Shown piece by piece: positions 1-64,000 of a DNA stretch of 64,000 bases. The notes beneath the pieces are model-generated. The model was not told the origin of the DNA, did not search any database, and worked only from the letters and a program-made list of their open reading frames with translations. The stretch is from Loxodes magnus (lineage: Eukaryota > Ciliophora > Karyorelictea > Loxodida > Loxodidae): positions 62,001-126,000 of the forward strand of contig CAMPDV010000189.1 in the NCBI GenBank assembly GCA_946699065.1. The letters run 5' to 3'. Both the position numbers and the translations under genes were made by a program. Numbering within the stretch: the stretch's first letter is position 1; each line of letters begins with the position of its first letter.

Positions 1-521
1 TTTACTTAGCATTTAATTTTGTTTGTCATATAATTATTAATTCTTTTAATAGCTAAAATTTGTTAATATTTTTTTAGTATCTCTTCAATCATAAATAAAG
101 TATTAGATATCTTATTTATTCTAAAATTTAAGGTAACGTTTATAATACGGAACATAACTTATTTTAATTATATTAGTTAAAAAATAATTTAAAGATATTG
201 TATAGCATCAAGAAATTTTACATATTTCCATACTAAAATTTAGAGCCTTAAATTTTCTTCTACAGTTAATCCATATCTTTCTTATTTTTTCAAATACAAT
301 TTAAAAATTTAATCAGTTTTAATAAATTTGCCTAAAGAAATTTTGTTTTTCTTTTATTAAATAATTTTTTTCGGCGTTTTAAAACTTCTGAGATGGAAAA
401 AACTTATTTTTAATTTAATATTTTTACTTAATAAATTTCTCTATTAAATTACTGCGAAAATAACATGCTGAAAAAAATAATTGATATTAAAGTATTAGTC
501 TGAAATTTTTCAAAAAAATTT

Positions 522-577
522 TATTCCGTCCCAAAATTTTCCTGTAGTGTAAAACGCTGAGCAAAAAAACAAAATTA
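522..577 (+). repeat. ~55-bp interspersed motif, copy A1
   Basis: Contains the shared core AAAACGCTGAGC followed by an A-run and preceded by a variant of TCCGTCC and TGTAGTG. It separates two blocks of unrelated A+T-rich sequence. See the finding on cassette order. Confidence 0.8.
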
Positions 578-780
578 AAATTTTTACACATTATCTATGT
601 TTACATTTACAATATTTTTGGAGTTTTAAAATCTAAGTCCTTACTTTGTATCAATGCATTCAAATTTAAGTCCATCTACAACTTTACAAGTTTATCCTTT
701 AAAAATCAAAAATTTTTTACTTAACCGATTTTTTTACACTTTTATAAATTCAATCTTATTTCAAAATTTTTAAAAAATTT

Positions 781-832
781 TAGTCCATCCGAAAAATGTC
801 TTGTAGTGTAAAACGCTGAGCAAAAAAACAAA
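781..832 (+). repeat. ~55-bp interspersed motif, copy A2
   Basis: Same core AAAACGCTGAGC with the upstream TAGTCCATCCGAAAAATGTC block; 240 bp after copy A1. Confidence 0.8.
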
Positions 833-1247
833 TTTAAATTTTTGGCATTTTATTATACATTTATTAATTTATAAAAAAAAATTAAAACTTTTAAAATATA
901 TCCCTGTTCTTATTTATATCGAAAAATAATTTTATTCAGATTCAAAAAATTAAAATTTTTTCTTAAAAATATTTTTTTTGAATTAAAATTTTCCCTTTCA
1001 CTAATATGTTCAACTCTCAAAAAAATTCCTTTTTAAATTTTCAAACTTTTTTTAAATTCAAAATAAAAAAATAACCAAAACGTTGTAAAAAAATATTCCT
1101 TTTATTAAAAAAAATCGAAATTTTTAAACTTTTTTTAAAAAAAATTTTAAAATTCCTTTAATTCAAAAATTTTATCACTTCTATCTTTTAACACCTTTTA
1201 AACTTTTTATACCCTTTTCAAACCTTTTGTCCCGTTTTGCAAAAATT

Positions 1248-1300
1248 TAGTCCATTCAAAAAAATGTCTTATAGTGCAAAACGCTGAGCAAAAAAACAAA
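1248..1300 (+). repeat. ~55-bp interspersed motif, copy A3
   Basis: Same core with the upstream block TAGTCCATTC and TGTCTTATAGTG; about 468 bp after copy A2. Confidence 0.8.
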
Positions 1301-2059
1301 TTTTTTATTTTCCCAAAAAAAGACACTCAAATATCAATCTTATCACACTAATTAAATACAAAATTAAAAATTTAATTAACTTAATTTAACTACACCTTCT
1401 ATTTAATTCACCCATAAACTCCTAAAAAATTTATAAATTAAATATTGCCACAGAAATTTTTACAATATAAAAACTTTTATACTAAAAAATTTTATAACAG
1501 ATACTTTTATACCATAAAACTTTTATAACAGAAAAAAATTATAACAGAAAATTTTATAATTAAAAAATTATTACTTTTAAAATTTTCCATATGCTTTCTT
1601 CCTCTTTTAATAAAAAATATTAAAAATTCAAATGCTTTTATTTATTTTAATTTTTATACTCTTTAATTTATTCAACCCTCTCTCTACTCACAAAACACTA
1701 TTCCCAATCTTTATTATAAACAATTATAAACATTCCACTATTCTTAAAATAATTATCCTTTTAAAATACTTAACTAATAACGTAATTACTCTTTTAGATT
1801 AAAAAAAATCATTAACACATTCAATTCTTTATTTAGTAAATACTTATACCCTCTTTTACACAAATTTAATCATAATCCAAATTACATACTCTTGTCTTAC
1901 ACCTCAACAATTTAAACAAAAACTTATATCATTATAATTTATTATTATAAAATATTTATTCAACTACATTGCTACATTATTGCTTAGAGTTGTAACTCAG
2001 CTTTAGTATACCTTAAATTTATTATCATTGCTGTTTAACCGTATAATATCATTGTTATT

Positions 2060-2160
2060 TTTATATATGAGTATAACTGTATAACTGTATAATAAAATTA
2101 TAGATTAGTATTATAACAATATAACAATATAGCTATATAATAGTATATAGTAGTATATTG
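2060..2160. repeat. Unexpanded 8-bp satellite seed (TAACTGTA type)
   Basis: Only two or three TAACTGTA-like units followed by irregular ATATAACAAT repeats. It occupies the position where copy B carries more than 1 kb of the same 8-bp unit, just downstream of the WD40 gene. Confidence 0.6.
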
Positions 2161-2236
2161 ATTATTCAAATACTTAAGCTCATTAATCTAAATAAATATA
2201 TTAATTTAATAAGTTCATTAATTTAATAAAAACATC

Positions 2237-4957
2237 TCATCTCATAATTCTCTTCAAGTCCTACTCACTCATCTATATGTTGCTTACTTCACAATCACTC
2301 AATCTCATTCCATAGGGAACATATACCTCATTCCAATCCAACTACTTTATTATTAAATTTATTAAATTGACACCTACCTATCCCACAGATTCATCAGCAC
2401 TTAACAACCTCTATACATTCCATCTTCTCAAGCTACCACCTTCATCCCCAGAATAGATCCATCTCGAATCTCTTGATAATGCCAAGGAACATATTGGATA
2501 ATTATGACCATTCAAAGTTAATACACACTAACCAGCTGAAAAAGACCATATCTTTATGGTTGAGTCATCAGATGCTGATATGATATATCTAGAGTCCAAG
2601 GAGATTACTACCGAAGAAATAGAAAAAGTATGTCCCTCTAAAGTTCTCAGGAGAGTACCATTAGAGAAATTTCAGATCTTTATGGTTGAGTCATTTGATG
2701 CTGATATTATATATCTAGAGTCATTGGAGATTACTACCTAGGTAATAGAAGAAGTATGTCCCTCTAAAGTTTTAACACATGAACTAGATAAAAAATCCCA
2801 AAATGAACTTTATAACTTTCATATCTTAATAGTTTTATCTCATGATGCTGATATGATATATCTAGAGTCATAGGAGATTACTACCGATCTAACATAATCA
2901 GTATGTCCCTCTAAAGTTCTCAGGAGAGTACCATCAGGGAAATTTCAGATCTTTATGGTTTTGTCATCAGATGCTGATATGATATATCTAGAGTCATAGG
3001 AGATTACTACCGAGTTAATATAAGAAGTATGTCCCTCTAAAGTTATCAGGAGAGTACCATCAGGGAAATTCCAGATCTTTATTGAGTTTTCAGGAAATCC
3101 TGATGCTGATACTATATAACTAGAGTCATAGGAGATTACTACCGATCTAATAGAAGCATTATGTCCCTCTAAAGTTTTCAGGAGAGTACCATCAGGGAAA
3201 TTTCAGATCTTTATGGTTGAGTCATCAGATGCTGATATGATATATCTAGAGTCAAAGGAGATTACTACCGAAGAAATAGAATCAGCATGTCCCTCTAAAG
3301 TATTGATTAAAGCAGATGATTAATAATCTCAGATCTTAATTGTATTATCATCTGAACCAGTGATGATATATTGATTGTCAGGAGAGATAGCTATTGAGCT
3401 GATGCATCTGGAATGACCTTCGAGTTCATGAGGATACTCAGTTGCTATATCGGAAAGATCAGCATTACTCAATACACAACCGATAAACTTAGTGTTTCTT
3501 AAATTACATTGATGGAAACTTGAATTGGAGAAATCACATTCAGTAAATGTCATGTCCGATAGATCTGCTTACACTAATCTCATGTTGGAGAAATTTTATT
3601 ATGATGCAAACTTAACATTCAGGTAGTTAAGTATCGTTATCACATTCGATGATACCTACGATACTTCCTATGATTTCCTAGATAACTCTAACACCTAATT
3701 TAATTTATTAGCCAGTTATAAGTTAGATACCCTAGATAACTATAATAAGATTTAGGTCTAAAGGGTTAAGCTTGAGTGATTTAAAGAAGATTACTTCAAA
3801 TATTAGATATCGATACTTTGTTATTGTATTAGTTGATCTAAGATTTGAATTAACTATTCGAACGTTAAGGTATTGAAATTCACTAAGGCTTATTTTATCA
3901 AGTTAGGTTATTCTTAAAGTTATTGAACTTATTAGTTCTATTACTCTAACTAAAGTTCAATAATATATCGAAGTAACTGATATTCTTTTCTTTATAGAGT
4001 ACTTGAAACTTCTTGGCATATTTTAAATTGAGATTAGTCTTTTTACATTAGTTACTCTTAAACTTATTACTTGTCTTAACTTTAGTGTCTTAGGGAGACT
4101 TAGTCTTAATATAAGTATTATAATTATTGGCTTTGTTATATTTCTTATTATTGAAGATCATAAACTTGTTATTGCTGAAACTACTATTATTATTATTGAC
4201 CTTAACATAAACCTTTTATAACATTTTATTGGCTGAAATAAGATTCTATTAACTAACTGGCTTTTTAATAAGTTAATATCTAACCCTATGAATGATCTCT
4301 CAGAAAATTGAAGACATTTAAGAGATAATACTGAATATTGTATCGCAAACCTTAATCATTCAAATTTAAATTAGATTCATTTTTCAAAAAATTGATTTCT
4401 CTTAGTATATCCGTAAATTATTACTATTATTCTTATAGCTAATACTGATTTACCTGCTGGTGTATATGCTAGCGCTGTTACTATTATTATTAAATGCTGA
4501 GTTCCGATAATCGATTCAGTAAACTCTTGATCTTATTCACTCTTTAAGTATATTATTCTATCAAGATCTTAAATATTCATTTAATTACTTACTAGCAGAT
4601 ATTATTCCACTACTAACTAATACCATTGATAACATCTCTTATAAACTATAGCTGCTCTTATTTCTAATTCTATTATTCCTATAACCAATCGAATTATTGA
4701 TTTAACCATACTTAATTCAATATTTGATGGTGCTGATGCAACTAAGGTTATATTGATTATTGTACCATATAGTTTTGTAGATCCTAAGGACTTATAATAA
4801 AAGTTTGCTGGTGATTTATACAATATACCATTCTCGTAAGCTGATATATGGCACTTAGACAGTTGAAACATTAAACACAGTTGCAAGGAAGTTGCTTGGC
4901 TTAAAATTAACCTTAATCGAAAGCATTTCTACAGTTAGGACACTGTTACATATCCAT
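2237..4957 (-). CDS. Zinc finger - Gln-rich coiled coil - pentapeptide repeat - WD40 protein (copy A)
   Basis: 906 codons in one unbroken frame from ATG at 4957 to TGA at 2239-2237, if TAA/TAG=Gln and TGA=Trp. Residues about 6-50 form a RING/B-box-like cluster (CPNC, LPCNC, CFNC, CINH). About 60-450 is Gln-rich and probably coiled coil. About 455-500 are pentapeptide repeats (ADLSD, CDFSN, CNLRN, NADLS). From about 505, eight WD40 units follow (LEGHT...SVVIS.DSRYIISAS.D.TIKI). Seven internal TGA codons lie in frame, at 4579, 3331, 3205, 2947, 2842, 2821 and 2674 (first base). Six of these fit Trp in the WD units: five at KI-W and one at SAS-W-D. The stop context RIM(R/S)-TGA is conserved in all three copies. 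The function is unknown; the family architecture suggests a ligand- or partner-binding scaffold, possibly with ubiquitin-ligase activity. The near-identical WD units suggest ongoing repeat exchange. Confidence 0.85.
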
Positions 4958-5129
4958 TTATAAAAAATAAAATTAGTTTTAGTATTTAGAAACTAATTAC
5001 AATGAAATAAAAATTAAAATATTTAAAATTTAATTATTAAATTTAATTTATTAATAAAATGCAAACTAATAAAGATTAATTTCTCTTAAAAAATGAGGAA
5101 AAAGAGATGGTTTATACCCAAAATAAAGG

Positions 5130-5619
5130 GGGCCAAATCACAAAAGATGGGCTCTCCTATCAAAAATTCGAAAAGAGATAATAACTTTAGGTAAGAGACA
5201 CTGAATCTCCAATCACCGAGACAAAGCCCAGTGTCGTTATTTATTGTATCTACCTCAGGATTGGGTAATTTACGCGCCTGCTGCCTTCCTTAGATGTGGT
5301 CTCTCAGGCTCCAGAATTGGACCCTAATTCTCCGTTACCCATCACTACCATACTAATCCAATACCATCGAAAACTGGTAGGGCAGAAACTTGAATGACCT
5401 GCCATGCTTCATGGTCCTTGTGTATTATAATTCCCACACAAACTAAATATCTAATAAACATTTTGTATGCATTCTAGAATTACTACATTCATCTAACACA
5501 CCATCAAATAAACTATCACTGCTTTAATGAACCATTCGCAGTTCCACAAGTAAATGCTTACACTTACATGACTTAGTCTTTGAGACAAACATATGACTAT
5601 TGGCAGGATCAACCAGATT
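5130..5619 (-). rRNA. 18S rRNA, 5' fragment (~490 nt), copy A
   Basis: The reverse strand begins with a version of the universal 5' end (CTGGTTGATCCTGCCA) and continues through ACTGCGAATGG and AAGGCAGCAGGCGCG to the region just before the 530 loop, where similarity fades into the WD40-gene flank. The remainder of this 18S is absent, so it is a truncated array unit. It follows the 28S on the minus strand after a 0.8-kb spacer, as expected for tandem rDNA. Confidence 0.85.
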
Positions 5620-6402
5620 TATACTTTTCTATTTTCATCCACTTTTTCTATATACTCCTTTCCTCCCCCTTCATTTATGTTTCATAAAACTACCCTTCAA
5701 ATATCCATACTACAGTACACCTTTTACCCCTACTTGTCTTAAAAAATATACGCTAAACCACCACTATAGGCATCAAGATCTTTTTACTTTCTTAGCCATC
5801 CTTCATTTCTTATATATGCATTTCTCAATTTTTAGATTCACGCCTTTGTCACACATAACTCATTCATTAAGCACATCATTTTAAGCTTATAAGTCTCTTT
5901 TCTACTTTTTATCTACTTATATTGAATCATCTTTTCTCAAACGGAAGCATTTAAAGTGCTTAATACTTAAGTATCATCATCTTCGTTCCATTCTTCATCT
6001 ATCAAAACTTTTTCTTTTGCTTTCTCTTTTTTCAAATTTTCATTAATTTGAAATTTTCACTTCCTTTAGAGTCCAAGAAATCTTCTTATTAATGCTTTTT
6101 ACTACTCTTTTCATTCTTTTATCTCTATCCTTCTTCTACTGATTAGCACTTAAAAATTCATCTCTTCTTCATCATCATTAAATAGTCAAGTGTCAATACC
6201 TTTTCAAGTTGGGTCTTTAGCATCTTTTATTTCAAATTTTAAAAAATTTGAAATTATGTACTTTAATAATCAAAGTAAGTTAAAGTAAGTAAAACCCCAG
6301 CAGAGATAGTAATGAGAATCTCGATGTAAAACCCTAGATAGATGATACAAAGATAAGTAACTAAAGGAAAGACTAGGTACTACTCGGTACAACTAGGTAC
6401 GA
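5620..6402 (-). other. rDNA intergenic/external spacer, copy A
   Basis: Pyrimidine-rich spacer between the truncated 28S and the next 18S start. It contains paired AAATTTTCA/TGAAATTT-type inverted repeats near 6035-6060 and 6230-6250, and three ACTAGGTAC-like units (6371-6403) exactly at the 28S break. No separate promoter could be identified. Confidence 0.6.
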
Positions 6403-6845
6403 CTATGAGCGGTTTCTGTCCGTTCTGAACTGGCCGTAGGACACCTGTGTTATCTTTTAACAGATGTGCCGCCCCAGCCAAACTCCCCACCTAAAGGTTT
6501 CTCCCACCCAACTACATTGCTAGAAAGTTACTGTATGACAGGATAAGTAAAGTGATATTAGTAGTAGTATTTCAAGATCGCGGCTTCCTACTTATTCTAC
6601 GCTTCCTATGCCACTCTACACTCCAGACTAGAATAAAACTCAACAGAGTCTTCTTTCCCTGCTGATTATGTCAAGTCCGTTCCCTTGGCAGTGGTTTCGC
6701 TAGGTAGTAGATAGGGACAGTAGGAATCTCGTTAATCCATTCATGCACGTCACTAATTAGATGACGAAGGCATTTGGTTACCTTAAGAGAGTCATAGTTA
6801 CTCCCACCATTTGCACGCGCTTCGTTGAATCTCATCACCTTGACT

Positions 6846-6876
<31 letters not shown>

Positions 6877-8632
6877 TAACAGATCACCTTCACAATGCTT
6901 TGTTTTAATTAAAAAGTCGGATTCCTCCTGCCACTCCAGTTCTGAGGTGGCCATTCGCCGCAGGGCCGACCACTTTCGGTCATGGCGACAAAACTCCCAC
7001 TTCCATGAAAATTAAGTTACACAATCCCTCCAGTGGAGATTTCTGCCTGGCCCTCAGAGCCAATCTTTCTCCCGAAGTTAGAGATCTAATTTACCGACTT
7101 CCCTTACCTACATTATCATATTGAATAGAGGCTGCTAACCTTGGAGACCTGCTGCGGTACTGGAACGAATTCTCCTACATATTACATGCCGCAAGTTTCA
7201 TGGATCGTAGTTGGTGCTCCAGACAACACATGCAGTTTACTACTCTTCCATACATCACGCCTCCCTCGCCGTAATGGATCCAGGCGCACATGTATGTTAG
7301 ACAGAAAAGACAACTCTCCCCAGGATCAACCCTGACATATTGCGACATATTGTGTCACCACTATGTAGTAAGTACCTATGGAATATTAACCATATTCCCT
7401 TTCCCTCATAAGGTTAGGATCGGGTGATTCATGATCCAGTGCGGTTCTCATGAAAACCTTCTCCACTTCAGTCTTCCAAGTTGGCATTGGAATACTTGCT
7501 ACTACCACCAAGATCTGCACTAATACCTGCTCCATAACTCTTCACAGAATTACCTCCATGCAGATACTACACCCTCCTACACCAGAGTGCAGAGTATGGG
7601 ACACGCCTTTCGCAATTTCCATTTTCAGGGCTAGTCCATTCGGTAGGTGAGTTGTTACACACTGCTTAGCGGGTTCTGACTTCCATGGCCACCATTCTAC
7701 TGTCTAAATGGACTAACACCCTTACTTGCAGACGGGTTCTTTCGCCTTAACTCCATTTCAGGTTGGGCCTCATCGACAGTTCTGCTTACCAGGATTGTTC
7801 CACTAGGGACATTTATGTCATGTCACGTTCATTTATGAAACGTTACTGAACCCATTTAAAGTTTGATAATAGGAGGAAGAAGTTACTTCTCTCGAACCTC
7901 TATTCATTGGCTTTACCGGATACCACGAAAAGTTCCAGCTATCCTGAGGGAAACTTCAGAGGGAACCAACTAATAGATGTTTCGATGAGTCTTCGCCCCT
8001 ATACTCAGGTCCATAGAGCGATTTGCACGTCAGCACCTACACGAACCTCCACCAGAATTTCCCCTGGCTTCGTCCTGCCCAATCACTTTCATTTCACCTA
8101 CATATTTACTTGCACAGACTCGCGATATAGCTAGATTCCTTGGACTGTGTTTCAAGACGGGACGATCTGTCCACTATATCCTTGCAATACTTCTTTTCAA
8201 AGCTTTGCTCAGATTTATTGTAGACGCACAGCTTCCTCTCCAACTATTTCAGGTCTTTTAACTCTCTTTCCAAAGTACTTTTCACTTTTCCCTCACGGTA
8301 CTTGTGCACTATTGAACTCTGGACGTATTTAGCCTTACGAGGAGTTTACCTCGCACTTTGGACAGCAATCTCAAGCTGTCCGACTCTTAGATAGTTTGGT
8401 TTTCAATCTAATTGAACCTCACGGGGTTATCACCCTCTATGACGTGTCATTCTTGACCACTTAGGTCCAATCAAACCTACACCATTCCTCCCTAACTTAG
8501 ATAATTCCGAAGATTTACAATTGGGCTTTGACCACTTCACTCGCTGTTACTAAGGCCATCCTTGTTAGTTTCTTTTCCTCCGCTTATTTATATGCTTAAG
8601 TTCAGCGGGTTATCTTACTCCCCTCAAATCAC
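6403..8632 (-). rRNA. 28S (LSU) rRNA, 3'-truncated, copy A
   Basis: The 5' end is recognised at 8632 (ACCCGCTGAACTTAAGC on the minus strand). The gene can be followed to the conserved GGGGAGTTTGGCTGGGGCGG stretch and a little beyond, then stops at about 6403 in ACTAGGTAC repeats. The usual last ~700 nt, which carry the peptidyl-transferase centre and sarcin-ricin loop, are not here or elsewhere in the window. Copy A also lacks about 70 nt near 8085 that copy B retains, so it is probably a pseudogene. A split LSU rRNA with its 3' piece elsewhere is the alternative. Confidence 0.85.
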
Positions 8633-8699
8633 AAATACATATACTCAGTTTTTCACTTGGTAAGAGAATTCTTATTCACTTACATTTGTATTTTATATT
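8633..8699 (-). other. ITS2, copy A
   Basis: About 67 nt between 5.8S and 28S, very short for a eukaryote and nearly identical in copy B. Confidence 0.6.
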
Positions 8700-8847
8700 A
8701 TACTGAAAGGAACATACCTTGAATTTCCCCAAGGTGCCTGTTGCGTTGGGAAACCTGATGTCTCACGAAATCCTGCAGTTAGCATTGAATTTCGTGCTTC
8801 GCTGCGTCCTTCATCGACGCCAGAGCTTAGGCATCTATTGTTGGGGA
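8700..8847 (-). rRNA. 5.8S rRNA, copy A
   Basis: The minus strand contains the diagnostic GATGAAGGACGCAGCGAA motif and is flanked by short spacers between 18S and 28S. The boundaries are estimated from typical length (~150 nt). The sequence is noticeably diverged from common ciliate 5.8S, but the same divergence is present in copy B. Confidence 0.85.
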
Positions 8848-8939
8848 TTTTGTTTTGTTTAGGTTTATATATTTGATAAAATGAAAAGCAGCATAAAGCT
8901 GTAAATAAATTTGATTTTTGTAATGTTTGATATTAATAT
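8848..8939 (-). other. ITS1, copy A
   Basis: About 92 A+T-rich nt between the 18S 3' end and 5.8S, matched in copy B. Confidence 0.6.
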
Positions 8940-9070
8940 TAATGATCCATCCGCAGGTTCACCTACGGATATCTTGTTACGACTTCTCCTTCCTCTAAGT
9001 GATAAGGTTCACTTAACTTCCCATTAGTCCGAGAGGTTCACCTGATCACTCGAAATCGGTAGGAGCGGCA

Positions 9071-9102
<32 letters not shown>

Positions 9103-9713
9103 GTGCAAGCTGATGACTTGCGCTTACTAGGAATTCCTAGATGATGACCAAGAATTGCAAGGGTCAATCCCAACTACGACGCAGTTACGAGTTTGCCGGA
9201 GTAGCTATACTTAGGAATTTATTGGCTGCGTCAGTATAGCGTGCGTGCGGCCCAGGACATCTAAGGGTATCACAGATTTGTTATTGCCTCACACTTCTTC
9301 CAACTAAAAGCTGGAAGTTCCTCTAAAAAGACAACTTCCTCGGATAGAAAGAGTCTATTTAGCAAATTGAGGTCCCGTTCGTTATCAGAATTAACCAGAC
9401 AGATCACTCCACTAACTAAGAACGGCCATGAACCACCACCCATAGAATCAAGAAAGAGTTCTCAATCTGTCAATCCTTACTATGTCTGGATCTGGTAAGT
9501 TTCCCCGTGTTGAGTCAAATTAAGCCGCAGGTTCCACTCCTTGTGGTGCCCTTCCGTAAATTCCTTTAAGTTTCAGTCTTGCAACCATACTCTCTCCAGA
9601 AACCAAAGACTTTGATTTCTCGGAAGGTGCCAAGGAGATTTATACGGTCTCCCCGATTCCTAGTCGGCATAGTTTATGGTTAAGACTAGGATGGTATCTG
9701 ATCGTCTTGGATC
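8940..9713 (-). rRNA. 18S rRNA, 3' part, copy A
   Basis: The 3' end is GGTGAACCTGCGGATGGATC at 8940. Conserved elements TTGTACACACCGCC-like, GAAACTTAAAGGAATT and GATCAGATACC are readable back to 9713, where the sequence breaks abruptly at the duplication boundary. Copy B continues about 240 nt further. Confidence 0.9.
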
Positions 9714-10245
9714 CCTAAACTCAAAAACTTAAATTTTTATATTATTTTTTTTTATAAAACTGGAGAATAAGTTAAATTTAGCAGTTAAGCAAAAATAGTT
9801 AATTTTTACATAGTTCTGATTTTTACATTCTAATAAATAAGATATCTAGTTATTTAGCAATAAATAAGTTAATTCTCTAAAATTTTATAATCTCTTTACT
9901 ATTTTATTATGTGATTACAGTTTTTTAGTTAAAAACTAATTGAGAATTAGATTATTTCTATTTTGTTAAACTTAATTAAATTTTACACTTTTCAAAACTA
10001 TTTTAATTTCTCATAAAATATACCAAATAATCCTTTTTATATTATTCTCTTTAATTAATTAATAATATGTTTTTTTAATTAATAGTAGAACCTTTATTTT
10101 ATAATTTCAATAGTGCCATTTTTTTAGTACTTGATAAATTCAATTTTATTTACTTATTTAAGAGTTTTCATCTTTTTATCTATAATCAACTGTTTCGTAG
10201 ATTAGCTAGGATTATATTATCTAAGTTTCTAACATTTAGAAAATA
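9714..10245. other. A+T-rich spacer, no gene seen
   Basis: Starts at the duplication breakpoint in 18S. Very A+T-rich, with no readable gene, RNA or clear repeat. Confidence 0.5.
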
Positions 10246-10246
10246 G

Positions 10247-11525
10247 ATGAGATTGCTAAGGGTGGCTTTAGAGTTTTTTGAAAAGCTTTACTGAAGGAAG
10301 AACATTAATAGCGATAAAGAGTTTTACAATTAAAGTTTATCTTAGGCAGCTAAGAAAGAGATGGAATAGCAGCTATCAATACCTAAAAGATGCATCATCC
10401 TAATAGTATCTTTATATGAGTACTGTCCTTAGCTGCTGTGTTTGGTATTGGAATATCTGCCTTACAATTTATACTAGCTTATATAAAATAAGCAATATAT
10501 ATCATAGAAAATCAGATATAACATAAGCTTGGATATCGTGATATGTCTAGAGTGTATTATCGAGAAAAATATTATTCACAGAGATCTTAAGAGTAATAAC
10601 ATATTACTAGACAATAATTTAAGAGCTAAAATAACAGGTTTTAATTTGTCGAAAGTGAGAATGGAAACTCAATCTTTCGAATCAAAAACTTAGATAGGCA
10701 ACATTCGTTGGATAGCTCCTGAATTGATGTGCTTAAAGCCTAAATACAGAAATAACCAGATATTTTTGCTTTGGGAGTCATTTTTTGGGAAATTGCAACT
10801 AATTAAGCGTCCTATTAAGAAACTGATAACTTATCTATAAGAGAGGATATAAAAGCTGGAGATAGAGAAAAAATTCCTGAGGAATTGCCTCAGGATTATA
10901 AGATTTTATTTTAAAAATTTTGGACTTAAAATTCAAATGAGAGAACAAGTCGTGAAACTGTATAAAGCTTACTATTGAGTAGCTTAGAAAAAATCTAAAA
11001 ATAAACCCCAAAATAAGATCCATAAGTAATGAAAAGTTCAACTAAAATGGAAAATTTGAGAATTCCTGCATTAAAGGAAATCAAGGCTTTCACTTAACCT
11101 TTATTAATTATTAACTTGCATAAAAATAAAGTAAAGGTAAATATTTATCTTTTAGGCTAAACTTTGATGGGACACTAGGGAGGAGTTTGATCTGTAGTGA
11201 TATCTGGTGACTAGAAATTAATTGTATCGGCTAGTTACGATATAAACTTAAAAATATGAGAGTTTCTTGCTGTAACTTGTAAGAGAATTTTGATGGGACA
11301 CTAGAATTTAGTTTTATCCATAAATCCAGCGATCTTCATCGTATAATTTTCTCCTCATTTCCATAGTTGGCCTATCTTTTATTAAATTCTTTTTGAGTAT
11401 ATCTACTAGCAGCTTCTTCACCAAACTAGCTCATTAAAAGCCAGAATCTTATCTATGCAGTACATATTTATGCTCAGAAGATAGAAGAATAATCTTAATT
11501 ACTACTTCAGATTCTTCAAAGGTAA
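10247..11525 (+). pseudogene. Protein kinase-WD40 fusion, frameshifted
   Basis: Kinase motifs in order: a glycine-loop remnant (EIAKGGFRVF) at ~10250, beta-3 IAIK at ~10310, hinge LVLEYLPYNLY, intact HRDLKSNN at ~10573, GFN in place of DFG at ~10635, IRWIAPE, and a C-lobe from PDIFALGVIFWEI. The frame shifts near 10288, near 10340 and at ~10757 by one base. From the C-lobe the frame runs open into two WD40 units (LMGHQGGV-TGA-SVVIS, NLKI-TGA-EF), where both TGAs (11188, 11257) fit Trp. TAA/TAG read as Gln. The layout resembles tyrosine-kinase-like proteins. Three shifts plus loss of DFG indicate a decayed gene, though a pseudokinase cannot be ruled out. Confidence 0.65.
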
Positions 11526-11589
11526 GAAATGCTTAATATCTTTAAATTAAAGATTAAATTCTAGATATTTAAGATATTTTAACTTAATA

Positions 11590-12997
11590 GATTTAGATTT
11601 TGACGATTAATAGAATAAAATTCTATAATGAGCTAGAATTGTAAATTATCAAAGTTCTTTCTGAGTAAGAACAAAAAAGCGTGAAAAGTTTTAACGGTTA
11701 GGATAATTTATAGTTGGTTGGAAAGAAGGAGTATTGGTAAGGCTTTTAATTACAAGATATATAAGAAATTACGATTGTGGAAATGCTCACTAATTTTATT
11801 AATTAATACTAAGAGTTTGGTATAAACCATATTCTGATATATGAATTCCAGAAGTTAAGGAAGTAAGAGAGTTATATCTTAATCCCATCTTAAAACAGGT
11901 AGACAAGGAAATCCTATTTATTCACTTATTTTGTATAAGTACCATGAGAATAGAATTAACATTCTCCATTTTCATTTTCGTAAGTTCTTAGCTACAAGGT
12001 CATCTCAAATAAAGTTAAGTTAGGACTGCAGTATCGAGGAATATCGTAAATTTTATAATTAGTTTGCAGACTTTTTAGTTATATCAAAACATCCTTTAAG
12101 AACTCTGCTAAAAAACATTAGCATTCACTTATAATAAGTCATAACATGATCCCAATCTTAAAATCTTATTAACTATCTTTGATGACTTTAATATCCTTTC
12201 ATTATTTCAAATCTATTAATATGAGATCATCTTAAGAGTAAAACCCGCAAAATAATCCTAAGTAAATAGCCATAAAATTATCAACTGTGCTAAATGCAGT
12301 TATCCCTCAATTCTTTGATATTTCTCCTTTTTCTAGAAATTAAAAAGTTTTCAGATTGTAAGAATAAATCTATTTATCATTGTAATTATGTAAATATATA
12401 ACTCATGAAATGTATAGAGTATTTCCTTATTCGTAAATATTACAGTGCAAGAGTTTTCTTGGATAATCTTAATCTTTGCTGAAAAGTAATCATACATTGA
12501 ATCCTAAAGCAAAAAAAAATTTAGCTGGTTCTCCTGAAATAGTTTATCCATCAAACTTGTATAAATATTTTTCAAACGTTATGTCACATGTTATTTTTTT
12601 GTAGTTGGAAGTTTATTTTGTGAGACCTGTTCTTAAGTTCTACTAATTGTGTTGTACTTATACACATAATTTTAAATTGCTGATTATCTTTAATCCCTAT
12701 ATTATCTAAAATTTTTAAATTTTGAGCAGGTGTATTCCCGAATCTTTTCTAGGAAGAAGATTCAAATATTTGAACTTATTATAGCATTCGTTTTTCTAAA
12801 TAAAGTTTTAAAATATTGCTAAGGAGATGCTACTCTGAGTTTCTGCTTCGAAAGATATACACATTTCCCTAGATTATATTCACAGTGTAGTAAATTAAAG
12901 GTTTAGGAAAATCGATACAATGGTGAATAATTTCTCACTGCAATTATTATTTTTCAAGCTAAATATGATTTAGTACACTAGCCTAAGCCTTGTATGA
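11590..12997 (+). CDS. Unknown protein, multi-exon candidate
   Basis: Three or four stretches of protein-like sequence in different frames are joined cleanly by GT-AG candidates. The clearest intron is 12238-12262 (25 nt), which connects YEIILR to QIAIKLSTVLNAV in phase 0. The last exon, 12263-12997, is 245 codons with one internal TGA (12836, MLL-W-VSASKD) and ends in TGA. Earlier segments include EMLTNFINQYQEFGINHILI and NPIYSLILYKYHENRINIL; a ~40-nt intron ending near 11900 would join them. The first phrase vaguely recalls glycosyltransferase family 92, but this is weak. Start unknown. Exon boundaries before 12238 are guesses. Confidence 0.45.
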
Positions 12998-13139
12998 TGG
13001 AAATTTGATAATGATAGGATGATGTAAGGGGTTTAGAATAAATTAGGTTAGTATAAATATTAATTGAGCAAATGAAAAAGATGTCCCTTACATAAAGACT
13101 TTGGATGGATGGTAGTTTGTATTAATGGAGTAAGTGAAA

Positions 13140-15660
13140 ATAGATTGGAATTAGCGCATTGTAATATGAAATTAGAACTAAATAATTAAGCATTTAACAA
13201 TTTACAAATTATTACAATATTTATATTTTTTCTATCAATGAGACTTGGCAGTATCAAGACTTTGCTCCTATATAAATTAAAGGATATAGAAGTTTTTATA
13301 AAAACAATGATGAAACTGAAAGAGCTGGTGGAGTTTGGTTGATTGTTAAAGATGCTGATTGGAGACAAATAGAGGATTTTATTTAATAAGATGATAGGTT
13401 TCTACTAGTAAAAATAAAGAATATTTATTTCACAACATGTTATATGCCAACAGATGAAAAACCTATATTAGTTAAAGAATAATCATATTCAAACTTAGAT
13501 CTTATTCTTAATGTAGTTGGAGACTATCCTATTATATTAATGGGAGATTTGAATGCTCTTTTATAAGGTTATGGAAGTAATAATAGACATAACTTATAAG
13601 ATAATGCTTAAAGATTACAAACATTGATTGAAGAATATGATTTACAAATAATAAACGATTAAAGTTTTGATACTTTTAGAAGTAGAGCAAATTATAAAAC
13701 TTATTTCAATTATTATATTATACCTAACTATCACATTAACATTAACCAATTCCCCTATTTCTCTACAAACCACTGCACTTCATACAGATCAATATTCCTA
13801 AAATTCACTACTTCAAATATCAATACAAATCCTCCAATTCTTGCTCCTAGAGTCTATTTCAACATTTATAACTTTTAGAATTTAGCTATACCAGAACAAT
13901 ATAAAGCTAAATTTGAAGGATGCTTAAATTATTTTTAACTAATAGAAGAACAAAATTTAGAAACTTAATATCAGTATATTCTGCTAACTTTTAATCCTAA
14001 TTGCCTTTTACTACTAGACCTACTAAATAACTATACTATCTTACAGGATTATTAATTCTTTAAATGAAAATTCAAGGTTAAATAAGCCTAAGAAGATAGA
14101 GAAATAATGAACTAATCATCTTCTAAAATGTTTTAATAGCAAGAAAAATTCTAAGCCCAAGAATTAGAAACAATATGTATATGGATTCTGAAATTTTTTC
14201 TTAAGTTGTAAATAACTGAGAAGATAATGCTTTTAATAAGCATTCAACATTGATGTCGAAGAGATAAAGAACTGTAGCATAAAGCTTCTTATTAGTAAGA
14301 ATTTAGTTTAATAAGTTTAAAAGAAGTTAAATAAATCATCAGGAAATTGGCAATTTATAAAGCATCAGGAGCAAATGATATCAAAGCCGAACTCTTCAAA
14401 TACGCTAGTAATGAATTTTATGAAGTATTTTAAAGATTTATGAATTATATGTTAAGAAAATTAATAATTCCATACTAGCTCAAATAAGTAAGAATCATTC
14501 CAGTTTATAAAAAAGGATCAAGGAGAATTGAAAGAACTGGAGACCTAGTGTGGTTATAAATATTATCCTCAAAAATATGATAAAATAATAACTTAGAGAA
14601 TTTTTGGATACATTTATGAGAGTAAGATCATACACCTTTCAGAGCAAGAATTTTCAAAGAAGAGATAAACATTACATCAAGTTTGAACTATATAATCAAA
14701 TGTTGACTTACACAGAAGATGAGAAAGAGGAAATATCTTCTAGCTACTCTTATAGATGTAGAAAAAATGTACGATAACATTAACAGAGATTTGCTGTTTG
14801 GAAATTTATATAGAATTAAGTTTCCTCTTGCACTAATAAATTATCTCGAATCATTCTAGTCTCATCTAGAATTTAGATTTATTTTAGACGGAATATTATC
14901 AAGAAATTTAAATTATAGCAATGGGATTTTGCAAGGAAATTCACATAATCCAGTTCTTACCATTATCTTCTATGGCATTGTAATCTTATATTAAAAGCTT
15001 AAAAAAACTTGGATTTATAATTTTTGTACGTTTATTTTTTTTCCAAAACTTAAGCAGATTAATTTTTATTACTGTCTAATAAAGATAATATGAGTTAATT
15101 AATTTAGTCTACATGTAAAGTATTTGATTGAGTTAAATTGACTATAAATGCTGAAAAATGTGAATATATCTGCTTTATAAGTAAGAACTAAAAATATGAA
15201 AATTAAATAAAACTATGATTCGAGAAATAATATCAATTTAAAAAATTAAGTACCTTTAGTTACAATTTTTAGTATTATTAGAAATAAAGGCTCTATTAAA
15301 TAAAACACTCTGAAATTTGCATTTGAGGAGAATAAGATACCTATTAGCATATTTCTTAGTGTGAAGGTCTGCAAGATTTAATAGAAGAATTTAATGATTT
15401 CAGGAATTGCAATTTAATTAAACCTATAACTTACAATCAAAATTACATTAATCTTAACTTCCCTACTAGAAGATAACTTTAATAAATAGTTTTAAGAATT
15501 AAATACTTTCATTAAAGTTTCTTTGCAGAAGAATTTAAATTTTATATCAAAATGACAATCAAGTGTAAGAATTATTGGAATAATAATTTTTCTAGTGAAC
15601 AAACAAAGAAGAAAATGATTAAAGAAAATTGAATAAAACTTATTTAGAAGGAAGTTGCAA
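13140..15660 (+). mobile_element. Non-LTR retrotransposon (LINE) ORF2, decayed; copy 1
   Basis: An APE-type endonuclease is readable from ~13201: INETW at 13231, GGVWLIV, TCYMPTDE and the metal-binding GDLNA at ~13545, with TAA/TAG as Gln. The reverse transcriptase follows in pieces: KASGANDIKAELFK (~14360), TLIDVEKMYDNI (~14745), NGILQGNSHNP (~14925). The expected YADD box near 15020 is not recognisable and several frame changes occur, so it is inactive. Endonuclease before RT in one polyprotein defines an APE-clade LINE. No target-site duplication was found. Confidence 0.75.
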
Positions 15661-16380
15661 AGGATTTTTTATTAGGTATATGAAATATAGTAAAAATATA
15701 TGAAATTTGAATTAATTAATTATATTATTTTCTAATTTAATTAAATTAAATATAATAGCATTTTAATATTCTATAATTTTAGTATATCATAGCTTTATTT
15801 ATATAATATATTTTTTAATATGATATAAAAGGAAAATTTTACTATTTAAATATTGCATTTATTTGTTAATTTAATCTTCTTACATTTTTTCAGACATAAA
15901 TATATGTGTAAAAATAGTATTTTTTATAAATTAGTTTACTAATGTTACCTTTATTTTTATTAAATATCTTATGTATAATAATTTTAGATAAGATATTGTT
16001 ATTTATTTAATTATTCTAAATTTAATATATTTTAACTTATAATGCTTTAACTTTTATTTTTATCTAATTACCATAAAAATTAAGACAATAAAACTTTAAT
16101 ATACTTTATTTACAAAACTATTATATTATATATATAAATCAAATTACAATATTACTCTATATCAAGTAGTAATCCCACTTTTCGCATCTTGCCAATCCTG
16201 GGTCAGGATTGCTTGATAAATTTAAAAAGGACATGAAAGAGCTTTATAGTTTAATCAGATCTTTGATACTATTTTTAATTAAAACGACTCTGTCGTAAAA
16301 CTTTAAATTTCTAGGTGGAATTAAATGAAAAAGGACTGAAATCTTAAAAATAAGCAATCTATCAAAAAAAGTAGGTAATT
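15661..16380. other. A+T-rich spacer between two LINEs
   Basis: No gene seen. A small GC-richer island at ~16180-16215 contains an imperfect inverted repeat (CCAATCCTGGGTCAGGATTG) of unknown meaning. Confidence 0.4.
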
Positions 16381-16389
16381 TAGAACGTC

Positions 16390-19300
16390 AACTCAAACAA
16401 AAGTTCTGTGCAAATCTTTATAATGGAAGAAGAAAATAACGAGCAAATGCCATAAAAGGTAACTAGAATATGCAGCTCAAAACTGCTAAAAGGGTAGGAG
16501 TTATCTATTTCAGTAGGAAATACTGTAACCAAGTCTCAGGTTAGCAGAAATGTAAGAAGATGAAATCGTTCATGGTAAAAATATTGAAAGTGTGAAAATC
16601 CTAATGACAGGAATAATTATTATATGATTCAAAAATAAGGAAACAATCATACAATTCGGGAATAATCAAATATATAAGTGCTGAAATTTTGTAATACTAA
16701 CAGATTAGAAATATAGAAAAAATCTACAACATCAAGAAATATCAGATTCATTGAACATTTAACATGTATTCAAGTTTGAACCAGGTGGAGACACAACTGG
16801 AGCAGTACATGAAAATAGTATGTACAGAAATTGGAACTGTAAAGGCATAACGTGAGCCAATGGGAAAATGAAAACGTATTTAGAATTGAAGAAAATCAAA
16901 GTTGAAAAAAGTGGACCAGATAAGTTAGACCAAGGAGGTATAAGCTCTTACTTGAGTCATCCATCAATTGGAAAATATACGAAATGTAGCATAGAACAAA
17001 TTAATGCAAAGAAAAAAATTATTAAAGGAAGCAATTAAAATTGCTAAGAAAGTACAAATCAGGTTGATGCATTCGTAAATCAGAAATAAAATGTCTTACT
17101 ATTAAAAGAAAAAGATAGCGAAGTAAAAGAAAGTGAAGAATAACGAAGAATAACGAAGAGGATTAGCCTTCAAATAAAATATCACTTTGAATTTCCAGCT
17201 AAAACAGCAAGTTTGAGCCATACTAAAGTTACTTTAAAGCAGATCGAATTTAATAGATACTCAACAACAAAATTAAATGAATAAAAACTGAGACAAAACG
17301 ATCAATGTCACATAAAAACACTTTGTAAAACAGGAAACAAGGAAAAACCAAACTGAAACAACTAGAAAATAATAACAGGAAGTAAGTGAGCATAAATTCA
17401 ACGCTGTCTAAAAATAGATAGAAAATAAAATATAATGGGAAGAAAGATAGTATCGTGTAATAAAATTTAAGACATAATTATAGGAAAAATAATAAACATT
17501 AGAACGATTTGGTTTTCACGTTTTTAAAGAAGAGGAAGCTAAAAATGTAGAGCTGGAGAACTAAAAAAAAGAGGAAGTACAAGGAAATACTAATATAATA
17601 AAATAAGCAGAATTAAGCATAGGCACAGCAAATGCCAGAGTAATAAAATCTAACAAGGAAGAATTAATCAAGTTTATGTGCAAAAAGAAGATAGATATTA
17701 TGGCGATGTAAGAAATATTTGTGGATCAAACTGCTGAAATGCCTTTCGTATATGGCTTCAGAGTAATAATTAAATTGGGCACAAAGCACAGCAAAAGAGT
17801 AGCATTTTATAGAAAAGATAAAATTACTAGCAAAACCAAGTTATTGGATATAGCGAATATCAATCAAACAGAGTTATTTTAGGGGGAAAGATTAATAGAT
17901 TTAACGCTTGATGATTGACTGGCATTAATAAACGTATACGCGTCTATAACATCCGACTATGATTAACTAATACCCTTTTATGAAAGTATAAAATAATACA
18001 TAATAGCAACTAACAGCAAAGAATAAAAAATTTTAATATTAGGGGATTTTAATGCGCATATTCACATCATTTTTTACAGTAAGAGCAGAATAATGCAGGC
18101 TAATACTTACTTAACTTGGTGAGATATTATCATTTAGAATGAAAGATCCAATCTTCATCACAACATAAAGGAAAGGAAATTTCAAATTAGATTACTTCTT
18201 AACGGATTAATATATCACGCTAACATTATCAGCACAAAATTTTATCTATAGATACCAATAGGAGTTATTAGCCAGAATAAAAAAGATAAAAGAAAAGGAA
18301 GAATATTTAAAAAGCCCATAAATTAAAAGGATAAACTTTCAAAAATTAAAGCAATAAAAGGTTCAAGAAATTCAAAGAATGATTCGAGAAAACAGATCTT
18401 AGCAAATTCGAAAATTTAGATAGCGAAGCATATTATGATAAATGATCAGAATAAATCCAAGAGCGACTAAAAGTGATTGATGGCTTTTAACAAATAAATG
18501 AGAAAATACTAAATATACCAAAAACTATAAAACTAAAAAAATACTTCTAATAGAAGGCTAAATAAGTAAAATATCTAATTAGATAAAGATGCTAAGAAAT
18601 TAATAATAATATTAAAGTGAGATAAGAAGTAAGGAGAAACTTTAGACTGCATAAAATAAAAGATAGGAAAAATAAATTAAATATCTTCCTGATTAAATTA
18701 ATTAAGGAAACCTAAGAAAAACTTGAAAGGGAATATAAAAATAATTAAAGTAGAGAAAGCGTGCACCATGGACATTAATAAACGAAATGGATCTGCGGAA
18801 TTTAAAGAAAGATAAGAGGAGCTCTATAAAAGTGGTAGCAACAGATTACCAGATTTATATAAGAATATATAAACAATATAGGTTCAAAAAGAAAATTCAG
18901 TGTACTACTTAAAAAGCTCTCCTAATGAAAAGCTGTAGATCCCGATAGAATATAAATAGGAAAAATAAGAGCTGGTGGGGATAAGATTGTTAGCCTAACC
19001 CCAATATTAACATAAAAATAATAAATCTGGCATTATGCCAAGCAAAATTAAAGAATTTTTTATTATATTATTTCATAAAAAGGCAGAGCGGAAGACCCTA
19101 TTAATTATAGGCCGATTTTACTTTTAAATTGTATAGTAAAAATCATAGATCTCTGATTATTTGGACAAAATAAACTCAGATTTGAGTGAGTGTGACGATG
19201 AGTTATAATATGACTTCAAGCTAGGTAAATAATGTTCATAGAAAATCTTCAATCTAAGAACTACAATGATTTATGCAAATAATAAAGAGACAGTAGTAAT

Positions 19301-20900
19301 ATTTATTGATATTAAAAAGCATTTGATTCAATAATAAGAGAAGATATATGAAAGATACTAAATTAAATTGAAGTACCTGAGTAAGAAATTAAGATACTGA
19401 ATTGTACAGGGATGAAGATATTAAGCTTAAAATAATTTATTTAATATCAGAATAGTTTTAAACGGAGAAAGGAATTAAATTAGGTAGCACTTGATCTCCA
19501 AGGTTATTCAATATTCCAATAAACTTCTAAACTAACTAAGATAAAATAAAATAGGAATAATTATAAACAAAGAATATGCATAATATACAGAGGAAATATA
19601 TATGGAAGCACTAGTGTAAGTAGATGATATTGTAATGATGGTAAATTCAGGCCAATTACAAGAGATAATGCTACAACAGTGATCTTAATAATATAAAAAT
19701 TGCAGATGTAGTTAATGTTAAAAAAATAAAGATAATATAAATTTTGCAAATAATATATGAAATGGCAATAGAAAGAGTAAAGGAATTTTAAGGACACTGA
19801 GGTCAAGAAAGTATTTCTATTAAAAAAATCTACAATTAAGATTAATGAAATATAGAAAGCGTAAGCATGAATTTTGGTCAAGCTAGCAATATAAAAGGCG
19901 TTACTCCTTAAAATGCATTACAGATTTTAAAGGCTCTCATTAACTAAATATTTAACCATGGAAGTGAATATAATTTATCGAAGAAATAATAGTAAATGAC
20001 ATATTTAATAAATTAGAAATTGCTTAATGTAAATCATTGAGAGCTTAAATAGACTGACCTTTCTATGTGTAAAATGAATTGATAGAACATGAACTCTAAT
20101 TCGTGAAACTGTAACATTACCTATGATAACGTATGATATTATTAAAGAATATCGCCACTCCTAAACGTAGTCTCATATTAGATAGATGAATGTGTCGGTT
20201 AGTAAAAAGTAACAATTTTTATTTGAAATTTATTCTAAAAATGTACTGAAAACTTTATAACTGAGTGATGAAATTATTACCCAAAAAGCTGATATGGAAG
20301 AAAATAGTATTATAAATAAAGGAGTAAATTAAGTTTCATAATTGAGTAAAAGTCTTAGAACGAAAGGGAAACATGTGAGCCTATTTTAATTATTGCAACA
20401 AATGATTGGAAAGCTTCATTTAAGGACTGCCTAATTATCTTAGATATAATATACATAGAAAATAGGAATATGCTATTATTTTTAGATTACGTACGAATTT
20501 AGTGGTGCAGCGTAAACTCTAAAGAAAGGCATCCCATTGAAAATGCAAATCGCAGATTAGGTTAGTAAGGGAAATAAGACAAATAATGTTTACGAAGATT
20601 ATGACAGAAGTCTATGAAAAATCTTACTTTAATAAATTTACTTTAGAGATAGTTAAGGATTCAAATTTTAATGAAATCTGGACCTATTTGATATTGTGTG
20701 AGGAAGCTACAAATTTGAATAATGAATACGGAATCTTTAGGAAAGCTTTCAAGAAAGCAAATAAACCAAATAATAAATGATCAAAAAAAGGAATTTTATA
20801 AATAAGAAGAAGAGGCTATTTAGACAAAAATTTACTTAAACAAAAAATAATAGGAAAATACTACAAAGCAAGTACCAATGAACACACATAGTTACTCAGG
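16390..20900 (+). mobile_element. Non-LTR retrotransposon (LINE), decayed; copy 2
   Basis: The longest element in the window. 16390-17500 may be ORF1 (basic, no motif recognised). The APE endonuclease spans ~17620-18120: DIMAMQEIFVD, LALINVYAS, and GDFNAH at 18042; a TGA just before LALINVYAS fits Trp. The RT spans ~18860-19660: DPINYRPILLLNC (~19094), VVIFIDIKK (~19293), GIKLGST-SPRLFNI (~19465) and VDDIVMMVNS (~19617), where YADD has become VDD. Frame breaks are frequent. The 3' part to ~20900 contains a 64-codon open piece at 20586-20780, probably the C-terminal region. Same orientation as LINE 1 but clearly different in sequence. Confidence 0.75.
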
Positions 20901-21394
20901 GAACTAACTAGAGAGAAAAAAATGCATTAAGAATAGTTGGAATATTTAGCAAAACAAAAATTGAATTAAATCTGAGGAAAATTAAATAAAGATTCACAAA
21001 CAGCAAAGAAGCAGAAAGACAATAAAAAATTAAGTAAAAATGGAACTCGAGCAAGAATGATGTCATTGCAAAAAGGCTTAATGCTAGATTTGAACTGGAT
21101 AAGCAATAATGGAATTAATGGAAGAATAACTGAAAATCAAGAAAAATCAAGAATGTACGTTTAAAAAAGAGACAATGTCAAACTTTACCTAAAGTTTAAT
21201 AATAGACGCATGGCAAACCTAATAATGGTAGAATCACATTAATTTAACATTATTATTATAAACAAACCTTTTGAAGATCTCTACTATCAATTTGAAATTA
21301 TTAAAAATTTTAAATTTAATAATTAAATTTTAAATATATTTATTTTTATTTCATTGTAATTAGTTTCAATATAATAAAGCAAATTTTTTTCCAA

Positions 21395-23550
21395 ATGGAT
21401 ATGTAACAGTGTCTTAACTGTAGAAATGATTTCGATTAAGGTTAGTTTTAACCTAAATAACTTTCTTGCAACTTTTTTTTATGTTTCAACTGACTAAGTG
21501 CCATATATCAGCCTACGAGAATGATCGTATGTAGGAATCATCATCAAAGCTTTATTATTAGTCTTTAGGATTTACAAAAATATATGGTACAATAACCAAT
21601 ATAACCTTAGTTTTCTCAACAGTAACAAGCATTGGACTAAATATGGTTAAATCAATAAGTTGATTGGTTATAGGAGTAGCAAGTTTAGAAATAAGATAAG
21701 CTATAGTCCATAAGGAATACTATCAATGGGACTAGTTAGTAATAGAACTATATCTGTCAGTAAGCAATTAATGAATATTCAAGATCTTGATAGAATAATA
21801 TTAAAAAATAATAAATAAAATTAAAAGTTTATTGAATCGTTTATCGTAACTAGACATTTAATAATAGTAATAACGCTAGCAGATAAATCAACAAAATCAG
21901 AATTGTAAGAATATTAATAGCAATTCACAGATATATTAAGAGAAATCAATGAGATGAAGGAAGAATCTGATATTAATTTGAATGATTAAAGTTTGCGATA
22001 TAATATTTAACAATATCTCTTAAATGCCTTCAATTTTCTGAGAGATCGTTCATAGGGTTAGCTATTGACCTAATAAAAAGCCAAGTAGTTAATAGAATCT
22101 TATTTCAGCCAATAAAATGTTATAAAAGATTTATGTTAAGGTCAATAATAAAATTTGTCCAATTATTGGATCTTCAAAAATAAGAAATATAAGAAAACTA
22201 ATAGAATTAATTCTTCTTCCAAGGTTAATGTTTTTAAGACACTAAAAATTAGACAAGTAATAAAGTCATAAGTAACAAATTTAAAAAGAGATATATCAGT
22301 TAAATTAAATAAAGAAGCTTCTAGTATTGTTTAAAGTAAAGATTAAAAGCTACTTCAATATATCATAAACTTTAAATTAAGTTTAGATCTTATAAATTGA
22401 ATAACTTTGAGAACAACCTAGCTTGAAAAAGCAAATCTTTATAAACTTTAATAACCTTACGTACAATTAGTTAAATCAAATCTTAAACCAACTACAATAA
22501 CAATCTAATATCGATATTTAAGCTTTGAAGTAATCTCCTTTAAATCACTAAAGCTTAGCACTTTCAACATCAGTCTTATTATAATTATCTTAAGGATTAA
22601 AACAAATCTTGCTTATAAATTAAATTAAGTGTTAGAGTTATCAAAAAAATCATAAGAAGTATCGTAGGTATCATCAAATGTGATAACGATACTAAACTAC
22701 ATGAATTTGTAGTTTGCTTAACAAAATTTTGTTAACGTGAGATTAGTTCAAGAAGATTTATCGGACATGACATTTACTAACTGTGACTTCACCAATTCAA
22801 GTTTCCATCCATGTAATTTACGAAATACGAAGTTCACCCTGTACATTAAGCAATACTAATCTATCTAATATTACAGCTGAGTATCCTCATATACTATATG
22901 GTCATACTTAATGCATCAACTCAATCACATTTTCTCCTGACATTCAATTCATCATCGCTGGTTCATGGGATAAAACAATTAAGATTTGAAATTATTAAAT
23001 ATCTACCCTTATCAAAACTCTGCAAGGTCACATTTCTATTGTTACCTTGGTAGTTATCTGCCCAGACTCTAACTATATCATATCAGCATCTAGGGATTCA
23101 ACGATTAAGATAAGAAAGCTTTAAAGTTCTTTTGGGGATTCCCTAACTACTCCATATGTTAAAACTTTAGCAGATCACTCATCTTCAGTTAGATCTGTAG
23201 TTATCTCATTAGACTCTAACTATATTGTATCAGCATCTCGAGAAAAAACTATAAAGATCTGGTCTTTCTCAACTGGTTAGTGTGTATTAACTCTTAGTGG
23301 TAATAGATTTTCAATATGATAGGATTGAAGATGAATCTATTCTGGAGATGGTATTGGTGAATTGAGAAGATGAAATATCTAGAGGTTAATGTATTCTAAT
23401 CTATCTGGTTAATAGGTAATTAATAATTAATAATTTTTATAATTAAGTAGCTGGATTGAAATGGTTTGTATGGTGATTATGGATTGAGATTGAGAAATTG
23501 CCTAACTGATAATGTTTAGTGAGTTGAATAAGAAGAGAATTATGAGTTGA
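21395..23550 (+). pseudogene. Zinc finger-coiled coil-pentapeptide-WD40 gene, decayed copy C
   Basis: Starts like copies A and B (MDMQQC) at 21395 and ends in the same SELNKKRIMS-TGA context at 23548. The span is not a multiple of three and several indels shift the frame, for example one missing A near 21765 and another near 21930. A zinc-ligand Cys codon (TGT) has become TGA at ~21490. The coiled coil, the pentapeptides (DLSDMTFTNCDF) and about four WD units remain, including GSWDKTIKI-TGA-NYQ at ~22965, again TGA at the Trp site. Fewer WD units than A (8) or B (7). Most likely a pseudogene. Confidence 0.7.
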
Positions 23551-24471
23551 GTTACTTATAAATTAATAAAATGAATAATATTAAAAATGGAAATAATGAT
23601 ATACTACTATGTTATTATGTTACTATGCTATCATGCTACTATTTTATTATATTACTATTTTAAACTAATATTATACTAATGTACTACTATACTAATATAT
23701 GATATACTATTATACTACTATATGATATACTACTTTACTACTATATTACTTCATTACTATACTACTATATTGTAATATTGCTAAATTAATAAGTTAATAT
23801 GTAGTTATGTTTATATAATAGTATTTATATTTCTTAATATTTACAACTTTTAATAATTATATGTGGGGATGCTTGATAATTATATTTTGGGATAAAATTA
23901 TATTTAAGGAAAAGGTAGTAAATAATTAGAAAATTAAACATTAAAAAAATGGGTTAATTATTTAGGAATTTAGAAAGGACTATTAATTATGTAATTAAGT
24001 GATTTGTAATTTAAAAGTAGTATAAGATTGCTAAAGAATAATCAATTCAACTTAGTTTCAGATATTGAGATAGTTTTTGCGACGAGATTAAGGAGGTCAT
24101 AAATAAAGAGTGTAGAAATGATAGCAAAATAATTTAGAAAGTTATGAAACATTTATTAATTAAAAGAAAAGTAAAGAGTAAAGTATAAAATAATTAATAA
24201 AGTTTTTAAATATTTTTAATTATAAAAGTTTCTGTTATAAAAGTTCTGCTATAAAAGTTTCAGCTATAAAAGTTTCTGGTATAAAAGTTTATTTTTTAAG
24301 ATTTTATTTTTTAAGATTTTAAATTTTAAATTATTTTAAATGTAAAAGCGTTTATAATTTTGTTTTGCTTAATTATGTTTTATTTTTAAATGTAAATTTT
24401 TTTTAATTTATTTACATTTACATTTATTTAATTTAATTTTTATTAGAGTAAAAATATTTGAAAATAAAAAT

Positions 24472-24528
24472 TTGTTTTTTCTCAGCGTTTTACACTATAA
24501 GCCATTTTTCGAATGGACTAAATTTTTG
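24472..24528 (-). repeat. ~55-bp interspersed motif, copy C1
   Basis: Reverse complement of the A/B motif (CTCAGCGTTTTACACTATAA). Confidence 0.8.
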
Positions 24529-24734
24529 TAAAATTATATGAAGAATTTAAAATGGTCTAAAAGGGTTAAAAAGGTTAAAAAGGTCTAATAGGTAATAGTG
24601 ATAAAAATTTAAGAAAATAATTTATTTTTTATGAAAGGAATTTTAATCATTTTTTTGGTTTTTTTTTAAGTTTATAAAAGGTTTGGAAAAAAGTTAGAAT
24701 TTTTTATAAATAAATAATAAATAAGATTGATTAT

Positions 24735-24767
24735 AGAGCGCGTAACACCTCGTTGGTGCGCAGCTCT
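24735..24767. other. GC-rich hairpin unique to copy C
   Basis: AGAGC-GCG-TAA-CACC-TCGTT-GGTG-CGC-A-GCTCT folds into a three-part stem with a 5-nt loop, a TAA bulge and one A bulge. It stands out in ~85% A+T surroundings and sits in a stretch absent from the A and B cassettes. It could be a small structured RNA, a protein-binding site or the scar of a small insertion. Confidence 0.5.
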
Positions 24768-25071
24768 TTATAATAAAAATAATATTTTTATCTAAGTTTT
24801 GCTAATTTTTATTAATTAGCAAATAAAATAGAAAGTCTGTAAATGTCAAAGGAATTTTTATCAGTGATTTTAAATAAAGAACATTATATTAAAAGGAAAT
24901 ATTTAATTTATAAAAAATGCTTACAAGAAAAAATTAAAAATCTTTAAATTCTAAAACATATTTATTTTTTCGATATAAATAAGAATAGAGATAAATTTAC
25001 AAAGTTTTAAAATTAAAAATTTTTTAAAGAAGAAAAGTACGTAAAAATAGAGAGATTTTAATTATGCTTTT

Positions 25072-25120
25072 ACTCAGCGTTTTACACTACAAGACATTTT
25101 TTGGACAGACTATTTTTTTT
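25072..25120 (-). repeat. ~55-bp interspersed motif, copy C2
   Basis: Reverse complement of the A/B motif (CTCAGCGTTTTACACTACAA), 600 bp beyond C1. Confidence 0.8.
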
Positions 25121-25316
25121 TCAAAAAATTTCTAAATAATATTGTGTGTATAAATGCATAAGAAATCTATTAATAAAAATTTTTAAAGAATGAGTTGCTA
25201 AATTGAAGTTAGACTTAATTTTGAAGGCATTTCTACAAAGAAAGGGCTGAGTTTTTAAAATTAAAAAAGAATTGTAAATGTAAAGATAGCCAAATCTGTA
25301 AAATTTTAATTTTAAT

Positions 25317-25365
25317 TCTTTCAGCATTTTTCACTACAGGATAAATTTGGACGGACTAAAGATTT
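25317..25365 (-). repeat. ~55-bp interspersed motif, copy C3 (diverged)
   Basis: TTCAGCATTTTTCACTACAG variant of the motif, 245 bp beyond C2, matching the A1-A2 spacing. Confidence 0.7.
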
Positions 25366-26387
25366 TGGAAAATTTAAAGACTAATACTTTAAGATGAAAT
25401 AATTTTTGTTGATGTTATTTCCACAGTAATTTGAATAAAGAAATTGATTAAGAGAAAGCATTTTAAAAATATTAAGATTAAATTTAATTTTTATAGAAGA
25501 TTTTGAATATTTTTGATTAATAAATGAAAAAAACGTTGAAGCATATTTTTTAAAATTGATTAATATTATTAAATTGGATTTTAATAAAATAAGAAAGATA
25601 TACGATTAATATTAAAAGAAAATTGAAGACCTTTGACTCTAAGAATTTTGAGTATTAAAATTTGATCTCTTGATGTTATACAATATGTTTAAATTATTTT
25701 TAACTAATATATTAAAAATAAGTTACCCTTTTTTATTAAATATAAATGATGATATACCTTAAAATTTTAGAATAAATAAAATATTTAATACTTTATTTAT
25801 GAATAAAGAGATACTAATTAAATATTTTATCTTGCACAAAAAATTTAGTTAAAAGGAGATTAAATAATTATAAGCAAAGTTAAATGTTAAGTAAAGGATT
25901 TAAAAATACTGTATTAAAGTATTAAGCTATTCATCAGCATCTAAAATTTTAACAATCTTACATTTTTATAATAAAAAATAGATTCTTTTAAATATTTATA
26001 GCATGAGAAATTTAATAGATATTCAATTAATTCTTAGAATAAATATAAAATTTTAAGTTTGAATCTATTTTATAACTATTTTATATATCACAACTATTTA
26101 TGTTTTATCAAGATTTTAACCTAAAAATAAAGCCTATACAATTAATTAATTTGTAAATCTAATAATTAATTGTTTCTATTTAAACAATTAGTAAATTAAT
26201 TTGAACTCAAATTTATTTTTTTATTATGCAAAATTAATGCTTCGAATTATCTATTTATTACCATATCTGTCAATAAAATCGGATCATTTTGCAAATTTTT
26301 AAGTTATTCGAGATTCTGATCTATATATGAATTTTTAACACTAAGTTTTATTTTGACTATGATTTAAAAAGGAAAAAAAGATTAATA

Positions 26388-27245
26388 ATGACTTTTACTC
26401 TTTAAATATCAAATTACAAGATATAAAAACAAGAAATTATTAAATAGCAAATTGAATAAACTCAAAAAGAAAAAGTAGACTAGGCATTATTGCTTAATCA
26501 AATTTCACCAGATTTTAACTAGTTTATATAAACTTTAAAATTCATTATTTATTCTTCAATCCCCTTAGTGTGTGCCAATTATAAATTTAGAACCAGTAGA
26601 ACTTATGTAGATGGGTTCAAAACTTAACACTTGGCTAGCATATAAAATGTTCAAGAAATGTTTAAATAGGTATGATTTTTTCAATCCTAAAGTTTTAAAT
26701 AAATGAGCCAAAATTTCCAGCTAATGAATGTAAATTGTTGAAAGTTAGAAAAAAATGTTTCCAATAAGCATGTTACTTTCAGTAAAATGGCCTAAATTTT
26801 TTAATTTAAATAGAATTAATTTACAAAAACAAATCATTTACAGCGAATTGGAAATAAGTGATCTTTATAAATCCTCCTTCTACGAAAAATAAATAAATAA
26901 GTAGTTAAAAATGCCAATAATATGTCTTCAGATGATGATTACTTGAAATTAAAAGCTAATAAAAATATAGAGGATATAAATTTTATAAAATTGTAATGCT
27001 ATTAAATAATATGCTTAGATTACTAACTATTCCAAATACTATAAAAAACTTAATATCTTACCAAGATTTATAATTCATCATAAATTATTTATTAATTATC
27101 AATCTAAAGTTTTATTAATATTTCTAATGTAAATTTAAAATTGAAATCCTGCTAAGCGGATTTATGGATATATAAATGATTTAAACATTTTTTATTAGAT
27201 TAAATGTAATTAATTAGTAATTTATCAACAACTCAGTAAACTTGA
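26388..27245 (+). CDS. Unknown protein
   Basis: From ATG at 26388 the frame reads MTFTLQISNYKIQKQEIIKQ and continues with well-mixed composition, including DQALLLNQISPDFNQFIQTL, CANYKFRTSRTYVDGFKT and NNMSSDDDYLKLKANKNIED, with several TAA/TAG (Gln) and TGA (Trp) codons. The in-frame TGA at 27243 is taken as the end, but past ~27090 another frame (NPAKRIYGYINDLNIF) looks more protein-like, so a short intron or a shift near 27090 is likely. No domain recognised. First gene after the copy C duplication. Confidence 0.4.
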
Positions 27246-27557
27246 ATATCCAACAGATTATTGATCTACATAAAATGTTTTCCTTTAAAAAGAATAACTA
27301 AAAACTATTTTATTATTATAGATCAATATTTTACAATATTTGCAGATAATTACCTTTTATAACTTTTAATACTTAGAATTAAACTATATTTTTATTCAAA
27401 AACTTATATTTAAATCTATTCCTAACATTTCCCATTATTTATCACATTACAAAACCAATTTAATCAATCAATACAAATCTTACAACCAACTATTACAAAC
27501 TTATTCAACCAATATTCCATTCCTACATTCTAAACATTAATACTAAAACCTATTCAA

Positions 27558-28027
27558 ATGGAAATTACCAAACTAATCAAAGGAGATAACCTTGACTAGA
27601 AGAGAAAAAGCAAAAGTCAATAAAATCTTCATCATAGAATAAAAGGCAAAAAATAAAAAGGTAACTAGGACATCATTTCACTAATTGAATAGGAAAACAA
27701 TTCCGTATATAGGTAATTTGATAAAATGAAGATAGTTCTCAGCAAAAGGATGAGTTAATTTTATCCTATAAAATAAATAAGAAAACTGATGATGCATCTT
27801 AAACAACTGTTTTTATAAACGACATTTTTATGAATTATTAAGATTGATATTGTATCTTATCAATTCAATGATTAGATAAAAATTTAAAGAATTTAGATAA
27901 CAAAAAAATTGAAAAAATGTATGAACTTAATTCTTCAAAAATAAAAACAGAAATAGAAGAAAAAGAAAAAGAAAAAGAGGTGAGGATACGGAAAATTTTG
28001 ATAATGCATAAAAAAGGATTAAATTGA
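27558..28027 (+). CDS. Unknown small charged protein with a 23-nt intron
   Basis: ATG at 27558, MEITKLIKGDNLDQKRKSKS. Removing a 23-nt GT-AG stretch (27713-27735) restores one frame of 149 codons: ENNSVY joins SSQQKDELILSYKINKK. It then runs through NYQD-TGA-YCILSIQ-TGA-LDKNLK, both TGAs fitting Trp, to a Lys/Glu-rich tail (KTEIEEKEKEKEV, likely coiled coil) and TGA at 28025. The two exons differ in frame, and the intron length fixes this exactly. No family recognised. The 3' end overlaps a convergent candidate gene. Confidence 0.5.
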
Positions 28028-28552
28028 GTTTGTAGTCTTAGAGAAAAGTTTCACAGTTAACTTTAATTTTCTCTGCTCTCTTCTAAACTACAGAATGTCA
28101 TAGGACTTCATTAGTCCGACATCTTTGTTTCCCCCAAAAATCCATTTGTTCTTCTGGTTTCTTCTCCAATTGTTATTCTAATCATTGATTCTTGAATTAT
28201 ATAATTTTTTCCATATTTATCCTGTCCTTGTTAGTCAAAAGTAGAATAGTTCTTCTAATGCTTGTTGCTTATTATTTCTTTCAATTTCTGTTTTCTTTCA
28301 ACATTTTTTCAGCAGTGATTCTTTTAGCATATGTAGCAACGGATTTTTCTAAGATGGAAATTTATCTTATTTGTATAGATATTGAGATTCAATTTACATT
28401 GGAATACTTGATTACTAATCTAAAGCTTTTTAAACTACTACTTACTATTATTCTTACTTTTCTTACAGTTCATTTATTTGCTTTTAAAATTAAAAAAATT
28501 GGAATTAAAACACTCGAGAAACTTCATTGAATTATTTTTCAATCTCTTCCAT
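27935..28552 (-). CDS. Unknown Gln/Lys-rich protein
   Basis: ATG at 28552 opens 205 codons: MEEIEKQFNEVSRVF, a Gln-rich helix (KQINELQEKQEQQQ), KTEIERNNKQQALEEL, KKLYNSRINDQNNNWRRNQK and FGGNKDVGLMKSYDIL. Two internal TGAs (LLKKC-W-KKTE, LFYF-W-LTRT) fit Trp. The next in-frame TGA is at 27937-27935; sequence after ~28025 looks non-coding, so the true end may be earlier. Converges with the gene ending at 28027. The hydrophobic open frame on the other strand (28192-28530) is its shadow. Confidence 0.45.
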
Positions 28553-29116
28553 TTTAATTACTATTTATGATTAAATCTTATTAAAAAATCCTTTCATAGA
28601 TGGAAATTATAGGTCTAGTTATTCAATCAGATTTCTTGCATGTTTTCTAGTTTTTCTATCTTTTATATTTGCTATTTTAATTATATTACATTCTAGTTAT
28701 TCGTTATTCCATCAATTATATAAATCTACCTTATATTATATTTATTATTGACCAAATGGAAGAGAGTAATAACTTTCTACATAAAAAATGGTTGAGAAAT
28801 TAAATCCCAATAAAAAAAGGACACTTCAGTTGAATGCGAATCTACAGAAATGATGATAAAAACTAGCAAAAATAATAAAATAAAGTTATAAATATTTTAA
28901 ATTTAAATACTATAAAATATTAATTTGGACTATGAAATCATTTAGTTTTCATATAAGGATAAAAATAAATTAATTCTATAAAACTAAAACTATATATCCA
29001 ATAAATTATAAAACTAATTCCTAAAATTAATAATTCAAAAGCATATTTTATTTAATTATTTTAAAGAAACTACTTTAAATTTTTTTACAAAAAAGATTAT
29101 ACTTTAAAATAATTAA
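28553..29116. other. Intergenic, divergent gene starts
   Basis: A+T-rich gap between two divergent candidates. A 59-codon frame at 28756-28935 (MEESNNFLHKKW) is too short to judge. Confidence 0.35.
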
Positions 29117-30007
29117 ATGGATAAATGAGGCTAAATTAAAAGTCATATTATTGAAAAAAGTAATGCTAAAGAAAATGGAAAATAGTTGATTGAAAATTGA
29201 AAATTGAAAATTGAAAATTTTAATAATAAAAAATGCAATAATAATTATAATTAAGATTATAAGTATTACAAATTAATCCCAATGCTACTAAATATTGAAA
29301 CTATTTTATTTTTAAATAGTTTCTAATATAAAAAGCTAAAGATTAATTTCATTATGATAAATAAGAATTGTTTTTTATCTTAATTAAGTGAAATTAAAAG
29401 AAATAAATAAATTATAGTTAGAGATAATTTAAAAAAAAAATTATTAGAAATAATTTAAAAATGTAAGAAGAATTATTTAATAAAAGGTCAGTTAAAACTT
29501 TTAAGTTTCTTATTTGCTTATTTTCTATTCAAGGTTTTAAAATTAAAAAAAGTAATATTTGATTTAATTAAAAAAATGAAAGTGAGGTTTGAAAATTATT
29601 GAATAAATTTTGCAAGAGATAAAAATTAAATATAATAAACAGAATATTAAACTGAAAAATTTCTAAATAGTTTGAGTCTAATTTACAAAATAAATTTTAT
29701 TGGAAACAGAATTGAGTATTTTAAATTTAAAAAGTGGCAATTTAAAAGAAAGCTTAAATAAGTAATAAATATTTTTAGTAATAAATCTAATCACAAAAGT
29801 AAGTCTAATAAAATTAGAATGGAAAAAATCAAATAAAAATGGGAAGAATAATCTTAGATCAAAAAGAAAAAGAGTAGTAAAAATTAAAAAGCTATATTTA
29901 TTAAATAAAGAATAAATCTTTTAATCTTTATTATAATTTTAGTAAATATTTGCTTTTCGTTAGCTTATTTGAATAAATTTTTCATTTACTTAGATACTAA
30001 TATATGA
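29117..30007 (+). CDS. Unknown protein, C-terminal membrane segment
   Basis: ATG at 29117 and a continuous frame of 296 codons to TGA at 30005: MDKWGQIKSHIIEKSNAKE, a Lys-rich middle (KVIFDLIKKMKVRFENYW, FLNSLSLIYKINFIGNRIEY) and a probable transmembrane helix near the end (LLIFIIILVNICFSLAYL). Four internal TGAs read as Trp; TAA/TAG as Gln. No family recognised. The frame is A/T-driven, so composition evidence is moderate. Confidence 0.4.
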
Positions 30008-30661
30008 TATCTTGAATAAAGAAGGGAGATAGTATTAATTTAAAATTTAAGTAAATATTGGTAAAAAAAATTATATTATAGAGCATTTAGAACCACAAAA
30101 GCACGCAACTATTTTAAAAAGTTTTTTAAAATTTAAAAAGCTTCTTCGATAAAATCCTCCCCATTTCAAGTATTCCCTTGAAAATCTTGTCTTTAACTTT
30201 AAATGTATATGGAGACTAAGTTTTATACATGATATTTTTTCTAAACAGTCTGTTAATGGATATAAAGGGCATATCCATCGTATCAGATACTTCACACAAG
30301 AATTTATTTAAGAAAACTATAATTAAAAGAAAAACTAAAGTAAATAAACAAATAAAAAAACTATAGAAGAATTATGATTTTATTGGGCGAAAGATAAATC
30401 TTTTGTTTAGTCTGATAACTTTGTTTTATTGTATTGAAACTAAAATCTTAATGCACTTTTTCCAAATACTAATTATTCTTTTATTTAGTAAATTCCTGAG
30501 AAAAATGTTAATTTGTGAATATATTTCCGATTATTGTTTATAAGTTAATAGTTAGCTAAGTATATTTGGTCATAAGTTATTAGTAAATAATAATTAATTT
30601 ATTTAAATACTAAGTTAACTTTACATATGCTTTCATCTTTTTAATAATTTCTAGTTTCCAT
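29982..30661 (-). CDS. Unknown protein with one membrane segment
   Basis: ATG at 30661 begins METRNYQKDESICKVNLVFK, and the frame has no TGA for about 200 codons, unusual by chance here. FSGIYQIKEQLVFGKSALRF and KTKLSDQTKDLSF are followed by a hydrophobic stretch (SIVFLFVYLLQFFF). Past ~30310 a second frame (SDTMDMPFISINRL, KVKDKIFKGILEMGR) looks better than the continuing one, so an intron or shift may occur there. The end is uncertain; 29982 is the TGA of that second frame. Convergent with the gene ending at 30007. Confidence 0.4.
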
Positions 30662-30695
30662 TTGAATAAATGATATGAGACTTTTGAAGTAAAAA

Positions 30696-31025
30696 ATGAT
30701 AAATAAAGGAAGATATTTATTAAATAAGGTGAATTAGAATTTTGATATTATGTGAATTGTATTTATTTATCTTGACTCATGTTGGTTTAAAAATCTAAAA
30801 AGAAAGATGTTCAGGAATCATTTATTATATAGAATCTCTTCTAAACAAAAGCAGATCTTAAATATAATTTTACTACACAAACTAAAATTAGTTAGTTATA
30901 TTTCATCTAAAGAAGGATTATTGAAGTATATATCTCTATAAATAATTTTAAGAAATTATAGCTTATAATCTTATAATAAATTAACTAATTAATTAGTTAA
31001 TTTAAAACTACTCTAGAGATTCTGA
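30696..31025 (+). CDS. Unknown small protein
   Basis: ATG at 30696, 109 codons to TGA at 31023: MINKGRYLLNKVNQNFDIM, one TGA as Trp, KNLKRKMFRNHLLYRISSK and LVSYISSKEGLLKYISLQII. Starts only 34 bp from the divergent ATG at 30661, suggesting a shared promoter. No domain seen. Confidence 0.35.
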
Positions 31026-31405
31026 CTATAAAAGAAAATAGTAGAGAATTTTAGTAAAATTAGATATTTAATGACTACCTAATAAAGATATTAGAGATAA
31101 AATAATTATAATTAAATTATATTAAAAATATATTTATTACTATATATATAACTTCTAATCAAGGCTATATTGCTATATACTCTATATTATTTACATTTAT
31201 ATATTAATAAAATTAATAAAACACTATAGTTTATTTATCAACTTTAAAATGTTTCTATGATTACTAAGATATAATTTCTTGTAATTATCAAAGTAATTTT
31301 CTTTTTCATTTTTTCTCTATTCCTACTATTAGTTATCATTACTACTTTCCTTCAAACCATCAATAAAATTTTACGTTAAATCTTCCTAAAATTAATTTAT
31401 CTTTT

Positions 31406-31900
31406 ATGCATAATTTACTTAAAAAAAGTGTTTTAATTACGAAAATGCTTTTTCTTATTTATAGCTAATTCTCAGAAATTTAGTTATAAAGTATTTAGAT
31501 ATCATAAGGTTAGGAGGAAGATAATTAACTTACCAGAAGCTTAAGAATTTCTTTTTTTTAAAATATAGAAACTGATAAAGAATGTTTAGGGTTATTGTAG
31601 TTGAGAATTAATTTGAATGGAATAAATAATTTAGACTTACTATTAGTATTTTGATGTTTGAATATAAAGGTTAAATAAAAAGTAAGTAGGTTTTAGTAAA
31701 GGATTGAATAAGATATAGAAGTTCTAAATATTAGGTTAATTAAATAAATAGCTGAAGTAGCACTATTTAAAGGAAATATCTATGATAAAGAAGATTTATA
31801 CTTAGTTTGATTAAAAGAGGTTCATAATTTTAGTTTTATGAAATTAATGATTTAGGTTTCTTTGGAAAAATAAATAGCACTTATTCTAGTTAAGAATTGA
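31406..31900 (+). CDS. Unknown protein
   Basis: One frame from 31406 (MHNLLKKSVLITKMLFLIYS) to TGA at 31898, 164 codons: SQGQEEDNQLTRSLRISFFQ, NIETDKECLGLLQL, LNGINNLDLLLVF-W-CLN, RIEQDIEVLNIRLIKQIAEV, LFKGNIYDKEDLYLV-W-LKEV. The acidic residues and TGA placement support it over the competing frame, which also lacks breaks. The start could lie further upstream in the same frame. No family recognised. Converges on the TPR remnant. Confidence 0.45.
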
Positions 31901-33125
31901 AATAAATATCTTGATCTGTAGTAAGAACTGGTTTTGGTAGTTTATATGTGATAAATTTAATGTAATTAGATTATTTATAAGGATGAAGTTAAATGGCTTC
32001 ATTAAAGAATCTATTGCTTCTTTATATTTCTTAAAAATTGCTAAATATTTTCCTAAATAAGTATAAATATCAACAAAATAAGGATCAAATTGTTTAACTT
32101 TGCTAAGCAATAATTTGCTTCTTGGTATTTTCCTAATGTGTAAAAAATAGTTTTCCGTTGTAAGTTAGAGTTGATTTTGGATCTAGTTAAATAAATGTTT
32201 GATAGTAAGGATTTGTTTGTTCATATTTCTGAAGACTATAGAATTTACTTTTGCTCTAATAAGTTTTAATATAATTTGAAGCTATTTAAATAGCTTTGAT
32301 AAAGTATTATATTGTTCTGCATATTGGCAAAGCTTTGAGGACGTTTCTTTTATTATTATAAACATCAATAAAATTAGGATGGAGTTAAATAGTTTTTTGA
32401 AAGCAAAACTAAGACCTTTTTAGCTTACATAGGAGTGTTAGGTTTTCCCTTTTAAGCTGGAGTTTTGGATAATTTGAAATAGTTTGATCATAAGAATGAA
32501 TTTGTTCTTGTTTACCTATATGTTTGTTTTTGCACTGTAGCAGGAAAATAATTAGGATCTAGTTGATTTGTCATAAGAATTTAGTAGTTGTTAGGATATA
32601 TTTAAACTAATAGCGTTTCCTTTTCCATTATATGTAGGAAAATGGTTAGGATGGAGTTGCTTTGCTGATACTATGGTTGTTTATATTTACTTAGTTCAAA
32701 AGAGAATTTGCTTTATGAATATAAGATGAAGCATAATTAAATTCTATTTGGATAGCTCTTCATAGCAGTTTTTTCCTTGTTCATATTTATCTAGATTATT
32801 AAGAGAAGTCCCTTGAAATAAGCATTAATATTGGATAAGTTAAATAACAATATTATAGCAATCTATCGCTTCTTCATGATTTCTTCGATTAGTTAATTTA
32901 TTTTTAAAATAAGCAAAAGCATACCCTGATATGATGGTTATATTAAAACAATTAAACGCTTCTTTATACTTCTTCAGACTACCAAAAGAAGTTCCATAAA
33001 TATATTTAGCACCAATCATAATGGAATTAGTTGAGTAGCTCCGTGAAATAAATGAAAGCGCTTCTTGATATATTTATAAACTAGCAAAAGAAGGAATTTT
33101 CACGAATAAAGCATAAATGGTTGGT
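31901..33125 (-). pseudogene. TPR-repeat protein, decayed
   Basis: On the minus strand several tetratricopeptide-like units are visible in changing frames: KKYKEAFNCFN and NHEEAIDCYN at ~32860-32980, LDKYEQGKNCYEELSK at ~32760-32800, LGKYQEANYCLAKLN at ~32100, and FVDIYTYLGKYLAIFKKYKEAIDS in the open piece below 32110. The spacing between the units is about 34 codons or multiples of it. Repeated frame changes argue for decay, although introns cannot be excluded. TPR proteins normally mediate protein-protein contacts. Confidence 0.55.
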
Positions 33126-33604
33126 TGGTAGATTGATTGGTTGTAATTAGTTGATAATGAAGGTTGATCTAAGTAAGTATAAGCGTAATTTAATAGTTAA
33201 TTAGCATAATTTTTAGAGTCTAATTTTTAGATATTTGTAATTGAAAGTTAGTTTTTAAAGGTTTATAGTTTGGTATAATATACATATATGTATACTAATT
33301 TTAAGAATATATAGTATAGGTTTGAATAGTAATATAACTAAACTAAAGATTAGCAATCTAATATCTTAAGTATATGATATAGATACTATATATAAAATAG
33401 TTTAATTAATAGATCTAATAATCTTTTCATACTTTTGAAATAAGCAAGGAAATATTAGAGTTAGTAATCAGAAGCTTATATAATGATATAAAAAGTTATA
33501 TTAGTTTAGTATTAAGTATTGCTAAAACAAATAGAGTAAGATAATTTAAGTATACTAATATTTTGCTAATTTTAAACAGCTAATTATCAATTAGGATTTA
33601 GATA
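33126..33604. other. A+T-rich, no gene seen
   Basis: Short ATATATGTATACT-like palindromic tracts around 33280 only. Confidence 0.35.
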
Positions 33605-33919
33605 ATGTCTTATAGCTTAAATAATCAATTCAATCAAACCTTTCATTATTTTGCAATTCATTTACAAATCTACCTAACATTAGTCTCAATCAAATATTAA
33701 AACAACCTTCAAATATTAGCTACCATGCATAATAGATAAACACTAACTATATCTAAAAATAGGGGTTGCTAAGTAAAAATCATATAGAAGCTAAGCAATC
33801 TTTCTATTGGCAAGCTAAAATAAACATTCAAATATCTTTTATGTAAAAAGAAAAAATCTTAAGACTCGAAAAAATAGAAAGTTGTTAGAGGATATTTGAA
33901 AGTAAATTAGATAAAATGA
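33605..33919 (+). CDS. Unknown small basic protein (weak)
   Basis: ATG at 33605, 104 codons without internal TGA, ending TGA at 33917: MSYSLNNQFNQTFHYFAIHL to a Lys-rich end. Few acidic residues and no domain; could be chance. Confidence 0.25.
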
Positions 33920-35420
33920 TTAAGCATATTCCCAGGTTGGTTATATAAAGTTAAGATTAATTAGTAAATAAATAGTTGGTAATAAATATGATAATATAGA
34001 TTATATAATAAACTAGCTTATGTATAAATAAATATATGATTAATAAATATTTGGATTTAAAGGAATTAAATTAATTAATTATTTTAATAATAAAAGTAAA
34101 AATAAAGCTTTAAGTATGTTTAATTATTTAATATTATTTATAATCAAATATCTCATTTTAATTATCTTTTTTACTTTTTAGTTAAAAAAGAAATTTCTTT
34201 TTTAGTTCTAAAGATAATAGTTTATATGTTTAATATTTAAAAGAATAGTATAGATATTCTTATTTTTAATTGAGGCTACTTGAGTAATCATTTTAATTAA
34301 TTGAAGTAATTAGAACACACTAATTATTCCTTAAGTTATTTAATAAACTTCTATTTAGAATGGCAATAGGTTATTAATTTTGTTTATAAATAACATTATA
34401 ATTAAGCTTTAGTTTTAAAGGAGTAACATTAATTTCTTTATAAATAGAATAAATTTACTCTTTACTCTTTAGTTTATATTTAAAGTTCTAATCTAAATTA
34501 AATTATTTCAAAGAATCTAAATTTTAGCATTTAACTTAATTTGTAAATTATTAAAAGCACAAATAGACTACTTTAATCTACCTTTTTAGCAATGTACTTT
34601 ATATAATATCTATATATTAATTTATAAAGTGCTTAATTATTCTAGTATATATAAACTTGTTGTAAGTTAGTAAGGTTTCTCATTTAACACTTCTAAATAT
34701 AAATAAGAAAATATAAGCATTTAAGATTAATTAACTAATTCTTACACAGTAATTAAAATAACTAAATAAATAAAACATAAGTATAAAGAAATAGTATAAG
34801 ATATTTCATTAACCTAAAATTTATTATTCTCCCTTATGTCTCCCATACTACCATATTATTAAATTAGCCCATTATTACCATATTATCAATTTCATATTTC
34901 CTATTTTTACATTCATTTTTAATAACTTATACAATACATCAAAACAATATTTATATCAATCAAAAGTCCTTTAACTCACTACTTCTTTACCAACATCAAA
35001 TTTATTATACAAACTGGAGACCAAAAATATTTTATAATCAACAAACAAAATACCTAAAGTTATATGCATTTTAGTTTAGGGAATATTCTATACAAACTTT
35101 CAAATTCTACTAAAGGATTCTTCAGTTTATTTTATAAATCTAAATTAATATCTTTTAGATCAATATTTTACTTTAACCTATTTATTTTTAAATCCTATTT
35201 TAAAGATTAAGATAACTATAATGCTTTAACTATTTTTAATATGCAATATAATCAAATATCTTTAATTAGGAATTTAACTTTTAGTTTACTAATTCTTTTA
35301 TTTACTTTTATATATATAATTATTATATAACTTATAATCATTATTAATTATACTTCTATCAATCTCTTTTCTAATTTTTAACTACAGTATATTGCAACCT
35401 TCATAATCTTTCTCTGTCTT
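33920..35420. other. A+T-rich, no gene seen
   Basis: Long low-complexity stretch with no frame, RNA or repeat that I can support. Confidence 0.35.
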
Positions 35421-35425
35421 ATGCA

Positions 35426-36002
35426 TCATGATAGCGCATCAGCTGTTATTCTTTTCTCCTGGTCTTACTATAGATATTTGATTTAGATCATATTAATTGT
35501 CAAATTTTTATTAGAGTTTGAGTCTTTTACCTTCACACATTTGATTTGATAATCGTATTTGTACATTATCTCAAGTCTATAAATCTTACCCTCTGGAGTA
35601 ATTTACAGATTATTTAATTTTTCTCATTCCTTTTATAGTTTCTTATTTTTAATTTTTTGTTTATTTAAAATTTCTAGCAATTCTTATGAAATATTCATGC
35701 ATTTTACAGAGCAGCATCTAATATTTATCTTTTCTCTATTTTTTTACTAGCTGCATTGCTAGTTAATATAATATAATAATTATGAGGTAGATTATTCAAA
35801 AGAAGGCTTTCAGTAAATTAGTTTAATTTTTCCTCTGTCTACAGTATTCTCAAATCGAGTTCTTAAACTGAAGATGGTCCCAAGTTTCAGATTTTCTGTT
35901 TTAATTTTCTTGTTTTAGCATATTAATGTTAGCTTTAAGGCATTAAACTTGTTCTTTAAGTGAGTGTAGCTGTACTGATAGTAATTAGTTTATCTATTAC
36001 AT
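35426..36002 (-). CDS. Unknown protein with N-terminal coiled coil
   Basis: The N-terminal part, from ATG at 36002, reads as a heptad-like helix (NQLLSVQLHSLKEQVQCLKA, NMLKQENQN). The C-terminal part, in a frame shifted by one, reads CSVKCMNISQELLEILNKQK, KEWEKLNNLQITPEGKIY, KYDYQIKCVKVKDSNSNKN and DQEKRITADALS-TGA (35428-35426). The total span is 3n+1, so an intron of 3n+1 nt or a frameshift lies near 35880-35930. No family recognised. The gene may be intact with an intron or decayed. Confidence 0.4.
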
Positions 36003-36742
36003 ATATTTTAGAGAAGCATATGCTGAGAATCCATTTCATATGTCTATTGCAGAATTAATTTCTTAATTTGGTAAGTTTTGTTTGTGTTAAGAATAAATAG
36101 GATTAAAAATGGATTAGTAAAAGGGTAAGATGTTGTAGTTTTCTCTGGTGATATGAGAATGTAATAAAGGAATTTAGGCATATGAATATATAATAATTGA
36201 TATTTTTTGAATGTAAAAATAGGAAAATAATAATAATGTTAATTGTCTCTATTTATACAACTTTAATTAAAGGAATAAATTAAGAAATGCTAAATATTAG
36301 AAACTTTAAATGCTTCTTAAATATTACTTTAATCAAATTTTATAATTACTTCAAAGATAATTTACATCATAATATGAGAAGGCTTTTCAGAATAGTAACT
36401 TAACTAGTAAAATATTTTCTATATAATATATAAGATAAATGAAAAAGCTTAAAATATTTCAGGAAAGTTCTTTTAATTTTATTAATGTATTATCACAAAA
36501 TAATTCAAATCTACATTTTTTAAAACAAACATTAATTCCATAAATAAATGATTATAATTAGTCTATTAGGATAACTTTAATATTGCTTTAAAGTTGTTGG
36601 TTCTATATAAATTATTTTATATAAATAAGGGATAAAAAATGGAAATGTATTTGAGTTCATTAAAATATAAACTATAAGAATTCTTAGATAACTTAGAAAC
36701 TAATTTTTAATATTTAAGAAAACGGTGAGGCTATAATTAAAA

Positions 36743-36815
36743 GGGGATCTAGCTCAAATGCTAGAGCGCTCCTTTCGCATACGAGAGGCAACGGGATCGA
36801 TACCCGTGTTCTCCA
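36743..36815 (+). tRNA. tRNA-Ala (anticodon CGC)
   Basis: 73-nt cloverleaf: acceptor GGGGATC/GTTCTCC with discriminator A, D-arm TAGCTCAAATGCTAGAGC, anticodon loop TTCGCAT, T-arm CGGGATCGATACCCG. Followed by TTTTT, a Pol III terminator. Two blemishes: one acceptor T-T mismatch and a C-C mismatch in the anticodon stem. CCA is not encoded. Confidence 0.85.
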
Positions 36816-36888
36816 TTTTTATGAAAGTAAAATGATAAATAAACTATAAAGATATTAGTTATTTTTAAATAAGTCATATAATAATAAA

Positions 36889-36961
36889 TAAGCTTTAGCT
36901 CAGTCGGTAGAGCGCCACCCTTTTAAGCTGGTGGTCAAGGGTTCAAGACCCTTAGTCGGCG
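36889..36961 (+). tRNA. tRNA-Lys-like (anticodon TTT), acceptor stem damaged
   Basis: D-arm TAGCTCAGTCGGTAGAGC, anticodon loop CTTTTAA, T-arm AGGGTTCAAGACCCT and 3' acceptor strand AGTCGGC+G are typical of tRNA-Lys. The 5' acceptor strand (TAAGCTT) pairs at only about three of seven positions, and the anticodon stem has a C-C mismatch. Ends in TTTTT. Probably a pseudogene, 73 bp after the tRNA-Ala. Confidence 0.7.
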
Positions 36962-37389
36962 TTTTTATTGTCTAAATACAATTTTTAGCTTATAACTTAA
37001 AAAATAAACTTTTAATTATAGAACAGTCTATAATAGATCTATAAAGCAGTAATAGAAAGACTTTAATAAGCCTTAAAAAAGAAATATTTTACATTCTAAA
37101 TTTAAAAAAACAGATTGAAGTTAGTTAAATAAACAATAAAGTTTATTATAAAGGCTAATGTTGAGATTTGTAAAGAAATTTAGGAAAATAAATGTATATA
37201 AATTTAATTTTTTTAATTAAAAAACTAAAATTATTATATGGGAATAATTATATTCAAAAGTATATATATCCAATAATTAAATTTTGTTTCCAAATAGTGG
37301 TCAAAAGTTCTTAGATTGATTTTAAATATTTTTAGAAAGTTTATTATTTTAATAAATTCAAATGTTTTAATTAAAATTTCTAAATTAAA
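36962..37389. other. A+T-rich, no gene seen
   Basis: Low-complexity spacer between the tRNA pair and the LINE remnant. Confidence 0.35.
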
Positions 37390-37890
37390 AGAGTTTTTTT
37401 ACATTTATAAATGTAAGAATTACTTTCTTCAATTATAGACGTTAGTAAATATTTTTAATGCTAGTTAAACATAATCTTGATCTCATCAATTTTTAATTAC
37501 TCATGCTATAGTATCATCTTTTATTTCTTACTTTTTGCCTTTTCCATTTCTAATGATTCTAGTCTTCTTGATATAAGTTTCTTGTTAAATATTTTTATTT
37601 ATAAATCTAAATATCTCAAATAAGACTTCCGAAAGGAGTTTATAAGTCCTTAATCATATAATATAAGCATCTTAAGTTATAATTCCCAATCTTTTAAAAT
37701 AGTCAATTCTTATATTAGAATAACATATATATTTAAAATGTGCTCGAATGTATAATACTCTCCACACATACAGTAGGGATTATCAATAGGATAATGACAA
37801 TCTTAAAGATCTTTTCGAAAATTATAGGATTGTGTTCTAAGTTTATATATACTAAAATTTCTTGTCTAAATTATTCGTTCAATTTAGTGT
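37390..37890 (-). mobile_element. LINE ORF2 C-terminal zinc-knuckle fragment
   Basis: The minus strand reads NFRKDLQDCHYPIDNPYCMC, then GEYYTFEHILNIYVIL: the CxC(x7)H pattern typical of the segment after the reverse transcriptase in non-LTR elements. About 120 further codons follow in the same frame with Gln codons and no TGA (ILKDWELQLKMLILYD, RRLESLEMEKAKSKKQ). No RT domain is seen upstream, so this is a fragment. Confidence 0.6.
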
Positions 37891-38024
37891 AAATAATTAG
37901 TGGAAATTGGTAAATATTATTAAATAGCTTATCATATATTTTAACTTTTTTCATTCTCTTAAACTTTTTAGTAGCTGTATTATAGAAATAATGTTGTATT
38001 TTGTCTCTTATATATTAAGTAAAA

Positions 38025-38050
38025 TTTTTTAGTAGAAATCTACTAAAAAA
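38025..38050. repeat. Perfect 12-bp palindrome
   Basis: Two perfect 12-base arms (TTTTTTAGTAGA and its complement) around a 2-nt loop, between the LINE fragment and the following plus-strand gene. Possibly a terminator-like or insertion-end structure. Confidence 0.5.
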
Positions 38051-38681
38051 AGAATTTAATTTGTAGGTAAAAGCATAAATAATTAATTAGAATACAAAAG
38101 AACAACAAGAAAGCACAAGAAGCAAGGGGTAAGAGTTGGAAGATGAAACGAAGGATACATAACTTTAAGGAGATAATAAAAATGAAGTATCTGATTCATA
38201 TGATAAGTTAATTTAAATATAATTTTTTAATGAATTCTCAAGCAAAAGATTGATATTATTTCTTTCTTATACATTTGCTAAGTTTAATATAGTTATTTTC
38301 TGGAAATTTCTAAAATCTTTGATGTTGTTATCTGAATATATGTGCAGTGGCATGTCTATATAAGGTAAATTTGGTTTTTAATAAAATGTTTATTTAATTT
38401 TTTGGTTTTATAGTTCTCAAAAGGAAATTGGGTAGAAATAATGATTTGGTCATAATTTGTATCCCATAAATCTGTTAATTATATGAACTGAAATAAAAGT
38501 TATGACTTTGTGGAAGTGAATTTAATTTGAAAGGTATTTAGGAAAAAGTTTAGGTTATTACTAATCTGACTATATTTCTGATATTAAGACTAAAATTATG
38601 TTTAGTAATAATAAAATGTAATAAAAGTAGTACTTTTTAGAATAGCTTTATTAATAATTAATATTTCTTTAAAAAATGTGA
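38031..38681 (+). CDS. Unknown acidic/Gln-rich protein, start not defined
   Basis: One frame runs to TGA at 38679: NTKEQQESTRSKGQELEDET, QGDNKNEVSDSYDKL, a hydrophobic middle (ILFLSYTFAKFNIVIFWKFL), MCSGMSIQGKFGF, and SLGYYQSDYISDIKTKIMF to the end. TGAs at ~38433, 38485 and 38517 fit Trp. No in-frame ATG was found near the apparent N-terminus, so an upstream exon is likely. One probable membrane helix. No family recognised. Confidence 0.4.
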
Positions 38682-39324
38682 TTAATTCTTTTTTATTAAC
38701 TTGTTACTCAAATATTGTAAATGCTAAAATATAAAAATGTATACTATTTTTTTAATAATAAGCATACTAATTATTATCCTTAAAATGAAATTAATTTTTA
38801 AACTAGAAAGTTAAATTATTAGATAAGATATTTTATAGCTTATTATTAATCATTTAAAACATTCTTTTACCTTCATTATTAAAAAATACTTTTTATTTAT
38901 TAGTTTTATTTCATAGTTAATAGTAATATATTTATTTAGATTTATATAATTAATTGAGCAATCTTTTAGTTACATTTTAAAGCTTACAAATTTATTTTAC
39001 TTAAAATTAATTTCATTATTATTTAATTATAAACAATCAATAATTTAGGTTTATAATTAACTAATTAGTTGCATAGGCTTTATTTTAAACTTCAAATATT
39101 GATAAAACATAAATAGTAGTGATATATATAAACTAGTTATAAAATAGATTTAAACTTAAAATTTTATATTTATTTCTAAGAATTAATTGAATATCTTATT
39201 TAAATTTCTCATGCTATAAATCATTTAAAAAACTACTATTTTTATTATAAAAATCTTAATTTCTTAAAATTTTATTATGAATCAGTATTTAATACTTTAA
39301 TATACTCATTTTTTAATTACTTAC
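38682..39324. other. A+T-rich spacer leading into duplication B
   Basis: No gene seen. Sequence from ~38990 onward resembles the far end of copy C in reverse complement. Confidence 0.4.
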
Positions 39325-39835
39325 TTACCATTTCATTTTGTTTCTCATATCATTATTTCATTTTTTAATCAATCAATGTTTTTTAATATCTCTTCAATCA
39401 TAAATAAAGTATTAAATATCTTATTTATTCTCAAAATAACCTATACCATTATCATTTATATTTAATCAAAAATATTACTTATTTTAAATATATTAGTTAA
39501 ACTATTATTTAAAACATATTCTTTAGTATCAACTAATTTTACTACTTTCCATACTTCAACTATTTAGACTCTTCAATTTATACAGTTAGTATCTTTCTTA
39601 TTTTATTCAAATACTATTAAAAAATTATAATCAATCATTAATTTGCCTTAAGATATTTTGCTTTTTCTTTTATTAAAAATTCTTTTTCTGCTTTTTAAAA
39701 CTTATGAGATAGAAAAAGTTTATTTTTACTTTAATATTTTCGCTTAATAAATTTCTCTATTAAATTACTGCGAAAATAACATGCTGAAAAAAATAATTGA
39801 TATTAAAGTATTAGTCCGAAATTTTTCAAAAAAAT

Positions 39836-39890
39836 TTATTCCGTCCAAAAATTTTCCTGTAGTGTAAAACGCTGAGCAAAAAAACAAAAT
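39836..39890 (+). repeat. ~55-bp interspersed motif, copy B1
   Basis: Core AAAACGCTGAGC with upstream TCCGTCC and TGTAGTG, matching A1. Confidence 0.8.
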
Positions 39891-40335
39891 TAAATTTTTT
39901 CATTTTATTATTCATTTATTAATTCAAAAAAAATTATAAAATTTTAAAATATATCTCTGTTCTTATTTATATAGAAAAATAATTTCATTCAGATTTAAAA
40001 ATTAAAATTTTTTCTTAAAAATATTTTTTATGAATTAAAATTTTCCCTTTCACTAATATGTTCAACTCTCAAAAAAAATCCTTTTTAAATTTTCAAACTT
40101 TTTTTAAATTCAAAATAAAATAAAAAATAACCAAAACGTTGTAAAAAAATATTCCTTTTATTAAAAAAAATCGAAATTTTTAAACTTTTTTCTAAATAAA
40201 TTTTAAAATTCCTTTCTTAAAATTTAGTTCCTTTAATTTAATTCCTTTCCAAAATTTTTTTTATCACTTCTATCTTTTAACACCTTTTAAACTTTTTATA
40301 CCCTTTCACACCCTTTGTCCCGCTTCACTAAAATT

Positions 40336-40390
40336 TAGTCCATCCAAAAAAATGTCTTATAGTGCAAAACGCTGAGCAAAAAACAAAATT
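40336..40390 (+). repeat. ~55-bp interspersed motif, copy B2
   Basis: Core CAAAACGCTGAGC with TGTCTTATAGTG, of the A3 type; 500 bp after B1. Confidence 0.8.
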
Positions 40391-40592
40391 AAAATTTTTA
40401 CACATTATCTATGTTTACATTCACAATATTTTTGGAATTTTAAAATCTCAGTCCTTAATTTGTATAAATGCATTCAAATTCAAGTCCATCTACAATTTTA
40501 TAAGTTTATCTTTTAAAAATCAAAAATTTTTTACTTAACCGATTTTTTACACTTTTATAAATTCAATCTTATTTCAAAATTTTTAAAAAATT

Positions 40593-40645
40593 TTAGTCCG
40601 TCCGAAAAATGTCTTGCAGTGTAAAACGCTGAGCAAAAAAACAAA
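40593..40645 (+). repeat. ~55-bp interspersed motif, copy B3
   Basis: Core AAAACGCTGAGC with TAGTCCGTCC and TGTCTTGCAGTG, of the A2 type; 257 bp after B2. Confidence 0.8.
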
Positions 40646-41051
40646 ATTAAATTTTTTCATTTTATTATTCATTTATTAATTCAAAAAAAAAAATTAAAAC
40701 TTTTAAAATATATCCCTGTTCTTATTTATATCGAAAAATATTTTTTATGAATTAAAATTTTCCCTTTCACTAATATGTTCAACTCTCTAAAAAAATTCTT
40801 TTTAAATTTTCAAACTTTTTTTAAATTCAAAATAAAAAAGATAACCAAAATGCTGTAAAAAAAATATTCCTTTTATTAAAAAAAATCGAAATTTTTAAAC
40901 TTTTTTCTAAAATAATTTTAAAATTCCTTTCTTAAAATTTAGTTCCTTTAATTTAATTCCTTTCCTTAAAAAAATTTTATCACTTCTATCTTTTAACACC
41001 TTTTAAACTTTTTATACCCTTTTCACACCCTTTGACCCGTTTTGCAAAAAT

Positions 41052-41105
41052 TTAGTCCATTCAAAAAAATGTCTTATAGTGCAAAACGCTGAGCAAAAAA
41101 ACAAA
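41052..41105 (+). repeat. ~55-bp interspersed motif, copy B4
   Basis: Core CAAAACGCTGAGC with TGTCTTATAGTG, of the A3 type; 460 bp after B3. Confidence 0.8.
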
Positions 41106-41896
41106 TTTTTTATTTTCAAAAAAATTTACATTAAATATCAATCTTATCACACTAATAATTACAAATTTAAATACAAATTTAAATACAAATTTAAATTAAA
41201 AATTAAATTAAAAATTAAATTAACTAAGCCTTCTAAGTAATTCATCCGTAAACTCCTAAAAAATTTATAAATTAAATATTATTGAATAAAATTTTATAAC
41301 AGAAAAACTTTTATAACAGAAAACTTTTTATAAATTTAAAAAATAATTAATTTTATAATTTTCCATATGCTTTCTTTCTCTTTCAATAAAAAATTAAAAA
41401 AATCAAATGCTTTTTTTTAATCTTTATACTCTTATAATTATTCAGCACTCTCTCTACTCACAAAACACTATTCCCAATCTTTATTATAAACAATTATAAA
41501 CATTCCACTATTCTTAAAATAATTATCCTTTTAAAATACTTAAACAATAACGCAATTACTCTTTTAGATTTTTTAAAATCATTAACACATTCAATCCTTT
41601 ATTTAGTAAATACTTACACCCTCTTTTACACAAATTCAATCTAATCCAAACTACATACTCTTGTCTCACACATCAACAATTTAAACAAAAACTTATATTA
41701 TTATAATTTATTATTATTATATTCATTCAACTACATTGCTACATTAATGCTTAGAGTTGTAACTCAACTTTAGTATACATTAAATATATTATTATAGTCC
41801 TTTAACTGTATAATATCATTGTAATTTTTATATATGAGTTTAGTAGTATAACTGTATATCAGTATAACTGTATAATAAAATTATAGATTAGTATTA

Positions 41897-42968
41897 TAAC
41901 TGTATAACTGTATAACTGTATAACTGTATAACTGTATAACTGTATAACTGTATAACTGTATAACTGTATAACTGTATAACTGTATAACTGTATAACTGTA
42001 TATCAGTATAACTGTATAACTGTATAACTGTATAACTGTATAACTGTATAACTGTATATCAGTATAACTGTATATCAGTATAACTGTATAACTGTATAAC
42101 TGTATAACTGTATAACTGTATATCAGTATAACTGTATAACTGTATAACTGTATAACTGTATATCAGTATAACTGTATAACTGTATAACTGTATAACTGTA
42201 TAACTGTATAACTGTATAACTGTATAACTGTATAACTGTATAACTGTATAACTGTTTAACTGTATAACTGTATAACTGTATAACTGTATAACTGTATAAC
42301 TGTATAACTGTATAACTGTATAACTGTATATCAGTATAACTGTATAACTGTATAACTGTATATCAGTATAACTGTATAACTGTATAACTGTATAACTGTA
42401 TAACTGTATAACTGTATAACTGTATAACTGTATAACTGTATAACTGTATAACTGTATAACTGTATAACTGTATAACTGTATAACTGTATAACTGTATATC
42501 AGTATAACTGTATAACTGTTTAACTGTATAACTGTATAACTGTATAACTGTATAACTGTATATCAGTATAACTGTATAACTGTATAACTGTTTAACTGTA
42601 TAACTGTATAACTGTATAACTGTATAACTGTATATCAGTATAACTGTATAACTGTATAACTGTATAACTGTATAACTGTATAACTGTATATCAGTATAAC
42701 TGTATAACTGTTTAACTGTTTAACTGTATAACTGTATAACTGTATAACTGTATAACTGTATAACTGTATAACTGTATAACTGTATAACTGTATAACTGTA
42801 TAACTGTATAACTGTATAACTGTATAACTGTATAACTGTATATCAGTATAACTGTATAACTGTATAACTGTATAACTGTATATCAGTATAACTGTATAAC
42901 TGTATAACTGTATAACTGTATAACTGTATAACTGTATAACTGTATAACTGTATAACTGTATAACTGTA
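41897..42968. repeat. Expanded 8-bp satellite (TAACTGTA)n
   Basis: About 134 tandem units of TAACTGTA, interrupted at irregular intervals by TATCAGTA and occasional TTTAACTG variants. The corresponding position has only two or three units in copy A, and a different ACTACTATA-like repeat in copy C (23590-23780). Lies just downstream of the WD40 gene. Confidence 0.95.
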
Positions 42969-43127
42969 TAATTTTATATATAGTATTATAGATTAGTATT
43001 ATAACAATATAACTGTATAACAGTAGATTAGTATTATATAGTAGTATATTGATTATTCAAACACTTAAAGTCATTAGTTTAAATAAATATATTAATTTAA
43101 TAAGTTCATTCATTTAATAAAAACATC

Positions 43128-45722
43128 TCATCTCATACTTCTATTCAAGTCCTACTCACTCATCTATATGTTGCTTATTTCACAATCACTCAATCTCATT
43201 CCATAGGGAACATATACACTATTCCAATCCAACTACTTTATTATTAAATTAATTAAATTGACACCTACCTATCCCACAGATTCATCAACACTTAACAACC
43301 TCTATACATTCCATCTTCTCAAGTAGCCACCTTAATCTCCAGAATAGATCCATCTTGAATCCTTTGATAATGCCAAGGACCATATTGCATATTTGCGACC
43401 ACTCAAAGTTAATACACACTAACCAGCTGAAAAAGACCATATCTTTATGGTTGAGTCAGCAGAGGCTGATATGATATATCTAGAGTCAAAGGAGATTACT
43501 ACCGAGGTAACAATAGAAGCATGTCCCTCTAAAGTTCTCAGGAAAGTACCATTAGAGAAATTTCAGATCTTTATGGTTTAGTCTTCAGAGGCTGATATGA
43601 TATATCTAGAGTCAGAGGAGATTACTACCGAGTTAATAGGACCAGTATGTCCCTCTAAAGTTTTAACACATGAACTAGATAAAAAATCCCAAAATGAACT
43701 TTATAACTTTCATATCTTAATAGTTTTGTCATCAGATGCTGATATGATATATCTAGAGTCATAGGAGATTACTACCGAAGTAACAGAAAAAGTATGTCCC
43801 TCTAAAGTTATCAGGAGAGTACCATCAGGGAAATTCCAGATCTTTATTGAGTTTTCAGGAAATCCTGATGCTGATATGATATATCTAGAGTCAAAGGAGA
43901 TTACTACCGAGGTAACAATAGAAGCATGTCCCTCTAAAGTTCTCAGGAGAGTACCATCACGGAAATTTCAGATCTTTATGGTTGTGTCAGATGATGCTGA
44001 TACTATATATCTAGAGTCAGAGGAGATTACTACCGAGTTAACAGAAGAAGTATGTCCGGATAAAGTATTGATTAAGGCAGATGCTTAATAATCTCAGATC
44101 TTAATCGTTTCATCATTTGAACCAGTGATAATATATTGATTGTCTGGAGAGATAGCTATTGATCTGATGCATCTGGAATGACCTCTAAGTTCATGAGGAT
44201 ACTCAGTTGCTATATCGGAAAGATCAGCATTACTCAATACACAACCGATAAACTTTGTGTTTCTTAAATTACATTGATGGAAACTTGAATTAGAGAAATC
44301 ACATTCAGTAAATATTGTGTCCGATAGATCTGCTTGCACTAATCTCATGCTGGAGAAATTTTATTATGATGCAAACTTAACATTCAGGTAGTTAAGTATC
44401 GTTATCACATTCGATGATACCTACGATACTTCCTATGATGTTCTAGATAACTCTAACACCTAATTTAATTTATCAGCCAGTTATTAATTAGATACCCTAG
44501 ATAATTATAATAAAACTGAGGTCTAAAGGGTTAAGCTTGAGTGATTTAAAGGATGATACTTCAAATATTAGATATCGATACTTTGTTGTTGTTGTAATTG
44601 GTTTAAGATTTAAATTAACTATTCGAATGTTAAGTTATTGAATTTCACTAAGGCTTATTTTATCAAATTTGGCTGCTCTTACAATTATTGAACTTAAAAG
44701 TTCTATTACTCTAACTAAAGTTCAATAATATGTTGAAGTAACTGCTATTCCTTACTTAAAGCAGTATTTGAAACTTCTTGGTATATTTTAAACTGAGATT
44801 AGTCTTTTTACATTAGTTACTCTTAAACTTATTACTTGTCTTAGCTTTAGTGTCTTAGGGAGGCTTAGTCTTAATATAAGTATTATAATTATTGATTTTG
44901 TTATATACCTTATTATTGAAGATCATAAACTTGTTCTTGTTGGGACAACTTTTATTATTATTGACCTTGACATAGACCACTTATTACATTTTATTAACTG
45001 AAATAAGATTCTATTAACTAACAAGCTTTTTACTGAGTTAATATCTAACCCTATGAATGATCTCTCAGAAAATTGAAGACATTTAAGAGATAATACTGAA
45101 TATTATATCGCAAACCTTAATTACTCAAATTCATATTCGATTCTTACTTTATCACATTGATTTCTCTTAGTATATCCGTAAATTACTACTATTATTCTTA
45201 TAGCTAATACTGATTTGCCTGCTGGTGGATATGCTAGCGCTATTACTATTATTATTGAATATTGAGTTCCGATAATCGATTCAGTAAACTCTTAATCTTA
45301 TTCACTCTTTAAGTATATTATTCTATCAAGATCTTGAATATTCATTTTATTACCTACTAGCAGATATTATTCCACTACTAACTAACGCCATTAATAACAT
45401 TTCTTATAAACTATAGCTACTCTTATTTCTAATTCTATTACTCCTATAACCAATCGAGCTATTGATTTAACCATACTTAATCCAATGCTTGATGGTACTG
45501 AGGCAACTAAGGCTATATTGGTTATTGTACCATGTAGTTTTGTAGATCCTAAGGAATTATAATAAAAGTTTGCTGGTGATATCTACATACGACCATTCCC
45601 GTAATCTAGAATACTGTATTTAAGCAGTTGAAACATGAAACGCAGTTGCAAGGAAGATGCTTGGCTTAAAACTAACCTTAATCGAAAGCATTTCTACAGT
45701 TAGGACACTGTTACATATCCAT
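43128..45722 (-). CDS. Zinc finger - Gln-rich coiled coil - pentapeptide repeat - WD40 protein (copy B)
   Basis: 864 codons in one frame from ATG at 45722 to TGA at 43130-43128. Same domain order as copy A; zinc ligands are kept (CPNC, LPCNC, CFNC, CRYH in place of CINH). It has seven WD units instead of eight, and the 126-nt size difference equals one 42-residue unit. As in A, internal TGAs sit at KI-W and the repeats keep SVVIS and DSRYI almost unchanged. Residues just after GH vary (TSSVN, ASIVT, TFSVT, TGPIN), as does the residue after SAS. No frameshift seen, so it is probably functional. The 5' flank joins the 18S fragment as in A. Confidence 0.85.
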
Positions 45723-45919
45723 TTATAAAAAATAAAATTAGTTTTAGTATTTAGAAACTAATTACAATGAAATAAAAATTAAAATATTTAAAATTTAATT
45801 ATTAAATTTAATTTATTAATAAAATACAAACTAATAAAGATTAATTTCTCTTAAAAAATGAGGAAAAAAAGATGGTTTATACCCAAAATAAAGAGGCCAA
45901 ATCATAAAAGATGGGCTCT

Positions 45920-46409
45920 CCTATCAAAAATCCGAAAAGAGAAAATAACTTTAGGTAAAGACATTGAATATCCAATCATCGAGACGAATCTCAGTGTCGT
46001 TATTTATTGTCTCATTCAGGATTGTGTAATTTACGCGCCTGCTGCCTTCCTTAGATGAGTTCTCTCAGGCTCCGGAATCGAACCCTAATTCTCCGTTACC
46101 CGCCACTGCCATACTAATCCAATATCATCGAAAACTGATAGGGCAGAAACTTGAATGACCCGCCATGCTTCATGGTCCTTGTGTATTATAATTCCTACAC
46201 GGACGATATCTAATAAACATCTTACATGTACACGGACGATATCTAATAAACATCTTACATGCATTCTAGAATTACTACATTCATCTAACACACCATCAAA
46301 TAAACTATCACTGCTTTAATGAACCATTCGCAGTTCCACAAGTAAATGCTTACACTTACATGACTTAGTCTTTGAGACAAACATATGACTATGGCAGGAA
46401 CAACCGTAT
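45920..46409 (-). rRNA. 18S rRNA, 5' fragment, copy B
   Basis: Counterpart of 5130-5619. The universal 5' end is mutated (GGTTGTTCCTGCCA), and about 33 nt are tandemly duplicated at ~46197-46263 (ACGGACGATATCTAATAAAC unit), inside a region that is compact in functional 18S. Pseudogene-like. Confidence 0.85.
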
Positions 46410-47274
46410 TTATACTTTTCTATTTCCATCCACTTTTTCTATATACTCCTTTCCTCCCCCTTCATTTATGTTTCATAACACTACCCTTCAAATATCCATA
46501 CTACAGCCCACCTTTTACTCCTACTTGTCTTAAAAAATATACGCTAAACCACCACTATAGGCATCAAGATCTTTTTACTTTCTTAGCCAATCTTCATTTC
46601 TTATATATGCATTTCTCAATTTTTAGATTCACGCCTTTTTCACACGTAATTCATTCATTAAGCACATCATTTTAAGCTTACAAGTCTCTTTCTACTTTTT
46701 ATCTACTTATATTGAATCTTCTTTTCTCAAACGGTAGCACTTAAAGTGCTTAATACTTAAGTATCATCTTCTTCGTTTCATTCTTCATCTATCAAAACTT
46801 TTTCTTTTGCTTTCTCTTTTTTCAAATTTTCATAAATTTGAAATTTTCACTTCCTTTAGAGTCCAAGAAATCTTCTTATTTATGCTTTTTACTTTTCTTT
46901 TCATTCTTTTATCTCTATCCTTCTACTATTGATTAGCACTTAAAAGTTCATCTCTTCTTCATCATCATTAGATATCAAGCGACAATACCTTGTCAAGTTG
47001 GGTCTTTAGCAGCTTTTATTTCAAATTTAAAAAAATTTGAAATTTTGCACTTAATAATCAAATTAAGTTAAAGTAAGTAAAACCCCAGAAGATATAGTAA
47101 TGAGAATCTCGATGTAAAATCCTAAATAGATGATACAAAGATAAGTAACTAAAGGAAAGACTAGGTACTACTCGGTACAACTAGGTACTACTAGGTAAGA
47201 TTAGGTACCATTAGGTACAACTTCTTTTTAACTAGGTATTAATAGGTACATGTATTCGGTACAACTAGGTACGA
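46410..47274 (-). other. rDNA spacer, copy B, with expanded GGTAC repeats
   Basis: Same spacer as in A, but the ACTAGGTAC-type units at the 28S break grew to ~115 bp (about 47160-47273). Confidence 0.65.
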
Positions 47275-49577
47275 CTGCGAGCTGTTTCTGTCCGTTCTGA
47301 GCTGGCCGTAGGACACCTGTGTTATTTTTTAACAGATGTACCGCCCCAGCCAAACTCCCCACCTAACGGTTTCTCCCACCCAGTTATATTGCTAGAAAGT
47401 TACTGCATGACAGTATAAGTAAAGTGACATTAGTAGTGGTATTTCAAGATCGCGGCTTCCCACTTATTCTACGCTTCCTATGCCACTCTACGCGCCAGAC
47501 TAGAGTCAATCTCAACAGGGTCTTCTTTCCTTGCTGATTATGCCAAGTCCGTTCCCTTGGCAGTGGCATCGCTAGGTAGTAGATAGGGACAGTAGGAATC
47601 TCGTTAATCCATTCATGCATGTCACTAATTAGATGACGAAGGCATTTGGCTACCTTAAGAGAGTCATAGATACTCCTACCGTTTACTCGCTCTTCGTTGA
47701 ATCTCATCACTTTGACTTTAAGCACTGGGCAGAAATCACATTGTGTTAACATATCACCTTCACAATGCTTTGTTTTAATTAAACAGTTGGATTCCTCCTA
47801 CCGCTCCAGTTCTGAGGTGGTCATTCGCCGCATGGCCGACCACCTTATGTCATGGCGACAAACTCCCACTTCCGTGAAAATTAAGTCAAACAATCCCTCC
47901 AGTGGAGATTTCTGCCTGGTCCTCAGAGCCAATCTTTCTCCCGAAGTTACAGATCTAATTTGCCGACTTCCCTTACCTACATTATTCTATTGACTAGAGG
48001 CTGCTAACCTTGGAGACCTGCTGCGGTACAGGAACGAATACTCCTATATATTATATGCCTCAAGTTTCATGGATCGTAGTTGGTGCTCCAGACAACACAT
48101 ACAGTTTACTACTCTTCCATACATCACGCCTCCCTCACTATAATGGATCCAGACACACATGTATATTAGACAGAAAAGACAACTCTCCCCCAACATATTA
48201 CAGCATATTGCGTCACCACTATGTAGTAAGTACCTATGTAGTAAGTATCTATGGAATATTAACCATATTCCCTTTCCCTCGTAAAGTTAGGATCGGGTTA
48301 CTCATAATACAGTGCGGTTCTCATGAAAACCTTCTCCATTTCAGTCTTCCAAGTTGGCATTGGAATACTTGCTACTACCACCAAGATCTGCACTAATACC
48401 TGCTCCATAACTCTTCACAGAATTACCTCCATGTAGATACTACACCCTCCTACACCAGAGGGCAGAGTATGGGCACCAGCCTTTCGCGACTTCCATTTTC
48501 AGGGCTAGTCCATTCTGTAGGTGAGTTGTTACACACTCCTTAGCAGGTTCCGACTTCCATGACTTCCGTCCTACTGTCTAAATGGATTAACGACTTTTCT
48601 TGCAGACGGGTTCTGTCGCCTTAACTCCGTTTCAGGTTGCCCTCATCGCCAGTTCTGCTTACCAGGATTGCCCCACTAGGGACATTTATGTCATGTCACG
48701 TTCAGTTATGAAACGTTACTACACCCATTTAAAGTTTGATAATAGGAGGAAGGAGTGACTCCTCTCGAACCTCTATTTATTGGCTTTACCGTATAACAAG
48801 AAAAGTCCCAGCTATCCTGAGGGAAACTTCGGAAGGAACCAGCTACTAGATGGTTCGATGAGTCTTTCGCCCCTATACTCAGGTCCACAGAGCGATTTAC
48901 AAGTCAGCACCTACACGAACCTTCAATCAGAATTTCCCCTGGCTTCGTCCTGCCCAAGCATAACTTACCATCTTTCAGGTCCCAGCCATTTCGCTTACTC
49001 TACTTACGGGTCTCTACTGATGGTAGAGATCACTTTCATTTCGCCTACACATTTTCATGCACAGACTCACGATATAGCTAGACTCCTTGGTCCGTGTTTC
49101 AAGACGGGACGATCTGTCCATTATATCCTTGCAATACTTCTTTTCAAAGCTTTGCTCAGATTTATTGTAGACGCACAGCTTCCTCCCCAACTATTTCAGG
49201 TCTTTTAACTCTCTTTCCAAAGTACTTTTCACTTTTCCCTCACGGTACTTGTGCACTATTGGGCTCTGGACGTATTTAGCCTTACGAAGAGTTTACCTCG
49301 CACTTTGGACAGCAATCCCAAGCTGTCCGATTTTTAGATAGTTTGGTTTTTAATCTAATTGAACCTCACGGGGTTATCACCCTCTATGACGTGTCATTCC
49401 TGACCAATTTGGTCAATCAATCCAACACCATTCCTCCCTAACTTTGATAATTCCGAAGATTTACAAGTGGGCTTTGACCGCTTCATTATCCGTTACTAAG
49501 GCCATCCTTGTTAATTTCTTTTACTCCGCTTATTGATATGCTTAAGTTCAGCGGGTTATTTTGCTCACCTCAAATCA
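47275..49577 (-). rRNA. 28S (LSU) rRNA, 3'-truncated, copy B
   Basis: Starts at ~49577 and stops at the same place as copy A, just after the GTTTGGCTGGGGCGG region. The peptidyl-transferase and sarcin-ricin regions are absent. It keeps ~70 nt near 48960-49030 that copy A lost, and has its own small insertions (a second CTATGTAGTAAGTA at ~48220-48250). The open frames on both strands here (for example 48010-48396 and 48780-49208) are rRNA shadows, not genes. Confidence 0.85.
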
Positions 49578-49647
49578 CAAATACATATACTCAGTTTTTT
49601 CACTTGGTAAGAGAATTCTTATTCACTTACATTTGTATTTTATATGA
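49578..49647 (-). other. ITS2, copy B
   Basis: Short spacer almost identical to copy A. Confidence 0.6.
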
Positions 49648-49794
49648 TACTGAAAGGAACATACTTTGAGTTTCCCCAAGGTGCTTGTTGCGTTGGGAAA
49701 CCTGATGACTCACGAAATCCTGCAATTCGCATTGAATTTCGTGCTTCGCTGCGTCCTTCATCGACGCCAGAGCTTAGGCATCTATTGTTGGGGC
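49648..49794 (-). rRNA. 5.8S rRNA, copy B
   Basis: Same diagnostic GATGAAGGACGCAGCGAA core and length as copy A, with a few substitutions. Confidence 0.85.
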
Positions 49795-49886
49795 TTTTGT
49801 TTTGTTTAGGTTTATATATTTGATAAAATGAAAAGCAGCATAAAGCTGTAAATAGATTTGGATTTTGTAATGTTTGATATTAATGT
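49795..49886 (-). other. ITS1, copy B
   Basis: Counterpart of 8848-8939. Confidence 0.6.
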
Positions 49887-50000
49887 TAATGATCCATCCG
49901 CAGGTTCACCTACGAATATCTTGTTACAACTTCTCCTCCCTCTAAGTGATAAGGTTCAATTAGCTTCCCTTTAGTCCGAGAGGTTCACCTGATTACTCGA

Positions 50001-50035
<35 letters not shown>

Positions 50036-50898
50036 TAGGGACTTAATCAGTGCAAGCTGATGACTTGCGCTTACTAGGAATTCCTAGTTGATGACCAAGA
50101 ATTGCAAGGGTCAATCCCAACTACGACGCAGTTACGAGGTTGCCGGAGTAGCTATACTTAGAAACTCATTGGTTAGTGCATTGTAGCGCGCGTGCGGCAC
50201 AGGACATCTAAGGGCATCACAGACCTGTTATTGCCTCAAACTTCCTCCAACTAAAAGCTGGAAGTCCCTCTAAAAAGTCAAATTCCTCGGATAGAAAGAG
50301 TCTATTTAGCAGGTTGAAGTCCCGTTCGTTATCAGAATTAACCAGACAAATCACTCCACCAACTAAGAACGGCCATGTACCACCCATAGAATCAAGAAAG
50401 AACTCTCAATCTGTCAATTCTTACTATATCTGGACCTGGTAAGTTTCCCCGTGTTGAGTCAAATTAAGCCGCAGGTTCCACTCCTTGTGGTGCCCTTCCG
50501 TAAATTCCTTTAAGTTTCAGTCTTGCGACCATACTCTCTCAAGAATCCAAAGACTTTGATTTCTCGGAAGGTGCAGAGGAGATTTATACGGTTTCCCCGA
50601 TCCCTAGTCGGCATAATTTATGGTTAAGACTAGGACGATATCTGATCGTCTAGGATCCCTTTACTTTCGTTCTTGATTAATGAAAGCATCCTTGTCAAAT
50701 GCTTTCGTAGTAGTTGGTTTTCAGTAAATCCAAGAATTTCACCTCTGACTACTGAGTACCAATGCCTCCAACTGTCCCTATTAAAGATAGTAGATAGTCT
50801 CGCAAAAAATAACCACGAGTATTATTCCAGCTGCGGTATTCAGACAGGAGCCTGCCTTAAACACTCTAGTTTCCTCAAGGTAAAGGGCCGCCAAAGAA
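49887..50898 (-). rRNA. 18S rRNA, 3' and central part, copy B
   Basis: About 1010 nt from the 3' end back past GAGGTGAAATTCTTGGATTT (~50740) to a GGAATAATA region near 50830-50898, then a break. About 170-200 nt of central 18S between this end and the 5' fragment type are found nowhere in the window. Confidence 0.9.
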
Positions 50899-51021
50899 AT
50901 TAAATAAAAACAACAGATTTAATAATAAGGAATAAAGCACTTTAATGTTAAAACAAATTGGAACAGCTTGAACGAGAAAACTATAAAAAATAATGGATCC
51001 AATTTATATGCAAGACTTATT

Positions 51022-51492
51022 ATGAACACTGATAATAAGAGTCCCAACATTGTAAGAAGATCTTAATAAAAAGAAGAATTTGAAGATTTCATTGGAGATA
51101 AAGAGCCTTACTATGGCGGACATTATAAACATCACAAGAAAAAAAATACTAAGAGATAGTCTTCAAATAATGGAAATCGAGATCTAAATTTTTCAAGAAT
51201 AAGATGAAAAAAACTGGGTGAAGTATGATTAAATAAGCACAGATATTAAAAGAAAACTGCAATAATTCCTACAAGAATCAAAATAGAGTGGTTGTATTTC
51301 AATGTAAATAGAGAAAAGAAATAAACAAACATAAATAAAACCAAAGGGAAATAAGAAAATTATGCAGCATTTGCAAAAATTGATGGTACTTATGACGAAA
51401 ATGTCCGCAGCAGGAGAAAAAATAAGAGCAATCTGAAGATCGATCTGACATAAGGCAATAATTTCTTTCCATCGAGGGATCGAAAGATCTGA
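51022..51492 (+). CDS. Unknown basic protein
   Basis: ATG at 51022: MNTDNKSPNIVRRSQQKEEF, GDKEPYYGGHYKHHKKKN, RDLNFSRIR-W-KKLGEV-W-LNKH, ENYAAFAKIDGTYDENVRSR, KIDLTQGNNFFPSRDRKI-TGA (51490), 156 codons. Rich in Lys, Arg, Asn and Gly, as in nucleic-acid-binding proteins, but no domain recognised. Lies 120 bp beyond the broken 18S and faces the minus-strand LINE. If 51490 is Trp, the frame runs on to a double TGA near 51735. Confidence 0.45.
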
Positions 51493-51659
51493 AGGAAAAA
51501 ATCAGATAGGAGCTTGAGTTCTATTAGAAAAAAGAGACTCCCATAAACTTTAAGATCTTTTTAATCTTCTAACCGGAAGATATACCTCATTTATACTTTA
51601 TTATTAAAAAAAATTAAATCTATAAATATAAATAACGTGATTCCACCATTACTATGTTC

Positions 51660-54600
51660 ACCAAAATTCAGAAGAAGAAACCAAATTTTACTGTTAATAA
51701 TAGTCTAAAAATGTTTTAGTTTTACCTGGCCTTCTTGATGATCATATGCTTATTCTATCTCCTCTTCCAACTATCTAGCGCTTGCTAATTTGAGAATTAA
51801 GGATCTATTTCTACTAATGAATCTTTCTGAAGTAGTTGCTTATTTATTATTACCTATTGTAGTCTTTTTTATCTTCCTTGTTTTTATTTCATCCGTGAAC
51901 TTTTTTTACGTTTCTTAGATCATATTCCAACTTAGTGTCAAGTTAGTCTCATTTACTTTTTTCTACTTTTAGTTTTTTCTTGTTAACAAGTACTTTGTAT
52001 ATTCAGATATGCTCACTTGAACTGACTCTTTAATTCTAATTTATTTTTCTATGGAAAGTGAGGGTTTTATTTAGATATCCCATTTTACTTTCTTTAGCAA
52101 ACTTTCGATAAAATCTTTGAACCTATTAAGATTTTTGTTCTTTCTATAATGATTTACTTCAGCTTTCAAACTCGTAATTTCCCCAGACTATTTTGATTAA
52201 GATTAATTTAATTAGCATTATATTTGTTTGTTTTTTCTAAGTTCTATTGTCTTTAGTTTTTATGCTAATATATCTCTTTCTTGTTAGTATTGTCCACATA
52301 TCTCAATTATGTGAAATTAATTTTCTACGCCATTTGAGCATAGTCTAAATATATCATTTTCTAAAAAGTTCTTAACTTTAAAGTCTATGCGGCCTACTGC
52401 ATTTGGCTCTAAGTCTAAACAAATAACAAATTTCCTATTTTCTGTGTTTGTTGTATCTTAAATTGGGTGGGCCTATAATAAATGATTCCATTAATTAACT
52501 TCTATACATGAAACTTGTTGTAATATCCTGTATGCGGTTTATTACTTCTACATTGATGTGAAATTTTATAGCTTCATTTAATATTAATTTGATCTTTTTT
52601 CATTTCATTCTTCCTAAACTATAATTCACCCATTGATTGCAGTTTATCAGAACTTTTAAAAATTAAATTTCAAATAGGATGTTGTTTTTTAGCAGATACA
52701 TTTAACATTCTACTGTTGATTCGAAATTTAATAGTAGTTTTTATCTGAATATTACATCTGTTATCATAAATAGAATTAAATTTTAGTAAACTGTAATTCG
52801 CATCTTAATATTTTCGTTTTATTTGCAGAAAGATCCATCTATTATCACTCTAAGGGATCTACGCCAAATTTTTTCTATTTTCTATTATTTTACCTATAGT
52901 TTCTTCAATGAATGGAATACATTAACTTCCATATCTGAAAATTTAGATAAAGCTTTTAGTATCATTTGCGCATTATATGGTGTAAAGCCTTCTTATAATG
53001 TGATTTAATAAAGGATTCATCTTTATGTCTTTTAACATTCAGTAATCCTAAACTCTAGATGTTTTTAGTGTAATATTTCCTCTTATATTCCGTGACCTAG
53101 ATACTTAAAAATATTTAAACTTTATATTTCCATATCAATTAATTTATTTCGTTTAGAGTGTCATATTATTTTCATTTCATAATAGTCATTTTTTTGTCAG
53201 CTATTGACAAGATGTAACTTTCAGCTCTTGTGTCTAATCTTCAATCTTTTTTTTACTTAGTCTGGCTAAACTATGTATGCTATGTCATCAGCATAGGCTA
53301 GTGCACCACAGTATCTTCGCATTGTATAATATTCTGTTTTTAGTTCTATTGCTACTCCAATATGATTTTCTTTTAGTTTGTTTAGAAGTATATTTATTAT
53401 AATATTGAAGATATTGGGGAAACATGTACAGCCTTATTTTACTCCTTTTTCTGTAATAAACTTATCCGAAAAGAGGTAATTTATTCTCAATTTAATGTCT
53501 TCTTCTCTGTATATTTCAGCAAGAAGTTTTATTAATTATTCTGGTACTCCTATTTCAAGCTTTGTCATATATCTTCCTTATAACTGATTTAAAAACTTTC
53601 ATTATATCAATAAAAATTAAAAATACTTCTTTATTGTTTTTATAAAGATACTCCTAGATAATTCTGAGGGTGAAAAATATGTTGAGCTTAAGATTTATTA
53701 GGCTTAAAACTGTATTATAATTCATCGTCAAGTCTAATAAGATATGATTTTAGTTATTCGAATATCCATAGATCTATAATATTTAGGATATGATTAATAA
53801 GGGAAATAGGTCTTCAATTCATCGGGTTAACTGTGTTTATCTTTTTTATGAATAAGTTTAATATATGATTCTTTTGCTCTTCTAGGAATATTTCCTGATT
53901 TTAATATTTCCCTATTAGCTGAGTTGTCCCCTTTATTAATTTTTACCCTCCAGAATTTATTGTACTTGATTTTATTTGATCTGGTCCTGTTGCTTTTCAT
54001 TGTGATAGATTTCTTATACATTATTTAATTTCTACCATTTTGATTTCTATTGGTTATTTATTTCTAAATTGATTTAGTAGATTTTTATTTCCATTCCTAT
54101 AGAAATTTTCTCAACTTGCCTTGAAGAGTTGGATATCTTCTTAATTTATTAGTATTCACGTTGCTATTTTTCCTCTTTTATATAATCTCTGCATATTCTT
54201 TCATGTGTCACTTAAGTTTCCTTTATTGACTGCATCTAGGAGAATAATAAATTGATTTCTATAATCTTTTTCATACCTTGTCTATATTCCTGTCTTATTT
54301 TGATCTCTCGTATTATATCTGGCTTATCTTATTAATCATTTTACTTTTATGACATGAGTTTTGAATTATTTTCTTAGTTGTTTCGGCATAGAAGTAGTAT
54401 GTCCACATATTAGAGCTGCGCCTTATTGAATTTATTCTTATAATTTGTCATAGAATTTTTCACAATTTTGATGAGAGAATTTGCTTATTTCCATATCTTC
54501 AACTCATTTATCGAATTTTTCTTATACCAATTTTTATTGAAGTTTTTAAAACTGATCTTTTTTTACTTTACTTAATCACTATTTTTTTACTATACATAAT

Positions 54601-55300
54601 ATTAGTCTGCCAGGTTAATGATTTCCTAATTTCCTGCTTTGATAGAATTTAGATTATATTATGTTGTGCGTAATGAATTGGTCTGTTAGACAGTAATCAA
54701 TCTTGATTCTACCTCTCCCTTATTACCGTGATATATGTTGGATCTTAATCTGGGTCTTTTCATGTCAGATTAAACTCTTGCATAAAATTCGATAGGTATC
54801 GTCCTACTACATTTTTTTTATTTGGTAAAGATTATGGCATATGAGCATTAAAATTCCCCATAATTAGTATTTAAAGCTCTAAATCGTTTGCTATATGAAT
54901 AAATTATCTTACGCCATCATAGAAAATACCCAGTTCTGTTTGATCTTAGGTTGTGGGTGCGTAGATGTTAATTATCGCTAGTCTACTATCAAGGCTTATA
55001 CTAATTATCTGCAACCCTAATATATTTCTGCTTAGTTAAGTCCATATACTTCATTTTTTTACTCTATTTATTCGTTTATCTCTAACGTAAAACGCCACAC
55101 TTTACTAGATAAATGCCTGCTTTTATGCTAGCTCTGAATCCGTAAAGATATAGGATGTCTTCGATTTGAGGTACATGAATCTCTTATCTGGACATAATGT
55201 GTATCTTATTTTCTTGGATGAATTGAAGTAATAATATTTTGTAAGGTCTTAATCCTCTTATATTGATGTTTGTAGATTTAGTTTTTCTTATTCTAATTAC
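51660..55300 (-). mobile_element. Non-LTR retrotransposon (LINE) ORF2, minus strand, best-preserved RT
   Basis: In order on the minus strand: endonuclease with HIMSRQEIHV (~55170), LAIINIYAPTTQDQTELG and GNFNAH (~54850); RT with KATGPDQI (~53995), SYIKLIHKKDKHSQ (~53835), FLIFIDIMKVFKS (~53600), GVKQGCTCFPNIFNI (~53435) and ALAYADDIAYI (~53285). The catalytic YADD is intact, unlike in the plus-strand LINEs. A C-terminal part of about 260 codons without TGA lies at 51700-52490 (FRLCSNGVENQFHIIEICGQ, zinc-knuckle-like). Some frame changes occur in the endonuclease, so activity is doubtful. Confidence 0.75.
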
Positions 55301-56400
55301 AACTGGTTAACCCCTATATTTATGTATGTCTAGTTATTTTTGATTGAATATAAGTGTTAATTTTGTGGTTATGGTTTTGTTGTATGTTATAGTGTTGATG
55401 ATTAAATGTATTATTAGGAATGTTTTTGTTTTGTTGAGTGTAGGTTATAAGGCATAATGTTGTAAGTTAAATAGTAATAATAATTGAATTATATGGGATA
55501 ATGTTTTTGAAGATAAGATTTGGAATAGTTAAAAGTAGTTAATGATATTGATAGTATTGATAGTATTTTGGTATGTTTTGTATTAGTAATAGAGTGTAAA
55601 TATTTGAGGAAGATGAATATAAAGTAATTTGAGAATGATAGTTAATGTTAATGATTTAAATGTATTCTATAATAATTTGAAATGTTTTTTGTATCTTATA
55701 TTTTATTATTTTTTTGTTTATAATATGTATCTAAAATTTTTTGGGTATATATAAGATTTTAAAGCATAATCTATTTTTACTTATGATTTTGAGTATGCAT
55801 AAAATAGAATGATTTTAAATAATACTTACTTTAAGAGAGCTATTAATAAAATGAATATTTATATTGGAATTATGTTTAACTTATTAAATGTGATTTACTA
55901 TTTAATTTGGAATTATAAACATTTTGGAGATATTTTTAGTAAATAGATAAAAAATTAAATCTAAATAAGAAAATTTTATTAATCAAATTAAATAGAAAAA
56001 AGATTCAAATCAACAACCTAGTTTAGTGCTTTTAACTTTTATATATATTACTTCAACCATTTCTCTTATTCTCTTTTCCCAATCAAACAGATTAAAATTC
56101 ACAAAAAACATTCAATTTTATATTTATACTCAAATTACCTAAATTTAGAGGCTTTAAGTCTATCATATAGGATAATTTAGCTAAATTCTTATAAAAATAC
56201 TAATTATTAACTAATATACAGTTAATCTTAGTAATTCTATTATAACTCTATTATTATTTAATATACATCAATATTTCCTATTTCTATTATCTTTTCTATC
56301 ACTAATCATTTTATCTCTATAAATACTAATTTCATTGTTTAACTAAGTCATTTCAATCACTAAGCTATTATACAAAAATAATTAAGCTTAGTTCAATTAA
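55301..56400. other. A+T-rich spacer, no gene seen
   Basis: G/T-rich in 55300-55650, then A+T-rich. No supported feature. Confidence 0.35.
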
Positions 56401-58026
56401 ATGAGATTAATGCTCTATAATCAAAATAATTATCCTTTTATTATTATTTAGCTAAAATATTTCTTCTCTATGTTAATAGATACTCACTAGATATTAAATT
56501 TAGGCTACACTAAAGGAGATATTTCCTCTGAGTCAATTGCATTTTTGAATTTCCATGCATATTGCAAATAAGTTTTATCTATCTCTACTATTTTTTTTAT
56601 TGGTATCTTAAGTTTATTTTACCTCCTTTATCGTATTAATTGTATACATCAAGCCCATATTAAAAGAGAGCTAATTATTTTTCATTTATATAATAACTGC
56701 TATTCTGAAACAAAATTCTGGTAGTAATTAAACAACAGAATATTAATATCCTATTCTTTTCCTAACTCATAGTAAGAATAATTTACATTCATCTGAGCTA
56801 AACTTTTATTAACTCTAGATCGTTTTCTTAATTACCATTCGATATTTCTTTTAGATCTTAACACTCATTCATTCTATATACTTCATGAGATGAAACTTTA
56901 TCTAATATTAACTATTGAACTTTTCTTTTTTGCTTTTATCTTCATCTACAATATATCCATTCTTATTATATCGTATTCTTAGATTCATGGAATTTTTCAA
57001 GGAATTCTGTATTTACTTGGATTCTAAAAAAGTTGTATACATAAGAAGTGGCTCATATTCCTGTAATCACAAGAACGATAATTTCATTAAAAACACTGCT
57101 AGTATAATATTAGTTACTTTAATCTATACTTTGAGACACTCCTATTGATAAGAACTCTTTTTATGATTCTTTCAATATTTACATTCTTCTGCTTCAGGAA
57201 CTCTTCTGACAATAAAAGTTCAGAAGCTATCAAATGCTCTTTAAATATTATGCTGTCTGAAACTGAGCATCATAAAAAAATTATTAAAGCAAGAGATAAA
57301 GATTCTATTACTTACAGCTCAAAAACATCTTTGTATTTTTATTATCGCTAACGTTATAAATTTCTAAGGATAAATCATATAACTCGTTATAGCTACAGTA
57401 TATGTCATATCGTATTAATTAGTAGCATTTTTCATGGCTTCTAGCAATAACTTATAATCATAACTGCTCACAACACACTTACCAAATTTAGTAATAGCTG
57501 ACACTCAGTAGCAATATTCATTTTCAACTCCCTGCTAATTTAGCATTCATAAAATCCATATTTTAGCTCATTATAAGAAATCTTAGTAGAAACTTATTAG
57601 CCATAGAAGAGTTTCAAAGTATTTTGTTACCTCATAAATACACTTAAAGTAAGGCTAATCCTTATTAATCTTTAACTTTATTAGATAGTCTTGTTGAGAC
57701 CTTAAGACACATCTTATAAATAACGCGTTCCTCCATTATAACATACAATCTAGGGATTATGAACTTAAAATTGAATTGCTAATTAGTTATCTTTTGAAAC
57801 CTCACACAGTAGTTATTTTTTAAAAATTTGGTTAGTTATTATAATAGAGGGGAAGTGACAGTTTAAATATAAGGATTACTATAATTAAATTGTATAATTT
57901 GGATTATCTTACTATGGTTATTAAATAGTGAGTAAATATTGGCTATTTACCTCTAGTAACTGGCACTGTGGGTATTATATTATGGTATTATAAGTATATG
58001 TGGAAATATTTAAGGTTTGTATATGA
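56401..58026 (+). CDS. Multi-pass membrane protein, unknown family
   Basis: ATG at 56401 opens one frame of 541 codons to TGA at 58024 if all three stop codons are sense. It starts MRLMLYNQNNYPFIII, then GYTKGDISSESIAFLNFHAY, a membrane helix (VLSISTIFFIGILSLFYLLY), further helices (LILTIELFFFAFIFIYNISI; LFMILSIFTFFCF), a charged stretch (SSDNKSSEAIKCSLNIML, ETEHHKKIIKARDKDS) and more hydrophobic segments. TGA codons (NS-W-HS, GL-W-TQN-W-IAN, GK-W-QF) fit Trp. Between ~56985 and 57100 another frame (FMEFFKEFCIYLDSKKVVYI) looks better; a 23-nt GT-AG stretch at ~57115-57137 would return it to the main frame, so short introns may be present. Confidence 0.5.
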
Positions 58027-58170
58027 TTTAAAATGATAGTTATATAGTATCTTAGTTTAGCATTTTGATATAATACTAATTGATATATTTTAAATAAAAT
58101 ACTAGGATTAGTTATAAGACTAGATTTATTCTAGATATACTGTAATTACAATATTAAAGTACTATTTATT

Positions 58171-58693
58171 TCAAATCTATAACTTATAAAAGATACTTTC
58201 TACTATCTCTATAATTCTTTCCTCTTCTTCATCACTCAGAAAATTTAAAACTTAAAATACGTGAAATTCTCCTTGAAATTTAGTGAGAATGGTGATGGTT
58301 GTCTGAATTATAACTGTTGTTAAATATGAACTTCTTATTAGAACTCTTGATTAGTGTAAATAAAGTAATTGATTTATACAATTTTCTGCAGGATATTAGA
58401 AAGATAGTAGAGGAAAGTAGTTATTTTAATAAGTTCTAAGTATAGGGAAATTACTAAAAAGCACAATCATTTCCTCACGATACCTTAAATTAAAGATCTA
58501 TAAACATTTACTTTTTCATCTAATTTGAGAAGTATAATCTTTCTCAGTCTATCTCATTAACTATTTAGGACTTAAAGATTTGAAGTCTACTATTTTATTT
58601 GCAATAAGTAAGCATCAAAATGCCAGTAATACCTAGTAGTATCACCTAATTAATAAGATACTATAATTTTTCTAAATACTTCTAATATAGCAT
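58171..58693 (-). CDS. Unknown protein with N-terminal membrane helix
   Basis: ATG at 58693: MLYQKYLEKLQYLINQ, helix VILLGITGILMLTYC, then KSQIVNEID-W-ERLYFSNQM, MFIDLQFKVS-W-GNDCAFQQ and FPYTQNLLKQLL; both TGAs fit Trp. This frame ends in tandem TGA TGA at 58234-58229. An alternative C-terminus in the +1 frame (KFQGEFHVFQVLNFLSDEEE, ending at TGA 58173-58171) is more acidic and could be joined by a ~31-nt intron. Convergent with the gene ending at 58026. Confidence 0.45.
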
Positions 58694-59395
58694 TGTAGCA
58701 TGATAATTAGTACTAAAACATAAAAAATTTAGCAGCCTTTACATATGCAAACTAACAGAGTAATTTAGAAAGGAATACTTATTGTAGGAGTAGTTAAAGT
58801 TCTCTATTTTGTATATTTTGTATATTTTGTGTATTTTAGAGAAATAAAGAATAGTAGTTAGTTAGGGTTATGTAATAATTAGGTTTGATAGTATGGTAAA
58901 TTTAGGGATTTGATGTATAGTAATATGATAATGTAGTGGTGTAATAATGTAGTGATGTGTAATAATTTGATGATAATAATTTAGTAAAGTTGGAATAAAG
59001 GTAATCTAAATGTTGATTATATTTGTAAAGATAAGTTTGTAGTTGGTATTGTTAGAGGATATACTAAATGTTTGAAGATAAAAGTAATGGGTAGAAGAAT
59101 ATAATATCTACTTATTTAGTAAAGCTATAGAAGTAAATAAGCAATAATATGATAGAGACTTTTTAGTATTTTCTTAAGCAATAAACTAGGAATAAATTAA
59201 ATAGCAGGTTTATTAGTAAGAAGGTTGATAGTAGAGATTGCTTAATTAAATATCAAATATTAACTGCAATTCTATTATTAGCACAGCTGTATTAAGTCAA
59301 ACTTTAAAATTGAGACTAAAAATAGAATGTTTTCAAAACTAGTAAATAACTCTTAGTTATTTAGCTAAGAAAATCTTGATGCTTAGTTTTGATGA
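58694..59395. other. Intergenic, A+T-rich
   Basis: Contains TTTTGTATATTTTGTATATT-type short direct repeats at ~58810-58835 and TAATAATGTAGTG-like repeats at ~58920-58970. No gene seen. Confidence 0.35.
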
Positions 59396-60450
59396 ATGGC
59401 TGCAAGTAGTGCTGATAATGAATTTGAGTAAAAAATAGAAGTTAATAAAGAAACATTCTTTGAAGAATTTAATACAATACGTTAGAAAATAACTTAATTT
59501 TGTGTAACTGTTCACAAGTTAGAAATAGTTGCTATGCTAATGTAGTATTTTCTAATAACTGGTTTTCTATACATAGAAATGAAGAAGGAAAAGGAATTAT
59601 TGTATATCATATAAAAATCCTTATAGATAATTAGAAAGTAGGTAAAATTCTAAAACGAACTAATATTCAGAGTTGCATTATGAAACTATTATTGATCTAA
59701 GACAATATGAAAGTAAAGATAAAGTTCTTGAAGATACTGCTTATTTTTTTGATTTATAAAGAAGAATAATATTTATGGCATAAAGCTAGCGAACATTTAA
59801 GTAGCATAAGATTTCTTGACGTAATTAAATTCTCATTTCACAAAAACCTTCAAGTTAGTAGTTTTGAAGTTTTAAAACCCAGATACTCAAAATGGGATTT
59901 ATATAGTAATGTGATAATATGAATGATGGAATTTAAAATACTTATATACAGTGAGTGTATTAAGATTAATACTAACTTTAATTGAATTTCTAAAGTCATA
60001 GTATGAAGAACTTAGATAAATATCATTTAACACTATAAAGAGATATGCAGGAAATGCAATTTAACTTTATTTTCCCTTAAATTTAACATTTTATAAGTAG
60101 CAAAATAAGGAAAATTTTAGTAAGTGTATGTTTAACCCTTAATGATAAAGCTGATTTGCCCTAAATTAATTTATAAGTTGATAACCTGAATTCTGAAACT
60201 AATAAAAAGCTCTACTATGGATCAATATTTGGAAAATTATAAAATTAGAGTGTTTCAGATATTTTTGAAGAGGTATAAGTTATATAATTATTTAGATAAT
60301 TTATATAAGGAAGTTTATATAATCTAATTTATTCTAATCATCATTACATTAACAAGAGAATTTATCTCTTTAAATGTAAGAAGTATCTATTTTAATTCAA
60401 CTAACCCAACAAATACTAATTCATCATTTCACCTACTTTTTCTTCTAGAT
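59396..60450 (+). CDS. Unknown protein, multi-frame coding region
   Basis: ATG at 59396 gives MAASSADNEFEQKIEVNKET, FFEEFNTIRQKITQF in 95 codons to TGA at 59681. Protein-like pieces then follow in other frames: NWFSIHRNEEGKGIIVYHIK (~59550), HYETIIDLRQYESKDKVLED (~59680), YEELRQISFNTIKRYAGNAI (~60005), and CLTLNDKADLPQINLQVDNL with YYGSIFGKLQNQSVSDIFEE (~60130-60280). All lie on the plus strand, so either one gene with several short introns or a decayed gene. No family recognised. Confidence 0.4.
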
Positions 60451-62090
60451 TTATCTTAAAAAATGTTTCTTAGTGGAGAACATAAACCTAATTATTTCAT
60501 TTCGTAAGAACTTTACCAGTTCCTTTTTCTACTTTCAATCCAAAATTCCTATTTATTGCTATTTAGTATTGGATTCTAAACTAAATTAAACTAATTATCA
60601 TTCATCTCTTGTCTAAGCAATGCCAGAAATACAAAAAATTTAATTATAGACATAAATACTAAAGTTTATATTCATTAGCCATCAAATCTTTAAAGTGTAA
60701 ATTGTTAATTACCTAATTAGCACATATCTTGTAAATTACTATTTAATATAGTTTAACTCCAATCAAGCATTTTAAAATACTCATTTTATCAAATAAAAGT
60801 TAAATATTTAAAAATTATTATTTTGCTCTTATAAACTCATTTTATGCTTCTAATTTAGCCAACATATTTTTTTAACCTTAGTAGCAATCTTACAAATTAA
60901 TTGCATAAACATGTAATTATTCTTAGAAACCTTTTTATATACTCAATTAATCATTTTTTCCAACTAATTTAAATAATCTATTACTAAGCCATACTATTAT
61001 TCTTATTGTACACTCTGTTTTCTTCATCAACTAATTCGGTTTAATTCACTTCTAAATTTAAACTGAAACGCTTAAAAAATTAAAAATATCATTTAACCAT
61101 TCGATTTTAAAAACACTTAGATATACATTTTTACCCTCTACTCATTTAAACTGTTGAAATCTAAATGCATTTTAGAACATTAACATAAAAAATGTAGTAG
61201 AAAATACCTAAATAATAAAAACTAAATTGCTAAAATTAAATAATTTAAATACTTATATACAAAATATTAAAATATTATAGAAATTAACAACTAAAATAAT
61301 TTTACTATAGATAGATTCTATTAGAAATCATTCTTCTATAAATAAATCAAATTTTTAGAATAATTTTTTTATTTAATTTAGTATTTTTTACTTTTTATTT
61401 ATACTATCAAACTTTTTTTAGATGGATTAAATAATAAAGTAAAAATTAATTAAAAACATTTAAAATTATAAATTTATATTTATATGGCTTAAATAAAGAA
61501 GCATTTTAATTATAAAATGTTTTCGATTATAATTTTCTAAATTAAATAATAGAAAAAGTTTATATTTTCAAATGATGAATTTTAGATTTTTCGATATTTT
61601 AAAATAGATACAAAAAACTTTTTTTCTTAAACTAAAATATATCTCATACAAAAAGATCTTATAGGTAATTACATTCATTTACATTTACTAATATAGAACT
61701 TTAAAAAATGATAAAGGTAACTTAAATATGTATTTTGCTTATAATATTTATTAAAAAAATAAAAACTATTAGATAGAAATAATTTAATTTAATTTAATAT
61801 ATTATGATAGAACTCATAAATTTTTGATAATTTAGAACTAATATTTAAAAATCTTAATTCTTTATAAGAGCAATCAAATCTAATCTTTTATTAGAAGATT
61901 CAGAAATTATTTTTTATTATTCTAATCTTTTACAATATAAATAAAATGTTTTTGAAAATAGCAATTATTAATTTTTTATTAGAGGATTGCTCACTTCTCG
62001 CTTTTTTTTAGAACCTACTTTTAATGGGTTATCGAGGATTTTATACTAATTAATTTCTGCAAAAATAAATTATCATAAGTAATGAATGTT
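60451..62090. other. A+T-rich, no gene seen
   Basis: Low-complexity sequence without supported features. Confidence 0.35.
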
Positions 62091-62099
62091 TAATTTTAA

Positions 62100-62720
62100 A
62101 TAATTAAGCAAGCTTCTTAAATATCCGAACGCTCCTCTCAAGTCATGAATTTACCGGAGATCTCTCTAGTCCAATATATAAATGTTGGCCATTACATTAA
62201 GTCTTGTATTTTCTAAAGATTTCAATGTCTGTAGACCATTATTTGGATATTCTCGGCTAGAATTTTATCAGTTATTTCCAATTTAAATTGTCTTAAAATC
62301 TCCTATATTCTATAAATTTGTTGTAATATCTCACCAGACGCCTTTCCGAATTACAAAAGAGAAATTTCTTCTTATTTTTTTTAGTCTCAACTAACAGCTC
62401 TTTTTCACTTTATTAAACCATTTATTTCATAACCATAATATAAATGTTTCAACTATAATTCTAAATAAACTTTAGTTTTTATTGATCCAAAGATATTTTG
62501 GACGTTAATTACTAGTAAATTCCAAAGATTTGCTCTATATAGGCAGATCATGAAATAATTTGTAGTAAATTTTCTAATGAATATCTCTTCTACCATTAAT
62601 TTAATTTTATTAAGCTTTTCCAGTCACAACTGTTGTGCCATATCGGTGCTTTTTTGCTTACTTTAGAGGAGTTTATTTAAGGGATTATTGCTAGCCGTCT
62701 TCTAATTTTCTATTTTTCTT
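62100..62720 (-). pseudogene. Coding remnant, possibly retroelement-derived
   Basis: The minus strand keeps one frame with acidic and basic residues: EEIFIRKFTTNYFMICLYRA, LELQLKHLYYGYEINGLIK, FGKASGEILQQIYRIQEILR, EITDKILAENIQIMVYRH, FMT-TGA-EERSDIQEA. Several TGAs fall where Trp would fit. The style resembles the region after the RT in the LINEs, but no catalytic motif is present. Confidence 0.35.
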
Positions 62721-64000
62721 CATAGCTAGTAAATTTACGATATAATGAAGATTGAGATAGATTAGGATAAGAATACGAGAAAGAAAGAAAAGATGCTACT
62801 GTCTTTTCACATTTTTTGAGGATGTAGTTTAAAAAAAATTTTGAAGCATTCTAGCATTTTTTATGAATGATAAAACTAATAATAAAAAAGTTAAAAATAT
62901 AAAAAATAAATAGTAATTAAAACATATCTTTTTTAATAATTTTTATGCTTTATTGACTCTTAACTTTAGAAATTTAAATAAATAGTGTTTAAAATATTTT
63001 TTAATTAAGCAAAATTTATAAAATTTGATATTGCATTAAATTTTAAAATAAAAGCAAACGTTTAAATTAATATTATTAAGTTTAAACTTTTTTTATTTTC
63101 ATTCAAAGTTCTACAAATAATTAATTATTTTAGTTTTAAATTTAAATAAAAATATAAACTTTATTTATTTACTTCTGATATAATAAAATAATTCATAAAT
63201 TTAGCTATATTTACTATTTTTTTTATTCCATTGAATTATTTTATTTTTTCTATTATTAGTCTATAAAATTAAGCTATTAATATCTTTCTTTTATTTTTGC
63301 CTAGATTTTCTAGACCATATTTATTAGAAAGTTTAGATATCAGTAATAAATAGTATCAAACAGATATTTCAGCACCAAAAACTTAAAGTATTTGAATTAT
63401 TTCTTTCACAATTTGTTTATTTTAATTTTATTTAATCCATTGAAAAAATAATCCTCTTTTATGAAAAATAAATAAAATTAAAAGTATTTTTAATTAAATT
63501 TCTTAAACAATTTCAATATTTAAAATTAATCAGATTTATATCAAATTTATTAAAAAAAGTTAAGATTAATAAAAATTTTATTTAAGATATAAAATAAAAC
63601 TTTTTGGAGCTTTTATTTAACAGAAATATTTTATATAATCTTTTAGAAAATATTAAAAAAATAAACAAAAGACAAGAAGAAATATATAGATAAAAAATAA
63701 TTAAATTTATCTCAGAAAATCATTTTCTAAAATAAAGTGCTAAAATGGTGATTTTAAATACTATTAAAAAATTATATTTTAAAGTGATTAAAATAAAGAA
63801 TTTAAAAAATTATGATAATTTAAATAATAGCAAATTTATAAAATAAATATGATCAAAAAAATTTTAGAGACGCTGTAGTAGATAAATTGAAATTTCTTCA
63901 ATGTTATTAGAAAGATAGTAAATTAATGAAGTTTTAATAAAATATTCAAAATAATGTAAGAGTTTAATACTAAAAAATAAAAAAAATAAATTAAAAAATT
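62721..64000. other. A+T-rich, no gene seen
   Basis: Very A+T-rich to the window end, with no readable feature. Confidence 0.35.

Follow-up and report, generated by a model that had tools for sequence, protein, structure and literature searches.

The stretch of DNA analyzed here (the window, 64,000 nucleotides, C189:62001-126000 of a 705,730,643-base assembly) is almost certainly nuclear DNA of a karyorelict ciliate, very probably Loxodes magnus (MAC), and, judged from the sequence, uses the ambiguous genetic code of NCBI table 27. In this code TAA and TAG would encode Gln and an internal TGA would encode Trp; the same TGA codon would be read as stop at gene ends. The code has already been published for karyorelicts, very probably for this genome as well, and nothing is added to it here. 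The analysis has two uses: i) starting from raw genomic DNA, it confirms independently that TAA, TAG and TGA all serve as sense codons in a karyorelict nuclear genome; and ii) it illustrates how ordinary gene calling fails on DNA of this kind.

The WD40 gene, its copies and their surroundings

A WD40 gene (copy A) occupies 2237..4957 on the minus strand and has 907 codons, the terminal TGA counted in. It runs from the ATG at 4957 to the TGA at 2237-2239, which is taken as its stop; copies B and C of the gene likewise have TGA at the corresponding position. The frame contains 63 TAA, 33 TAG, 22 CAA, 12 CAG, 9 TGG and 7 internal TGA codons. The claim of an earlier note on this DNA that all three stop codons are sense in the WD40 gene is thus upheld, and the kinase log-odds given below agree with it. 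The GC content is 30.7% in the coding sequence of A and falls to 13.3% over the 60 bases that follow its stop. The last 97 codons of A contain six TAG, no TAA and no internal TGA; copy B near its end has six TAG, and one TAA at 68 codons from the end. TAG is located 8 and 12 codons ahead of the terminal TGA in A and B. Read with the standard code, the window in its entirety offers a single stop-to-stop frame of at least 150 codons. The code had been put forward as the reason for such poor ORF calling, which is partly true, but much of the window consists of broken rDNA, LINE remnants and frameshifted copies. Gene finding by codon usage, with gene A as the seed, returned A, B and one repeat array, and nothing else.

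The N-terminus of copy A has a possible RING-like start: zf-RING_2 matched with an E-value of 2 in A and 0.65 in B, and a TRIM32 RING matched with an E-value of 0.22, other matches being as weak. The middle of the protein is Gln-rich when all three stop codons are read as sense. Pentapeptide repeats (PF00805, E 7.4e-10) are also present. Residues 1-530 gave no match at E<=0.001 among 7979 scored candidates from a large protein collection. The earlier note had proposed searching WD40 and kinase profiles with the stop codons read as sense, and this search bore fruit: eight WD40 stretches were found in copy A (PF00400, 284 bits), and most TGAs of kinase domains fall in majority-Trp columns, as described below.

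Five of the seven internal TGAs of copy A are at a conserved WD40 Trp, as assigned by repeat motif and by structure alignment: codons 543 (3329..3331), 585 (3203..3205), 671 (2945..2947), 713 (2819..2821) and 762 (2672..2674), all on the minus strand. TGG is found at the equivalent position, by repeat motif, at 3071..3073 and 2546..2548. The alternation of TGG and TGA at the DxTIKI-x position of successive repeats, noticed earlier, is therefore real, with five TGA and two TGG (3073, 2548) in the seven repeats of copy A, and it extends as claimed to copy B, which has four TGA and two TGG at the same position. The five IKI-TGA residues of copy A pair with Trp of solved WD40 propellers, e.g., 2ymu; the query for this alignment had W written at the TGAs, and the register was fixed by the flanking residues. 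The TGA at codon 706 (2840..2842, minus strand) is in the phrase SAS-x-DKT, which, with Trp at x, had been called a common WD40 phrase. The phrase exists (2842), and has TGG in copy C at 22963, but in another repeat than in A, and the residue opposite in the best solved-structure match, 2ymu, is Asp, not Trp. The remaining TGA, codon 127 (4577..4579, minus strand), is conserved in B and lies at no recognizable Trp site or known domain. Because WD40 repeats duplicate, the TGAs that they share cannot all be counted as independent events. TGA occurs seven times in the frame of copy A, compared with 26 and 36 times in the two remaining frames of that strand. The in-frame number is lower than the 15.9 expected from position-specific base composition (2000 shuffles, minimum 6).

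Copy B (43128..45722, minus strand) has 865 codons with its terminal TGA, five of them internal TGAs, and lacks one 126-nt repeat unit relative to A. The two copies align over 861 codon pairs, of which 182 differ, without a frameshift. The only gap is that 126-nt WD40 unit; two further 3-nt gaps appear when gaps are charged at the lower cost applied to the flanks. The flanks, four stretches with 5509 aligned bases, have 337 substitutions and 31 indels, and 25 of the indels are not multiples of three. The dN/dS ratio between A and B is 0.29 (95% 0.14-0.64) before codon 127 and again 0.29 (95% 0.19-0.45) in codons 128-505, past the first TGA. For the gene as a whole it is 0.46 in frame, compared with 0.73 and 0.85 when the two alternative frames are read. 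The low ratio in codons 128-505, together with the alignment free of frameshifts, therefore shows a frame maintained past the first TGA, which argues that the TGAs are translated and are not pseudogene scars. Purifying selection is not visible in the WD40 half (codons 506-906), where dN/dS is 0.95 (0.59-1.72). Its absence there would agree with variable repeat surfaces, and is no proof of function. The WD40 units of A and B (codons 512-850) are near-identical, varying just after GH and around SASxD, a pattern that resembles repeat families with a variable recognition surface.

Two other loci carry in-frame TGAs. Copy C (21360..23640, plus strand) is a relic of gene A with many frameshifts. The substitution reported for it is present at RR-x-NI/NV, which has TGA in copy C (motif at 23365) and TGG in A and B, but not in its SAS phrase, where the codon is TGG. 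The kinase-WD40 gene (10295..11325, plus strand) is in pieces in two frames. The two TGAs reported there do exist, at 11188 in GV-x-SV and at 11257 in LKI-x, but the gene changes frame and is decayed. Tiny introns as a source of these frame changes (Loxodes introns have a mean of 19.3 bp and a mode of 17, according to PMC11441545) were ruled out at the 10735/10738 junction: one Pfam piece ends at 10735, the next starts at 10738, and no intron fits because the two adjoin in the profile. Further frame changes in this gene were spotted only by eye. To judge from their broken frames, both copy C and the kinase-WD40 gene are decayed, and alone prove little.

The surroundings of the gene are rich in broken elements. 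Rfam matched fragments of eukaryotic SSU, 5.8S and LSU rRNA in the window. Two broken rDNA copies, about 90-94% identical, lie on the minus strand at 5144-5616 plus 6482-9991 and at 45942-46407 plus 47354-51061; each consists of the 3' SSU part, ITS, 5.8S and a truncated LSU, and is followed by a separate 5' SSU piece adjoining the WD40 gene. These copies are probably relics because they have not been homogenized. The WD40 gene and rDNA relics are carried by a segmental duplication of about 10 kb (516-9716 and 39811-50660), and a dense tandem repeat array at 41775-43049 has long open frames on both strands. Pfam was scanned in six frames over six 5-kb blocks, and beyond these over the WD40 copies only. 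The scan picked up the kinase-WD40 gene, pieces of endonuclease and two weak matches (DUF6061, Adeno_E1B_19K). The LINE endonuclease PF14529 was found in two of the six blocks, with E-values of 5.4e-06 and 2.4e-05 that miss the curated cut-off, and RVT_1 had no match in these blocks. Degenerate LINE-type endonuclease pieces lie at ~13117-14400 and 17559-18200 (plus strand) and at ~54676-54978 (minus strand), and a reverse-transcriptase-like stretch was seen by eye only. ARAGORN found no tRNA in the window. Rfam gave two tRNA matches there, at 36743-36815 and 36892-36961, neither of them Trp by eye; they look like Ala(CGC) and Lys(UUU), have unpaired stem positions in each, and are absent from the ARAGORN output.

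Codon meaning across the genome

The meaning of the three codons was examined in protein kinase domains from the whole assembly. The kinase search gave full or nearly full domains (136 of 5592 candidates scored), nearly all with in-frame stop codons. Of the best 70 of the 136, 63 were kept and aligned with every stop codon masked as X. These 63 domains contain 75 TGA, 104 TGG, 363 TAA and 179 TAG codons, and TGA is present in 43 of them. Columns with a Trp majority take 56 of the 75 TGAs and 77 of the 104 TGGs. The other 19 TGAs fall in columns with no majority (16), an Ile majority (2) or a Leu majority (1), and 27 TGGs likewise lie outside the Trp columns. Three columns have TGA/TGG counts of 21/34, 18/14 and 17/29; we take the first to be the kinase-fold DxW and the other two to be Trp residues of the C-lobe. 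Log-odds scores over the 63 domains assign TGA to Trp with 368 bits, followed by Phe with 31, all others being negative. In a stricter first pass, restricted to columns with at least 35 other residues, 37 TGAs scored 134.8 for Trp and 11.9 for Tyr. TAA scores 184 for Gln and 88 for Lys, and TAG scores 104.5 for Gln and 50.7 for Lys. For comparison, CAA scores 398 as Gln and TGG 606 as Trp.

A search of the genome with eRF1 domain 1 gave three matches. Two are genes on one contig (C196), of 436 codons each, with TAA and TAG in frame and TGA at the end; one of the proteins matches human eRF1 with an E-value of 8e-159. Of 18 TAA/TAG positions aligned with the human protein, eight are opposite Gln, which makes up 4.3% of human eRF1. 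The proposal that TAA and TAG encode Gln is supported by these eRF1 genes and by the kinase domains, where Gln scores best for both codons. The third match, on contig C2, has the best score of the three and contains TAA and TAG, with no TGA within the match. The motif positions of eRF1 that read GTASNIKS and YLCDNKF in the human protein bear on its choice of stop codons. The protein matched here has GRAQNIKS and FLCENTF in their place; both paralogues carry RAQNIKS and FLCENTF, the Q of RAQNIKS being encoded by TAA or TAG. A change in eRF1, which had been suggested as a check, is present in the form of this difference from the human motifs.

Could TGA be a stop codon throughout, with only TAA and TAG reassigned, and the WD40 copies be pseudogenes in which TGG has mutated to TGA? 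In favor of this, one transition turns TGG into TGA, both copy C and the kinase-WD40 gene contain frameshifts, relics of rDNA and LINEs crowd the window, and dN/dS is near 1 in the WD40 half of A and B. But A and B stay in frame past their TGAs, with purifying selection in codons 128-505. Furthermore, a model of random nonsense mutation places 4.5-23% of new TGAs at TGG codons, depending on the mutation rates tried, against the five of seven in copy A, not all independent, that are at a conserved Trp. TGA is also found in about two-thirds of the kinase domains, mostly in majority-Trp columns. Pseudogenes are accordingly a very improbable source of these TGAs. That TAA and TAG stand for Lys or Glu, a reassignment reported in other protists, is more improbable still. 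Lys does come second in the log-odds for both codons, but Gln is the best for both, TAA and TAG stand at Gln columns of eRF1, and differences between A and B at TAA go most often to TAG (6) and CAA (6), those at TAG to TAA (6) and CAG (3).

The earlier note had left the choice between the karyorelict code and that of Condylostoma (table 28), in which TAA and TAG can terminate as well. Inside genes the two codes read identically. The ends of genes are where they part: TAG occurs within a dozen codons of the terminal TGA in A and B, and the terminator is TGA at all four gene ends examined (A, B and the two eRF1 genes). The LINE content of the window also agrees with Loxodes. On account of the TAG positions, the TGA-only ends (n=4) and the Loxodes-like content, table 27 appears to fit better than table 28, and it is the karyorelict half of the proposal that is supported; that the window follows the Condylostoma code is highly unlikely.

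TGA in WD40 arrays elsewhere in the genome

Large WD40 arrays are found on other contigs. From eleven stretches on nine of them (C1503, C620, C9, C272, C119, C1832, C6957, C4046 and C512; loci L009-L019), 257 distinct units were picked by motif. In these units TGA occurs at repeat positions 1 (43 units), 7 (84) and 9 (49), where TGG is never found, and once more at position 40. The conserved Trp codons, by contrast, are nearly always TGG, which is at position 19 in 255 of the 257 units and at position 32 in 247. The codon ends in A at position 7 in 256 units and at position 9 in 213, and the codons at these two positions switch among TCA, TTA, AGA, GTA, GGA and TGA. Because the codons end in A, TGA is one step, and TGG two, from TCA, TTA, AGA and GGA. 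Position 1 is unlike positions 7 and 9, its codons being TTT, TGT, TTG and TGA. Few independent events are represented because units within an array are near-copies. The WD40 units of the window differ from these arrays in that their TGA is usually at the conserved Trp; among eight further array loci, one TGA at the conserved Trp was seen in two (L003, L006).

It is possible, though rather unlikely, that the reading of TGA as Trp helps WD40 recognition repeats to diversify in this genome. If so, one base change would add a Trp to the surface, encoded by TGA and not by TGG, and the reassigned TGA would be used unlike its synonym TGG, as a diversity codon in a recognition-type family. The unequal use of TGA and TGG in large WD40 arrays may merit attention.

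Comparison with known codes

The code of the window shares with the Blastocrithidia code UGA as Trp and a sense meaning for all three stop codons. In that code, however, UAR is Glu and UAA also serves as stop, whereas here UAR scores as Gln and the genes examined end in TGA. The Condylostoma magnum code has the three sense readings in common with the window, but UAA and UAG are stops there too; here TAG is tolerated close to the stop, and the depletion of UAA and UAG near the end that goes with table 28 is not seen in genes A and B, the two looked at. In PMC4967479, translation is described as the default at these codons in Condylostoma and Parduczia, with termination imposed near transcript ends, and no tRNA-Trp(UCA) is reported to have been found in C. 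magnum.

The closest counterpart is table 27, as used by Parduczia sp. and Loxodes spp., from which no difference was found. The two have in common TAA and TAG as Gln, internal TGA as Trp, TGA as the only stop seen at the four gene ends examined, the presence of TAG but not TAA near the stop of gene A, and AT-rich 3' ends. Another trait of table 27 is a tRNA-Trp(CCA) with a 4-bp anticodon stem and no tRNA-Trp(UCA); in this genome tRNA-Trp had no match in searches run without a positive control. PMC11441545 attributes the Loxodes code to Swart 2016 and Seah 2022, and gives L. magnus assemblies of 706 Mbp (MAC) and 848 Mbp (MIC). According to the same source, PF14529 is abundant in L. magnus, a likeness to the window, where its matches are below the cut-off. 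It also states that UAA and UGA are depleted before the stop in L. magnus and UAG is not. This pattern agrees with genes A and B, two related genes, each with six TAG near the end and with no TAA in A and one in B.
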